A DNA stretch of 64,000 nt from Platanthera guangdongensis. Lineage: Eukaryota > Streptophyta > Magnoliopsida > Asparagales > Orchidaceae. The DNA is taken from the NCBI GenBank assembly GCA_039583875.1, contig CM077162.1:61920822-61984821 (forward strand), written 5' to 3'. A program made the translations under genes and the position numbers. Below, in pieces: positions 1-64,000 of the stretch (within the stretch, counting starts at the first letter, position 1; the number at the start of each line of letters is the position of its first letter). The notes beneath the pieces are model-generated. The model was given only the letters and a program-made list of their open reading frames with translations. It made no database searches and was not told the DNA's origin.

Positions 1-1131
1 GACTGGCAATTTACGTCCGCCATTGTTGAGTGAAGCAGCAGGCTGCAGGAGGCCCTGGAGAGAACTGGAGGCCACCCCCTTGCGGGCGGCCTGGGCTGGA
101 CTCCGGGAGGAGTCTGCCCGGCAGGCCGGAGGACGCCCCTAGCGGGCGGATTGGGCGGACTCCGGGTGGAGTCCGCCCGGCAGGCCGGAGGCCGCCCCCT
201 AGCGGGCGGCCTGGGCGGACTCCGGGTGGAGTACGCCCGACGGGCCGGAGGCCGCCCCCTAGCGGGCGGCCTGGGCGGACGCCGGGTGGAGTCCGCCCCC
301 TAGCGGGCGGCCTGGGCGGACTCTGGGAGGAGTCCGCCCGGCGGATACCGGGGCCGCCCCCTAGTGGGCGGCCTGGGCGGACTCCGGGTGGAGTCCGCCC
401 GGCGGGCACCGGGGCCTCCCCCTAGCGGGCGGCCTGGGCGGACTCCGGGTGGAGTCCGCCGGACTCCGGGTGGAGTCCGCCCGGCGGATGCCGGGGCCGC
501 CCCCTAGCGGGCGGCCTGGGCGGACTCCGGGAGGAGTCCGCCCGGCGGATGCCGGGGCCGCCCCCTAGCGGGCGGCCTGGGCGGACTCCGGGTGGAGTCC
601 GCCCGGTGGGTGCCGGGGCCGCCCCCTAACGGGCGGCCTGGGCGGACTCCGGGTGGAGTCAGCCCGGTGGATGCCGGGGCCGCCCCCTAGCGGGCGGCCT
701 AGGCGGACTCCAGTTGGAGTCCGCCCGGCTGGCGGGCAGAGGCCGCCCCGGGTGGGCGGCCTCGGCGGACGGCGGCAGGAGGCCGCCGCACCTTAGGCAG
801 CAGGGAGGCCGCCCCTGTTGGGCGGCCTCGGCAGACGGCGACAGGAGACCGCCGCCCCTTGGGCTGACTGGAGGGTCGCTCCCGGTGGTGCTGTTGGCCG
901 ACTCCTGCAAGGAAAAGCACTGCACGATTAGCAGACCTAACCGCATGTCCCGCGAGGGTGAGCAATGGGAATAGCCCTCCGTCCCGCAGGGCACGCGGTT
1001 GCTAGGAGACCTAGCGGACAGGGAAAACTATCCGCCTACGCTGGGACTTATCGCGATCGAAAGGGAGAATCTAAGGGTCGCGACTAGCCAGCTGGCCACC
1101 TTGGGAAGGATCGCCGATTTCTGGGTTAACA
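1..1131 (-). repeat. Left (3') LTR of the gag-only element, partial
   Basis: Near-identical to 6018-7036 outside the tandem array. The shared block ends with TTCTGGTTAACA-type sequence at 1131, which gives the expected TG start on the minus strand. The rest of this LTR (R/U5 and the 22-bp array seen in the right copy) lies left of the window. Bases 736-1131 are U3 sequence outside the array. Confidence 0.85.
81..735. repeat. 62-bp GC-rich tandem array with two palindromes per unit (left LTR)
   Basis: About 11 units of roughly 62 bp; a few are truncated or diverged, for example near 462-480. Each unit has two inverted repeats: CGGACTCC/GGAGTCCG around a 3-4 nt centre, and GCCGCCC/GGGCGGC around CCTAGC. 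The array lies in U3, upstream of the LTR TATA box on the minus strand. It opens long spurious reading frames on both strands, and these are not genes. Confidence 0.9.
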
Positions 1132-1148
1132 TAATCCCCGCACTTTTG
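1132..1148 (-). other. Candidate polypurine tract of the gag-only element
   Basis: On the minus strand the bases just before the LTR start read AAAAGTGCGGGGATTA followed by TGTTAACC. A G-rich stretch directly next to the 3' LTR is the usual plus-strand primer site. It is short and interrupted, so the call rests mainly on position. Confidence 0.55.
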
Positions 1149-1344
1149 CAAGTTCCGAAGGGGACTTCGAAAAAGTTGGAGACCCACGAAAATCGTGATC
1201 CACCCCAAAGGAAAGAGAAGGGGAGGCAAGGAGAGATAGAACCTGAAGTCTCCCCTTACATGCTTGGTGTTTCCTGTCTATTTTCCTGCAAGAGGAAAAT
1301 TAAGGGTAAGCACGTATGGGTGGTACATCGAGTGTGTACCTGAG

Positions 1345-1930
1345 TTTGCTTTTGCAAAACGAAGAAGGCGTGTCTTTCGTTAAATTCTGCGAAACAAAAG
1401 TGAGGGAAAAACAGAAAGGCATAATAACTTGCAAGTACCTGAATGGAGCTTGCAAGCACCTGTTATTCTCTGCAAAAAGAGAAGGGAAAAGAGTATACAA
1501 GCACAGAAAAATGAGTTACAAGTACCTGAAAGGAACTTGCAAATCTTTGGTGGTCTCTGCAAGAGAAGAGTTAAGAGTATGCATAGTGCATGAAAGTAAC
1601 TTGCAAGTACCTGAATGGAGCTTGCAAGTGTCGGTGACCTCTGTAAGAGGTGAGTTAGAGGTAGATATTATATATAAAGATAAGCTACAAGTACCTGAAT
1701 ATGACTTGCAGATGTCTGCTAATCACTGCAAAATGAAGAGTGAGCAGCAGATGTAAAATAGTGATTTAAACTGCAAGTACCTGAATGAGGTTTGCAGGTG
1801 TCTGTTGTTCTCTACAAAGAGAAAAGTTAGGAGCAGACAATATGCATATGAAAGGAGCTTGCGAGTACCTGTATGCAGGCTTGCAAGGGTTTGCTGACCT
1901 CTGTGAGGAGAGAGATTAGAAGCAAACAAG
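1345..1930. repeat. About six tandem units of 84-88 bp in the internal non-coding region
   Basis: The word CAAGTACCTGA (or a one-base variant) recurs at about 1432, 1519, 1604, 1688, 1774 and 1862. Each copy is followed by a second TTGCAAG-type word and a CTCTGCAAAGAGAA-like segment. Units are diverged. They lie between gag and the 3' LTR and replace the pol region an autonomous element would carry here. I see no coding signal. Confidence 0.8.
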
Positions 1931-2158
1931 ACGCGAGGATAACCGCACCAGAATCATACCAAAACTGTTGATATGATTCGATTAATGCTTGACGCCATTA
2001 GACTTTGACGAGAATAATGAGTAACACTGTGAATCTCCATATGATAGAGCTTGAGCAGGCAAAGTATATGAGATGAGCATAAGCAAAATGATTGCTGGAA
2101 ATCCTTTTGGTAGGTCGGATTAACCTGTTCACCTGTGAAAGGAGGGAAGAGAGAAAAG

Positions 2159-2462
2159 GAGGTCTACACCCGGAATGACTAAAGAGGGTTGAATGCTGCC
2201 ACAAGTGTTCCCCGTGGGCCTTATGCATCACTTGCCCGAAAAAATCATCCTGAGTATAGTCCAACCCAAAGCGGGCTGGCCGCGCATCCTCATGGAGGGA
2301 AAAAAGAAAAGGAGGTCCATATTCGGAATGACTAAAGAAGGTTGAATGCTGCCACAGGTGTTCCCCGTGGGCCTTATGCATCACTGGCCTGAGAAAATCA
2401 TCCCGAGTATGGTCCTGCTCAAAGCGGGCTGGCCGCGCATCCTCAAGGAGGGCACAAAAGAA
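2159..2462. repeat. 152-bp tandem duplication
   Basis: Two adjacent copies starting at about 2159 and 2311, roughly 90% alike by eye. Both contain GGAATGACTAAAGA, GTTCCCCGTGGGCC and AAAGCGGGCTGGCCGCG. They belong to the internal non-coding part of the gag-only element. The surrounding 1931-3202 holds no convincing gene; the small frames there are not conserved between the two repeat copies. Confidence 0.85.
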
Positions 2463-3202
2463 GAGCAAGGGAAAGGTCCTCAGAAGGACCGCTAAAAGGA
2501 CCGCTCTCTCGCCTTGGGTACAAGCATCACTGATCAACGAGACGGGTTGCGCCAAGAGGTCTAGCTTGTCTGTGTATTGATCAGTGAAGTTGCGAACCCG
2601 AGAAGGCACGGATCGAGGATACCGGAGAGTGCTTCGGCCACCACAGTTGAAGGATGGTCAAAGAGACAAGGCTACGCTTGATATCCATTGCTTGTCCAGC
2701 GAAGATCATCCTAACCGTAATGTATCCTATAGGACGCACAGCAGGGCTAACACATGGGAATCTCCTAGCACACACTCTGTGTCAAATGCTGGCTAGGATC
2801 CTAAGTCCGAAGCCCATTCCCGCGATTGAACTGCTCCCACTGCACACATGGGTATACTCCCGCCATGTATGGTCGTAGCGGTTGTGCAAGAACAAACTAC
2901 GGAGGGAACGTTTCAGACTCGGCGAAATCTCATTGGTGTAACGATCCTAAGAGAGGGAGAAGAGAGAGGAAGGAGCAACACAAGAAGGGAACTGTGTCAG
3001 TATGGGATCCCTGAATAAAAGCTTTGCTGGAAAGCAAGTAAAGAACACTGAGAAGTGTTGCAATGAAAATGTTTGAAAAGGAGAGAGAGTAGGGGTTTAG
3101 ATAACCCCTGAAGGTTGTAAGGAGCTCTGGAGGATTGTGAAGTCCATCGCTTTGGTGGACTGTGAAGTCCATCGCTTTGGAGGACTGTGAGTCCTTGCTA
3201 GC

Positions 3203-4840
3203 TTAGAATAGCCTTCCCAGCACACCCTCGTCGTCGGCATCGAAGCATTCGACTTCTTTGTTAACAACGAGGAGAGGAGGCTCTTCGACGTGGTTCACTC
3301 CTCTTGAGGAGCAAGGAGCGTCTGCAAGTTCTTTGCCCCTTGAAGTTGCTTGATCAGGGTGTTCTTCTTTAAGAAGTAGGTGATGCATCTTGCCCTGCCG
3401 GAGCATCCTTTGCACAAGCTGGCGGAATGCGCGGCAGTCTTCCGTTCGATGGCCTGATTCTTTGTGAAATTCGCAGTATGGTTCTGAATTTCTAGACCTT
3501 TGATCTGCTGGTCGATAGGGCTTCTTGAAGCTTGCCCTATCTTTCATGATCTGGATTACTTCTTGCACGACGTCGTCGAGATCAGACTCATGCAATTCAT
3601 CGTCCTGCTGTTGTTGAACAGCTGCTGTTTGCAAATACGGAGCTAGCGGCAGCAATGGATCTTGAGCATTGTCACGGCTCGGGAAGGAGTATCGATGGCG
3701 ATGAAGCCTTCTCTCCTTCTTTGAGTGAGTTGGGATGTGATTACGAGGAGACCTTGGAGGATGCTTGTGAGAGGGATCCTCCTCGGATAGAATCTTGGAG
3801 ACAAAGCCTGGATTGCTCTTTTCGCCTCGGATGTATGAGTTGTCTAGAGCAATCAACTCTTGATATGTCCTTGGAGCACGGACGTTGGCTTCAAACTTGA
3901 GAGGCCCTTCACGGAGACCGTGGATGAGAGCCACTCGGTACATTTCTTGATCAGTAACTTTGATGTCCAAAATCTCTCTTTGGAATCGATCAATAAACTG
4001 AGACCAAGTCTCATTTCCGCGCTGCTTGATCTCAAAGAGGGCTTCAGGACCGCCCTTTCTCTTAGTTGATGTAGAGAATCTGAGATGAAACTCCCTTCGA
4101 AGATCAAGGAAGGAAGCGATGGAGTGAGGAAGGAGGCCATAGAACCAGTCACTCACTTGCCCATCAAAAGAAGTAACAGAGAGCTTGCACTTGGTTGCAT
4201 CTGAAAGAGTCTTGAGAGCAACGGCTGACTCAAAAGCTTGGAGGTGCTTTACTGGATCAGTCTCTCCAGTGTAGATTGGTAGTCGAGGCTCTCTGAAGTT
4301 TGCTGGAGTTGGCTCATGGCGTACACTCTCCGTGAATGGTGAAGGTTCTTCTTACTCTCCTACAGCATAGGGATAAAAAGGAGCATAAGCTGCAGCTGCA
4401 AAAGGAGCATGAGGATAACAAGGAAAAGTTGCTACAGGAGGAGCAGGGGCAGGAGCTGAAGGGTAGGGATGACTTCCCTGAAAATTGAGAACTCTAGCAG
4501 GACTTCCCCGGGCTGCTTCCCGGAAGAAGTTATGGCGAGCAGCAAACTCTTCATCTTGAGTTCGCAAAGGAGCTGCAGGCCCTTGCGGAAAGGTTGGAGT
4601 GTACGGAGGATAGAACGGGGGGCAAGTTTTAGAATAAGCTTTCTGATGCTCTGATGTTGGTGTTGGGTTGATCGGAGCAGCTGCTGGATGAGCGTCCAAT
4701 CGTTGCGTTATAGCAGCAAGAACTTTGTTGATAGCCTGGAACTGTTGAGCATTCTCACGGCGCGACTGCTCAAAGGCTTCCCAGAGACGATCTTCACTGG
4801 GACTTGGAGCATGGTTCTCTGCTGATTGATGGTCTGACAT
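3203..4840 (-). pseudogene. gag: Ty3/gypsy-type Gag with one in-frame stop
   Basis: This is the structural capsid/nucleocapsid protein of the element. One frame of 546 codons runs from ATG 4840 (start MSDHQSAENH) to TAA at 3203-3205 and is broken by a single TAA at 4352-4354, about codon 163. The N-terminal third is rich in Pro, Ala and Tyr. After the stop comes the retrotransposon gag core: a YTGETDP motif, then DWFYGLLPHSI, DLRREF, the WSQFIDRF segment and HGLREG. A zinc-knuckle-like CEFHKESGHRTEDC lies near the C-terminus. I chose this start because the longer frame, opening at 4987, begins inside the LTR upstream of the primer site. No pol follows. A young stop or a recoding site are both possible, but a single stop in a non-autonomous copy most simply means decay. 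Confidence 0.85.
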
Positions 4841-4902
4841 GATTAACTGCTGCTTTCGCTGCCTGTTCTGATCTGAAGGGCTGCGCGTGAGCTGGCATCC
4901 CA

Positions 4903-4920
4903 CGCTCACCGCACCAAAAC
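4903..4920 (-). other. Primer-binding-site region of the gag-only element
   Basis: On the minus strand the LTR end ATCAACA is followed by GTTTTGGTGCGGTGAGCG. Several plant gypsy families have a similar CAACAGTTT-GGNGCC-type junction. A TGG triplet a few bases after the LTR end fits a tRNA 3' CCA. The tRNA is not identified. Confidence 0.55.
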
Positions 4921-5176
4921 TGTTGATGCGCGGAAACGGAACCGGGGGCACAGCTACCACCGAGGGGGTGTTTGGCCTCACAGGCAAGGTGAGGAGGAGG
5001 GAGAAGGTTGCGGGGGTAGGGGAGAGGCTTAAGAGAAGAGGTGAGCTTTGATCAACAGAGAGGGTTGATCAAGAGAGGAAGAGGAGGAAGGCCAGGAGCG
5101 GTCGAGCAGACAGTAAACGCAACGGTTGCGCTTGCAGGTTGGTTGCCGAGAAGAGCTGAGCTGAGCTGAGGGCGAG

Positions 5177-5506
5177 GCTTGCTGAGCAGAGGAGCAAGGC
5201 TTGCTGAGCAGAGGAGCAAGGCTTGCTGAGCAGAGGAGCAAGGCTTGCTGAGCAGAGGAGAAAGGCTTGCTGAGCAGAGGAGCAAGGCTTGCTGAGCAGA
5301 GGAGCAAGGCTTGCTGAGCAGAGGAGCAAGGCTTGCTGAGCAGAGGAGCAAGGCTTGCTGAGCAGAGGAGCAAGGCTTGCTGAGCAGAGGAGCAAGGCTT
5401 GCTGAGCAGAGGAGCAAGGCTTGCTGAGCAGAGGAGCAAGGCTTGCTGAGCAGAGGAGCAAGGCTTGCTGAGCAGAGGAGCAAGGCTTGCTGAGCAGAGG
5501 AGAGAA
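5177..5506. repeat. 22-bp tandem array, 15 near-perfect copies, in the LTR leader
   Basis: Fifteen head-to-tail copies of a 22-bp unit (GCTTGCTGAGCAGAGGAGCA plus AG); only a couple of bases differ across the array. It sits at the 3' end of the 5' LTR, so it would lie in the genomic RNA leader just upstream of the primer site. Because 22 is not a multiple of 3 and no frame meets a stop, all three minus-strand frames stay open for more than 140 codons. These frames are artefacts of the repeat. Confidence 0.95.
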
Positions 5507-5943
5507 GAGGGGGCCGCTAGCAGCGGCAACAACACACTTCGCCCGTCGCGGCCTAAATGCCACTCCTGCGACAGGCTTTCCTTTGATTAAAACGCTAGAG
5601 ATTACAAGCTTACAAGTACACCTTTACAACAAAATCACTAAATGGGTACAAGGAGAAGCTGGCGGCTAAGGGAGAAGAAATTGCCAGAAAGCAGAGAGGA
5701 GAAGCTGCCAGAGACTAAGTAAAAGAGTCTACCAGCTGCTGGAGGACTGGGAAACTGAGTCTGCAGACTCTGCTGGCAAGCTGCTGAAGAGCTGTAGAGG
5801 ACTGCGCGGACAGGAAATCTGAGTCCGCAGGGCTTGCTGGAACGGTGATGACGGACTGCACGGACTGGAAAACGGAGTCCGCAGGAGCTGTTGGAAAGAC
5901 TTGTCTCCACCACCAGGATCCTTGAATGAGAGGCTTCAGGGGG

Positions 5944-5951
5944 TATTTATA
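5944..5951 (-). promoter_or_regulatory. LTR TATA box (TATAAATA)
   Basis: On the minus strand GCCTATAAATACCCCC lies within the LTR, downstream of the palindromic U3 array and upstream of the leader. Transcription would proceed leftward through gag. Confidence 0.75.
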
Positions 5952-6098
5952 GGCCCAGGGAAGCTCTTGAAGAAGCGGGGCCCAGTGACATCAGCATGAT
6001 GACCTGCGCGGACTCCACGGACTGGCAATTTGCGTCAGCCATTGTTCAGTGAAGCAGCAGGCTGCAGGAGGCCCTGGAGAGAACTGGAGGCCACCCCC

Positions 6099-6645
6099 TT
6101 GCGGGCGGCCTGGGCAGACTCCGGGAGGAGTCCGCCCGGCAGGCCGGAGGCCTAGCGGGCCCCCTAGCGGGCGGCCTGGGCGGACTCCGGGTGGAGTCCG
6201 CCCGGCAGGCCGGAGGCCGCCCCCTAGCGGGCGGCCTGGGCGGACTCCGGGTGGAGTCCGCCCGGCGGCCGGAGGCCACCCCCTACCTAGCGGGCGGCCT
6301 GGGCGGACTCCGGGTGGAGTCCGCTAGGCGGGCACCGGGGCCGCCCCCTAGCGGGCGGCCTGGGCAGACTCCGGTTGGAGTCCGCCCGGCGGATGCCGGG
6401 GCCGCCCCCTGGCGGGAGGCCTGGGCGGACTCCGGGAGGAGTCCGCCCGGCGGATGCCGGGGCCGCCCCCTAGCGGGTGGACTGGGCGGACTCCAGGTGG
6501 AGTCCGCCCGGCGCTTGCCGGGGCCGCCCCCTAGCGGGCGGCCTGGGCGGACTCCGGGTGGAGTCCGCCCGGCGGATGTCGGGGCCGCCCCATAGCGGGC
6601 GGCCTGGGCGGACTCCGGGTGGAGTCCGCCCGGCTGGCGGGCCGA
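6099..6645. repeat. 62-bp GC-rich palindromic tandem array (right LTR)
   Basis: This is the same unit as at 81-735, with about 9 copies here against about 11 there. Each unit again has the GGACTCC/GGAGTCC and GCCGCCC/GGGCGGC inverted repeats. The copy-number difference between the two LTRs shows that the array expands or contracts faster than the surrounding LTR mutates. Confidence 0.9.
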
Positions 6646-7349
6646 GGACGCCCCGAGTGGGCGGCCTCGGCGGACGGCTGCAGGAGGCCGCCGCCCCTCG
6701 GGCAGCAGGGAGGCCGCCCCTAGTGGGCGGCCTCGGCGGACGGCGCTAGGAGATCGCTGCCCCTTGGGCTGACTGGAAGGTCGCTCCCGGTGGTGTTGTT
6801 GGCCGACTCCTGCAAGGAAAAGCACTGCACGATTAGCAGACCTAACCGCATGTCCCGCGAGGGTGAGCCATGGGAATAGCCCGCCGTCCCGCAGGGCACG
6901 CGGTTGCTAGGAGACCTAGCGGACAGGGAAAACTGTCCGCCTACGCGGGGACTTATCGCGATCGAAAGGGAGAATCTAAGGGTCGCGACTAGCCAGCTAG
7001 CCACCTTGGGAAGGATCGCCGATTTCTAGGTTAACAAAACTGGACTTGGGTCAACACCATTAGTCAGGAAGTCAGCTGTGTCGACACTCAAGACTAGTGT
7101 CGACACATTCTACATCAGCTGTGTCGAGATAAGGTGAAGGTTGTGTCGACACATTCAGAAGTATGTTGACATCACTAGAAGAGTAGTGTCGACACCCAGG
7201 ACTGGTGTCGACACATCCAATAGTAAAGTTCCAAAACTTCAAGCAGAGTTGTTTCTTAAGTACAGAAGTCAAGCCAGATGATCTGACAACTATCAGAACT
7301 GTCAGATGTCAGCAATTAACCAGATTAATAGGTTACCTTTGACAGAGCC

Positions 7350-7357
7350 TATATAAA
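7350..7357 (+). promoter_or_regulatory. TATA box of the SIRE-type LTR fragment
   Basis: GCCTATATAAAGTG lies about 140 bp downstream of the last GTGTCGACAC palindrome and about 375 bp upstream of the hairpin array, the same order as in the other SIRE-type LTRs. Confidence 0.65.
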
Positions 7358-7730
7358 GTGATCAACTCTACAAAAGTAGTGGAAAAAATAATTGGAGAAG
7401 CAATTGGGGTTGCAGCACATAGAAGAAAAAGAAAATCAACGAGCGCATCAATTTAATATCTCTTCCTAGATCTAAAAAGTAATCTGCTAGAATTCAGAAG
7501 GTGGAGAGAAGCCAGATCAAGAATCAACTTCAACATTCTCTAGCCTAAATCTACCCTAATTTCATCTTCAAGAAGCTTTGAAAAGCTAAGAAGGGTTGGA
7601 TAAAATCCATTACAACAAGGATCGAGGGAAACTGACTTATCAAGATCAGTTCAAGAAGCAATCACCTATTTCTCTCATACTGGGTGGCTAATTCAGAATT
7701 TATTTCTTTTCACCATTATAAATCTTGTAA

Positions 7731-8035
7731 GATCTAATTATAGATCTGAGTGTAGGAGAATCAATTTCTTTGATTTGTAAGCCTGTGTTATAATGGCTGA
7801 GGTAAGGTTGAGTGCTTGAGGTTGGAGAAGTGGGTATTTCTCTGAGTTGTAGGAACTGATTGTTCTGAGTTATAGGGCAGGAGTTTCCTGAGGAGTAGGA
7901 GTGTGGATACACTCTGAGGTAGAGTTCTTGGAAAGAATTTGAGGTGTAGGATCTTGGTGATCTGAGTTGTAAGACTTGTAAATGATGAGCTGTAGGAGCC
8001 AGCTGGGCTCTAAGCTGTAAGATCTGAGGATCTGA
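7731..8035 (+). repeat. Hairpin array with co-varying stems (SIRE LTR leader, copy A)
   Basis: About a dozen tandem units of 20-26 nt. Each has a linker close to CTGAGTTGTAGG followed by two short complementary arms. Examples, with arms in capitals: GATCTaattatAGATC (7731-7746), GAACtgattGTTC, CAGGAgttTCCTG, AGTGTggatACACT, AGCCagctGGGCT. Arm sequences differ from unit to unit but stay complementary, while the linker is conserved. The array is downstream of the TATA box, so it should be part of the transcript. Confidence 0.8.
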
Positions 8036-8299
8036 GTAAAGAAAGAATGAGGAATTTGGCCGAATCTAGTTCATTGCTAGATAGGTGAAGGGGAAAGTGG
8101 ATGTACCCATAAATTGGGGAACCACTATAAATCTGTGTGTATTGTGTTGTGATTGTTGTGCTGTGATTGCTTTAAATTGCGGAATAGTTTTACTTGTTTT
8201 ATCTGACTTGGCTCATAAACATAGAAAAGTAAATCTCAGAATCCAAAAAGTAGCTAAGATTTAAATTGGACCTATTCACCCTCTTCTAGGTCACTCTCA

Positions 8300-8646
8300 A
8301 TCCTAAAACAAACATTTATAGAAGCCATGACACATACTGAAGGACTGTCGCCGTAAGCAGAAAGCATACTAAAAAATGCAGATAGGTTGGGCACGTCATC
8401 CAAGACTTCCTCATGAAGGAAAGCTCGATCCCCGATCAACCTATGCAAGATGTTTAAGGAGCTCAAGAAAAGGGCAATACTGTGATGAACGTCATATTTT
8501 AGGGCGAGGCGCTCGCATCTACTGATGTCATCTCTGGTATGTATTAATTGTTTTTTTAATCTTCTGCATCTTAATTCATCTACCTTAGTATCAAATAATC
8601 CTGGAATGTGTCTATGATTTCTATTTCTAGAGAGATTTACAGTCAA
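8300..8646 (-). pseudogene. Possible captured coding fragment, unidentified
   Basis: An open minus-strand frame reads from 8646 to 8272; its last residues run into the LTR fragment. The core looks protein-like, with balanced composition and segments such as HEEVLDDVPNLSAFF and MLSAYGDSPSVC. It matches no gag, pol or accessory protein I recognise. It lies between the end of a SIRE-type LTR and a truncated gypsy protease on the other strand. It may be a host-gene exon fragment carried or exposed by rearrangement, or a chance frame. I cannot name it, and there is no visible promoter or splice context. Confidence 0.3.
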
Positions 8647-11600
8647 GAATAAGTGGTTTCAAATTTTATTTAATTCTGGTGCATCTCACTTTTTCATCGC
8701 TCGTCATATTGTGGATCTTTATAGCTGGCCAACTTTGCCACTCGGGGTTCCTTTTGAGATTTCTATACCTGGTCATCTGCTCCTTTCAACTAGGGGCATT
8801 CTCAATTGTCTGATCTTGCTTGGTGAATTATAAGTCTCCGCCGACCTTATAGTTTTAGAAATTACAGAATTTGATGTAATCTTAGGAATGAATTGGCTAG
8901 TTACAGTCAGAGCAAAAATGGACTGTGTGGCAAGGAGGGTCAATCTCAGTATCGAAAGCAAGGACTGCATCATTCATGTTCAGACTTGTAGCCACCTGAA
9001 GGTAATCTCTATTTTGTGCACCAGTCATTTTCTTGGTCAAGGATGTTTCGCTTGTTTTGTTTATGCTTCGCTTTCGGATGATGCATCTCCTCAACTTGAA
9101 TCCATCCCGATTGTTTCTGAGTTTCCTAACATTTTTCTTGCCGGATTTCTTGGAATGACTCCTGATCGAGAGGTAAAGTTCACCATTGATGTAGAGCATG
9201 GAACATGCCCCATATCTAAACCCCATACCATATGGCCCCGCACGAACTAGAAGAGCTTAGATCGCAGTTAGATGAATAGCTTGAGTGCGGATACATTCAT
9301 CTTAGCTCTTCACCTTGGGGATCCCCTGTCCTCTTTGTGATAACGAAGGATGGTTCCATGAAGTTGTGCATCGATTATCGGGATCTAAATAAAGTAACAA
9401 TCAATAATATGTATCCTCTTCCACACGTAGGTGACCTCTTTGATCAACTCAAAGGTAGTATCATATTTTCCAAGATAGATCTCAGATCAGGTTACCATCA
9501 GCTGAAGATAAAGGAATCCGACATTACCAGGACTGCTTTCCGGACTCGATATGGACATTTTGAATTCTTGGTGATGAATTTTGGTTTGTCTAATGCTCCT
9601 TCCACTTTAATGGATATGATGAACCACATATTCTGTGAAATTTTGGATAAGTTCATCATTGTGTTCATTGATGATATTCTGGTCTTTTCCAAGACCCATG
9701 AGAAGCATATTGTTCTTCTTTGACTCACTTTGTCCACTCATTATCAACATCAGCTCTATTCCAATATGGAGGAATGTGAGTTCTAGATGGATCGTGTCGC
9801 TTTCTTGGGGCATGTAATTTCAGGGGATGGACTTTTCATTGATCCTGCCAAAATTTCCGCAGTTATGGACAGGAAGCGACCTTCGACCCCTACTGAAATT
9901 CATAGTTTTATGGGTTTAGCTGGCTACTACCGATGTTTTGTCAAGGGTTTCTCCTCTCTCACTGCTCCTCTGATATATCTAACTCATAAGCATGCTAGAT
10001 CTGAGTGGTTAAATCAGTGTGAGCAGGCCTTCTTAGAATTGAAGTAACGTCTGTGTTCGGCGCCGGTTCTAGCTCTTCCTTCTGAGGGGGAAGATTTTTC
10101 AGTTTACACCGATGCTTTTGGAGTTGGTTTGGGATGTGCCTTGATGCAGGACGATCATGTTATCGCTTATGGGTCGAGGTAATTGAAGATTTATGAACGC
10201 AACTACCCCACTCATGATATGGAGTTTACTGCAGTGTTATTTGCTTCGAAGCTTTGGCATCATTATCTTTATGGTGTGAAGTGTCACTTCTTCACCTACC
10301 ATCAAAGTTTGAAGTATATTTTCATTCAAAAGAATCTCAATCTTTGTCAGAGGCATTGTCTCAAATTCATAGCAAATTCTGACTTACACCTCACGTATGT
10401 TCCTGGAAAAGCCAATTCAGTGGCAGATACATTGAGTTGATAGGTTTCTATGGTTGCTTGTGTACCCATCTCAGCTACTCTTGCAACCTTGATTGATGAA
10501 CTCGAGCAGATGGCCATATCCATCTCACCCGAGGGCCATGAAGAAATTTCTGGTCCGTTATGGGTGGAGCACGTGAAGGATTTGCAGTTATTTGATCCCG
10601 GACTCCAGCGCATCCGCCAAAGGGATGAACTTCGTACCCTTCCAAATTTCTCGATCTCTGATGATGTTCTGCATTTTGAGGTCATCTCTGTATCCCTAAT
10701 GTCCTTGAATTGCTTGATAGTATTTGTCAAGAAACTCATAAATCTCGTACATCTGATCATCCGGGCAACAATAAGATGTATCATGACTTCTTCAAGTAGA
10801 TTGTGTGGTAGCCTGATATGAAGAACTATATTGCTCTCTTTATCTCTCAATATATGATGTATAAAAAGATGAAGGCTTAACATCAACATTCTGGGGGTCT
10901 TTTACAGCCCCCGCCTATCCCAGGATGAAAGTGAGAAGACATCTCTATGGACTTCATCACTGGTCTGCCCCATACTCCAAGAGGGCTTGATGTGATTTGG
11001 GTCATGGTAGATCGCATGACTAAAGTGGCTCATTTCATCCCATATAAGGAAGGCCATTCCACCAAAACGATGGCTCAAATATATGCTTCAGAGATTTTTA
11101 GACTCTATGGGATTCCTCTGCGGTTTGTATCTGCCTTGACTTGAGATTTATATCTCATTTCTAGAAGGGCTTCCAATAAGCTTCGGGTATTGATCTCAAC
11201 CTGAGCACCGCTTTTCACCCAACAACCGATGGCCAGACTAAAATAGTTAATCAGATTTTTGAAGACATGCTTCAGTGTTATACTTTAGACAACAAGGTAG
11301 CTTTGGATGAGCACCTACCTTTGGTCAAGTTTGACTATAACAATAGCTATCAAGAGAGCCTCAAGATGGCCCCCTTTGAAGCACTGCATGGGCATCCTTG
11401 TAGGATCCCTCTCTATTGGTCAAGTTGGTTAAAAGGTTGTTTTGGGACCTGAGTTACTTCAGGAAATAGAAGATGCCACAAGGAATACTCGACTTAAACT
11501 CAGTCGTTCCATCGAGAGACAAATGAAGTGTGCTAATAGTGCCGTCGTCCGTTAGACTTTATTGTGGGTGATCAAGTGTTCTTGAAGGTTTCCTATACCC

Positions 11601-12156
11601 TGGGGTGAAACAGTTTGTTCACCATCATAAGCTCAGCCCGAGGTTCGTGGGACCGTTTTCCATCTCACGGTGCATCAGAGGATCTGCTTATCGTCTTGAG
11701 CTATATGCTTCTTTGCCTGGAGTTCAAAATGTCTTTGATGTTAGACAACTTTATATGTATATTCGTGATCCTACCCGCGTCATTGAAGAAATACCAGTGA
11801 TTATTGAAGCAAATCTTTCTTATCCGATCGAGCCCACAAAGATTGTTGAGTATCAGGAATGCAAGCTTCAGAAGAGAACTATCCATATGGTCAAAGTGCT
11901 TTCGATGTATGTCAAGTCTGAGGAGTACACTTGGGAACTTGAATCTGGCATGCGTAACATGTATCCACAACTCTTCTCTTGACCTTGGTATGTCTTCTCT
12001 CTTGTTCCTTATTTTATTCCAGTATATTCATTGTTATCTTTCATGTCATAACTTAACAATCTTGTTGGAATGAATGGTGTTTGAATCTTCACCTCAGAAG
12101 CCCCGTTCGGGGAATCCTCTAAAGTTTCGGGACAAAACTTCCTAAGTATGGGATAA
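8647..12156 (+). pseudogene. pol: Ty3/gypsy chromovirus pol remnant (protease-RT-RNase H-integrase-chromodomain)
   Basis: Plus-strand pol with many stops and frame changes; gag and the 5' LTR are missing. Domains in order: an aspartic protease whose active site reads NSGASHFF (8672 on), so the catalytic Asp is replaced by Asn; the FDVILGMNWL linker near 8870; RT from about 9170 with [21 protein letters not shown] and the active-site FIDDIL (GATGAT at 9670-9675); RNase H about 10050-10440 with YTDAFG and VADTLS, but the usual TDHKSLKY Asp is lost (TYHQSLKY); integrase about 10720-11450 with MDFITGLP and DRMTKVAHFIP; and a C-terminal chromodomain around 11780-11980 ending in YTWELESGMRNMYPQLFS. 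The chromodomain and the GGGACAAAA-type end place it near the Tekay/Del chromoviruses. It cannot make a functional polyprotein. Confidence 0.88.
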
Positions 12157-13535
12157 TGTAACAACTCATGTTATAAAAAAAGAGAAATGAAATGAAATGA
12201 AATCAATCAATGGAATTTGTGTATTTTTTTCATATTAGGTTCTCATATTAAACCTAAAACCCAAGCCACCCCCCAGTCTCGATTATTTTAACCAGTCAAC
12301 CCGACTCCTGTTCTGTAAATCTCACACACGTGCGACACCCGTCCCGATCCCGCCCCCTACACCATCTCCCACTCAGCCGCTCCTATCGTAGCTGCTGCCT
12401 GCCCGTTCTCCTTCCTTTGGCCAACAGTTCTTTCCAACCTGCCTCCTTCTGCTCCTCCTCTAGCCGACAACTCCAAGAACCAATAGTTTTATGGCTGACA
12501 ACATGTTCTTTCCTTAAGATTGACAGTCCCCCCACCTCCTGGCTGGCAGTAGAGCCTTTTTCTCCTCCTCCAAGTGTCGACAGGTCCTCCACCTCCTCTT
12601 CCTCATAAATTTGGGTAGTGTATTTCAAGGGGGACTCCTAGGCTTTGCTTGGAACCTCCATTCCTTGGATCTTTTGAGTTCGAAAGTGGTCACCTTGGGT
12701 AAGAAACTTCTTTCTTCCCCTCCATTTAGATTTATTTGATTTTTTTGAAAATGTTTGTGCTCCAATCTATGTATTTATATTGATCCAAGCATTTTCCCTC
12801 TTATAAATCGTCTAATCATCTTGTAATTTTGGCTCCCGGCGTCATCCAAAGGTTCAATTTGTGGGATCTCTCCAAGGCCCTCTCTGATATAGGGTTTCTG
12901 TCACCCAAGTGCCACCAATCACTTTTTTCTTCGTGATAGCCTCCTATCCCCTCATCTATGAGGGTGGTAAATTCTTAACTCGCTCTTGTTATTGTTATGC
13001 GAAGAGAAATACATTTGTTAGCGTAGGATTCTTGTTCTATCAAATGTCATGCATGCTTGTCTTCTAATAGATTCAAAATAAGGTTGCTAGTATTGCTTGC
13101 GTTGTTTACCCCACGCCATCCATTTCTGCTTCACGTTAAGGCAAGTAAAGAAATCTCTCTCACTTGCAAACATTGAATTTTTATTTCATGCACTCTTTTC
13201 TTATTATGAAATATACACTTAAATATTTGAACTATTAAATTAGCATCAATACTTATACATTAGGAATCAATAAATCTTGAGTCCTTAAATTTATTAATGT
13301 CATAGGAAAATCCTTGGAAGATAATGTTGAATTGATGTGATGCTTTGAATCGAGTTTTCGATTAATTTGTAACGAAAACCAATGGAATGGCCATAAAAAG
13401 CTCAAATCTTTTGATAAGCCTTGCAATTTAACTAATATTAGAATCATGTGTATCAAAATAAAATATGTGCACCTTTCACCGATTACAGTTTCTGACATTT
13501 CGTGTTCGAATCTAGGCTATACTCTAAAGTAGGCT
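12157..13535 (+). repeat. 3' LTR of the plus-strand gypsy chromovirus
   Basis: After CGGGACAAAACTTCC and a G-rich stretch (GTATGGGATAA), the LTR opens with TGTAACAACTC at 12157, a typical start for this clade. The right end is not defined. The sequence turns into an opposite-strand gypsy fragment near 13540, so the limit given is that junction. I found no gene inside; the frames near 12330-12630 are Pro/Ser-rich chance frames in C-rich sequence. Confidence 0.6.
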
Positions 13536-13539
13536 AATA

Positions 13540-14300
13540 ATTAAAAGTATGTCTCATCGATCCATCCTTTTTATTCACAAACAACACAGGTGCTCCCCAC
13601 GGTGAAGAACTTGGTCTAATGAATCCATTCTACAGCAACTTATCCAACTGACTCCTGCAGCTCACGCGGGACCATATGATACAACGCCTTAGCAATAGGA
13701 CGGGTACCCGGGTCGAAATCTATGACGAACTCCACATCTCTCTCGGGTGGAAGACCAGGAAGGTTATTAGGAAATATTTCATGAAACTAGCACACTACAT
13801 CAATCTCCTCTATATGCGGCAAACTACCACCGGTCGCCAACACTGGGACCAAACAGGAAAAATATTCGGAATTTACTGGATTCCGAGTACGTACCGTAGA
13901 AATAATCGGAGAAACTTGGCGCAGAAAACCATAATCACTCCTGTGTTGACTGCTGTACATCATAAATTCCAAGAGCTTGACCTTACATTGGATAACTGCA
14001 TCATACTTCGACAACCAGTCCATCTACAAAATGACATCGAAATCTTCCAAGTCTATCACCTTCAGAGCAGCAATGACAAGAAAATCTCCTAATAGAATCG
14101 GACAACTTTGAATGCCTTAGCCTGACACCACTAAATCGCCAGAGGGAAACTTGACAGGAAATGCATCGCCAGCAAAATCGAGGGCCAAATGGTGATGCTC
14201 TAAAAAGGTCATAGCCACAAACCAGTGGGTAGCACCGGAATGGAAAAGAATGGGCATCAACAGTTCTTGACCTTAAACTTTCCTATAAAATTGTATATGC
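13540..14300 (-). pseudogene. pol: Ty3/gypsy protease-to-RT fragment, minus strand
   Basis: Read leftward: a protease active-site relic HSGATHWFV near 14240 (the catalytic Asp is now His), then DLEDFDVIL and MDWLSKYDAVIQC (about 14040-13985). Next come [15 protein letters not shown] near 13750 and [20 protein letters not shown], after which homology stops near 13540. It has several stops. It is truncated at both ends, lacks an LTR of its own here, and is opposite in orientation to its gypsy neighbour, so it is a separate insertion remnant. The stretch 14301-14420 continues the decayed upstream part without clear motifs. Confidence 0.75.
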
Positions 14301-14420
14301 AACTCAGGGAACAAATGTCGAAACTGCAGCTTCAAATTAAAAGCTAGAAATAGGTTATGATATAACCTAAAATTACTTATGTAGACGTCTGAGCTTCCTC
14401 CAAAGACACCACGTTCAGCT

Positions 14421-15985
14421 TGCACTTCCCCTTGTCTAATAGCTGTGGTGGAGGCAAGTCTTGAAGTGGAACTTGTTATAGAATGTTGCAGATTCGTCTG
14501 GATTTTGCTGATTCTGGGTTACAGACTGGTTTGGAGCACGGGATATCGACATGACTGGTGCCTTGGTCTCGCTCTAGTGGTGTAGTTTGGTGTAACTGTG
14601 CAGTTCGCCGATTTGTGCAGACTGGTGCTGGAGTCTGCCGGTTTGTACGGGTTGGTGCTGGAGTCTGCCAGTTTGTACGGGCTGGTGCTAGAGTCTGCCT
14701 GTTTGTGGGTACTGGCCCTTGTATCTGCTAGTGTTGTGTTCGCACCAGGGATGGCTGATGGTGTGGAGTTGGACTGGATTTGTACCAAGTTCGGGTGTGC
14801 TCAGTCCGAGAGATCGTGCGGTTGGCGCAGACTGGTTTCTATGTCCACGGAGTTCGGAAGCAATCAGCCTCGTGGGCTTTGGTTGCGGGCTCGGAGTTTG
14901 CAGATTGGAGCAGTGTCCGCAGGAGAGTGCGGACTGTAGTTTTGTCCGCAGGTGTACGGTTTGGTGGAGTTTCTGCAGGGTCCGCCGGTTTGGCGGACAA
15001 GTCTTAGCCTTAGATTTGTGACAACAAGTTGGACATGATTTCTATCCGACCTTGGTGCTGCGACTTTGGTGTACTGGCTGTCCAGCCTAGTTGTGATAAA
15101 AAGGCAGATTGGCTTTGTGTACGTGACTGTGCGGATACACTCAGTGCTCGCTGTGAGATAGGGTGGTGTTCCTATCAGCTAGGGAGGTGACCACTCACTT
15201 CTCTGCGCCTATTAAAAGGACCTCCTGTCACATCAACAGTACAATAGAATGAATAGTAAGTGAGCTCTGGTGGTTACTGCAGACATTTTTTTGTGTTCGC
15301 ACAGTTTGGAGTTGACTCTTTTTTGTTGTGTAGATTGTGCGGATAGCGCTTAAAATACATGGACTTGATTTTGACTTCGGTCAGGGATCAGTGTGGACTA
15401 TGCAGTTGCAATCAGCAGCTTGCAGCTTGCGACTAGGCAGACTTTGGCAACCTCTTTCATAGTTCAATAAGTTGTCCGCTTTTGGCAGCTTGTTTAGTTC
15501 GGCAGCAGCTATTCGTGGTGATCTTGCGTCTAGGTGACCATGTGGTTAGGCAGCTTGCAGATTAGCGAACAAAGTAATTCAACATTGGAATAACAGGGTG
15601 TCCGAGTAGCTAGGTGGCGGTTTGGTGACTTAGCGATTTCAGTGGACTCTGTAGGCAGCTTGGTAGAGTCGGCGATTACTCCTTAAGTCAGTGCTGCTAG
15701 TTCTTGCTTTGTATTTTTTTGCTTCCATCGAGTATATTGGCGAATCACGTCTCACCATGTATACCTCGCCTTGCAAAGATTGTTGATAGTACAAGGTTTT
15801 CTTGCTCTTCTAGTTACATCTGATTTTCTTGGCTTGGTTTTTGTTGAGTGTTCTTGGGCCTGTTTTCCCATTTTTCCCGGTTCACAAATTTTTACATGTT
15901 TTCTAAGGGAACAGAGGCTTGAGCAGTGATCATCCATCCGTTTGTTTACTACTTTTGGAATTCTAAGTGAACCAGGGTTAGTATA
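14421..15985 (+). repeat. Probable 5' LTR and leader of the plus-strand copia at 15986
   Basis: Non-coding sequence directly upstream of a copia gag. It holds a 30-bp repeat (about four copies at 14600-14719, core GGTGCTGGAGTCTGCC), many GCGGA/CCGC words, and a possible TATA (CGCCTATTAAAAGGACC, about 15208-15224). The LTR ends are not clear: TGTTATAGAATG near 14473 is a candidate start, and no TGGTATCAGAGC primer site is visible. The assignment rests on position and on its resemblance to the U3 style of the copia LTRs further right. Confidence 0.45.
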
Positions 15986-17542
15986 ATAGAAGGTGGACTT
16001 GTAAGAGGTCTTACAATTGAGCTTCTTACATCGACTAACTTCAAGAAGTGGAGGTCGTTTATGGAAAGCAATCTTCTGGGCGAGGACCTATGGGAGGTCG
16101 TCTACGGAGATGATAGGAAAGAGGTGATTGTTGACACTTGCAATGCTGATGCGGTGAGTACCTGGAGAAAGACAAACACGAAAGCAGAGTTTGCACTCAA
16201 GCGGCCTATCTCACTGGAACTTCAACCACATCATCGGATGTCGGTTAGTTGCGGTGATTTGAACTTCCCTCGATGGGTTTTTCAATATGAAGAATTAGAA
16301 AAGCTACAATCCTGGTGAATGAGTTGGCAAGAGCCACTCAAGGAGATCTGTCTATCTCAATATTCTTCCTGAAGATGAAGAACTTGTGTGCTGAGATTTC
16401 AAAGTTAGACCCTGATGAGCCTATTTTAGAAGCGAAGCTGAAGAGGAACATATTCCATGGTTGCGGAAGGAATACCTTTGTTACTTCTATTCAAGGCTGG
16501 TCTACTTAGCCGTCTTTGCTAGAGCTGGAGAACATGTTGGCTTCGCTGGAGAGCTTAGCTAGACAGATGGCTGGGGTCACTATCTTTGAAGAAGGTAGTG
16601 AGGCGCTCTTCTTAAGGAAGAAGAGATGAGAGAAGAAGAAGTCTTCTGCTGGTGATGAACCTTCAAATTCTTATCAGCAAGAGAGGTGTGCTACTCCCAA
16701 GTTTCATTGGAAGAAGAAGGAAGGACTAAGGTGCTACAGATGCAACTAGCTGGGTCACTTCAAGAAGAACTGCAGGGTCAAGCTTCAGGAACAGCATCTT
16801 GCAGATAAAGAAGGAACTGGTTCCAGTACTGAGGAAGGAGGATGGTGGAATGAATTCTTGTCAGGCACTTGTGTTTGGCCTTTTTCCACTATCAACTACC
16901 AAGATGACTGGATAGTTGACTCAGGTTGCAGTCATCACCTTACTGGGGATGAGTCAAAGTCCTCTTCTCTGCAAACTTTCTCAGGTAACGAATCTATCAT
17001 AACTGTTGATGATACAGTTCATGCAGTCTAGAAGGAGGGTGTCATTTCTTTAGGTAGTGATAAGGGTCCACTCACTTTGAGGAGTTTATATCACGTGTCG
17101 GTCATGAAGAAGAACCTCTTCTCAGTGACCAATGTGGCGGACACGGGCTATCACGTTCTGTTCGGCCCGACAGAAGTGAAGTTTCTTCGCAACATGTCAA
17201 CGGTGAAGGCTGACTTTTCTCATGTAGGGAGAAGGGTTAAGGAATTGTTTGTGTTATCAACAAGCTCCTATATTGATCAGATGAGAGCCAATGATTATGC
17301 AGCTATCTGGCATGAGCGACTAGGACACGTCGGGATGGACAAGTTACATGCTCTGACAGTGAGAAATCTTGTGAAAGGCTTGCCAAGGATGTCATCCTTC
17401 GGCAACAGTCATGTCTACGCGGGGTGTCAATATGGAAAGGCTCTTCGCCTTCTATTTGACAAGTCACAAACCAGGTGTAAAGCACCATTGGAGTGTATCC
17501 ATGGTAATATAATGGGACTGACTGACACTGTCAGTCTGGGAG
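15986..17542 (+). pseudogene. gag-pol: Ty1/copia gag-protease-GAG_pre fragment, cut by a SIRE-type insertion
   Basis: A 5' part of a copia polyprotein, in pieces. The gag N-terminus reads TNFKKWRSFMESNLLGEDLW around 16032-16090, followed after a frame change by the UBN2-type core from 16315. A zinc knuckle CYRCN-stop-LGHFKKNC (about 16733-16775) has a stop inside it. The protease motif is DWIVDSGCSHHLTG (about 16910-16950) with the catalytic Asp kept, and GAG_pre/integrase-start sequence shows WHERLGHVGMDKL (about 17308-17346). The frame ends at 17542, where TGAAAGATATTG, the terminus of a minus-strand SIRE LTR, begins. Stops lie near 16316, 16507, 16627 and 16748, so this is a pseudogene. 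The missing half may be the copia pol that reappears at 27225. Confidence 0.8.
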
Positions 17543-17800
17543 TGAAAGATATTGTACCTAAACACCTAGAGGGGGGGTGAATAGGTGACTTGAATCTTTT
17601 TAACTTTTTATGGCAGCAATTAGTTTCTAACACAAATTTATATCTACTTTTGCACAGCAATCACACAGCAATCACAGCAAATCACAACACACAGTAGACA
17701 CACAGTTTTATAGTGGTTCCCCAAGGTTTGGGTACATCCACTTTCCCCCTTCGCCTATCTAGCAGTGTACTAGATTCGGCCAAACTCCTCCACTATCTCA

Positions 17801-18001
17801 GAACCCAAACTGGTTCCTACACCTCAGGCCCAAGGCCCTACAACTCAGCTTCTTCACAAAGCCTACACTCAGCCACAAAGGCGTACACTCAGCCAACAAG
17901 GCCTACACTCAGAGATTTCAATCTCCTACACTCAGGCTCTCAAGCCCTACACTCAGCCTTTATAATTGCAGGCTTACAAAACTCAGATCCAAAGGATCCT
18001 A
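17801..18001 (-). repeat. Hairpin array with co-varying stems (SIRE LTR leader, copy B)
   Basis: Nine units, all with complementary arms. On the plus strand, arms in capitals: GAACCcaaactGGTTC, GGCCcaaGGCC, GCTTcttcacaAAGC, GCCacaaaGGC, GCCaacaaGGC, GAGATTtcAATCTC, GGCTctcaAGCC, GCCTttataattgcAGGC, GATCCaaaGGATC. They are separated by the conserved linker CCTACACTCAG or a one- or two-base variant. The array sits about 370 bp downstream of the LTR TATA box on the transcribed side. Confidence 0.9.
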
Positions 18002-18370
18002 CAAAATAAAATGAATACAATAATGTGACTCAACAACTCAGAGAAAAGAGAGAGAAGAGTTGTGAGTTTCTTGATGATTTCTTGGAAGAACTCAGCTGAA
18101 ATCAATCTGACTTAGCTTTCTTCAAAGCTTCTTGAAAGTAGAACTCAATAAGATTGACTCCTTCTGTAGTTGATCCTTGATCTCTGCTACTTAAGATTCT
18201 GAATAAATCTGAACCCCTCTTCTCAGTCTGGTTCCAACAACTGATTTCTTGGATGGAGCTCTCTCTCTCCAACTTCTTAGATCTTCACTTGATAGCTAGA
18301 TCTTCTTTAGACAATTACTTGATCTGAACTTTGACAACTTCAGCCTGTGTTTCTGTAGACTGTATAAGCC

Positions 18371-18378
18371 TATTTATA
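18371..18378 (-). promoter_or_regulatory. TATA box of the SIRE element 1 LTR
   Basis: The minus strand reads GGCCTATAAATAGGCTTATAC. It lies about 130 bp downstream of the nearest GTGTCGACAC unit and upstream of the hairpin array. Confidence 0.75.
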
Positions 18379-18511
18379 GGCCTTTTTCATGGTAACCGGC
18401 TGGTCCGGTTCATAACTGAATTCTGACAACTCTGACAGGTGCTGTAGACCGGCTGGAATGGCAGCTGTCAAGTCATCCAGTCAGTTCTTGAAAATTTTGT
18501 AACTGTCTGCA

Positions 18512-19422
18512 AGTGTCGAGACTGTCTGTCTTTAAGTGTCGACACTTATAGACCAAGTGTCGACACATGTTGTCTAAGTGTCGACACTAGCCTACAAGTT
18601 GTCGACACAACTTCTTGTGTTGTAGATTTAATATCTCGACACCATTTCTTCTTCATGTGTTGACACTGATAATGTGTGTCGACACAAGTACTTGTACTTC
18701 AGTATTTTGCTGAATTCTTCTAAGTGTCGACACAACACCTTTGTGTCGACACATCTTCATGTGTTGAATCTGTTAAGTGTCGACACTGCTTCTTGGTGTC
18801 GATACATGTCTTCAGTGTTGATACTTGTTGAGTGTCGACACATTGCTCTGGGTGTCGACACATTTCTCTGGGTGTCGACACTTTCTTCTTCTGTCGAGAC
18901 TATGGCTGAGTGTCGACACATTCCCTTAGTGTCGACACTTGTACTTAGAATATTTTTGATGATCTTTGCTGATCTTTGGTAAGTGTCGACACAGCTCCTT
19001 GTGTCGACACTTTATTCAAGTGTTGAGTCTTCTGCTGAGTGTCGACACATTGTTCTGGGTGTCGACACAACTCCAAGTGTTGACTCTTCTGCTGAGTGTC
19101 GACACATTGTTCTGGGTGTCGACACTTGTACTTAGTCTCTGCAAACTCTTGCTGAGTGTCGACACAGCGTCCAAATGTCGACACTTTCTGGTGTAGACAC
19201 AGTTTCACTGGGTGTCGACACAGCTGCTAAGTGTCGATACAGCTTCACTGCACTCTCCTTCATTGAGTGTCGACACAGCTGCTTGTGTCGACACTTTCTG
19301 TCTGGTGTCGACTCAGCATCCCTGGTGTCGACACAATGACTCCAAGTGTCGACACTGCTTGCCTGGGTGTCGACACAGGGCTTCTTAAGTGTCGACACTT
19401 TCCCTCTGGGTGTCGACACATG
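18512..19422. repeat. Dense cluster of the palindrome GTGTCGACAC in the LTR U3
   Basis: I count about 38 sites, roughly 30 of them exact copies of the 10-base perfect palindrome and the rest one or two bases off (GTGTCGATAC, GTGTTGACAC, CTGTCGAGAC). Spacing is irregular, about 12-40 bp, so this is not a strict tandem repeat. The spacers vary. The same word recurs at 7078-7210 and 22715-23165. Short frames with repeated CRH/VSTL/VDT words across this stretch are repeat artefacts. Confidence 0.9.
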
Positions 19423-19564
19423 GACTTAGAAACTTTTTCTTCTTTCCTGCAAATTCTTAACCTGCACATGTAAACTCAAAATACATCAAATACATTTTGA
19501 TGTATATCATTGAGTTGGGTGAGGCTTCTTCAAATCAGGTATATTTGAACCAATGTACCCAACA

Positions 19565-19580
19565 ATCTCCCCCTATTTGG
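19565..19580 (-). other. Polypurine tract of SIRE-type element 1
   Basis: The minus strand reads CCAAATAGGGGGAGAT immediately before the LTR start TGTTGGG. This is a typical plus-strand primer site. The remaining 19581-19854 is a spacer between the accessory ORF end and the LTR, AT-rich and without a gene. Confidence 0.85.
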
Positions 19581-19854
19581 AGAAGTCATAACCCTTAGTC
19601 AATGATATACACCATTCATAATAAAATTACAAAATGATATAAAGCAGGATTATAAAACATGGCAAACATAAACATGTATGAAACAAACATGTAAACATAG
19701 ATTGCATCACAAAACAATTATGAAATAAACTTAACACATAGCAAATTTATTACACAACACATTGTTCCAATACTTTGTCATATTCTTTTTCAAAGTTTAC
19801 AGAATGTTTTACATTAATAAAAGATTACAAGGTAAACTTAAGAAAATTCTAATT

Positions 19855-22683
19855 CTATTTCTGTTCAGGCTCCTTGATCACTATTCCTTTGCCAGCTTGT
19901 ACTTTGGCTTGAACAGGAGCTTTAGTAACTTCAGCATCAGCAGGCTTCTTGTCTTTCAGATCTTTCTTCTTAAGTTCTTCTGCTTTAATCTTTTGCCTTT
20001 CAAAATAATGATAAGGCTTGGGAAAGTACTTGCTAGGCTCCAGAGCAGTAGGAGGTAGCTTTCCCATCTTGGCATTTCTTCTATATTGAACTATAGCCTC
20101 CTGCCTTATCTCATGCTTTCTCCATTCAGCCTCAGAAAACCACTTGTTCCTGTCTTGAATGTTATCCTTTGCAACTTTCCAGGCAGTCAAAATAATGTTT
20201 CTAGAGGTGGGGCTCCACTACTCAAAGTCAGGTCTTTGTTCAGCTTGCTCCCTGAACCTCTTCTTTGACAATCTAGTTTCTTCTTCTTTCTGCATAGCTT
20301 CTTGCATAGCTTCAGAGATTGGCTGGACTACCTTTTCTATGATGACATTATCCTTACCCCCAGCTGGGCTATACATGGACTGTATGTCAGCATGGATCAT
20401 GTCAAAATCTGGTGGAGGATAGATTACTTGAGCTACATCTGGTTGCTCACCTCCAAGATAGGCAGGATTAATTCCAGATTCAGCAACATTATCATCATCA
20501 CAAAGAGGAGGATATCCAAGAGTTGCTCTGATAGAGTTAGATATCCACTTAGCATGATCAGAGCTTGCCTTGACTAACACTCTCTCCCCCTTTATGACTT
20601 CTCTTTCTATATGATCTCTGACATCATCTTTCTGAAATCTCACTTGATTATCCAAATAATTTACTCCATCTTTAAAGAAAGGTTTTAACCTTTGGAGTTT
20701 GTCAATTATCAACTTTTGAGAATCTTGGATAGCAGTCTTAAGAGCAGTAATTTCTTCTAGGAATACTTTGTCAAAATCTGCCTTTGCTGTAGCTGGAGTC
20801 TGCCCTGCAGCTAGATTCTTCAGTTCTGTGACTATTGCATTGTGAGATGCAGTCAAATTATCATTCATCCTAATTTGATTTTCAAGTACATATCTTTGCT
20901 TGACTGCAAAGTCATCAACTTGTGTTTTTATCTTCTCCTGGTGTGTAGCCAAGTACACCACTACATTCCCTCCCTTGTGGAAGCAGTCTGTCATCTCCTT
21001 CTTATTGAGATTCATCTCAAATCTTATTGACTTGATATCCTGGGCCAGATCAAATTGGAGAGATTTGTGCCCCTCATCTACATACTTTTCAATGGCCTGC
21101 CTGTGCTCATCCAGCTTGACTTGCATTGCAACCATTAAAGCACTATAATCCACAGTTGGAGCTGGCTGTGATATAGGTTGTGGAGTAACAATTTGGAGAG
21201 CCTTCTTGTAACTTTGGCTTCTTCTTTTGAATACTTGAAACTTTCTTTTCTTGGCCCTTGAAGCTTCCTCATCTTCAGATCCAGATGTACTTGCTATATC
21301 TACCCTCTCCTTAGGTAGCTCCTTCTGTACTTCTAGTGCTTTCTCAGTCTCTTTTCTTGCAGGCTCTTCATCAATTGGCAGTTTCTCCCCCTCAACTAGA
21401 GCATTATCCCCCTCAGTTGCTGCATCTTTGGTATTCTCTAGGTCTGCATGATCTAGATTTAGAAATAAATCTTCCATAGTAAACTCTTGTGGAGAATGAG
21501 CTGGAGAAACTCTGGGCTCTTCAACCACTGGATCAGATACAACTTGAGATGTAACAGAAGTGTCTTCCATGACAACTTCTGGAACTTGACTATCAGTCTG
21601 TGGTTGCTGATAAACATCAGACAAATCAGTATCTTCTATAGGAAAAACCAAAGCATTAAGCTCAGTAATTACCTCTAGAATTGTGGTTGTTGCTTGCTCA
21701 CTTGCAAGAGGAGTGGGTTCTTTCACAACTAGTGGCTCCCCCTGGATGTGATCCTTGTGTATGGGGCTAGCTTGAGGTAGCTCCCCCTGGATTTTAGCAA
21801 CTTCTTGTTGAGTAGTAGACTTCTCAACAGTCTCTTCTTCATGCTCATCAGGTGTGAAGACAACTTGCTCTTCACTTTCAGAGCTGCTGGATGACTCTTG
21901 AGCCACTGGGGCAATTTTCCTCTTCTTCTTTGGAGGTGATACTTTTTCAGAAATTATATTTTCAGGGGTTGGCATCTCCTTAGTCAACACCCTGTCCCAT
22001 CTGGAAAATATCCTTAAATTCATCTTCCTCATATGATTGATTTTTGTTCCAGCAGCTTGGTGCATAACCTCTGGAATACTTCCAGCAAGGTATAGACTTA
22101 TAATCCTGCCCAAGTTGGGCTTCTTCAAGCTTTCCTTTATCTTCTCAAGAACTATCACAGACCAATCTGTTTGCAAAGTGAAGATGATCCTTGTCATAAT
22201 ACTGAACATAGAGGAAGATACCCTATCATGCCCTCCTGGCTTACTGAGAATTACTTTGCCAACAATCTCAGACAGAAATTTCCATTGGATGTTCATGCCC
22301 TTTCTATTAAAAACAGAGCCAATTTTCATCTTAGAATCTAGACCACACCATGTTAGAGCTTCCCTGGTCTTTGAAGCAGTAACCTCATCTTCTTCTTTTG
22401 TTCTTGGTAACTGTAATACTTTCCTCAGACTTTTAGGTGAAACCTTCACCTTCTCACCATGAACCCTGGACTTGATCTTGAATCCAGATTCGTCCACTTC
22501 AGCTCCATTGAGAAATTCCAGTACCTCTTTCTTCCAGATTTTTGTAGGTTCAGAAACAAGGAATTCCAACCCCGAGTCTGCAACTAGGGTTACTACAGTC
22601 TTGATTTCTTTGTCGGCATCATCAAAAGTATTGCGCACCAGCTCGTAGCCTTCGTTGACGTTCTCCTCAATCTTTGGCGCCAT
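19855..22683 (-). pseudogene. SIRE-type accessory ('env-like') ORF, near intact with one stop
   Basis: A single frame of 943 codons from ATG 22683 (MAPKIEENVNEGYE) to 19855, broken only by a stop at 20218-20220. The N-terminal 240 residues form a globular domain (SEPTKIWKKEVLEFLNG, SKSLRKVLQLP-like, NLGRIISLYLAG), which I take to be the plant-transposon domain common in SIRE accessory ORFs. Next comes an SV40-type nuclear signal PPKKKRKIAP (about residues 250-259), a long acidic low-complexity middle, a second basic cluster RAKKRKFQVFKRR near 21250, and a helical, probably coiled-coil C-terminal half. I see no signal peptide or hydrophobic membrane segment, so an envelope role is not supported; the basic signals suggest a nuclear protein. 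I chose the second ATG because the related ORF at 60630 starts at the same place. A TATA box lies about 100 bp upstream. Confidence 0.85.
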
Positions 22684-22714
22684 TAGGGTTTGATGAATTT
22701 GACTGGAGAGAAGA

Positions 22715-23165
22715 GAGGTGTCGACACACAAGTTTTGGTCTCGAAACCTTTGAAAGCATGTCGACAGACTAAGGCAAAACCCTATTTATACCTTTCTAAT
22801 TTTGAAGATGAAAAGGCGGGCAGCCAACTTAAATTGTGTCGACACTGGCGATAAGTGTCGACACTGACTTATAATGTCTCGACACATACGTGTCGACACA
22901 AGTTTAGTCAACAGATTAGATGTGTCGACACTTGTTTATGTGTCGACACGACTTAACTCGACATTTAGTCGAGACTTTACTTAGATAATTCTGAGTAAAC
23001 ACTAAGTGTCGACACCACCTTGGTTGTGTCGACATCTACTTGTCATGTGTCGACACTAATATTCTGAAGTGTCGACAACAACTTCCTAGATGTGTCGACA
23101 CCTTTTCCCTCAAGTGTCGACACCAATTTTCTGTGTCGACACAGATATCTCTGTGTGTCGACACC
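22715..23165 (-). promoter_or_regulatory. Palindrome-rich spacer, candidate internal promoter of the accessory ORF
   Basis: The spacer between pol and the accessory ORF has about 15 copies of GTGTCGACAC or close variants (22715-23165). On the minus strand they are followed by GGTATAAATAGGGTTTTGCC with the TATA box at 22790-22783, and then the ATG at 22683. The LTR has the same order: palindrome cluster, TATA box, transcript. The second SIRE element also has a TATA-like run (60744-60732) about 100 bp before its accessory ATG. Promoter activity is inferred, not shown. Confidence 0.6.
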
Positions 23166-23203
23166 TTTTTACTTAGCCAATTTCCAATACTATAAACTTA
23201 CTC

Positions 23204-26200
23204 TTAGTTTATCATTCCTAGTTCAATCTTAAATCTATTGAACTTAGTTTCTTCTATGGGCTTAGTATACATATCAGCTAATTGATTATCTGTTTTAACA
23301 TATTCTAGTAAAATATCCTCTTTCTCTACATGCTCCCTAAGAAAATGATATTTTATCTCAATATGTTTAGTTCTACTATGTGAAACAGGGTTATGTGCAA
23401 TTGAAATAGCACTTGTAGAATCACAGAAGAGTGGAGTTCTACTTACCTGAAATCCATAGTCCTCAAGCTGATGTTGTATCCACAGAATTTGAGCACTGCA
23501 ACTTCCTGCAGCCACATATTCTGATTCTGCAGTGGAGATAGCCACACTTGTTTACTTTTTGCTACTCCATGAAATCAGTCTCCCACCTAGGAATTGACAG
23601 GTTCCAGTTGTGCTTTTTCTGTCCTCTTTGCATCCTGCAAAGTCTGCATCTGAATAACCTGTTAGTTCAAAATCCCCATTCCTAGGGTACCAGAGGCCTA
23701 GATAAGGAGTGCCCTTTAGATATCTCAATATTCTTTTGACTGCTGTCAAATGAGACTCTTTAGGGCAGGCTTGATACCTTGCACAAACACATGTAGCATA
23801 CATGATATCTGGTCTACTTGCAGTCAAGTATAATAGGGAGCCAACTATCCCTCTATACAAAGTTTCATCTACAGGCTTCCCTGCATCATCCTTGCTAAGA
23901 GACATACTTGACCCCATAGGAGTCTTCATGGTGATGGATGAATCCATACCATACTTCCTTATGAGTTATAGGGTGAACTTGGACTGACATATGGATAAAC
24001 CACTATCAGTCTGTCTTACTTGGAGACCCAAGAAGAACTTTAGCTCTCCCATACTACTCATCTCAAATTGACCTTGCATTAGCTTTGCAAATTTTTTGCA
24101 AAGGCTACTTTCAGTAGACCCAAATATAATGTCATCTACATATATTTGGACTAGTATTACTTTGCCTCTAGATTCCCTAAGGAATAGAGTCTTGTCTATT
24201 TTCCCCCTTGTGAACTTATTCTCAATGAGGAAACTAGACAGGGTTTCATACCAAGCCCTAGGGGCTTGTTTTAACCCATATAAAGCTTTCCTAAGTCTAT
24301 CGACATGATTAGGTATAGTTGAATCAACAAAACCTGAGGGTTGTTCCACATAGACTTCTTCTTTAAGATTACCATTTAGAAATGCTGACTTGACATCCAT
24401 TTGGTAAACTTTGAATCCTTGATAGATTGCATAGGTCAGGAACATTCTTATGCCTTCCAGTCTGGCTACTGGAGCAAAGGTTTGATCAAAATCAATACCT
24501 TCTTCCTGCATATATCCTTTAGCAACCAATCTTGCTTTGTTCTTAATGATGACTCTTTGCTCGTCCATCTTGTTCCTATAGATCCACTTGGTTCCAATTA
24601 TATTGTGGTCTTTAGGTTTAGGAACAAGCTCCCAGACCTTGCATCTCTTGAACTGATTGTGTTCTTCTTGCATTGCCTCAATCCAAAAAGGGTCTTTGAT
24701 GGCTTCTTCAAACTTCTTAGGTTCAACTTGGGATAGAAAGCTGGAGTAGAGTGCTGCATTCAGGTTTCTGCTCCTTGTTTATACCCCTTGTCTTGGATCA
24801 CCAATGATTTGCTCAGCTGGATGATCTCTAAGATGCCTATTGGCTAGAGGCATCCTGACTTCAGGTTGAGCTTCTTCAACATCTTCTTCATGCTGTACTC
24901 CTTGAATTTCATCAGCAATTGGTACATGTAGTTCTCCCCCTGGACAACAGCCACTGTCCTCTACTTGCTGTCTTGTAGTAGGTACTTCTTCTATAGTAAG
25001 CTTGTCCATCTTCTTTGTTAAACCTGTGGGGCTGCATACACTACTAGACAACTCATTGTTAATAAGTCTAGTTTCATCAAATACTACATGTACAGATTCT
25101 TCTACAACTTGTGTAGATAAATTGTAGACTCTATAAGTCTTACTGTTGTTGCTGTACCCAACAAAAATTCCCTCTTGGGACTTGGCAGTAAACTTAGTCA
25201 AGTAAGACTTTCCATTGTTAAGTATAAAGCATTTACAACCAAAGATCCTGAAGTAGGATAGGTTTGGTTTCCTTCCTTTCACAACCTCATAGGGGGTCTT
25301 GTTGAGACTATTAGTTATGGTAGCCCTATTAATAATATGGCATGCAGTATTGACTGCTTCAGCCCAGAAGTACTCTGGTAGTGATGTATCACTTAATAGG
25401 GTCCTACCTGCCTCAATCAAGGTTCTATTCTTCCTCTCAGCAATGCCATTTTGCTGAGGTGTCCTTGGTGAAGAAAACTCTTGAAATATCCCAAAGTCTT
25501 CACATAGTTTTGTCATGCTTTCAGACTGAAACTCAGTACCATGGTCACTTCTTATTTTGACCACTGTACTATTTAGTTCATTCTGAATTTGTCTAACAAA
25601 ACTATAGAAGACATTGGGTGTTTCAGACTTCTGTCTAAGAAAGAACACCCAGGAAAACCTTGAGTAGTCATCTACAACTACAAAGGTATAGACCTTCCTA
25701 CCTAGGCTGTGAACTGGCATTGGAACAAAGAGATCCATATGCAAGAGGTATAAGCACCTCACAGCATCTTTGTTTTCTATGCTTCTAAAGGTGGATTTAG
25801 TCTGCTTGCCCTTTTGACAAGCTGAGCAAATACCATCTTTAATACACTTAACTTGAGGACCATTCCTCACTAACTCTTTACTAAAGAGTTTGCCAATTGT
25901 CTTGTAATTTAGATGGGCTAGCCTCTTGTGCCATTTGACATAATGAGAGACTTTCTCATCAGCTACAAGACAAACTTGAGAACCATTGGTCTCACACATA
26001 ATGTCTAAGCAATAGACATTCCTTTTTCTATAGCCAGTCAAAATGATCTCTTGATCATTTGACCTCTTGATATGACAACCATCCTTAACAAATGAGATGG
26101 CATATCCTACATCACTTAATTGACATATACTAATTAGGTTGTGTTTCAAACCTTTAACATAAGCCACTTGAGTAATGGTAACTAAGTTACTAGAAATGTT

Positions 26201-26371
26201 ACCAAACCCTTTGATGATTCCTTTTTCAGAACCACCAAAGGTGACTTTTGGACCATCCTTTATTGGTGTGTAGTCCTTCAGTAATTCCCTTGTTCCAGTC
26301 ATATGTCTGGAACATCCACTGTCCAAGTACCATATAGGGGCATGGCCACTTGGACTCACCTGCAAAACAGA
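23204..26371 (-). pseudogene. pol: SIRE-type copia Pol (protease, integrase, RT, RNase H) with three internal stops
   Basis: One continuous minus-strand frame, in phase with gag, interrupted by stops at 24779-24781, 23966-23968 and 23552-23554. Protease: WYLDSGCSRHMTG at about 26330-26295. GAG_pre and the integrase zinc finger: WHKRLAHLNYKTIG, then CSAC. Integrase core: LHMDLF, then RSDHGTEF and QNGIAERKNR, the expected D, D, E residues. [27 protein letters not shown] and the active-site YVDDIIFG near 24145. RNase H: SDADFAG, STAESEYVA, FCDSTSA and LADMYTKP. All catalytic residues I looked for are present; only the stops make it a pseudogene. Domain order is that of Ty1/copia. Confidence 0.9.
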
Positions 26372-27180
26372 TTAGTGAACCTTAGAACCCAAAGAATTCT
26401 TGGGTCCTTGGTACTTGTTAGTTTGCATCCTGACAAGGCTACCTACTGGTTTTCTAATAGGCAGTTTGCTACTCACTTTGGCACTAGCATTGTGCCAACA
26501 GTCCATTGCAAAGCGGTCTATCTTGCCACAACACCAACACTCAAACTTATTGTACCTTTGCTTAGGTATAGTCTTAGCGGTTTTATCCACAGCTGGCTTG
26601 TTGAGTGTTGCGGCTTTGCCCTTGGACTTGGACTGGATAGTCCTTGCAGGTTTAGTAAAGCCTAGTCCAGCTTTACCATTGTGATGAACAAATTCATCAA
26701 TTAAAGGTAGAACTGACTTAGGTTTAGAAAACCTAGCAACTAGATCTCTCTCCTTCTGAAGATTAATCTCCAGACTCTTGATTTGATCATTCTTATATGT
26801 GATAGTCCCCATCTGAATCACAGTTATGTGCTTCAGTCTGGCTATCTCATTTCGCTTTTGATCAAACAATTTCTCAGAATCAGTTGCCATAGCTTTGAGA
26901 TTAGCAATTTCCTTTGCCTGACTTTTTGCTAGGGACTTGCTCTTCTTATAAGCTTGCAATAGAACTTTATATTCATCTATCAGCTGATGAATATCTTCTT
27001 TAGACTCAGATACACTCTCATCACTTGATGAAGATGAATCTGATTCTGTACTGGCACAAGAAATTGAACTGGAAGAACAATGTTGTACCTTACTAGGTCC
27101 TGGCTGCTCCAGGATTTTGTCACTTTCTGTCAATGCCTCATAAGTCTGCATGGACCAATTCCAGGGGTTTATTTGACCTC
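26372..27180 (-). pseudogene. gag: C-terminal part of the SIRE-type Gag, ending at an in-frame stop before Pol
   Basis: The frame reads NPWNWSMQTYEALTES near the junction, then a Ser/Asp/Glu-rich stretch, a coiled-coil region and a zinc knuckle CWCCGKIDRFAMDC where the usual His is Arg. It ends at TAA 26372-26374 in the context KVH-stop-SVLQ, in phase with pol. In soybean SIRE1, gag and pol are likewise one frame separated by a stop that is thought to be suppressed. The N-terminal gag and everything upstream are lost. Confidence 0.8.
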
Positions 27181-27224
27181 CAAGAAGCTAAGGATGGAAA
27201 GGATAGCCGATGGCTCTTCCCATG

Positions 27225-27774
27225 ATGGCACAATAGATTTGGACATTTAAATCACAGGAGAAGACTTTATGACGTTTTGTAAAAGCCACAACATTGCCAG
27301 AGAACTAACTGCCCCTCGAACACCTGAGCAAAACGGAGTTGTAGAAAGAAAGAACAAAACTATAGCAGAGAGAATGAGAACTATGTTGAATCACTTCAGG
27401 CTTCCCCAAATATTGTGGGCAGAGGCTGCTCACACAGCTGTTTATGTATTAAATTGATCCCCCACAAAAAGTGTAGAGGGTGCAACACCTTATGAGGCAT
27501 GGAAGAAGAATAAGAAGCCCAATGTTCAGCATCTTAGAACCTTTGGGTGCCTTACTACAGGCACATTCCCAAGGAGGATCGAAAGAAGCTAGAGATGAGA
27601 GCAGAAAAGGGAGCTTTAGTCGGCTACAACCTTCAATCCAAAGCATACAAGATCCTCAATCCAGAAACTCTACAACTTTATATCTCCAGGGACATCACCT
27701 TTGATGAGAATGCTACATGGAATTGGGATGAGACTCAATTTGGTGCCACACCTTCAGAAGCCTATCAGCTTCTT
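27225..27774 (+). pseudogene. pol: Copia integrase C-terminal part (left half of the split host element)
   Basis: The fragment starts around GEDFMTFCKSHNIARELTAP (27248 on). It includes PRTPEQNGVVERKNKT with the catalytic Glu, LPQILWAEAAHTAVYVLN followed by a stop near 27457, then TPYEAWKKNKKPNVQHL, and after a frame shift HIPKEDRKKLEMRAEKG, VGYNLQSKAYKILNP and TFDENATWNWDE. The first two catalytic Asp residues of integrase lie in the missing part. It stops where the nested LTR begins at 27775. Confidence 0.85.
27770..27774. repeat. Left target-site duplication TTCTT of the nested element
   Basis: TTCTT directly precedes LTR start TGTTGGAACACC at 27775. The same five bases follow the right LTR at 33392-33396. 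Confidence 0.85.
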
Positions 27775-27956
27775 TGTTGGAACACCCTATTACTAATTTG
27801 GGTCAGGATCACTATGTCTCTAGGAAACCTGTTTTTGACCTCCTGTATAGTTCTAAAGGTCAATTAGAATTGAGTCTAAGGGTTAGAAGTCTAGGTTTGA
27901 AAGCTGCCCTCAATACCAAGGATTTTCAGTTTGAGACTAAGTCATATCGTCGAGCT

Positions 27957-28234
27957 CAGCACGACGATTCGTCAAACTCCAATCGACGATCGTCTAGCTC
28001 AACTTCGACAGATCGTCGAACTCCATTCGACGATCGCTGAGCTCAACTTCAACAAATCGTCGAACTCCATTCGACGATCTGCGAGCTCAGTTCGATGATC
28101 TTGACTCAGTATTGGATCTCTATCTCTGAGCTCAGTTCGACGATCTTTGAGCTTCAGATCGACGTTTTTTTATTGTTGTATAAGTCCAAATCGCTGAGCT
28201 CAGTTCGACGATAGCAGAGCTCAGTTCGACGTTT
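27957..28234. repeat. TCGTCGA/CGACGATC palindromic-word cluster in U3 (5' LTR)
   Basis: Repeated ATCGTCGAACTCCA, TTCGACGATC and GAGCTCAGTTCGACGATC words, arranged as inverted pairs (TCGTCGAA...TTCGACGA) separated by 4-15 bp. The same word family occurs at 32037-32323 and inside gag at 31059-31225, and nowhere else in the window that I could see. Confidence 0.85.
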
Positions 28235-28848
28235 TCTGATGAGTTAAAGGATTTTTCAAGATTCAAATTCAGGAGTTATTCAGCAATTAATTCAGAAGAT
28301 TTTCTAGCCGTTTTTATTTATTCTGGAACAAGTTTCAAGGGATTATCAAGGAATGTTTCTTTGGACTTTCCTCCAGAAGACATTTGCAATTAAGGATGCA
28401 ATTAATGATAGGCCAATGGCTATTCTTGACAGTGGATGTTTTTCTATTCAGTACCAGAGAATAAAATACAAGATTTTTGAATCTCTCTATCATTCAGAAC
28501 ACAGACAAGAAGAACAAGAACAAAATATTCTCTGTCTCAAAGAATTCTCTCAAGAACACACATCCAAGGAGATCAAACCTTCTGAAATCTTCGGATCTCT
28601 CTTGTCTCAAGTGTTCAAGGCCAACATCTTTCAAGACTCCAGACACCTAACATTTCAGCTGTTGCTGAAATCATCATTTGCTGGAGATCAACTTCTGAAG
28701 GCCCATCACCCTACAGCAAAGCTTCATTTCCTGAACATCTCAAGAACTCAGGGGGAGCTTTGACAACATATAAATCCACATAGTTTTCTCAGCTGCTCTG
28801 AGAAAGAGCAGACTTCCATCACTCTCTCATCCCCACCTCTATAAAGGG

Positions 28849-28856
28849 TCTTTCAA
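28849..28856 (+). promoter_or_regulatory. TATA box of the nested element's 5' LTR
   Basis: CCTCTATAAAGGGTC; the same site in the other LTR is 32929-32936. Confidence 0.7.
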
Positions 28857-29291
28857 ACTCCCTTCAAAAGTTTGAGCTTGGTTTTTGAGCACCTTGTCAA
28901 AAGTTCATTGGTGGCAAGACACCTGATCAAAAAATCTGATTTGCTTTTGAGCACCTTATCAAAATCTCATTGGTGCCCAGGACACCTGATCAACTCATCC
29001 TGTAGTGGATTCCTACCTATGGTGGTAGAAGAGTGGATGTACCCAAGTTTAGGGGAACCACTATAGTTCCTTGTGTCTTCTGGCTTGCTTGTGTTTATCT
29101 TTTATTTCTGGCTGTGATTAGTTTAGATCTGTGATTAATTTCTGTTGTAGGTTATTTAGTGATTAGAATTAATAGTTGCTTCCTTGTTCACTCAGATTAC
29201 AACAATTGTTGTAAAAAGTTTTCAAGCACCATATACTCTATTCACCCCCCCCCCCCCTCTAGAGTATATCAGATCTAGCTGCACTTTCAAT

Positions 29292-29303
29292 TAGTATCAG
29301 AGC
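29292..29303 (+). other. Primer-binding site of the nested element
   Basis: TAGTATCAGAGC, two bases after the LTR end, differs by one base from the copia tRNA-iMet site TGGTATCAGAGC. Confidence 0.85.
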
Positions 29304-29420
29304 CAGGTTGGTTAAACATACCACACCTTGGTGGTTGCACAGGCTAACACCTGAACCCAAAGATTCCTAGTTAGATCTGTTTTCTTTTGAGTTTATTATT
29401 ATATTTTGTTTTCACAAATC

Positions 29421-31439
29421 ATGGCCCAAAACAAAGATTATGCTAGCACCAGACCTCCAATGTGCAATCTATCCAAGTTTGTACTTTGGAAAGCAAGGAT
29501 CAGATTATACATGAATTCTATTGACGAGGATATTTTTAATTCTGTTTTGACAGTTTGTCCAAGACCTCCAGAGAACTTAAATACAAATGCTGTTCCACCT
29601 CCATCAGGAACAGATGCTAATATCAAGAAATGGAAGGTTGTTGATGCCAAGGCTATGAATATCTTAGCCCAGACCATGTCTGATGACATCTTTCAAAAGG
29701 TGGCTGAAAGCAATTCAGCAAAGGAAATCTGGGATAAACTCTCTGAAATAGTCTCAGGCTCAGCTGATGAGAGAAAGGACAGGAGATCCCACCTCATATC
29801 TCAATATGAGAATTTCAAGAAGGGAGAAGCTGAGTCAGTTAGAGATATGTACAATAGACTCAGTCTGATAGTTAGTGAACTCAGGACTTTGGATAAAGAG
29901 ATCTCACTAACTGAACTTAATGATAAAATCCTAATATGCTTCCCTAACACTTGGGATTCAAGAATCTGGCCAATCAAGAATGGTAGAAGTTTGAATGAGA
30001 TCACCACAGAAGCTCTATTGGGTAAGCTCAAATCTTATGAGCTACTCATCAAGAATAGAGAAGAAGAACAGAAGGCTGCCTCACCAGCCACAAGAAAAGA
30101 GAAGACAATAGCCTTCAAAGCAAGTGAAGATCAGCCTGAAGACAAAGTCACAGGCAATGATGAACTGCTCAGTCTGTTGGCCAAAAGATTTTACAAGATG
30201 GGCAGAAAGGACTTCAGAAGGAGATCATACAAGGAGCATGATAAGCCAAGGTATGATAAGTCAATTAATAATAAGGAAATTGTATGCTTTGGTTGCAGGA
30301 AAGCAGGGCACATTGTACCTGACTGTCCAGAAAACAAAAACAAGGACAGAAGGGACAAGAAAGAAAGAAGAAAGGAGAAAGACTCCAAGAGGAATGGCAA
30401 TGGCAAACCCTCCTCAAGCAAAAACAAACACACAAGAAAGGGGTTTGTTGCTGAATCCTGGAGTGAGACTGAAGAGGAGTCAGAAGCCTCATCCAGCTCT
30501 AGTGATGATGAAGATGATGCAGAAGAGAAGGAGTTCTGCATGATGGCAATCAATGCCTCACAACATAATTCAGATGAAGAAGACTCAGAGTCAGATTCAG
30601 AGACTCAACTTGAAGAAGATCAGGTAATTATTTCATTTGATTTCAATTCAGAGGACTTTAAATCTGAGTTTAAAGCATTATGTTTAGACCTGCTAAAATC
30701 TGAGAAAGAAATCATCTCTCTCAGAAATAATTTATCTGAACATAATACCTTAAAGTCAGAAAACCTCAAACTCTCTCAGGAGTTGGAGTGCTGTAGGGAG
30801 CAGATAGCTTCACTGAAAGGTGAGCTATCTGAGGCCAAGAAGCTTGAAGAATCCCTTAATGGGAGAAGTATCAAGCTGATGGACATCACAAGCACAGTGA
30901 ACTCCAGATTTAATAGTACACTGGGCTTGGGTGCTTCATCCAGCCAACCCATAGTTCTAACAACTCCAATCAAGTTCATTTCTGATAAAGGAAAGGTAGT
31001 TGTAGAGGTAGCTAGGAAAAATTCTGATCTGCCCAAGAAAACTAAGTTCAAGCAGAAATCGTCGAACGGAGCTCGACGATCGCCGAACGCAGATCGACGA
31101 TCTCAGGCAAAATCGTCGAACTCAGGTCGACGATCTCAAATTCCTGAACTCTGTCATAGTCGACCGTCGAATGGAGCTCGACGATCTGACCCAAGATCGT
31201 CGAACGCAGCTCCACGATCGTCAAACAGAGATCAGAGCTCTGGAAACTCCTTCAAGGGCAAACCAAAATCCAATCCTAGGGGTCCTTCATCCCAAATATT
31301 TAACCCTTATACTGAATGGATAATACCTCCAAGGAGATATCATCCTGAAGGTTATAAGAGTCAACCTGGGATGTCTTTTATTTCAGAGTTTAAAGGTTAT
31401 CAACCTAGGCCCAAGGTAAACTTGGTCAAAAATAAATGA
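29421..31439 (+). CDS. gag: Intact SIRE-type Gag, 672 aa
   Basis: This is the capsid/nucleocapsid protein, and the only full-length uninterrupted retrotransposon gene in the window. I took ATG 29421 (MAQNKDYASTRPP) over the ATG at 29406, because this start matches the family. The capsid region includes FVLWKARIRLYM, WKVVDAKAMNILAQ, AKEIWDKLSE and VRDMYNRLSLIVSELR. A canonical zinc knuckle CFGCRKAGHIVPDC follows at about residues 292-305, then a Lys/Arg-rich stretch, an acidic Ser/Glu/Asp stretch and a coiled-coil segment. Residues about 547-602 form a low-complexity Ser/Asn/Arg region (SSNGARRS-type repeats) encoded by the same CGACGATC words found in the LTR U3. It stops with TGA at 31437-31439; the protease remnant is in a different frame. 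Confidence 0.93.
   Translation: MAQNKDYASTRPPMCNLSKFVLWKARIRLYMNSIDEDIFNSVLTVCPRPPENLNTNAVPPPSGTDANIKKWKVVDAKAMNILAQTMSDDIFQKVAESNSAKEIWDKLSEIVSGSADERKDRRSHLISQYENFKKGEAESVRDMYNRLSLIVSELRTLDKEISLTELNDKILICFPNTWDSRIWPIKNGRSLNEITTEALLGKLKSYELLIKNREEEQKAASPATRKEKTIAFKASEDQPEDKVTGNDELLSLLAKRFYKMGRKDFRRRSYKEHDKPRYDKSINNKEIVCFGCRKAGHIVPDCPENKNKDRRDKKERRKEKDSKRNGNGKPSSSKNKHTRKGFVAESWSETEEESEASSSSSDDEDDAEEKEFCMMAINASQHNSDEEDSESDSETQLEEDQVIISFDFNSEDFKSEFKALCLDLLKSEKEIISLRNNLSEHNTLKSENLKLSQELECCREQIASLKGELSEAKKLEESLNGRSIKLMDITSTVNSRFNSTLGLGASSSQPIVLTTPIKFISDKGKVVVEVARKNSDLPKKTKFKQKSSNGARRSPNADRRSQAKSSNSGRRSQIPELCHSRPSNGARRSDPRSSNAAPRSSNRDQSSGNSFKGKPKSNPRGPSSQIFNPYTEWIIPPRRYHPEGYKSQPGMSFISEFKGYQPRPKVNLVKNK
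31059..31225 (+). repeat. CGACGATC word cluster inside the gag coding region
   Basis: At least eight copies of TCGTCGAAC or CGACGATC alternate, as in the LTR U3. The frame stays open and yields RRS/SSN-type peptides. The upstream and downstream gag codons show no such bias. Confidence 0.88.
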
Positions 31440-31449
31440 ATTATTTTAT

Positions 31450-31865
31450 GTGCAGGTGAAGACCTATCCAACATCAAACCAGCAATGGTACTTGGATAGT
31501 GGGTGCTCTAAGCACATGACAGGAAACAAGGACATCCTCACATCCTTTAGAGCCAAGCTTGGACCCAAAGTTATCTTTGGTGATTCAAACTTTGGACAAA
31601 CTAAAGGATATGGTGCAGTCCAGATTGGATCAGTAACATTCAAGAAGGTAGCTTATGTGGAAGGACTGAAGCACAACTAAATAAGCATCAGTTAGCTATG
31701 TGATGAAGGCTACCAGGTGACCTTCAGCAAAGCATTATGCAAAATCAAGTCAGAGGACAACACAACTGTGTTGACAGGTAGCAGGAAAAGTAATATCTAT
31801 CTAGTAGATTTTCTTTCAACAGATGTAGATATTTGCCTGTTCAATTCTGTTTGTAGACCAGAGAT
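31450..31865 (+). pseudogene. pol: Protease/GAG_pre remnant of the nested element
   Basis: WYLDSGCSKHMTGNKDIL with the active-site DSG, then GPKVIFGDSN and VAYVEGLKHN followed by a stop near 31680. A short GAG_pre-like tail (TVLTGSRKSNIYLVDF) runs to 31860, and the right LTR then begins abruptly. The rest of pol is deleted, probably by recombination between short repeats. No clear polypurine tract remains before the LTR. Confidence 0.8.
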
Positions 31866-33391
31866 TTTTGGAACACCCTATTACTAATTTGGGTCAGGAT
31901 CACTATGTCTCTAGGAAACCTGTTTTTGACCTCCTGTATAGATCTAAAGGTCAATTAGAATTGAGTCTAAGGGTTAGAAGTCTAGGTTTGAAAGCTTCCC
32001 TCAAGACCAAGGATTTTCAGTTTGAGACTAAGTCATATCGTCGAGCTCAGCACGACGATTCGTCGAACTCCAATCGACGATCGTCTAGCTCAACTTTGAC
32101 AGATCGTCGAACTCCATTCGACGATCGCTGAGCTCAACTTCAACAAATCGTCGAACTCCATTCGACGATCTGCGAGCTCAGTTCGACGATCTTGACTCAG
32201 TATTGGAACTCTATCTCTGAGCTCAGTTCGACGATCTTTGAGCTCAGATCGACATTTTTTTGTTGCAGTATAAGTCCAAATCGCTGAGCTCAGTTCGACG
32301 ATAGCAGAGCTCAGTTCGACTTTTTCTGATGAGTTAAAGGATTTTTCAAGATTCAAATTCAGAAGTTATTCAGCAATTAATTCAGCAGATTTTCTAGCCG
32401 TTTTCATTTATTCTGGACCAAGTTTTAAGGGATTATCAATGAATGTTTCTTTGGACTTTCCTACAGAAGACATTTGCAATTAAGGATGCAATTAATGACA
32501 TGCCAACGGCTATTCTTGATAGAGGATGTTTTTCTATTCAGTACTAGAGAATAAAATACAAGATTTTTGAATCTCTCTATCACTCAGAACACAGACAAGA
32601 AGAACAAGAACAAAATATTCTCTGTCTCAAAGAATTCTCTCAAGAACACACATCCAAGTAGATCAAACCTTCTGAAATCTTCGGATCTCTCTTGTCTCAA
32701 GTGTTCAAGGCCAACATCTTTCAACACACCAGACAGCTAACATTTCAGCTGTTGCTGAAATCATCATTTGCTGGAGATCAACTTCTAAAGGCCTATCACC
32801 CTACAACAAAGCTTCATTTCCTGAACATCTCAAGAACTCAGGGGGAGCTTTGACAACATCTAAATCCACATAGTCTTCTCAGCTTCTCTGAGAAAGAGAA
32901 GACTTCCATCACTCTCTCATCCCCACCTCTATAAAGGGTCTTTCAAACTCCCCTCAAAGGTTTGAGCTTGGTTTTTGAGCACCTTGTCAAAAGCTCATTG
33001 GTGGCAAGACACCTAATCAAAAAATCTGATTTGGTTTTTGAGCACCTTATCAAAAGCTCATTGGTGCCCAGGACACCTGATCAACTCATCCTACAGTGGA
33101 TTCCTACCTAGGGTGGTAGAAGAGTGGATGTACCCAAGTTTAGGGGAACCACTATAGTTCCTTGTGTCTTCTGGCTTGCTTGTCTTTAACTTTTGTTTCT
33201 GACTTTTATTGTTTTGTGATTAGTTTACATCTGTGATTAATTTCTGTTGTAGGTTATTTAGTGATTAGAATTAATAGTTGCTTCCCTGTTCACTCAGATT
33301 ACAACAATTGTTGTAAAAAGTTTTCAAGCACCATATACTCTATTCACCCCCCCCCCCCCCTTAGAGTATATCAGATCTAGCTGCACTTTCA
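31866..33391 (+). repeat. 3' LTR of the nested SIRE-like element (1526 bp)
   Basis: Near-identical to 27775-29289. The start is mutated (TTTTGGAACACC instead of TGTTGGAACACC) and it ends at CTGCACTTTCA. It includes the motif cluster (32037-32323), a TATA box (32929-32936), the GTGGATGTACCC/GGGGAACCACT block (33123-33153) and a longer poly-C run (33347-33360). Confidence 0.92.
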
Positions 33392-33396
33392 TTCTT
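33392..33396. repeat. Right target-site duplication TTCTT
   Basis: It matches 27770-27774 and confirms that 27775-33391 is a single insertion into the copia pol. Confidence 0.85.
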
Positions 33397-35137
33397 GATC
33401 CCTCTGAGTTTCCTGGCTCCCCTCCACTAGATGTGTTTACTGATGAGGATCAGCTATCTGATCCATCTGTGGAGGCATTGCAAGAAGAAAACCAAATTCC
33501 TGAAGATAACGAAGAGTCATCATCTCCTAAGAGGTATAAATTTTTAACTGACATTTATCAATATGCAGATCTAGCTTTTCTCACCAAAGAGAGCCGGAAA
33601 ACTACAAAGCTGATGCCTCTGATCCAAATTAGATGGAGGCAATGGAAGCTGAAATGAAGATGGTAGAAAAGAATGAGACCTGGGAATTAGTTCCCAAAGC
33701 AGCAAATAAGAAAATAATAAATCTAAAGTGGGTCTATAAAGTGAAGCAAGATGAGAATGGAGCCATAATAAAGTACAAGGACAGAATAGTGGCCAAAGGT
33801 TTTACCCAACAGCAAGGGATAGACTACACAGAAACCTTTGCTCCAGTAGTGAGAATGGAGACCATCAGATCTCTCCTAGCTGCTGCAGTTCAAGCAAACC
33901 TCCTCGTCCATCAATTAGAGGTAAAATCTGCATTCCTCAATGGAACCATAGAAGAAGAAGTTTATGTAAATCAGCCTGAAGGATTTGAGAAGAGAGGAGA
34001 AGAAGAGAAGTTATATATACTAAGGAAAGCACTCTATGGCCTAAAGCAAGCACCCCAGGCATGGAATCAAAAGATTTACTCCTATCTTGTAGCAAATGGC
34101 TATGCAAGGAGCAAGAATGATGTTGCTCTATACACCAAAAATTTCCCAAACAATCTATTCTTCCTACTCACCTTATATGTTGATGACTTGATCTTCATAG
34201 GGTCAACAATAGAAATTGTAAAAGCTTTCAAGAAAACTATGAAGGAGGAGTATGAGATGAGTGACCTTGGACTCATGAGATATTTCCTAGGTTTCCAAAT
34301 AAAGCAAAAACCAGGGAGCATCTTCATTAACCAAGAAAGATATATAATAAAGCTACTAGAGAAGTTTGGAATGAATGAAGCAAATCCATCCATCACTCCA
34401 ATGGCTACAAGTATAAACCTCTCCCACTGTGATCAGTACAAAGCTGTCCCGAAAGCAGATTATAGGAGCTTGATTGGATCACTGATTTATCTCACCAATA
34501 CAAGACCAAACATTGAAAATGCTGTGAGTATTTTGTCCCGGTATCTTTCGGCGCCAAGCTCAGAACACCTCATCACAGCAAAGCGTGTCCTGCATTATCT
34601 AAAAGGAACTAAGAAGCTAGGTCTACAATATGAGAGGGAAGAAGATGCAGAGTTGACAGGATTCACTAACAGTGACTGGGGGGAGACAAAGACGATAGAA
34701 AGAGCATGAGTGGTTACATCTTTCTCTTAGGAAGCAAGGTCATATCATGGTCATCCAGAAAACAGAAGGTAGTTGCCCTGTCATCGGCCGAAGCTAAGTA
34801 CATTGCAGCTTCTGCCACTGCTTATGAAGGGCTGTGGTTACAGAAATTACTCAATGACCTGTGCCCCCACAGGAAGGCCAGCCCCATCACAATTTATTGT
34901 GACGACCTTGCAGCAATCGGAATAGGGAAGAATCCCATTTTCCATAACCGCACAAAACATATAGAGCTACACTTTCATTTCTTAAAGGAGCTGGTGGAGA
35001 CAAATCAAGTGAAGATGATCTACTGTCCCACGAACAAACAGCTGGCAGACATCATGACTAAGCCTCTTCCAAATCATTCTTACCTTGCCATCAGAAGTGC
35101 ATTAGTCTCAGCAATAAGGGGGTGTCGAAGTAATTAA
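33397..35137 (+). pseudogene. pol: Copia RT and RNase H (right half of the split host element)
   Basis: A linker (DVFTDEDQLSDPS, 33430 on) leads to RT from about 33633. RT shows ETWELVPKAANKK, KWVYKVKQDENG, YTETFAPVVRMET, KSAFLNGTIEEEVYV and [12 protein letters not shown], and the active-site YVDD is at 34176-34187. RNase H carries SDWG, SSAEAKYIAA, YCDDLAAIG and LADIMTKPLP. A one-base loss in a G run near 34680 separates RT from RNase H, and another frame change lies near 33640. The stop (35135-35137) falls just inside the LTR. All RT and RNase H catalytic residues I checked remain. It is non-functional because of frameshifts and the insertion. Confidence 0.9.
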
Positions 35138-35446
35138 TGCAGAGAGTATGAAACCAAACCAGAAGCCAAGGCGTCAGGAAGAAGAAGGAGCACAAGGAGA
35201 AGACATCTTGATGACAGATGTTGCAGAAAATAAAGCAACGATTGCCTGTAACTGAAGAAGTCGAAGCAGCCAACATTGGAACCTGAAGAAAATTTATTTT
35301 TCCCATCGTGTAACCTGATGCCTATTTTTTCTATATAAGTATATATTGCACCTGCAAAAAGATGTAATGAAAATCAATGAATGAGATGTCAATTTCTATC
35401 TCCCGATTTTTCTTCTATGATTTTTCTTGGCGCTCATGTCACAACA
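35123..35446 (+). repeat. 3' LTR of the plus-strand copia host (about 324 bp)
   Basis: It starts TGTCGAAGTAATTAATG right after the purine tract AATAAGGGGG, contains CTATATAAGTATATA near 35331, and probably ends at GTCACAACA (35446). The partner LTR is missing, so the right end is a best guess from the TG/CA rule. Confidence 0.65.
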
Positions 35447-36302
35447 GGAAGATCATTTGAACTTAGTCTGTTTCTTGTAATATTGGTGCCGAGGCAGAAA
35501 GCGCGAGCTCGCCGAGCGAGCCGACCAACCATCCTAACTATGGGAAGAGGCAGAGGATCTGAGACCTATACGACCAATCTCTCCTTGCTTTGAATGCAAA
35601 GAAAAATGAGGTTCATCTCAATTTGTATCTCCTAAACTAGATTTAGGATAGTGAGCTGAATGCTGATGTGTTCAGTATCTCAATCGACTTGTATGGGTGC
35701 AATGAAGAAAAGTTATTGGTAGAGGCCTCCCTTCGCCATGTCACAGATTAGGGGTCGCGAGTTTAGCTACCCACACTAGAGCTTGCCTACCAGTCGACTA
35801 ACAAAATTCTCACAGCCGAGGAGAAGAACAAAGTATTTGGGAAGTTTCTTTGCCAGCAGAAGAAGTAGTTCTCACTTTTTGAGAGGAGGGATGACGAGGC
35901 AGAGGATAAGGATTCTACCGACAATAGTTATGAGGTCTCTTTGATATCCTAAATCTTATGCTTCCTTACCTCGTGATCTTCTAACTTGTCCTATGTTTAA
36001 ATGATGATGGTTTTATCACTCGCAAGAAGTCGAGCTCGTTGTTGCCAATACCATCTCCAAATTGGAGAGGAATTTGAAGGGAAACCATGCATCCTTGGAG
36101 GTGGCCCACATTCGTATTGCCATGCTAAAATCTCAGGCTTCAGTGAGCCCGCCTTCAGGAGCTGGACCTTCTCGCGTCAAGAAGCAGATCTGTTTGATGA
36201 CTTTGGAGTTATCGTGGATGCATCATGAGATTGACATTAATGTCAACATCTTGGTGCTGACCAACCTAAAGGCGGGAAGCTATCTTACCCCGGAGGGCGA
36301 GA
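35447..36302 (+). other. Unassigned stretch with weak coding traces
   Basis: Short open pieces read LTAEEKNKVFGKFLCQQKK near 35810 and SKLERNLKGNHASLEVAH near 36056-36110, with acidic and helical composition like a gypsy gag, but I cannot name them. Stops are frequent. It lies between a copia LTR and the next gypsy LTR, so it may be the remnant of another element. Confidence 0.35.
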
Positions 36303-37250
36303 CCTTTTAAACCATAATTTCCCAATGGAATATGTTATAAAAAGCTAACACCAAGCAGTAGGTGCTACTACTGGCAGTAAAAATCTGATTAGCAAGCTGA
36401 GTCCAAATTCACAGAGAACTATATGGTGTGGTCCTTTCCATAAGATTGGAATTTTGTACCATGACGCCAAATTGTTCATCAAAGGTAACAATCCTTCTCC
36501 CCGCTCTTAGTATGTGTTTATCCATTATTGTGTTATTATATTTGCATAAGAAAAGTCTCTTATGCTAATTAGTGAAGAGCATGACCTCCTTGGGATCATA
36601 CGAACCCAAGGAGTGCGGTACCACAGCCCTAAAGTTGGATAGTATGGTCGGGGTGGGGGGGGGTTATTACACAATTTGTGGTCAGCTTATTACCGCCCCT
36701 TGTTTACCACTTATTTGTGTATGGTATAGGTACTAGTGAGCCGGTCAAGAAATAGAGAGCAAAGACCCCAAGCTGAGCTCGCCATCGAATGCCAAGTTAT
36801 TTATAACTTTTCATGTATTGCCAGCATGCATGCCAATGTATGAAACCATGTTAAAGTTTATTATATTTGTTTGATGTAAGGCCTTAAGGCCAAGACACTC
36901 CTAGTGAAGTGGACATTCAGGTGTGTCTATATATATAATGCTTTTATTAGCATCTTATGCTTTGATGAGAGTGTTGTACTCTTCCGTGTCTTATTTCTTA
37001 AGGCCTAATTTGTGTGTTCGATATGGTGCGGGGTATTAGCTAGACCCACTGTTATATTGTTTGTGCATGCTTAGTGTTATAATTTGGTAAAAACATTTAG
37101 GGCGTCGGTCCTTTGTCTTCCGAATTCGTGGATGAATTCTTTTAAGGGGTAGAGTGCACGTGTAGTGCGTCACCTTAAAACAATTAAAACTATGATGAAT
37201 GTATACTTAGGAATGAAAACCAAACATGTTCGCTTGTTGTTTGCAGAACC
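36303..37250 (+). repeat. Decayed 5' LTR of the gypsy element at 37700
   Basis: The start resembles the 3' LTR at 41728: ACCATAATTTCCCAATG against ACCCTAGTTTCCTAATG, and both share AAAGCTAACACCAAGC and GGTGCTAC. Bases 36487-36620 match 48637-48760 (TTTATCCATTATTGTGTTAT, TCATACGAACC). The right end is uncertain. A purine-tract-like GAATTCTTTTAAGGGG at about 37130 suggests an older gypsy end within this stretch. Bases 37251-37699 show no clear feature. Confidence 0.55.
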
Positions 37251-37699
37251 CGGGTGTTCCTTGTTTGATGTTTTGATATGTTTGTAGTCACTAAATTGTG
37301 TGATGTACGAGTATAGGTGATTAAGTGTCATGCGAGACAATCCGAACCCTGTCACTTAGATGAAAGTAGTACATTAGTTGTGGTGCCTACAATCCATCCT
37401 TCTACTGAACCATACAGTTGGTCACAGAAACGATCTTTACTATGTTCATTGCACAACCAAGTTAGCTTGTACAACCTCCTTCCCCCGTGGTGGCCCTAGT
37501 ATCGGTTATTGTAGTTGAGCTAGTAACTATGAAACAAACATCTGACCAATAGTTGAAGCACTTTTTGATCTTTAATCCTTCATCCTTCTCGGGGACAAAA
37601 TCCCCAACTGAAGCTGAAGATTAACTCTCAAGCATGAACAGGACCATGATGGCAACGAAGACGGAGGAAGCAATGAAAGCCAACTTATCTTCTTTCCTT

Positions 37700-40600
37700 C
37701 TGAACGAGGAAGTGAGGATTTAGTGGTAAGAGGTTGAAGTGCATAAGTATACAAAAAATAGGTTTTTGAATTCCCGTGGGGAGATTTCTCAGAGATTTTT
37801 CTTCAGCGATATGTTCCTTCTGCCGAGAGCATCGCGTTGGTAAACCAACTTATGTGTTTGAATCAAGGCGATCATTTAGTGGATGATTACTTTCACAAGT
37901 TCATTAGCATTGGTCGTTATGCTTGAGTAATGTAGGAGGACGAGGAGAAGAAAATAGATAAGTTTTATGATGGTTTGTGGGATGACCTTAGAACTAACAA
38001 GCCCGATGACGTTCTACGTTTTCACTTTGGTAAACATTGCTAGTTCTCTGGAACATGATATGAAAAGGGTCCAAATCAAGAAGGACGTAAGTGCAAAGAA
38101 ACTTCAGTTCAATGCGCCTAGCTTTGCAAAGTCTGAGTATCAAAGGCATATAACGAAGTACAAGTTTTTGGGGCCAACTTCCTCTGTTGTTTTGGGAGTA
38201 ATTACTGGGAGATGTCTGATCACTTGCTTCACTTATGGCAAGGTAGGACTTGGACTGAGAGTGTTGAAGTGGTCCACCGGAGGCAAATAATTGAGCATTG
38301 GAGTATGCTAAAAATATAGGTGCTTCTTATGTAGATAAAAGCAAAGCAACGAAGTCATCTGTGTCTAAGTATCCTCCAACTTAATCGAGGGTTTACTCTC
38401 TTGTTCAATAAAAAGCCATCCGACAAACTAAGGTTGTTATAGGTATGAGTTAATGTTTAAATTGCGGGTAAGGAATCATGAATTCTACTTGGAAGCATCT
38501 TTGCTACGATTTTCCGAATTCAATATTATCTTTGGCTGGAATGGCTCTCAAAACAACATGCACGCATCAATTCAAATATGTAGGAAATCACCATGGGAAA
38601 GAACACCGAAGGTGAGACCATATTTGCTTAGTTTGCGAGGAGCAAGTAGGCCACTCATGTCTGCTCTCCAGGTGGTCAAGGTGGTGAAAACGGGCGCAGA
38701 GTTTTTCATCACGTGTTGGAGGCTTTAGAGCCTAAACCCTGTCTGATTGATATTCAATTAGTAGCAGAGTATGTCAACGTGTTTCTAAAAAAACTCTCCA
38801 GGGATTTGCCTCAATGAAAAATTGATTTTTGTAATGAGTTGGTTCCATATGCCAAGTCCGTGTCATGCTCACCCTGCCGTATAACACTGATAGAAATGGT
38901 GAAACTGAAGGTTCAGTTGCTGGAGATGCTAGAGCAAGGCTATGCACTTTTAAGTTTATCCCCTTGCGGTACAATAACCCTCTATTAAAAAAGACTGAAG
39001 CCTGCATCCATGCATTGACTACCGTAAGGTGAATAAGTCGACAAAGAAAACATGTATCCGATTTCGAGGATCAATAACCTGTTCTACCAACTGGTGGGGT
39101 CAACAGAGTATTCAAAACTAGATTTGAAGTCTGGTTACAACCAGTTAAGGATAAAGGAATGTGATATACCAAAACTGGCATTCAGTACCTGCTACATGCA
39201 CTATAATTTCACGATGATATCATTCGGCCTATTAAATACATCGTTGGTATTTGTGGAGTTGATGAACAACACATTCCAGAAGTAATTGGACTAATTCTTT
39301 ATAGTCTTCTTTGATGATATATTTGTGTACTCTAAGTATGCGGAGGAGCATATAGATCATATACGAGCAATTCTGAGGATCTTGAGGAGGAGATAGTTAT
39401 ATGAAAAGTTCTATAAGTGTGAGTTTTGGTTATCATCAATGTCATTCCTAGTTCACGTGGTTAGTGGATAGGGTATCACAGTGAATCTATCAAAGATTGT
39501 GGTAATATATGAGTGGCCTATGTTGAAAAATATGGTGGAAGTCCGAAGCTTTTTAGGACTTGCTTGCTACTATAGGCGCTTCGTGGAGAACTTCTCGAGG
39601 ATCGTACCTCCTTTCACTACGTTGACTAGAAAAGATCAAAAGTTTGTATGATCGTCGGAGTACGCATGAGCTTTTGAGGAACTGAAGGGTCGTTTGACTG
39701 CGTCGTCCATTTTAAGCTCACCATGTGGTACAAAAGGCTACAAAATTTATAATGATGCCTTAGGGAGTGTCATGGGTTGTGTGTTGGTTCCATTTGGGAG
39801 GGTAATTGCTTTTGGCTCATGCCAATTGAGAGCGCACGAGAGAAATTATTTGGTCCATGACTTGGAGTTGGTGATCGTAATATTCGCACTTAAGTTATTC
39901 TGATATTATCTATTTGTTCTAAAAATTGATATCTTTTCTATCCATAAGAGACTGAAGTATTTGTTACACTAAAAAGTGATGAGTATGTGATAGAGGAGGT
40001 GGATGGAGATCCTTGAGAACTACACATTTGATATTCATTACACTCACGGAAAGGGAAATATCGTTGCACATACGTTGAGCCAACGGGTTCCCATACATGC
40101 AAATTTGATGCTAATGCATGATGTGTGTCTCATATATGGTCTGGAGTCCCATGAGATCTCTTGTACCATAAGTAGGTTAGCGACTACAACAGGCTTTAAT
40201 TGGACTGAGTTTCAATATGACATTGTAGATCGAATCTGATGAGTTTTGGAGCTCGATGAAAGCATAGAGCATTTTTTAGTGGAGACTGCAGATGATTCAA
40301 GCTCCGAGTTCACCTTAGAAGATGGACTCCTTTGGAAAGATAACATATTTTGCGTTCTCAATGTTGGTAAACTACTTGAAGAGTTGATGTACGATGCTCA
40401 TTTTACCAAGTACTCAATTCACCTATGGAGCATAAAAATGTTCATGGATATAAAGAAACTCTTTTGGTGGTCGAGTTTGAAGAAAGGTATTTCCCTCTAT
40501 GTGGTCAAATGTCATACTTGGGCGTTGGTGAATGCTGAATATTAAAGACCCGATGGGTTTCTAAAGTCCTTGCATGCTGATTTCAGAATGAAAGTTTGAA

Positions 40601-41643
40601 GATATATACATGGACTTCGTGCACAGGTTGTTGAGGTTGTAGCATGGAAACGTTGCCATCTGGTTGATCGTCGGATGTCTAACAGAAGTTTCTCATTTCA
40701 TTTTAAACCGGAAGGATGATTATGTAGAAAAGCTGGCAAAGCTATATGTGGATAGTATAATGTGACTGCACGGTGTTGCTCATAGCATCATGAGCGATCG
40801 AGATGGACAATTTACATCGAAAGATTAGAGGCTTATCCACGAACTATTGGGCACACGTTAGCGTTTAACTTGGACTTCTACCTACAAACAGATGGGCAGA
40901 TCGCGAGGACCAATAAGAAAATTGAGGATATACTCCGAACATGCACACTAGAATTCAGAAAGAGATAGGAGGACAACCTCTTTGTGAATGAATTTTCCTA
41001 CAACAACAACTACCAAGCAAGTTTCATATGGCTCCCTTTGAGGTCCTATATTGTAGGAAGTTTCACACTCCCTTGGCTTGAGCGAAAATGGGTGACACAA
41101 AGCTGTTGAAATAAAAAAAACTAGAAGAAGTGAATTTGTCAATTCAGGAAATACGAGAATGGTTGCTAATTGCCTAGGATAGGTAAGCAAAGTACTATAA
41201 TGCAAAACACCAGAACATCAAGTTGTTTGTCACTGGGTTTACATGAAAATCAAATCGTTCAAGGGGGTATCAAGGATAACACATCTAAATAAGCTAAGTC
41301 TAAGGTACCTTAGATTGTTTGAGGTTACTAAGCGCATCAGTGAAGTTGCTTTCTGGCATACTCTATCTATAGAGCTGAGCGACCTATACTAAGTATTTCA
41401 TATATACGTACTGAAGATGGCAATGCAAGAGCCTATTCATATAGTTATAGATTACAAGCTGACGGTCGACAGTGAACTAATGATGAAAGTCAAACCCATA
41501 CACATCTAAGGCACTGAAGTTTGGCAGTTGTGGAACAAATTGATTAAAATAGTCAAAGATTGTTTGGACAATTGTGGACATGAGGAGATTTCTTAGGAGT
41601 ACGAGTAGATCATGCTTGAGGAGTTCCCCAAGCTATTTTGTTA
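37700..41643 (+). pseudogene. gag-pol: Ty3/gypsy chromovirus gag-pol, heavily mutated
   Basis: Many stops and frame changes. Gag relic: LNQGDHLVDDYFHKF near 37860 and DEEKKIDKFYDGL near 37945. Protease appears largely deleted. RT from about 38760: VNVFLKKLSRDLP, MYPISRINNLFYQL (39052), KLDLKSGYNQLRIKE and an active-site region FFDDIFVYS near 39310 with both Asp kept. RNase H: AFGSCQLRAHERNY, DLELV and YTHGKGNIVAHTLS. Integrase: KYSIHLW and a degraded core to about 41060. A chromodomain tail (MLEEFPKLF) ends near 41643. Order and tail place it with the chromodomain gypsy group. It is clearly older than the copia elements inserted in its LTR. Confidence 0.85.
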
Positions 41644-41727
41644 AGGTACGATTTATATATTGTGTATATTTTATTGCTTTCTTAACTCTATAATTTCAGG
41701 ACAAAATTCATTTAAGGGGAGGAGAGT

Positions 41728-42116
41728 TGTCACACCCTAGTTTCCTAATGTTAAGAAGCTAAAGGAAATCAATTACAGAAAGCTAACACCAAGCGGTCGT
41801 AGGTGCTACCGCTGGCGGTAATAATTGACTTGAAGAGTCTCAGATCATCAAATCAAGTCTTGTGTGGACTAGATGCTAACACTGCACGACAATGATACTG
41901 CCAGTGGTAGCCTTCAAGTTGATAAGGTTTTGTTCAAGGCGATCGATTGGATGCTTGCGGTGTCTCCTGAATGTCAAGGAGATACTGACAGCTAACACCG
42001 TGCAGTAAGGGCTACCGCTATCGGTAGGCTATCAAACTGATATGCTGACGGGTCAGGATATGATCACCGTTTAAAGGTTAGTGTGACGTGGTAACTAGCT
42101 ACAGCCATGCAATAAC
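41728..42116 (+). repeat. 3' LTR of the decayed gypsy element, first segment
   Basis: TTTAAGGGGAGGAGAGT is followed by the LTR start TGTCACACCCTAG at 41728. The LTR is broken by a hAT-type insertion at 42117. A short segment resumes at 43190-43304, is broken again by a copia, and continues from 48539. Confidence 0.75.
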
Positions 42117-43181
42117 TGGAGATGTCATGGTTTCAGTTCGGTTCTGGTTCTACTAAAATCATGCACCGAACCACTAGGTAACAGTTCTTCAAATTAGAAC
42201 CAAAATCTTATTTGGTTTTACCAGTTTCGGTTCCAGCTTAAATTTTGGAACCTTTGTGTCAACGATTTCGGTTATGGTTCAACAAGAACCAAAACCAAAT
42301 CGAACACTAATGGTTCGGTTCGGCTCCATGCGGTTCGCTCCGGTTCCAATTGGTTTCAACTAAAACCAAAATCAAAGTTGGCGGGATGAAATAAAACTGG
42401 CTGCAAATAGTAAAACTCAAAACAACATCAAAATAGAAAAAATTATGTTGCGCACTTCTCGACGGTCTTTTCCATGATCAGTGGGATAGTATCCATCGCT
42501 TTCCTACGCGTGTAGACTTGTCACGATGTCTAGTTGGCTTGCGCACGTCTCGTTGGCATGCTCAACCATAACAATCAGCTATAATTAGTTGTTTTTCATG
42601 ATTACTAATAAATAGTAGTTGTAAATCTTCTATATTTTTTAAATAAAATATTTAAAAAAAATATGTAAGTAAAATTGAAAATATATTATATAACTGTATA
42701 AAAATCAAAAGTGCACTAAAAAAATTGACTCCAAACTGCACCAATGTCAAACCATACCACACGGTTTTTTTGCGGTGAAGTTTTGTTCGGTCCAAAATTG
42801 ACCCTCTTTAATGCGATTGCGGTTTGGATTTAAACTACATCAACTTCACTCGTGATAATAAGTATAAATATTATAGATAAATTATAAAATAATTATAATA
42901 TTATAATAATATTATTAATAATAATAAACGGGTTGCGGTTCGGTTCTACTTCGGTCCGGTTCGGACCAGGTATAAAAATCTTCAAAACCGCTTGAGACTT
43001 GTATGTTGCGGTTCTGGTTCCAGTTCCGGTCCGGATAATAAAATGTAAGAATCACACCCGGACTAATGTTGTTCATGGTTCCAAAATTCAAACTGGAACT
43101 CGAATAATTAGCGAATGGTTCGGTCTGGTTCTTTGCGGTTCCGATTCAGTTTGCAGTTTTCGGTTTTAAGTGACAGCTCTA
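42117..43181. mobile_element. Non-autonomous hAT-type DNA transposon (1065 bp)
   Basis: The ends read TGGAGATGTCA (left) and the complement TAGAGCTGTCA (right), 9 of 11 bases alike. They are flanked by the 8-bp duplication GCAATAAC (42109-42116) / GCAGTAAC (43182-43189), which differs at one base. An 8-bp TSD and short terminal repeats with a GTCA core fit hAT elements. Both sides have many GGTTCGGTTC/GAACCGAACC words in subterminal position, as hAT elements often do, around an AT-rich core (about 42570-42930). It has no transposase ORF. Confidence 0.75.
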
Positions 43182-43304
43182 GCAGTAACTCACAAAATAT
43201 ATCTGTCTACCTCGTAATTACTACTGTCCAATCAATGTGAAAAGCAGATAAGATGGTTGAAACTTGTTCTAATTTATTTTAGGATGACAGAGAGTGTTCT
43301 TGAT

Positions 43305-43964
43305 TGTCAAAACATATGTAGTCTAGGCCGTTAGGCGGTCAGCTTTGGAAGTTAGGTCTTGTCGGTCTGGCAGACAAATCTGGTGGACAGTACTGACAGA
43401 CAGACAGTCTGAAGTAACGGTCTGTCCTTGGCAGCTTGGTAGTGTTGAAGCTGGTCAAAACCTGTGCGGTTAGGCGGTCTGGTGGCTAGCACTGGATGAT
43501 AGGATTGGTGGACAGATAGACTGGTCTGGCGGTTTGGCGACGTTTCTAAGATAGCTATACAAACTGTTGAGGTCAAATCCAATTGACGGTCAGGCAGTTA
43601 GCACCTGCCTAACTGCATGAGATACTTTTATATTCTTACTGTAACTGTGCTCCTTATTGATCAATAGAGTTTATACTGCATTTGTTGTTCGCTATTCTCA
43701 TGCTTCTCTTATGTTCTGGCGGTTAGACTTTGTCTAACCGTTGACCGCAAGTATAGATTTCTATAGTTGTACAACTAGTTATTTTCTAACCACTTGTTTT
43801 GAGAGGTTATGATTTTGTGTAACTACCTAGTTACTTGCGATAGGAGTTGTTTATTCTCTCTCTTGTTTTCTCTCTCTTCCCCCTTTTTATAAATAGGTGG
43901 CATACCTATGTATTATGTAACTTTTTGAAGCAATAAAGCTCTGTTATTTACCTATTTTCTCACA
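43305..43964 (+). repeat. 5' LTR of copia X1 (660 bp)
   Basis: TGTCAAAACATATGTAG to TTTTCTCACA, with TATAAATAG at 43888-43896 and AATAAAG downstream. U3 is rich in GGCGGTCTGGCGG and GACAGACAGACAGTC-like words. Confidence 0.9.
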
Positions 43965-43976
43965 TGATATCAGAGA
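43965..43976 (+). other. Primer-binding site of copia X1 (decayed)
   Basis: TGATATCAGAGA against the tRNA-iMet site TGGTATCAGAGC, two differences, directly after the LTR. Confidence 0.75.
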
Positions 43977-44499
43977 TTTCGGTCCATTTGCTCCAGTTTT
44001 CATTTTTAGGAAAACGACAAAGAAATGATTACTTTTTCTTTAACTTCCTCCTCTTCTTATTCTCTCTTACCAAGATTTTCTTAGTCACGGTCTCCTCCTA
44101 TTCTCTCTTCTCTCTTGTCACAGTTTTCTTAACCACGATCTTCTCTTCTTTTCTGCAGTTTCTTCCTGCGGCTTACTTTCTTTTTGACCTCTCGCTTTCT
44201 TCGTGCGAACTCTCTCTGTTATTCGCGTTGTCTTGCTTAACCATGGTTTCTTCCCTTAACCGCAGTCTCCTTCTCTTTTCCAGCCTCTTACTTTAACTGG
44301 ACAATTAGAGTCTCTTTGTCGGTCCTCTTTTTTCCACGCATCTTGTCATCTACGTCCGAGTGACTTATCTACTTTAACCGCATGACTTATCTTCTTTAAC
44401 CGCATGACTTGCATCTTATTCTCGACTTCTCTTCTTTAATGGCCCGACCTCTCTTCTTTAACCGCGCGACTTGCCTCTTCTTCTATGGAGAATTCATAA

Positions 44500-47400
44500 T
44501 TCTCATGCTCTACTCTATCTACCCCTCTAGATATCTCTGTCCTCACTGTGGTAAGGCTGGTCACCTTATTGATCGTCGTTGGACCAAGGATCCTCATCTT
44601 CGCCATGCTTCGCGTGATATTACTTCAAAGAAGACTACTTCTCTTGCTACATATTCAGGTAGTGCTAATGTGGCCACTACGGGCGGGTGGCTTATTGATT
44701 CTGGTGCTACAAATTATATGACCGACAATCCTCATCTCTTCTCTTGACTAAACAAGCATAATCGGTTACCTCCATTTTTTATTGCGGATGGTTCTCCATC
44801 CCCTTGTGTGTGGCTCTGGATTAGTGCATATTACTCCCCTTCAACGTACGGACACCCTCTATGTCCTAAATTTTCTGTGCAATCTTCTTTCTATTACTTC
44901 TCTATGTAAACAACTAAATTGCACGACTAATTGTACACTGTCTACTTGCTTTTTTCAGAATCCTCAGTCCAAGGAGATGATTTCTACTGGGACTGAAAGT
45001 GGTGACTTGTTATACCATGATAATTTGTTTGTTTTATCTGCCTCCACTACTCTTATACAATAGCATCTTTGCCTTGGACATTCTCTTCCTCGTATTCTTT
45101 ACCAACTCTTCCTTGATCTACCGCGGGGAGACACTTCTCTTAGTTGTAAATCCTGCCAACTTGGCAAACACCATCATACATCTTTCCCATCAAAGCAAGG
45201 AAGTAGTTCCTCTCGCCTTTTGAGCATATCCATTCTGACATTTGGGACCTACTCCGACCCAATCTATTGGGTGAAGTAGTTTGTATTTTGTTACTTTCAT
45301 TGATGATTTTTCTAGATATACTTGTTGTAATTAATGAAAGAGCATTCTGAACTTTTTTCTATTTTCAGTATATTTTATATTGAGGCGTGTAATCATTTTG
45401 ATATTACTATTAAAATTCTTTGTATATATAATACCAAAGAATAGCTTAGTCATCAGTTCTCTACATTTTGTATACATCATGACATTATACATCAGACTAA
45501 TTGTCCTTACATCTCCCAATAGAATGGAGTCACTGAATGCAAAAACCACCATCTTCTTGATGTGGCTCATTCTCTTCTCACTCATATGAGTGTTCTCCGG
45601 TCCTATTGGGGACAAACCATTCTTCTTTCTTGCTACCTCATCAACCAAATCCCTTCTTCTGTTCTAAATGACAAAACTCCATTCTCCATTTTGTTTCCTG
45701 ATGCGACACCGTTTCCATTACCCCTATGTATCTTCAGATGCATAATGTTTGTTCACTCTCACTCTATAGGCAGTGGCAAACTCTCTCCTCGCTCAGTTAA
45801 GTGCATTTTTTGGGATACTATCCGACACAGAAAGGATATCTGTGCTATGGTCCACTTCTCCGAAAACAATATGTTTCCACATACGTCATTTTCTTTGAAT
45901 ATACTCCTTACTTTTCATGCACTACCATGCTTCCACCTTCTTATGACGCCTCTTCTCTACCCAATGTCTCTGATCCTCCACCTAAACTAGTGTCTCTCCC
46001 TTCACCAACTATCTTTAAGTCTCCTCCTCCTGATTCTGCTTCTCTCCCTGATCCACCACTGATAGTTCCCGGGCCTACAGTCGCTCCAACAGAAGGATCT
46101 GATGCTCTAACAAAAAGAGATCTTGATTTGCCAATCGCTCTTTAAAAAGGATTTCAGGCATGCACTCAACATCCTATTAATGATTTTGTTTCCTATGCTT
46201 GACTATCCACTTCTTCCAAGAGCCTTGCTCTCATTCTCTTAGCAAATGTCCTCCCGGCTACCTACCAAGAGGTTCCCGTTGTTCCTCATTAGAAAGCTTC
46301 CATGGATGAAGAAATGAAAACTTTGACTGAGCAGTGTACTTGAAACCTATACGTACCCTACAGGTGATAATATGGTTGGCTACCGCTGGGCCTTGGTAAT
46401 TAAATTTCTTCCCGATGGTACAATTGATCGTTACAAGGCTCGGCTTGTCTCCAAGGGTTTTACTCAGACTTATGGTGTCGATTTCTTTGACACATTCTCT
46501 TATGTTGCTCAGATTACTACAATCAACATTTTTTCCTGTGGTTATTAGCAGAGATAGGGAGTTGTCTTAGTTGGATGTCAAAAATATCTTTCTTTATGGT
46601 GATTTACAGGAGACTGTCTATATGGAAAAACCTGCTGGATATGTTGCTCAAGGGTAGTCTCATGTCTGTAAGTTAAGGAAGACAATTTATGGCCTTAAGC
46701 AAAGTCCGAGAGCCTAGTTTGAGAAGTTTAGCGAGGTTATTTCTATTGCTGGATTTTCTCGAAGTGCTGCAGATCACTCTCTGTTCTTTCATAGGATCTT
46801 GTCTGTCCTAGTTGTTCTTGTAGTCTATGTGGATGACATTCCTCTTACATGGGATGATGAGAAGGGCACTGACCTGACAAATAAGCATCTTCTTAAGTAT
46901 TTTGTTATAAAAATATGGGGTCTCTCAAGTACTTCCTGGGGATTGAGATTTCCTGAAAGCCCAATTATGTAGTTCTTTCACAATGAAAGTATGCCTTGGA
47001 TATTTTGAAAGAGACACGTCTTCTAGGGGCTAAACCTGCTTGGTGTCCAATGGTTGTTGGTTATGATAAGTACTATAATGAGGATTCAACCTTCATTAAA
47101 GATGTTACTAGATATAGACGGCTTTTTGGAAAACTCATTTATCTGACAGTTATAAGTCCAAATATCTATTATATTGTAGTAAGGGTGAGCCGGTTTATGC
47201 AAGCTCCTAAGGAGTATCATCTTTAATAAACTCTAAAATCTCAGAATATGTGAAAGGAGCTCTAAGAAAAGGGCTTTTGTTTTAGAAGAATGGTCATTTA
47301 AGAATTGAAGCTAATTTTGATGCTAGTCATGCAGATGATAAGGAAGATAGAAAGTTTACATCTTGTTTCTATAACTTCGTTAGAGGGAATCTGGTCAGAT

Positions 47401-47730
47401 GGAAGAGGAAGAAACAAGCTACAGTTTTCAGGTCAAGTACCGAAACCGAATACAGATGCATGGCCTTGACTACCTGTGTGCTGAAGTGGTGGCAGACACT
47501 TATGCTTGATTTGAGAGAAGTTTATGATCATCCACTACCAATGTTCTATGACAACAAAGCAACTATATATATATTTCAAAGAATCTAGTTTTTCATGAAA
47601 GGACGAAGCATATTGAAGTTGACAGCCATTTTATCAGAGAAGAGGTGTTTAAGAATCAGATTTGCACTCCGTTTATCACCTATGATAAAGAACTTGCCGA
47701 TATCTTTACCTAGCCAGTGTATTCCTTTTC
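44500..47730 (+). pseudogene. pol: Copia X1 gag end and pol, many stops
   Basis: Zinc-knuckle relic CPHCGKAGHLIDRRW (44540 on; last Cys lost). Protease GGWLIDSGATNYMTDN (44685 on). Damaged integrase with NGVTECKNHHLLDV (45525 on) and YWGQTILLSCYLINQ. RT with [16 protein letters not shown] (46430 on) and YVDDIPL (GATGAC at 46832-46837). RNase H with DASHADDKEDRK, TETEYRCMALTTC and FYDNKAT (47320-47560). Stops and shifts occur in every domain. Bases 43977-44499, where most of gag should be, hold only C/T-rich sequence and appear to have lost gag. Confidence 0.85.
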
Positions 47731-47786
47731 AGATGTCTGCAACAAGTTGGGCATGGTTGACATATATGCTCCAGCTTGATGGGGAA

Positions 47787-48533
47787 TGTCAAAACATATG
47801 TAGTCCGGGCGGTTAGGCAGTCAGCTTTGACAGATAGGTCTTGGCGGTCTGGCGGATAAATCTGGCGAACAGTACTAACGAACAGACGTTCTGAAGTAGC
47901 AGTCTATTCTTGGCAGCTTGGTAGTGTTGAATCCGGTCAGAACCTATGCTGTTAGGCAGTCTGGCGGCTAGCACTGGCAGACAAGATTTGCAGATAGATA
48001 GACCGGTCTGACAGTCTATTGATGTTTCTAAGATAGTTGTGTGGACTGCTGAGGTCAGATCCAATTAACATTTTGGAAGTTAGCACCTACCTAACCACAT
48101 GATATACTTCAATATTCTTACCGCAGTTGTGCTTCTTATTGATTAACAAAGTTCAGATCGTAGTTGGTGTTCGCTATTCTCAAGCTTCTCTTATGTTCTG
48201 GCGGTTAGACTTTGTCTAACCATAGACCGCAGGTTTATCAGCCGGTTAGATTGTGCTAACTGCTAGTATTATTCTGGAAGTAGGCAAATGCACAGTAGGG
48301 CGGACAACCGACAAGCCAGTTTAGAGTTTTGTAGTTGTACAGCTAGTTGTTTTCTAACCACTTATTCTGAGCGGTTAGGATTTTGTGTAACCTCTTAGTC
48401 GCTTGTTTTAGGTGTTGTTTATTCTCTCTCTTATTTTCTTTCTTCCTCTCTTTTTCTATAAATAGGAGGCATACCCATGTATTATGTAACTTTTTGGAGC
48501 AATAAAGTTCTATTATTTACCTGTTTTCTCACA
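47787..48533 (+). repeat. 3' LTR of copia X1 (747 bp)
   Basis: Starts TGTCAAAACATATGTAG after GATGGGGAA and ends GTTTTCTCACA; TATAAATAG at 48467-48475. It is longer than the 5' LTR because it keeps a segment (about 48236-48325, AGCCGGTTAGATTG...) that the 5' copy lacks. The related LTR at 52695 also has that segment, so the 5' LTR lost it. Confidence 0.9.
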
Positions 48534-48538
48534 GAGAT

Positions 48539-49450
48539 CATTATTACCTTTAGACTCTCTCTTTCTCCTCACATGGAAAAATCAAGAACTTAGAAGAACC
48601 AAAGAAGAATAATATCCTTCCTTTCACCATTAACGGGGCTCCTTCTCCCCAGTCTTAGGACATGTTTATCCATTATTGTGTTATTATTATGCTAGCATAT
48701 GAAGAGTCTTTTCCACTAATTAGCGGAGGGAATGACCTTGGGTTCATACGAACCTCCAGGTTGATTGTGTCTGTTCTCGACATTTATGAATATTGAAAAT
48801 TGGATAGACGTGTGGATTTAGGCATTTTATGTAAAGCCTACCTGTGGTTGTTGTCCCTGATCTGTGATTCTTGATTTGTCATGCATTTAGGTTATGCCTA
48901 GTTTACATGCCGGAGTATGAATACGAGAAATGCGTCATCATTATAAGAGACTAAGGGATCTCATGAATAACTTAGCCCAAAAACCATTACCGTGGTGGTA
49001 GAATGCAAGCCTTCTCTGCAAAGACATAGTGGAGTGCACTTGAACCTCCTATGATGATAGTTATCGTGAACCTGTCCTCTTGAGTGCGTTAGGTGCGTAA
49101 CAAGTTATTGGCTCAACAAGATTAAGTTGAGGAAAAGCTATATTGGCACCGCATTTGTTTAAACAATTTGACTTGAAAAACGACCAGTGTTTAAAATGAA
49201 CTTGCACCATGTTGTTTGGCATGAGGGTGATACACATAAATACGGTAAGACCCCCTCGGTATAAGGGGTGCTTAATGACTGGAGGATCCTACCACACACT
49301 ACCACCAATAAAGGATGTCAAAGGTTCTAATGATGACACATCCATCTCTATGACCTCCCTTTAGTTAACCATCATCATGCATCGACAATGATATTAAGCA
49401 AACATTACTACACATCAGAGTAAGGAGGCAGTTCTCTAGCGGAATGAACC
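48539..49450 (+). repeat. Rest of the decayed gypsy 3' LTR (by similarity) and flanking sequence
   Basis: Bases 48637-48760 match 36487-36620 in the 5' LTR, so the gypsy 3' LTR resumes after copia X1. The right limit is not visible. I see no gene. Confidence 0.5.
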
Positions 49451-50214
49451 ATTAATGAGTGCACCTTATAGTACTTAGCAAAAAATATAGTATCTTAGTG
49501 GAAGATTAACTATCACAGAATCTCAATACTAAAGACCTATATCAGTAGTGTTACTATGTATACCATATTAAGCATTATCAATCAAGTCTCCATTACCAAT
49601 ATATATAAATACCATGAGATAAAGGCTTCATTTGGTTCGGCATTTCGCCGCTTCCATTTGTATCAAATGCCACCGTACGGCGGGTAAACAAATGGGCGTC
49701 GACGATGTTTGCTTAGTTTGCACCCGCAATAAGGAGGAAACAGCAGCGATCCACTTTTTTTCGACCCCCTACTCTCCCCCTACGGTTCCAAAGTCCTGTT
49801 TCGACTCGCCAGCTGCACCCGCCACCGCCAAACTAAATATAGCCAAAGGCGCAAAAAGGAGATGCGGCCTAATGAACTTATTCCTGAAGTATCCTTCGAT
49901 GTGGCTTCCTCAACACCTGGATGCAGTATTTTACCCTCACTTATCACCCGTGCTATTGACAAGTTATTAGAATCACAAATAGAATCCAATCCCTACTAGC
50001 GTCAAGTACAGTAAGTATTCGTATGGGATGTAAAATTTGGACTTCTATTGGGTCGTGATAGTCTTCCCATGACCCCCACATATGTATTCCGTATTATCTT
50101 ACATTTGGTTTCATACCTACGTAGTTTTATTAGTTTTGCATGGGTTTTCCTCCCAGACATTCCTTCATGTGGGTTACCTCAAAGTAAAATTTGTCGGCAA
50201 TCTGATATTCTCTC
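49451..50214. other. Unassigned sequence, no supported gene
   Basis: It includes a locally GC-richer patch (about 49630-49870) beginning GGCTTCATTTGGTTCGGC, a style of start seen in some DNA-transposon ends, but I found no matching inverted end. A 112-codon plus-strand frame at 49632-49970 has no recognisable domain. Confidence 0.3.
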
Positions 50215-50580
50215 TGAGGCATATTTTCCAAAGGATATTTCATTCCTGTAGATACTATATTTTAGAGGCACAATTCATTCCTGAAGGAATTACATCTTAA
50301 AGACACATTTCATTCTCGTAGGAATTACATTTCGGGGCACAATTCATTCCCGTAGGAATTAAAACTCGAAGGCTTATTTTATTCCTGTGGGAATTACATC
50401 TCAAAGGCACATTTCATGCCCATAGGAATTACATCTTGGAGTCGCATTTCATTCCTATAGGAATATATCTCGTAGATACATTTCATTTTCACAATAATTA
50501 CATCCCGGAAGCACGTTTCATTCATACAGGAAATACATTTCGGAGGCACATTTCATTTCTGTAGGAATTACATCTCGTCA
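50215..50580. repeat. 35-bp tandem array, about ten diverged copies
   Basis: Units follow the pattern GGCACATTTCATTCC-TGTAGGAATTACATCTCG; nine clear units run from about 50267, with a degenerate one before. Spacing is close to 35 bp throughout. Inside each unit, ATTCC and GGAAT form a small inverted repeat around TGTA. The function is unknown. Bases 50581-50961 after it hold nothing recognisable. Confidence 0.88.
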
Positions 50581-51204
50581 TAGCGATATAATTTTTATTG
50601 AATGCGAATATATCATAGAATACAAAGTGATAAAAATTTGGTCATTCAAATCGAAAACTTCATAAGTCAAAGAAGCCAATGTGAAGGTGCCCAATGATTG
50701 AGCCAAAGGGGGAGCCTTATCCGTATTAAACAAACTCACAATTATAGCATTACAGCTTTGGTAAGCCCTAGTCCCTGGCTCGACTTGACATGTGTCAGGA
50801 AATCATGGGTTACGAACTGATTTGTTCACAATAATAGCTATAGTAATTAACTTTAACTGAAGAGCTTTTGTACACGAAGAACAAGTCTTGTGCTTAAATT
50901 CGACCAATTGTCATTCACAAACCTTTAAATAATTGGGCAATTGGCAACTGATGTTTTGTCGTGATAGGTAGTTTAAATCACCTAAAGGGGTGTGAATAGT
51001 TGGCTTGAACTTTATATTCTTCTTTACAGAATTCAGCAATATAAGTAAAAGAAAAACAAATCAAACCACACAACCAGCAAGTACAAAGATATTTATAGTG
51101 ATTCACAAAGGTTTGGGTACAACCAATTTACCTCTACACCTATATAGCAGCGAGATAGACTCGACAACCTCCTCCAAAACACGGCTTCTTAGAGCGTACA
51201 ACTC

Positions 51205-51436
51205 AGATCCCTCATGATCTCTCAGGTCTTCTCCAAGACCCTACCTCAAACTTATCAAGAAGTTATACCTCAGGATCAATAACCCTACAACTCAGAGTCC
51301 TACTTGTACTGCTCAGTAACACTATTGGTTTCCTATCTCAGACTTGTAACCAAGTCCTACACTCAGGCTTATCATGAAGACCTACAACTCAAGTTGAAAG
51401 GTCAGCTCTACACTCAGATCTCCTAAGGGATCCTAC
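51205..51436 (-). repeat. Hairpin array with co-varying stems (SIRE LTR leader, copy C)
   Basis: About ten units with linker CCTACAACTCAG or a variant. Good stems, arms in capitals: GGTCTTctccAAGACC, AACTTatcaagAAGTT, GACTTGtaacCAAGTC, GATCtcctaagGGATC. Other units are weaker (AGTcctACT, CTTatcatgAAG). Stem sequences are unlike those of copies A and B, yet pairing and linker are kept. Confidence 0.8.
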
Positions 51437-51767
51437 AAAAAAGATGATTAAATAAATTATAACAAAAGATCTAAATATAAAAACATTGATTTTTCTGGAT
51501 CTTCTGTTGTTCTTGTTAGAGAAAGCCCCTGAAAAGGATTAGTCATCCAGTAGAATGGATTCAGGGCTTCTCCTTCTTTGATCTACTTCTTTAGTAGGAA
51601 GATCTTATTGGGGTTAGAGGCCTGACTCCTTCCTTGTTCTTCTGAAAGCTTTCAGAATGAACGAGCATACTTCCACAGTGCACCGCTTTAGGTTTTGCGA
51701 TTTTTCTCTTTGTTATGGCAGAGACGATTGGTGTGGTTGGTATTGTTCTATTGCCCTAGCAGATCTT

Positions 51768-51774
51768 CTTTATA
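51768..51774 (-). promoter_or_regulatory. TATA box of the SIRE element 2 LTR
   Basis: The minus strand reads CACGGGTATAAAGAAG, about 330 bp upstream of the hairpin array in transcription order. Confidence 0.6.
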
Positions 51775-52263
51775 CCCGTGACTTTCTACAACAGTCCTGG
51801 AATGCATCTTGTCAACATCATGGACAAGAATAGAATACTCTATCCTTTCTTTATATGTTAACGCCAATTTTGAATCCTGGCAAGCTGTACGGGCTCAACA
51901 GTAACATTTAATCCCGTCATCACGATATCGTTGAGCACAATCTTCTTTTTCAGCAGTATCGACAATGGCGCTGATAATTGATTCATTTTGCACCTTCTCC
52001 GCGATATCGATTTGAAGTGATCCTTGATCTCAATGGTATAGTGGATAAACATAAACTAATCTCAATGTTGTGGCAGAGAACCTGATACAAATCTCAATGG
52101 TATAGCTCCAACAACACTTACACTGCTCTAAACATGTTTTTATTGTCAACATAATAAAAATTGCATAATCAAGAAATAAATCTGCTATCAAATACAATAT
52201 GAACTTAACATTGTAAGTGTTGCTTCTTCAAATATTGGAATATTGAGGACAATATTCCCAACA

Positions 52264-52694
52264 ATCTCTCCCTATTTGAAGAAGGCATAACACTTAACAA
52301 TGCTAAGGTACATTAACCAAACAAATCATACTATGACAATAGAACCATGATATAATAGAGAAATCATGTCATTACATTAACTTCATGTTATCATAAATAA
52401 CTATCAGAGAATCATTAAATAGTGAACAAATAAGGATCTAGCACATCAACACATATAAATCTTTATAAATATATATTCAGCTAAAGGAATTAATTTACAA
52501 ATCATAATGTCCATCTTCAAATCAACACATATTTTGAAAAAAAAAACATTTCATTACACTGGATGCTTGTCAAAGGATGGTTTGGCACATCTGCTGAATT
52601 TGGACCTTTCCTCTTTTATGCATGGGGTTGAGATCCTTCAACCTGTTCAGTTGCTCTTCTTTCAGCACACTTGGCCTTATTCTCCTACATTTTG
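52264..52694 (-). pseudogene. C-terminal remnant of the accessory ORF and spacer, element 2
   Basis: The polypurine tract CAAATAGGGAGAGAT occupies 52278-52264. A minus-strand frame near 52690-52590 reads KEEQLNRLKDLNPMHKRGK followed by a stop, a helical Lys-rich tail like the end of the accessory ORF in element 1. It is continuous in frame with sequence at 58416 once copia X2 is removed. Confidence 0.55.
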
Positions 52695-53419
52695 TTTTCA
52701 AAACATAAGTAGTCTGGGCGATCAAGTGGTAAGCTTTAGCGGATAGGTATTGGAGGTATGGAAGACAGTAGTGACAGACAGACAGTATGTAGTAGCGGTC
52801 TGTCCTTGGCAGCTTGGCAGTGTTGGAACCGTTCAGAACCTGTGTTGTTGGGCGGTCTGGAAGCTAGCACTAATGGATAGGGTTAGCGGATAGATAGACC
52901 AGTCTGGCTGTCTGTCGATGTGTCTAAGATAACTCTATAGACTACTAAGGTTAGATCCAATTGACGGACAGGTGGATAGCACCTGACTAACTGCAAGAGA
53001 TACTTCTATATTCTTTCTGCAGTTATGCTTCTTGTTGATCAACAGAGTCTTGACCGCAGTTGGTGTTTGCATTTCTCAAGTTTCTCTTATTTTCTGGCAG
53101 TTAGACAATGTCTAACCTCATATCACATCTTTATCCGGCGGTTAGGTTGTGCTAACTGCTACTATTGTCCTCGAAGTAGAAAACTGCTCAGTGGAGGTGG
53201 AAGATGGCTAAGCTAGTGTAGAATTTTTTAGTTGTACAGCTAGTTATTTTCTAACCGCGTGTTTTGAGTGGTTAAGTTTTTGTGTAACCACCCAGTCACT
53301 TATGATAGGCATTATTTATTCTCTCTCTTCCCTTCTTTTTCTATAAATAGGTGGACATACCCATGTATTATATAACTCTTTGGAGCATTTAATTTTTATT
53401 ATTTACCTATTTTCTCACA
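52695..53419 (+). repeat. 5' LTR of copia X2
   Basis: Starts TTTTCAAAACATAAGTAG (mutated TG), ends TTTTCTCACA; TATAAATAG at 53342-53350. It keeps the segment missing from the 5' LTR of X1. Confidence 0.88.
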
Positions 53420-53431
53420 TGGTATCAGAGC
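53420..53431 (+). other. Primer-binding site of copia X2 (perfect tRNA-iMet type)
   Basis: TGGTATCAGAGC immediately after the LTR end CACA. Confidence 0.92.
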
Positions 53432-53712
53432 TTTCAGTCCATTTTCTCCGGTTTCTGTTTTTTGGGCAAGCGACAGTGCAAGGGGTTACTATTTCTTTAA
53501 CCGCCTCCTCCTCTTTTCCGTGGTTTCTTATCTTAACCACGATCTCCTCTTCTTATTTCTTGTCTCGATTTCCTTAATCGTGGTTTCCCTCCCTCCCCTT
53601 TTCTCTTTGCTAGTCTTCTTTGTCTGTGCGACTTATCTTCTTTAACCGTGTTGATAGCCACTTCTTTTACTGCGTGGATCGTTTCTTCTTTAACCCGCAG
53701 CTAGCTTTTTCT

Positions 53713-56700
53713 ATGGACACCTCAGACTTCTCATCCTATACTCTATCCGCTCCTCTAGTTCTACCCGCTCCTATCTCTGCCTTTGACAATCTGGGTACTT
53801 CCTCCAAGCTCACTAAGCCAACTTATCTAGATTTGAGTGTTTCCTTTATCTTTCTAGTACGTTTTCAGCGTAAACAACATCATCTCACTAATGACCCTCC
53901 TGCATATGAGTCTGTTGCTTTTGACGACTGGGATACCAGTGATGCTCTAGTAAGAACGTGGCTTGACAAAAGTCTTTCTGATGAGTCCCATCATTTAACA
54001 TGATGCGACAGTTAAGGCATCCTGAAATCATCTTGTTGCCCTGTACTCCAAAGGAGCTAAACCTTCATGCATATATATGTTATATGTGGATCTTTTTTCC
54101 TGACCTATTATGTCTCCTCCTGCTGCCTATCAGGAAGTGCAAGCCCTTGGTGCAGAGCTTATTCAACATCACCTTTTTTTGATATTATCGAGCAACATAA
54201 ACCTTTTTAGGTGCTTCCAATTGTCTGCTATTTGCTTCACTTGCTTGTCTCTTATTATATGATTTGATAATAAATTCTTGGTGAGGCTGATACTCCTACT
54301 CTAGATGCTACTGCTACGCGCATTTCAGCTGTTAATACTTTACTCCAGCGACCGTTGCTTGCCTCTCCACCTAATTTAGACACCGTTGCTCATCAGACCC
54401 ATCATGATATTTCCAGTGGTCGTGGAGGCTGCTCTGGTTATCGTGGCTTCTCTAGGTATCTTTGTTCTCACTATGACAAGACTGGTCACCTTGTTGATTG
54501 TTGTTGGTTAAAACATCCTCATCTTCACCCTGCTCTAGGAGATACTACTTTAAAGAAGTCTACTTATCTTGCTACCTCTTTGATTAATTCTAATGTGGCT
54601 ACTACGAGTAGGTGGCTTATTGATTCTGGTACTATAAATTATATGAAATACAATCCTTGTCTCTTCTCTTGGCTGGACAAGCATAATCGGTTACCTCCAA
54701 TTTTTATTATGGATGGTTCTCCGTCCCCTGTGTGTGGCTATAGAGTAGTGCATGTTACTCCTCTTCAACTTGCGGATACGCTTTACGTCCCAACTTTTTC
54801 ATGCAATCTAATTTTTGTTATATCTTTGTATAAACAGCTAAATTGTACGACTTTTTTTACATAATCTACTTGCTCTTTTCAGGATCCTCAGTCCAAGGAG
54901 ATGATTATAACTACGACTGAAAGTGGTGGCTTGTTCTACCTCGATAATATGTCTGCTTTTTCTACCTCCACTACTCTTATACACTAGCATCTTTGCCTTG
55001 TACATCCTTCTCCATGTCTTCTTTACCAACTATTCCCTGATCTACCTCGGGGAGACTCTTCTCTCAGTTGTGAACCCTGCCAACTCGGCAAACACCAATG
55101 TACATCTTTTACAGCAAAGCAAGGATTTAGTTCTCCTTGTCCTTTTGAGCTTGCCCATTCTGACATTTGGGGACCTACTCCGAACCAGTTTGTTGGACGG
55201 GGTAGTCTGATTTTTTTTTTACTTTTATTGATGATTTCTCAAGATTTATGTGGCTATACTTATTGAAAGAGCATTCTGAACTTTTTTCCACTTTCAGTAG
55301 ATTTTATAATGAGGTGTGTAATTAGTTTGATACTACTGTTAAAATTCTACGTACAGATAATTCCAAAGAATACCATAGTCATCAATTCTCCGTATTTTAT
55401 ATGCATTATGATATTATACATCAGATTAGTTGTCCTTACATCTCCCAATAGAATGGAGTTGCAGAATGCAAGAAGCACCATCTTCTTGATGTAGTTTGTT
55501 CCCTTCTCACTCATATGAGTGTTCCTCGATCTTATTGGAGACATGTCGTTGTTCCTCTTTATACTTTATCAACCAAATCCATTCTTTGGTTCTCAACAGA
55601 AAAACTCCTTTCTTTATTCTATTTCCTGATGCGACATCGTTTGTTCACTCTCCTTCTCCAGGACATGACAAACTCTCTCCTAGCTCAGTTAAGTACATCT
55701 TTCCAAGCTACTATTCGTCATAGAAAGGATATCAGTGCTATGATCTTCTTCTCTGGAAACACTATGTTTCCGCATATGTCACTTTCTTTGAAGATACTTC
55801 TTACTTTTCCCGCACTACTACTATTATACCTTCTGATGACGCCTCTTCTCTACCCATTGTCTCTGCTCCTCCTCTTGAATCAACATCTTTTACTTCCACA
55901 ACTATCTCTGAGTCTACATCTCCTTCTCTTGATTCTGCTTCTCTTCTTGAGCCACCAATGACAGTTCCCGGGACAGTAGTCTTTCCAATGGAAGGATCTG
56001 ATGTTACAACAAAGACAGATCTTGATCTACCAATTGCTCTTCAAAAAGGAGTTTGGTCATGCACTCAACATCCTGTACAAGATGTTATTTCCTATGCTTA
56101 GTTATCCTCTTCCTCCAAGAGCTTTGCTCTCGCTCTCTCAACAATTGTCCACCCAGCTATCTATCACGAGGCTCTTGCTGTTCCTCAAAAATCCGCCATG
56201 GATGAAGAAATGAAAACTTTGACTGAGCGGAGTACTTGTACACTTGTTCCTACCACTCCAGGTGTTGATGTGGTTAGCCGTCACTGGGTCTTTATGATCA
56301 AATTTTTTCCTGATGATACCATTGATCATTATAAGGCTCGGCTTGTCACAAAAGGTTTTACTCAGACTTACGGTGTGGATTTCTTTGATACCTTCTCTCA
56401 TGTTACTCGGATTACTAATATCTGCATTCTCTTTTCTGTTGCTGTTAATAGAGACTAAGAGATGTCTTAGTTGGATGTCAAAAATGTCTTTCTTTATGGT
56501 GATTTATAAGAGACTGTCTATATAGAACAACCTCCTGGGTATGTTGTTCTGGGGGATTCTCAGGTGTGTAAGTTGAGGAAGATAATTTATGGAGTTAATC
56601 AAAGTCTGCGAGCCTGATTTGAGAATTTTAACAAAGTTATTTCTATTATTGGGTTTGCTCGAAGTGCTATAGATCACTCTTTGTTTATTCACAAGACCAC

Positions 56701-57650
56701 GTTTGGACTAGTTGTCCTTGTAGTCTATGTAGATGACATTCTTCTTATAGGGAATGATAAGAAGGGAATTGACCTTACAAAGAAGCACCTTCTTTCATAT
56801 TTTATTACAAAAGATATGGGGTATCCCACTTCCCGGGGATTGAGATCTCTCGAAAGCCCAGTTCTATAGTACAATTACAGAGGAAGTATGCCTTGGATCT
56901 TTTGAAAGAGATATGTTTTCTAGGTGCTAAACCGACTTGGTGTCCAATGGATGTTGGTGGTGATAAGTCCTAGAATGAGGATTCATCTCTCCTTGTATAT
57001 ATCACTAGGTATAAACGGCTTGTTGAAAAACTCATTTATCTGATAGCCACGAGACCGGATATCTATTATGTTGTAGGAAGGATGTGCCAGTTTATGCAAG
57101 CTCCTAATTAATGTCATCTACAATCCACCCTGAAAATCTTGGAATATGTGAAAGGGTCTCCTAGAAAGGGTCTTCTGTTCTAAAAGAATGGTCATTTGAA
57201 AATTGAGGCCTATTCTGATGCTAACTATGCAGATGACAAAGAAGATAGGAAGTATATGTCTAATTTCTGTAACTTCGTAGGAATAAATCTGATCAGCTGG
57301 AAGAGCAAAAAATAAGTTGTAGTTTCAAGGTCAAGCGATGAAGCCAAATACAGAAGCATGGATTTGACAATCTGTGAGATTAAGTGGTTGCGAACACTAT
57401 TGCTTGATTTTGGAGAAGTTTATGATCATTCTCTACTAATGTTCCATGACAACAAGACAATTATATATTTATTTCGAAGAATCCAGTCTTTCATGAAAGT
57501 AGAAAGCATATTGAAGTAGTCTATCATTTTATCATAGAAGAGGTGTTGAAGAATCAGGTCTGCACTCTGTTTGTCAACTCTGATAAGAGCTTGCCGATGT
57601 CTTTACCAAACTACTGTATTCCTTTTTAGATGTCTGCAACAAGCTGGGCA
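53713..57650 (+). pseudogene. gag-pol: Copia X2 gag-pol, many stops
   Basis: The Gag N-terminus starts MDTSDFSSYTLSAPL at 53713 and is followed by RKQHHLTNDPP. A gap with stops leads to the glycine-rich GRGGCSGYRGFSRYLC and a knuckle relic (CSHYDKTGHLVDCC, one Cys lost, about 54465). Protease is RWLIDSGTINYM (about 54610). Integrase is poorly preserved (55100-55700). RT has [19 protein letters not shown] (56326 on) and YVDDILLIG with GATGAC at 56732-56737. RNase H traces show SDANYADDKEDRK and CEIKWLRTLLL (57210-57410). It keeps more of gag than X1. No domain is uninterrupted. Confidence 0.85.
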
Positions 57651-57682
57651 TGGTTGTCATATATAATCCAACTTGAGGGGAG

Positions 57683-58410
57683 TGTCAAAACATTGGTAGT
57701 CTAGGCGGTCATGCAATAAGATTTGACAGATAGGTCTTGGCGATTTGGAGGACAGTACTGATGGAAAGACATTATGTAGAAGCATTCTATCCATGTAAGT
57801 GTTCGATCCGGTCAGAACCTGTACTGTTAGGCGGTCTGTCAACTAACACTGGAAGACAAGGTTTGCGGATAGATAGACCGGTCTGGAGGTCTGTTGATGT
57901 TTCTGAGATAGCTGTATGGACTGCTAAGGTCAGATCCAATTGACGGTCGGGCGGTTTGCACCTGACTTACCACATGAGATACTTCTATATTCTTACCGTA
58001 ATTGCGCTCCTTGTTGATCAACAAAGTCTTGACCAAAATTGGTGTTTGTAGTTCTCATGCTTCTCTTTTGTTCTGGAGGTTAAATTTTGTCTAACCTTAG
58101 ACCATAGCTTTATCTGGTAGTTAGGATACGTTAACTGTTGATATTGTCCTAGAAGAAGGCAACTGCTCAGTGGAGGCGGACAGACGACAAAGCTAGTGTA
58201 GAGTTCTACAGTTGTACAACTAGTTATTTTCTAACTGCATGTTCTGAGCGGGTAAGTTTTTGTGTAACCGCCTAGTAACATGTGACATGCGTTGTCTATT
58301 ATCTCTCTTGTTTTCTCTATCTTCCCATTTTTTAATAAAAGGGGGCATACCCATGTATTATGTAACTTTTTGGAGGAATAACGTTTTGTTATTTACCTGT
58401 TTTCTCTCAA
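57683..58410 (+). repeat. 3' LTR of copia X2
   Basis: TGTCAAAACATTGGTAG to TTTTCTCTCAA. The TATA region is degraded to TTTAATAAAAG near 58332. It differs clearly from the 5' LTR, so the insertion is not recent. Confidence 0.87.
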
Positions 58411-58415
58411 TTTTG

Positions 58416-60630
58416 AAGTATAGGAAAGGTTCGAGAATGTATTTGGAAGGCATCTTCTTTGGATTGCTCTTCCTAATCAGATTTTCTTGGAATATCCTTT
58501 CCCTTTGGGAGTTCCTCTCTAAGTGCTTATCCATTCCTCACAAGGATATACAATATTATTATTCTTTAGGAGTTGTCCATGATTGATCCATGCATTGATG
58601 GTGACATTCTTTGAATAATCACTCTAATATTCAAAATTTGGATCTTCTGACTATTCTAATCTCCTCATGGCCATAAACTCTTCATGAAGCATTGTTCCTT
58701 CTCTCTTTCTCCTCTATGCAAGCTGCGCATCCCGTGCTACTCTTTCTTGAGCTAGAAAATCAAAGTCTGAAGATCTGTTCTTGTCCAAGAGGGGTAAGTT
58801 GAGAGTAATCCTTGTGCCTTGAAGGACTCTTAGGGCTTGCTCAGTATTGAACTTCTCCCCCTTTCTGACTTCTTCAATAATCCTGTTATCTAGCTAAACA
58901 GAGTTTTCTTCAAATCTAGAAAATAGTGATTGAAACACATTCTCATGATCATCAATAATCTCATTTTTGTGCTTAATAGTCAATTCCATAACCTTAACTT
59001 GAGTTGAGTATACATATCCTTCAATAAGGTCGACTCTATGCCTTATAACATCATCAATTTGGCTCACATAACTCTTAACACTGGCAATGTCCTGTGAGGT
59101 GAGCCTTAGGATTTCATCCATAGAATTCAAGATCATGACATCCTGATGCATATTGCTAGCAGCCTTGTCAAACCATCTGGTTATCTATGTATTGATATGT
59201 GCAGTCTCACTTTTCAGAGAAGTTATATCATCCATTATGATAGTTTTTCCTTTCTGGATTTCACCCATGATCTATGCTTTCAGACCTATTACTTAGTCAT
59301 CAATATAGCTTTTCAAAGCCGTTGCTTGCTCATCCAAAAGAGCTTTTATGGATGCAAGGATAGAGCTATCTGAATTGTTGACAGATGGAGGAGGTAGATG
59401 TACTTGAGGTAGAATATTAGTAGCAACATGACTGATGCTCATCCTTAGGTCCTCTTGACCAGCCAACTCAGGTAGAGTTACTGTCTCAAGCCTCTTAGGA
59501 TCTTGGAAAACCTTATCCTAGAGTAAGGACCTCAGTTTGAGTCTCCCCCTCACTATGATCATCTTCCTGATCAAGAAAATCATCTAGAGGATTCACTGTT
59601 ATTCCATCATTATCCTTATTCATATGCACCTATAACTCTCCCTGAGTTTTGCATTACTTTTCTCTTGAGCCACTAGCTCCCCCTAAGCAGCTGTATCCAT
59701 TGCTTAAGGAGCATTTGAGTCATCTAAATCAAGATCCACTTGAGTGTTAAGATCTTGAAGATTTATAACCTCTTCATCTGAAGATGTTAAGTAGGGAATA
59801 TGAATGTTGTCACTGTCTACTTGATCACCAACATCTTGTCTTTCAGATTTTGAATCAGAATATTCTTCCATAACAACTTCCTTTTCCTTCACTTTGATCT
59901 TGTCCTTCTTCTATACTGCTTGACATTTTGGCAATATTCTTGTATATCTCTTAAGAGTTTTAATATCCATTATTTTCATATAGTGTATCTTAACACCTTG
60001 CTTCTTATTAAAATGCCCAGGGTACGCATTTAACAGATACAAAGAGAAAATTCTACCTAAGTTTGGAACTTGAAGGCAGCTTAGAATTTTCTGAAATACT
60101 ACAAGGGCCCAGTTGGTCTTCTTTTATAGAATAACCCTTCCAACTAATTCAAACATTGATTTGGATATTCTATTATGGGAACCTGTCCCGCATAAGATTG
60201 CTTTCCCAATGATATCAGTTAGCAACTTGCCCATTTGGTTGAAATTCTTCCTCTCTAAAGATCCATATATCTTTCCATTAAACTCACACCAATCTAGGGC
60301 AAACTCTATATCTTGAGCAAAAATCTCCTGGTCCTCATCACTATCAGGAGAGGGAAGGTGTAGTGCCTCGACAATCCTGCTACGGGAAATCTTAATCTTA
60401 ACATCCCCTACCTTACTCTTAATGGACTTTTTGGATGAAGAAACTTTGATATGGGAGTAAAGTTCTAAAACTTCTTCCTTTAGTATTGGACTGGGCTCAG
60501 ATAGAAGAAATTCCAGCCTGATGAGTTCCAGTATTCTGATTACTTCTTGAATCTCTTCGGGGGCATGCTAAAACTCCAATATTACTACCTCATATCCTTT
60601 GTGTAAGATGTTCACTACTTTTGGCACCAT
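58416..60630 (-). pseudogene. SIRE-type accessory ORF of element 2, broken
   Basis: The ATG at 60630 begins MVPKVVNILHKGYEVV, parallel to MAPKIEENVNEGYELV of element 1. Shared landmarks follow: LLSEPSPILKEEVLELY, SRIVEALHLPSPDSDE, GKLLTDIIGKAIL and PNLGRIFSLYLLN. An acidic middle (59892-59704, DVGDQVDSDNIH) comes next, and then a helical segment (59151-58894, EILRLTSQDIASVKSYVSQ) like the coiled-coil half of element 1. There are stops and frame changes, and copia X2 sits in the C-terminal part. No membrane segment is evident. Conservation of the domain order in two diverged copies argues that it is a genuine accessory protein of this lineage. Confidence 0.8.
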
Positions 60631-61156
60631 TAGAGTTGATTTCTTAGTCGTGGATAGTGCTGAGAAGGACGGAACGAACTCGACAACGTTCTAGGGGTTT
60701 ATGTTTTATGTTCTCAACTAAACCCTAGCCTTATATATATATATATTTATATTTATTTATTTATTTTAATATGTCTATGAGGTTTAAAAGAAATCGAAGC
60801 ACAACACATATTGTATGATCATTAAAATGATCCAATGGCTAAAAATGATTGAAAACCTAATACAATAGCCCGACTCAATGATACCATTGAGATAAAGAGA
60901 TACCATCAAGTATTATCTCAACTATCTCCATGATATAGTTGAGACTTTATCAGCTTATCTCCACAACCTTACTAGGCCTAGTTTTCTTTCAAAAATGATG
61001 AAAAACATATGAAATTGAGTCAATTGACTCAAAATAAGCTTATCTTCCTAACATGTTACTCGGATAATGTTCTCTAGTAGCTAATTGAAGCTAAAGTAAA
61101 CTAAGCAGAACACATGAACCATTGAAATAATAAAACTAGAATGATAAAACTATTAT
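60631..61156 (-). promoter_or_regulatory. pol/accessory-ORF spacer of element 2 with a TATA run
   Basis: On the minus strand a long AT run (TATATATATATAA, 60744-60732) precedes GGCTAGGGTTTAG and the accessory ATG about 100 bp later. Element 1 has TATAAATAGGGTTTTGCC at the equivalent distance. The GTGTCGACAC words are absent here. The rest of the spacer is AT-rich without a gene. Confidence 0.5.
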
Positions 61157-63141
61157 ATGTTAAGCATTACTAACTCAATCTTAAAGGCATTGAACTTTGC
61201 CTCATCTAGTGGCTTGGTAAAGATATCTGCCACTTATTTATCTATGGGGACAAACTCAAGGCAGATATCTTCTTTCTCAACATGTTCTCTTATAAAATGT
61301 TATCTAATCTCTATGTGCTTAATCTTACTATGTGAAACAGGGTTCTTAGTAATATAGATAGCACTAGACGAGTCACAAAACATAGGAGTTCTACTTACTT
61401 GGATGTTATAGTCCTATAGTTGATGCTTAATCCATAAGAGTTGTACACAACAACTCCCTACTGATATATATTCTGACTCAACTGTGGAGATAACCATACT
61501 GGTCTGCTTCTTACTACTCTAAGGCATCAATCTCCTTCCTAGGAATTGACTAGTTACACTTGTGCTCTAACTATATTCTTCGTAATTATTTCGGACTCAT
61601 TGTTCCTAGGGTATCGCATGCCAAGATATTGATTGTCCTTAAGGTATCTCAAAATCCTCTTTGTAACTCAGTAATGAGATTCCTTAGGACATGCTTGGTA
61701 CCTAGCATAAACACATGTATCATATGGTCCTGTAGTTGATGCTTGGCTACTAGAAGTTAAATGTAATAGGGATCCAACGATACACATGTACATGGATTCA
61801 TCAAAATGTTTCCCTTGCTTATCCTTGTCCATGGATATATTTGATCCCATAGGAGTTTTCATGGTGGAAGCTGATTTGCATACCAAATTTCCTAATCATC
61901 TCTCTAGTGTACTTAGTCTGAGAGATGAAAATTTCTTCATCAGATTGTTTCACTTGGATACCTAAAAAGTACTTTAGATCTCCCAAACTGCTCATCTCAA
62001 ACTCCCTCTGCAAAAGATTGGCAAACCTTTTGCAAAACTTATTATCAGTAGGCGCAAATATTATTTCATCGACATAAATTTGGAATATCACACTCTTTCC
62101 CTTTATTTCACTTAGGAACAATGTGTTGCCTATCTTTACCCTTAAAAACTTATTCTTAATGAAAACGTTAGACTAGGTTTCATACCAAGTCCTACGGGCT
62201 TGCTTTAACCCATACAAAATCTTTTTAAGAAAATAAACATGAGAGGTTAGAGATGGATGCATAAAACCTGAGGGTTGCACCATATATACCTCTTCCTTCA
62301 GATTGCCATTCAGGAATGCTGATTTTACATCCATCCTGGTAGACCTTGAAACCTTTGAAGGCATAATAGGAAAGGAACATCCTTATTGCCACTAGCTTTG
62401 CAACTAGGATAAATGTCTGATCAAAATCAATCCCTTCTTGCTTGTTACACTTAGCTACATGTCTGGATTTGTTCTTCACTACTGCACCATTCTTATCCAG
62501 CTTATTCCTGAAGATCCATTTGGTGCCAATGATTTTGTGTCCTTGGAAACAACTTCCAGACCTTACATCTTTTTAATTGGTGTAGTTCTTCCTGCATTGC
62601 AATAATCCAAAAGGGGTCTCTATTTGCATCTTCAAATTTCTTTGGCACCACCTGAGACAAGTCGCTCAAAAAGAGAGCTTCATTATGAATTCTGCTTTTA
62701 GTGGTGACTCCTTGGCCGACATCTCCAATTATGAAAGTACTCAGATGATCTCTCATGTGCGTTATTGCTGCAGGCAATCTGTCAGCATTGGTCTGACTTG
62801 CTGGAATGTTTCCAGCTAGCCATTCCTTTTCAGTAGTTTCCTGAATTCCATCAATTGGCTGAATTTTTTACTGAGCACTTCAATTTGAGAAGAATTCTTG
62901 CTTGAGCTTGACTTGTCTTGTATAGACAAATCTTGTATATTTAGTTAGAACCTGTATTATTAGGAGGACTAGACCATATGCCCTAGTGACTCCTCTATTA
63001 GAGTCTCCAAAGATGACCTTTAGACCATTTTTCATATGAGAGTCATTCTTTAAAAGAATTCTAGTTCCTGTCACATGCCTGGAGCACCCACTGTCCAAGT
63101 ACCAAATTTGCTTGTACTTGAACTATCCTGTAAGATACACT
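61157..63141 (-). pseudogene. pol: SIRE-type Pol of element 2, integrase deleted, RT active site changed
   Basis: Protease LDSGCSRHVTGTRILLKN (63096 on) and GLKVIFGDSNRGV continue for about 45 residues and then join directly to sequence from the integrase/RT linker; GAG_pre, the integrase zinc finger and the D,D,E core are missing. [52 protein letters not shown] and LYGLKQARRTWYET. The active site reads QIYVDEIIF near 62070, so the second Asp of YVDD is Glu. RNase H relics (STVESEYI, FCDSSSAIYI, VADIFTKPLDEAKF) run to about 61160. It has multiple frameshifts and is dead. Confidence 0.85.
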
Positions 63142-64000
63142 TTATTTTACCTTAGGAGCCCAATTGAATTTGGCTCCTGGGTTCTTGTTAGTAGTAAAAG
63201 AACATTTCTTTCTATAACTACCTTAACAAGAAAGCTCTTCTTTTTATTAGGCACATTGGTTTGTTGTACAAACAATCAATGGCAAATTGTCCCAACTTAC
63301 CACAACACCAACACTCATAGATATTGCACCTTCTTTTCAAAATATTCTTTGATGTAGATGGTGCATTTTAATTTTTATGTTCATCAGAGAAGGAAGCATC
63401 ATTTTTCCTATTCGTCTCAGCTAATACCTGGTTGCATGCTCGATGATAATCAGTCTTACTCAAAGATATCATCTTGACAGTAACAGATGACAGCTTGGTA
63501 ACTGATATGGTGTTGATGACATCTGATATGGCCTTGTGAGAGTGGATTACAGTCTTGCCACTAGTTAGCTTCTTTGATAGAAGGGGTTAGGGAGATGCTA
63601 CTTCCTTACCCTTGAGTGTAGGGGCTAGAGTACCAAACAAAAATGGTTCATAATGAGCCATTTGAGTTTCCTCATGGGGATCTTTCAAAGCACTCAACCC
63701 TATACCTTTTCTCCCTCCATAGTTAGGTGCATTTTTCCCTTACTATAGAAACTTCCATTCTTCCAGTGACCATATATATTATCATGATCATACCTATTAG
63801 AAGGAAATAAAACCTTTTGAAAGTTGGTTTGAGACTTAACTGGAGCCTTGCCCTTGCCTCTATTCCAAACAGTTGCTACCCTTCTATTGAAGCTTAGAGA
63901 ATTGGGCTACTAGCTTCCTCTCTTTGAGGAGCTTCTCTTCAAGATCCTTAATGATCTTGTACTTCTGACTTATAGTACTAACTTGGATTATTGTCATTCC
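63142..64000 (-). pseudogene. gag: SIRE-type Gag of element 2 (C-terminal part, runs off the window)
   Basis: The zinc-knuckle region CWCCGKLGQFAIDC (about 63318-63277) has Gln in place of the usual His. It ends at a TAA (63142-63144) in the context PKVK-stop-SV, the position equivalent to the KVH-stop-SV of element 1. Upstream sequence to the window end shows Lys-rich and helical gag-like pieces with stops. Confidence 0.65.

What the first reader, a model, noticed from the sequence alone, without database searches (positions are those of the whole stretch)
17801..18001. Tandem hairpin array with co-varying stems in a SIRE-type LTR leader (copy B)
Nine units in a row alternate a near-constant linker (CCTACACTCAG on the plus strand) with a variable spacer, and every spacer is self-complementary: GAACC/GGTTC, GGCC/GGCC, GCTT/AAGC, GCC/GGC twice, GAGATT/AATCTC, GGCT/AGCC, GCCT/AGGC, GATCC/GGATC. 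The arms change together while the linker does not, which is what selection on pairing looks like. The array lies downstream of the LTR TATA box, so it would sit in the 5' leader and 3' end of the element RNA. Possible roles (inference) are RNA dimerisation or packaging, translation control, or a chromatin/cruciform element. I know of no described feature with this design.
Basis: partly seen in the sequence, partly recalled or inferred. Interest (0 to 1): 0.88.

Follow-up and report, generated by a model that had tools for sequence, protein, structure and literature searches.

The report
Hairpin array in plant retrotransposon leader
A very common plant jumping gene carries, in the leader of its RNA, a row of about ten tiny hairpins joined by one near-constant linker; the hairpin arms change together between copies while pairing is kept, which points to an undescribed working RNA element.

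Summary
Copy B's nine spacers are self-complementary (36 stem bp; 0 of 20,000 shuffles or arm permutations reach it). The design recurs in window copies A and C and genome-wide: 14,264 and 13,609 exact linker-spacer-linker matches for two spellings (controls 0 and 2). In 103 dissimilar arrays (1,015 units) arms match their own partner (3.40 bp) far better than a neighbour's (1.59 bp).

The array lies downstream of the TATA box in a Sirevirus-type LTR (17543-19564, minus), before the primer-binding site. In 94 aligned copies, internal tree branches keep the linker and balance broken by restored pairs; terminal branches decay. Other families show the contrast more weakly. AUG is depleted from TATA through the array, not upstream.

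Column-level covariation is modest. Strand evidence conflicts: wobble (mainly family C) and AUG tests favour element RNA; folding favours antisense RNA or ssDNA. Best explanation: a multivalent RNA-protein platform, most likely for Gag packaging or dimerisation (inferred, 0.4). Closest design: the alfalfa mosaic virus AUGC-hairpin array. Ten literature searches showed no description of it.

The parts
17543..19564 (-). 3' LTR of the Sirevirus-type element (copy B), 2,022 bp
   Evidence: sense start TGTTGGG after AGGGGGAG-AT, end CTTTCA; integrase signal 20 bp from the end
19565..19574 (-). polypurine tract AGGGGGAG followed by AT, joined to the LTR's TG
   Evidence: the AT/TG site agrees with PMC2829016; the octamer's own letters were not in the passages I saw
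18503..19426 (.). cluster of GTGTCGACAC palindromes (27 exact in the LTR), upstream of the TATA box in element sense; the known kind of Sirevirus palindrome, separate from the array
   Evidence: PMC2829016
18368..18380 (-). TATA box CCTATAAATAGGC of the LTR promoter
   Evidence: a TATA-like match lies downstream of the array (design strand) in 52 of the 70 entries printed, mostly 340-500 nt away; AUG depletion starts here
17801..17998 (-). the nine-hairpin array (element sense: hairpin - CUGAGUGUAGG - hairpin ...)
17801..17816 (.). hairpin GAACC/GGTTC
17827..17837 (.). hairpin GGCC/GGCC
17848..17862 (.). hairpin GCTT/AAGC
17872..17882 (.). hairpin GCC/GGC
17892..17902 (.). hairpin GCC/GGC
17912..17925 (.). 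hairpin GAGAT/ATCTC
17935..17946 (.). hairpin GGCT/AGCC
17956..17973 (.). hairpin GCCT/AGGC with a long AT-rich loop
17986..17998 (.). hairpin GATCC/GGATC, an end unit; units with a GATC core end the arrays of copies A and C and of L009 too
17758..17774 (.). further inverted repeat TCTAG/CTAGA just 3' (sense) of the array; L016, of the long-array kind, has CCAAC/GTTGG before its array
17708..17737 (-). 9-codon upstream ORF MYPNLGEPL-stop holding inverted repeat CCCAA/TTGGG
17563..17587 (-). C-rich integrase signal near the LTR end
7747..8041 (-). copy A array, same design, mostly different stems (the design strand here is minus, so element sense is plus)
51196..51433 (+). copy C array, same design, mostly different stems (design strand plus, element sense minus)

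Best explanation
The array is a cis-acting element of the Sirevirus RNA: about ten short hairpins (stems mostly 3-5 bp, loops mostly 4-6 nt) that present the same single-stranded linker, UGAG-N(0-3)-GUAG in element sense, over and over in the leader between the transcription start and the primer-binding site. Shown here: the design, its place, its high copy number, lineage-level conservation of the linker and of arm complementarity (clear in the main set, weaker elsewhere), and decay after insertion. Inferred: the linker is the recognised sequence and the hairpins are generic holders that space and expose it, so a multivalent RNA-binding protein can coat the leader. The likeliest binder is the element's own Gag (Sirevirus Gag carries a CCHC zinc knuckle, PMC2829016 passage), making the array a packaging/dimerisation signal that diverts RNA from translation to particles.
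For: Own-arm pairing 3.40 bp against 1.59 bp for arms permuted within the array, 103 arrays, 1,015 units; units with >=4 bp 537 against a permuted mean of 87, maximum 114. 24 distinct perfect 4-bp stems in 162 arrays. Internal/terminal substitution ratio in 94 arrays: linker 0.22, stems 0.62, loops and other array 0.97, U5 flank 0.81, R/U3 flank 1.16. Stem pairs in the same 94: internal branches 45 single-change breaks against 52 restorations and 8 paired double changes; terminal branches 161 against 25, and 11. Eleven LTR pairs taken to be of one element (9-11 kb apart on one strand): 35 pairs broken in one copy, 1 compensated, 2 unpaired in both. A primer-binding-site match lies 200-420 nt from the array in 45 of 98 long loci (3' LTRs have none). 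AUG observed/expected 1.04 in U3 but 0.14 between TATA and array and 0.19 in the array, 71 of 98 loci. Sense-type G.U changes in excess on internal branches: 44 to 10 against 139 to 91 terminal, Fisher p=0.004; flanks 580 to 600 against 781 to 936. Shuffling unpaired letters does not lower stem probability, so the linker looks conserved for its own sake. Design parallel: AMV 3' UTR, a linear array of stem-loops flanked by AUGC motifs with several coat-protein sites (PMC9414508).
Against: As RNA the element-sense strand does not fold into the array by energy: mean stem probability 0.347 against 0.667 for the antisense strand, in 110 of 110 arrays; copy B's sense minimum-energy fold is another structure. 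With short-range pairing only (span 25) the gap shrinks, 0.662 against 0.744. The wobble result rests mainly on family C; without it p=0.21. The break/restoration balance holds only in the 94-copy set; on internal branches of family C breaks are 30.7 against 11.9 restorations, of D 14.8 against 3.0, of A 6.0 against 0, though terminal branches are still more one-sided (101.4 to 13.6, 97.2 to 6.5, 94.8 to 1.0). Column-level covariation is modest. No binding, packaging or expression data exist here; the Gag step is analogy. The linker class was picked by match to the motif, which lowers its substitution count by construction (its terminal rate is also half of the flank's).
Confidence: 0.4

Rival explanations
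1. Translation-control leader: the weak hairpins and stop-bearing linkers shape ribosome scanning, shunting or reinitiation at the small uORF just 3' of the array, so Gag is made from a leader of about 800 nt. Packaging would be secondary.
For: AUG is depleted 5- to 7-fold from the TATA box through the array but not upstream of it; copy B's 810-nt leader has 1 AUG against 18 in letter shuffles; of 162 arrays, 144 show the flank motif and 135 of these an AUG that opens a short uORF. Plant pararetrovirus leaders combine short ORFs, structure, a packaging signal and a PBS (PMC5902531 passages).
Against: AUG depletion covers the whole leader and does not need hairpins; the uORF is only MYP-stop in 16 of 144 arrays and lacks an AUG in 9; linkers are conserved in sequence beyond what stops would need (inference).
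Confidence: 0.2
2. The selected molecule is single-stranded DNA: the minus-strand strong-stop cDNA made from the PBS through U5 and R. Hairpins keep this long ssDNA orderly until strand transfer.
For: The window-plus (antisense) strand of copy B folds into the nine hairpins as DNA (z -4.4, 0 of 200 shuffles); in 110 arrays both DNA strands give stem probabilities of 0.68 and 0.64. The array lies inside the stretch copied first. In the 94-copy set alone wobble changes are not favoured on either strand.
Against: Sense G.U changes are kept more than other mismatches in the pooled data (p=0.02), which DNA pairing does not predict; AUG depletion shows constraint on the sense RNA, though not on the hairpins themselves.
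Confidence: 0.14
3. Antisense RNA: a transcript of the opposite strand folds into the array and acts in element control or host silencing.
For: The antisense RNA forms the hairpins best, 110 of 110 arrays; unpaired letters on that strand are only 7% G.
Against: Plus-strand G.T changes are not in excess on internal branches (GT against mismatch, internal against terminal: p=0.32); no promoter or transcript evidence was sought.
Confidence: 0.07
4. Polyadenylation enhancer: many linkers hold UGUA in sense, a motif I recall as bound by cleavage factor I; several copies upstream of the poly(A) site would fix the RNA's end.
For: The two commonest linker spellings, CTACAACTCA (286) and CTACACTCA (248), give UGUA in sense; the stretch 3' of the array is U/G-rich (sequence).
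Against: The third commonest, CCTACCTCA (160), lacks UGUA, while UGAG and GUAG stay; stems would not be needed.
Confidence: 0.07
5. No function in pairing: palindrome arms are matched by template-switch errors of reverse transcriptase (quasi-palindrome correction), and unit turnover spreads them.
For: Whole hairpins are swapped (about 13 and 10 helix replacements on internal branches of the main and C sets); reverse transcription happens on internal branches.
Against: Does not explain the conserved linker; resident copies show no such correction (35 broken against 1 compensated). Not tested on other palindromes.
Confidence: 0.08
6. DNA-level palindrome cluster like the known Sirevirus cis-region palindromes, for transcription or as a source of hairpin-derived small RNAs.
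For: Sirevirus LTR palindromes and small-RNA hotspots are described in maize (PMC10760457, PMC5311732 passages).
Against: Those are copies of one palindrome; here such copies (27 exact GTGTCGACAC) lie upstream of the TATA box and none in the TATA-to-end part, while in the array the stems differ and the linker is the constant.
Confidence: 0.04

Closest known systems
Alfalfa mosaic virus 3' UTR array of stem-loops flanked by AUGC motifs (coat-protein binding sites)
   Same: Linear row of short hairpins with a short constant motif between them; several independent binding sites (PMC9414508, passage).
   Different: A 3' UTR of a plus-strand RNA virus with a 4-nt motif; here a retrotransposon leader with an 8-10 nt bipartite linker and mostly 7 to 16 units, at most 20-odd; no protein known.
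Sirevirus LTR repeated motifs (RM palindromes; Bousios et al. 2010, 2016)
   Same: Same genus of element and same LTR; palindromic and in many copies (PMC2829016, passages; the 2016 paper is not held).
   Different: RM boxes are copies of one palindrome upstream of the TATA box; the array is downstream, its stems differ and its linker is constant. Both occur in this LTR.
Ty1 and retroviral leader packaging/dimerisation structures
   Same: Structured leader RNA near the PBS that serves packaging; in Ty1 compensatory stem mutations restore function (PMC5454406, abstract).
   Different: Ty1 has a pseudoknot and kissing loops; retroviruses, as I recall, a few unlike stem-loops; neither a long row of like units with one linker.
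Pararetrovirus leaders with ribosome shunt
   Same: Long leader with short ORF, structure, packaging signal and PBS (PMC5902531, passages).
   Different: A large stem-loop shunted over by ribosomes rather than a row of tiny hairpins in an AUG-poor leader.

Membership tests
Sirevirus (Ty1/copia genus) | copia-order pol (INT before RT) in element sense | tested here: met
   INT domains 24779-26365 and RVT_2 23966-24673, both minus
Sirevirus (Ty1/copia genus) | purine octamer PPT then AT/TG attachment site | tested here: met
   AGGGGGAG AT/TG at 19574-19563; AT/TG as in PMC2829016; the octamer's letters were not compared with the paper's figure
Sirevirus (Ty1/copia genus) | C-rich integrase signal about 21 bp from the LTR end | tested here: met
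   17563-17587, 20 bp from the LTR end at 17543
Sirevirus (Ty1/copia genus) | conserved 5' LTR/PBS junction | tested here: met
   TGGTATCAGAG-type PBS 200-420 nt from the array in 45 of 98 long loci; copy B itself is a 3' LTR and has none; the initiator-tRNA assignment is recalled
Sirevirus (Ty1/copia genus) | palindromic RM boxes upstream of the TATA box and near the env-like gene, core CGG-CCG | tested here: inconclusive
   position met (27 exact GTGTCGACAC in the LTR, 12 at 22700-23200); the core is TCGA, not CGG-CCG (PMC2829016 names Tnd-1 as lacking it and finds RMs in only part of its elements)
Sirevirus (Ty1/copia genus) | RT in the Sirevirus clade of a phylogeny | not tested
   no tree of RT was made
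Gag packaging/dimerisation signal | located in the leader between RNA start and PBS | tested here: met
   the RNA start itself is inferred from the TATA box
Gag packaging/dimerisation signal | conserved RNA structure | tested here: inconclusive
   stem conservation supported; sense-strand fold by energy not supported; wobble test favours sense RNA mainly in family C
Gag packaging/dimerisation signal | binds Gag and is needed for packaging | not testable with these tools
   needs binding and particle assays
AMV-type coat-protein array | AUGC motifs between hairpins | tested here: not met
   linker is UGAG-N-GUAG in sense; parallel in design only
described Rfam RNA family | match above gathering score | tested here: not met
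   17540-18400: one chance-level hit outside the array, 13.2 bits against 53.5

The most novel reading that the evidence does not exclude
A new class of RNA element: polyvalent bead-strings in which only a short linker is conserved by sequence and every hairpin is free to change as long as its arms match, kept in the leaders of thousands of Sirevirus-type LTRs across at least four divergent families of one plant genome, and working as a count-tunable platform (about 7 to 20-odd units) for Gag or a host RNA-binding protein.
Probability: 0.35. Interest if true: 0.85.

Novelty: new variant of a known kind. Interest (0 to 1): 0.72.

Why it matters
How plant LTR retrotransposons pick their RNA for packaging, and how their long leaders are translated, is little known (my assessment, not a search result). 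A modular element with thousands of natural variants in one genome gives a ready-made mutagenesis set: linker, stem, loop and unit number vary, so function can be read from sequence and tested with short RNAs. It also shows that palindromes in Sirevirus LTRs can be of two different kinds, upstream and downstream of the promoter.

Tried and rejected
Cruciform reading: rejected by inference, since stems are 3-5 bp. One hairpin copied and decayed: rejected by arm permutation. Blind all-pairs covariation scan: low power, 2 of 392,941 pairs passed and one of them was not a Watson-Crick pair. First wobble test in 94 arrays alone: inconclusive, 13 against 7 internal and 56 against 32 terminal; I leaned to ssDNA because of the folds, then enlarged the set. 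Linkers as insulators against misfolding: not supported; with unpaired letters shuffled the mean stem probability rises from 0.354 to 0.425 (sense) and 0.646 to 0.702 (antisense), the real array being above its shuffles' mean in 9 and 10 of 43. Rfam: nothing in the array. Other plants: no collection offered here holds them, so presence elsewhere is untested. Literature: ten searches (two were on analogies only) gave no description of the array in listings or in the passages read; Bousios et al. 2016 is not held, so I know it only from what other papers say of it and from recall.

Rows dropped: 3 RM-like false arrays; 8 of 102 arrays (the long ones and L029) left out of the 94-row alignment; 27 of 98 loci without clear TATA or integrase-signal match left out of the AUG count, and its U3 control rests on about 20 kb, i.e. 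only the loci long enough; of 162 arrays, 58 near-duplicates left out of the 104 representatives and one more without five usable units. Loci whose linkers are too decayed for the parser give no array and are missing from the 162. Arrays come from the first listed places on contig C1 and from best matches to four queries, so they are not a random genome sample.

Full report
What is there. The nine hairpins lie at 17801-17998 as described. Their anchored stems sum to 36 bp; 20,000 letter shuffles average 9.1 (maximum 21) and 20,000 permutations of arms among the nine units average 18.2 (maximum 35), so neither composition nor copying of one unit explains the pairing.

What it belongs to. The element runs on the minus strand: integrase and reverse transcriptase ORFs within 26365-23966, an ORF that is env-like by position at 22731-20218, a polypurine tract with the Sirevirus AT/TG attachment site at 19574-19563 and an LTR of 17543-19564 with the C-rich integrase signal 20 bp from its end. 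These agree with the Sirevirus motifs of PMC2829016 (passages read). Palindromes placed like the known Sirevirus ones are here too, as GTGTCGACAC (27 exact in the LTR, none between TATA and LTR end; 12 more at 22700-23200), upstream of the TATA box CCTATAAATAGGC (18368-18380). The hairpin array is a different thing: in copy B it lies about 370 nt downstream of the TATA box, and a primer-binding-site match lies 200-420 nt from the array in 45 of 98 long loci, as expected of 5' LTRs.

How common and how varied. Exact linker-N8..20-linker matches number 14,264 for CCTACAACTCAG (control 0) and 13,609 for CCTACCTCAG (control 2); the number of arrays is not known, since one array can hold several. 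By eye nearly all of the 100 spacers listed in each call are self-complementary, with many stems. Copy A, copy C and the long-array loci (L009, 16 linkers; L013, 22) share the design and differ in most stems. In 103 dissimilar arrays with 1,015 units, own arms pair over 3.40 bp on average against 1.59 bp after permutation within the array; 537 units have at least 4 bp against a permuted mean of 87, maximum 114. Loops of stems with at least 4 bp are mostly 4-6 nt (317 of 429).

Selection. In an alignment of 94 arrays I compared internal branches (changes carried by active lineages) with terminal branches (mostly decay after insertion). Internal/terminal ratios are 0.22 for linkers, 0.62 for stems, 0.97 for loops and other array columns, 0.81 and 1.16 for the two flanks (the linker class is chosen by motif match, which favours a low count). 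Stem pairs on internal branches show 45 single-change breaks, 52 restorations and 8 paired double changes; on terminal branches 161, 25 and 11. With branches that change a helix at more than two letters set aside, the same set gives 30.5 breaks to 42.6 restorations internal and 134.7 to 14.0 terminal. The other sets are less clear: internal breaks to restorations 30.7 to 11.9 in family C, 14.8 to 3.0 in D and 6.0 to 0 in A, against terminal 101.4 to 13.6, 97.2 to 6.5 and 94.8 to 1.0. Eleven LTR pairs taken to belong to one element (9-11 kb apart on one strand) show 35 pairs broken in one copy, 1 compensated and 2 unpaired in both. So in the main set pairing is kept while elements are active and is lost once they are inserted; the younger or more decayed sets point the same way with less force.

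Covariation against a tree null. Of 60 stem column pairs 35 vary; 7 reach p<=0.01 and 12 p<=0.05, against 7 and 20 of 198 variable slid pairs. The clearest case exchanges C-G (56) with T-A (32). In family C it is 3 of 26 against 11 of 136 slid at 0.01 and 11 of 26 against 30 of 136 at 0.05; in the two other sets 0 of 9 and 0 of 7. A blind scan of all column pairs passed 2 of 392,941, one of them a stem pair. Taken alone this is modest evidence; the strong evidence is the variety of matched stems between units and families, then the internal/terminal contrast.

Which molecule. Three tests disagree. Folding: copy B's antisense strand forms the nine hairpins as DNA (minimum-energy fold) and as RNA (centroid), its sense RNA does not; in 110 arrays the stem probability is 0.667 for antisense RNA, 0.347 for sense RNA and 0.68 and 0.64 for the DNA strands. 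If only short-range pairs are allowed the RNA gap is 0.744 to 0.662. Wobble: changes that leave G.U in the sense RNA are in excess on internal branches, 44 to 10 against 139 to 91 terminal (p=0.004), with no such excess in flanks; family C drives this (alone p=0.005; without it p=0.21). AUG: observed/expected is 1.04 upstream of the TATA box, 0.14 from TATA to array, 0.19 in the array and 0.41 in U5 (71 of 98 loci; the upstream control rests on the fewer loci that reach that far), so the sense leader is probably read by ribosomes or at least kept free of starts. The AUG result speaks for a sense leader, not for the hairpins as such. I weigh the last two tests over the energy model, at moderate confidence.

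Mechanism. Shuffling the unpaired letters does not lower but raises stem probability in both strands (43 arrays), so the linker is not there to help folding; with its conservation this suggests that the linker is what is recognised and the hairpins hold it apart. The alfalfa mosaic virus 3' UTR is built on the same plan, stem-loops flanked by AUGC motifs that bind coat protein (PMC9414508, passage). By place and by the zinc knuckle of Sirevirus Gag (PMC2829016, passage) a Gag-binding packaging or dimerisation signal is the likeliest role. This last step is inference.

Limits. One genome of one unnamed plant; no RNA data; start of transcription inferred from the TATA box and R/U5 border unknown (PMC3601003, passage, puts R at about 10 bp in another Sirevirus clade, in which case the array would be U5 only); arrays sampled from contig C1 and best matches; parsimony on midpoint-rooted trees that ignore recombination; p-values are for orientation. 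The claim of novelty rests on ten searches of an open-access library that lacks a key paper.

Noticed in passing
window 17708-17737 minus and related loci: A short upstream ORF follows the array in sense. Of 162 arrays 144 have the flank motif: MYPDLGEPL 36, MYPNLGEPL 23, MYP-stop 16, other forms, and 9 without ATG; 18 arrays gave no match. Its AUG stands beside the inverted repeat CCCAA/TTGGG, and in copy B its stop is part of CACUAUAAAA.
   Followed up: partly
window 17543-18380 minus: AUG depletion of the Sirevirus-type leader, with a sharp start at the TATA box, might serve to map transcription starts of plant retrotransposons without RNA data.
   Followed up: partly
window 17077-17580 plus, 17543: Copy B abuts the pol region (gag_pre-integrs) of another copia element, into which it seems to be inserted.
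   Followed up: no
window 27773-33391: An element with LTRs 27773-29289 and 31865-33391, 95.6% identical, and a Retrotran_gag_2 ORF on the plus strand, next to copy B's pol; its LTRs hold ATCGTCGA-type tandem repeats.
   Followed up: no
window 67-864 and 6086-6769: GC-rich 61-bp tandem repeats, about 11 and 9 copies, in two related blocks of 84-89% identity; a 22-bp repeat of 15.6 copies lies between at 5160-5502.
   Followed up: no
window 22827-23156: Second cluster of GTGTCGACAC palindromes beside the env-like ORF, as reported for env-bearing Sireviruses.
   Followed up: no
window 20218-22731 minus: 837-aa ORF between pol and the 3' LTR with only a weak Transposase_32 match (19.7 bits against a cut-off of 45); env-like by position only.
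   Followed up: no
L009, L013, L016, L048, L056: Long-array loci with 16 to over 20 linkers; unit number differs much between families.
   Followed up: partly
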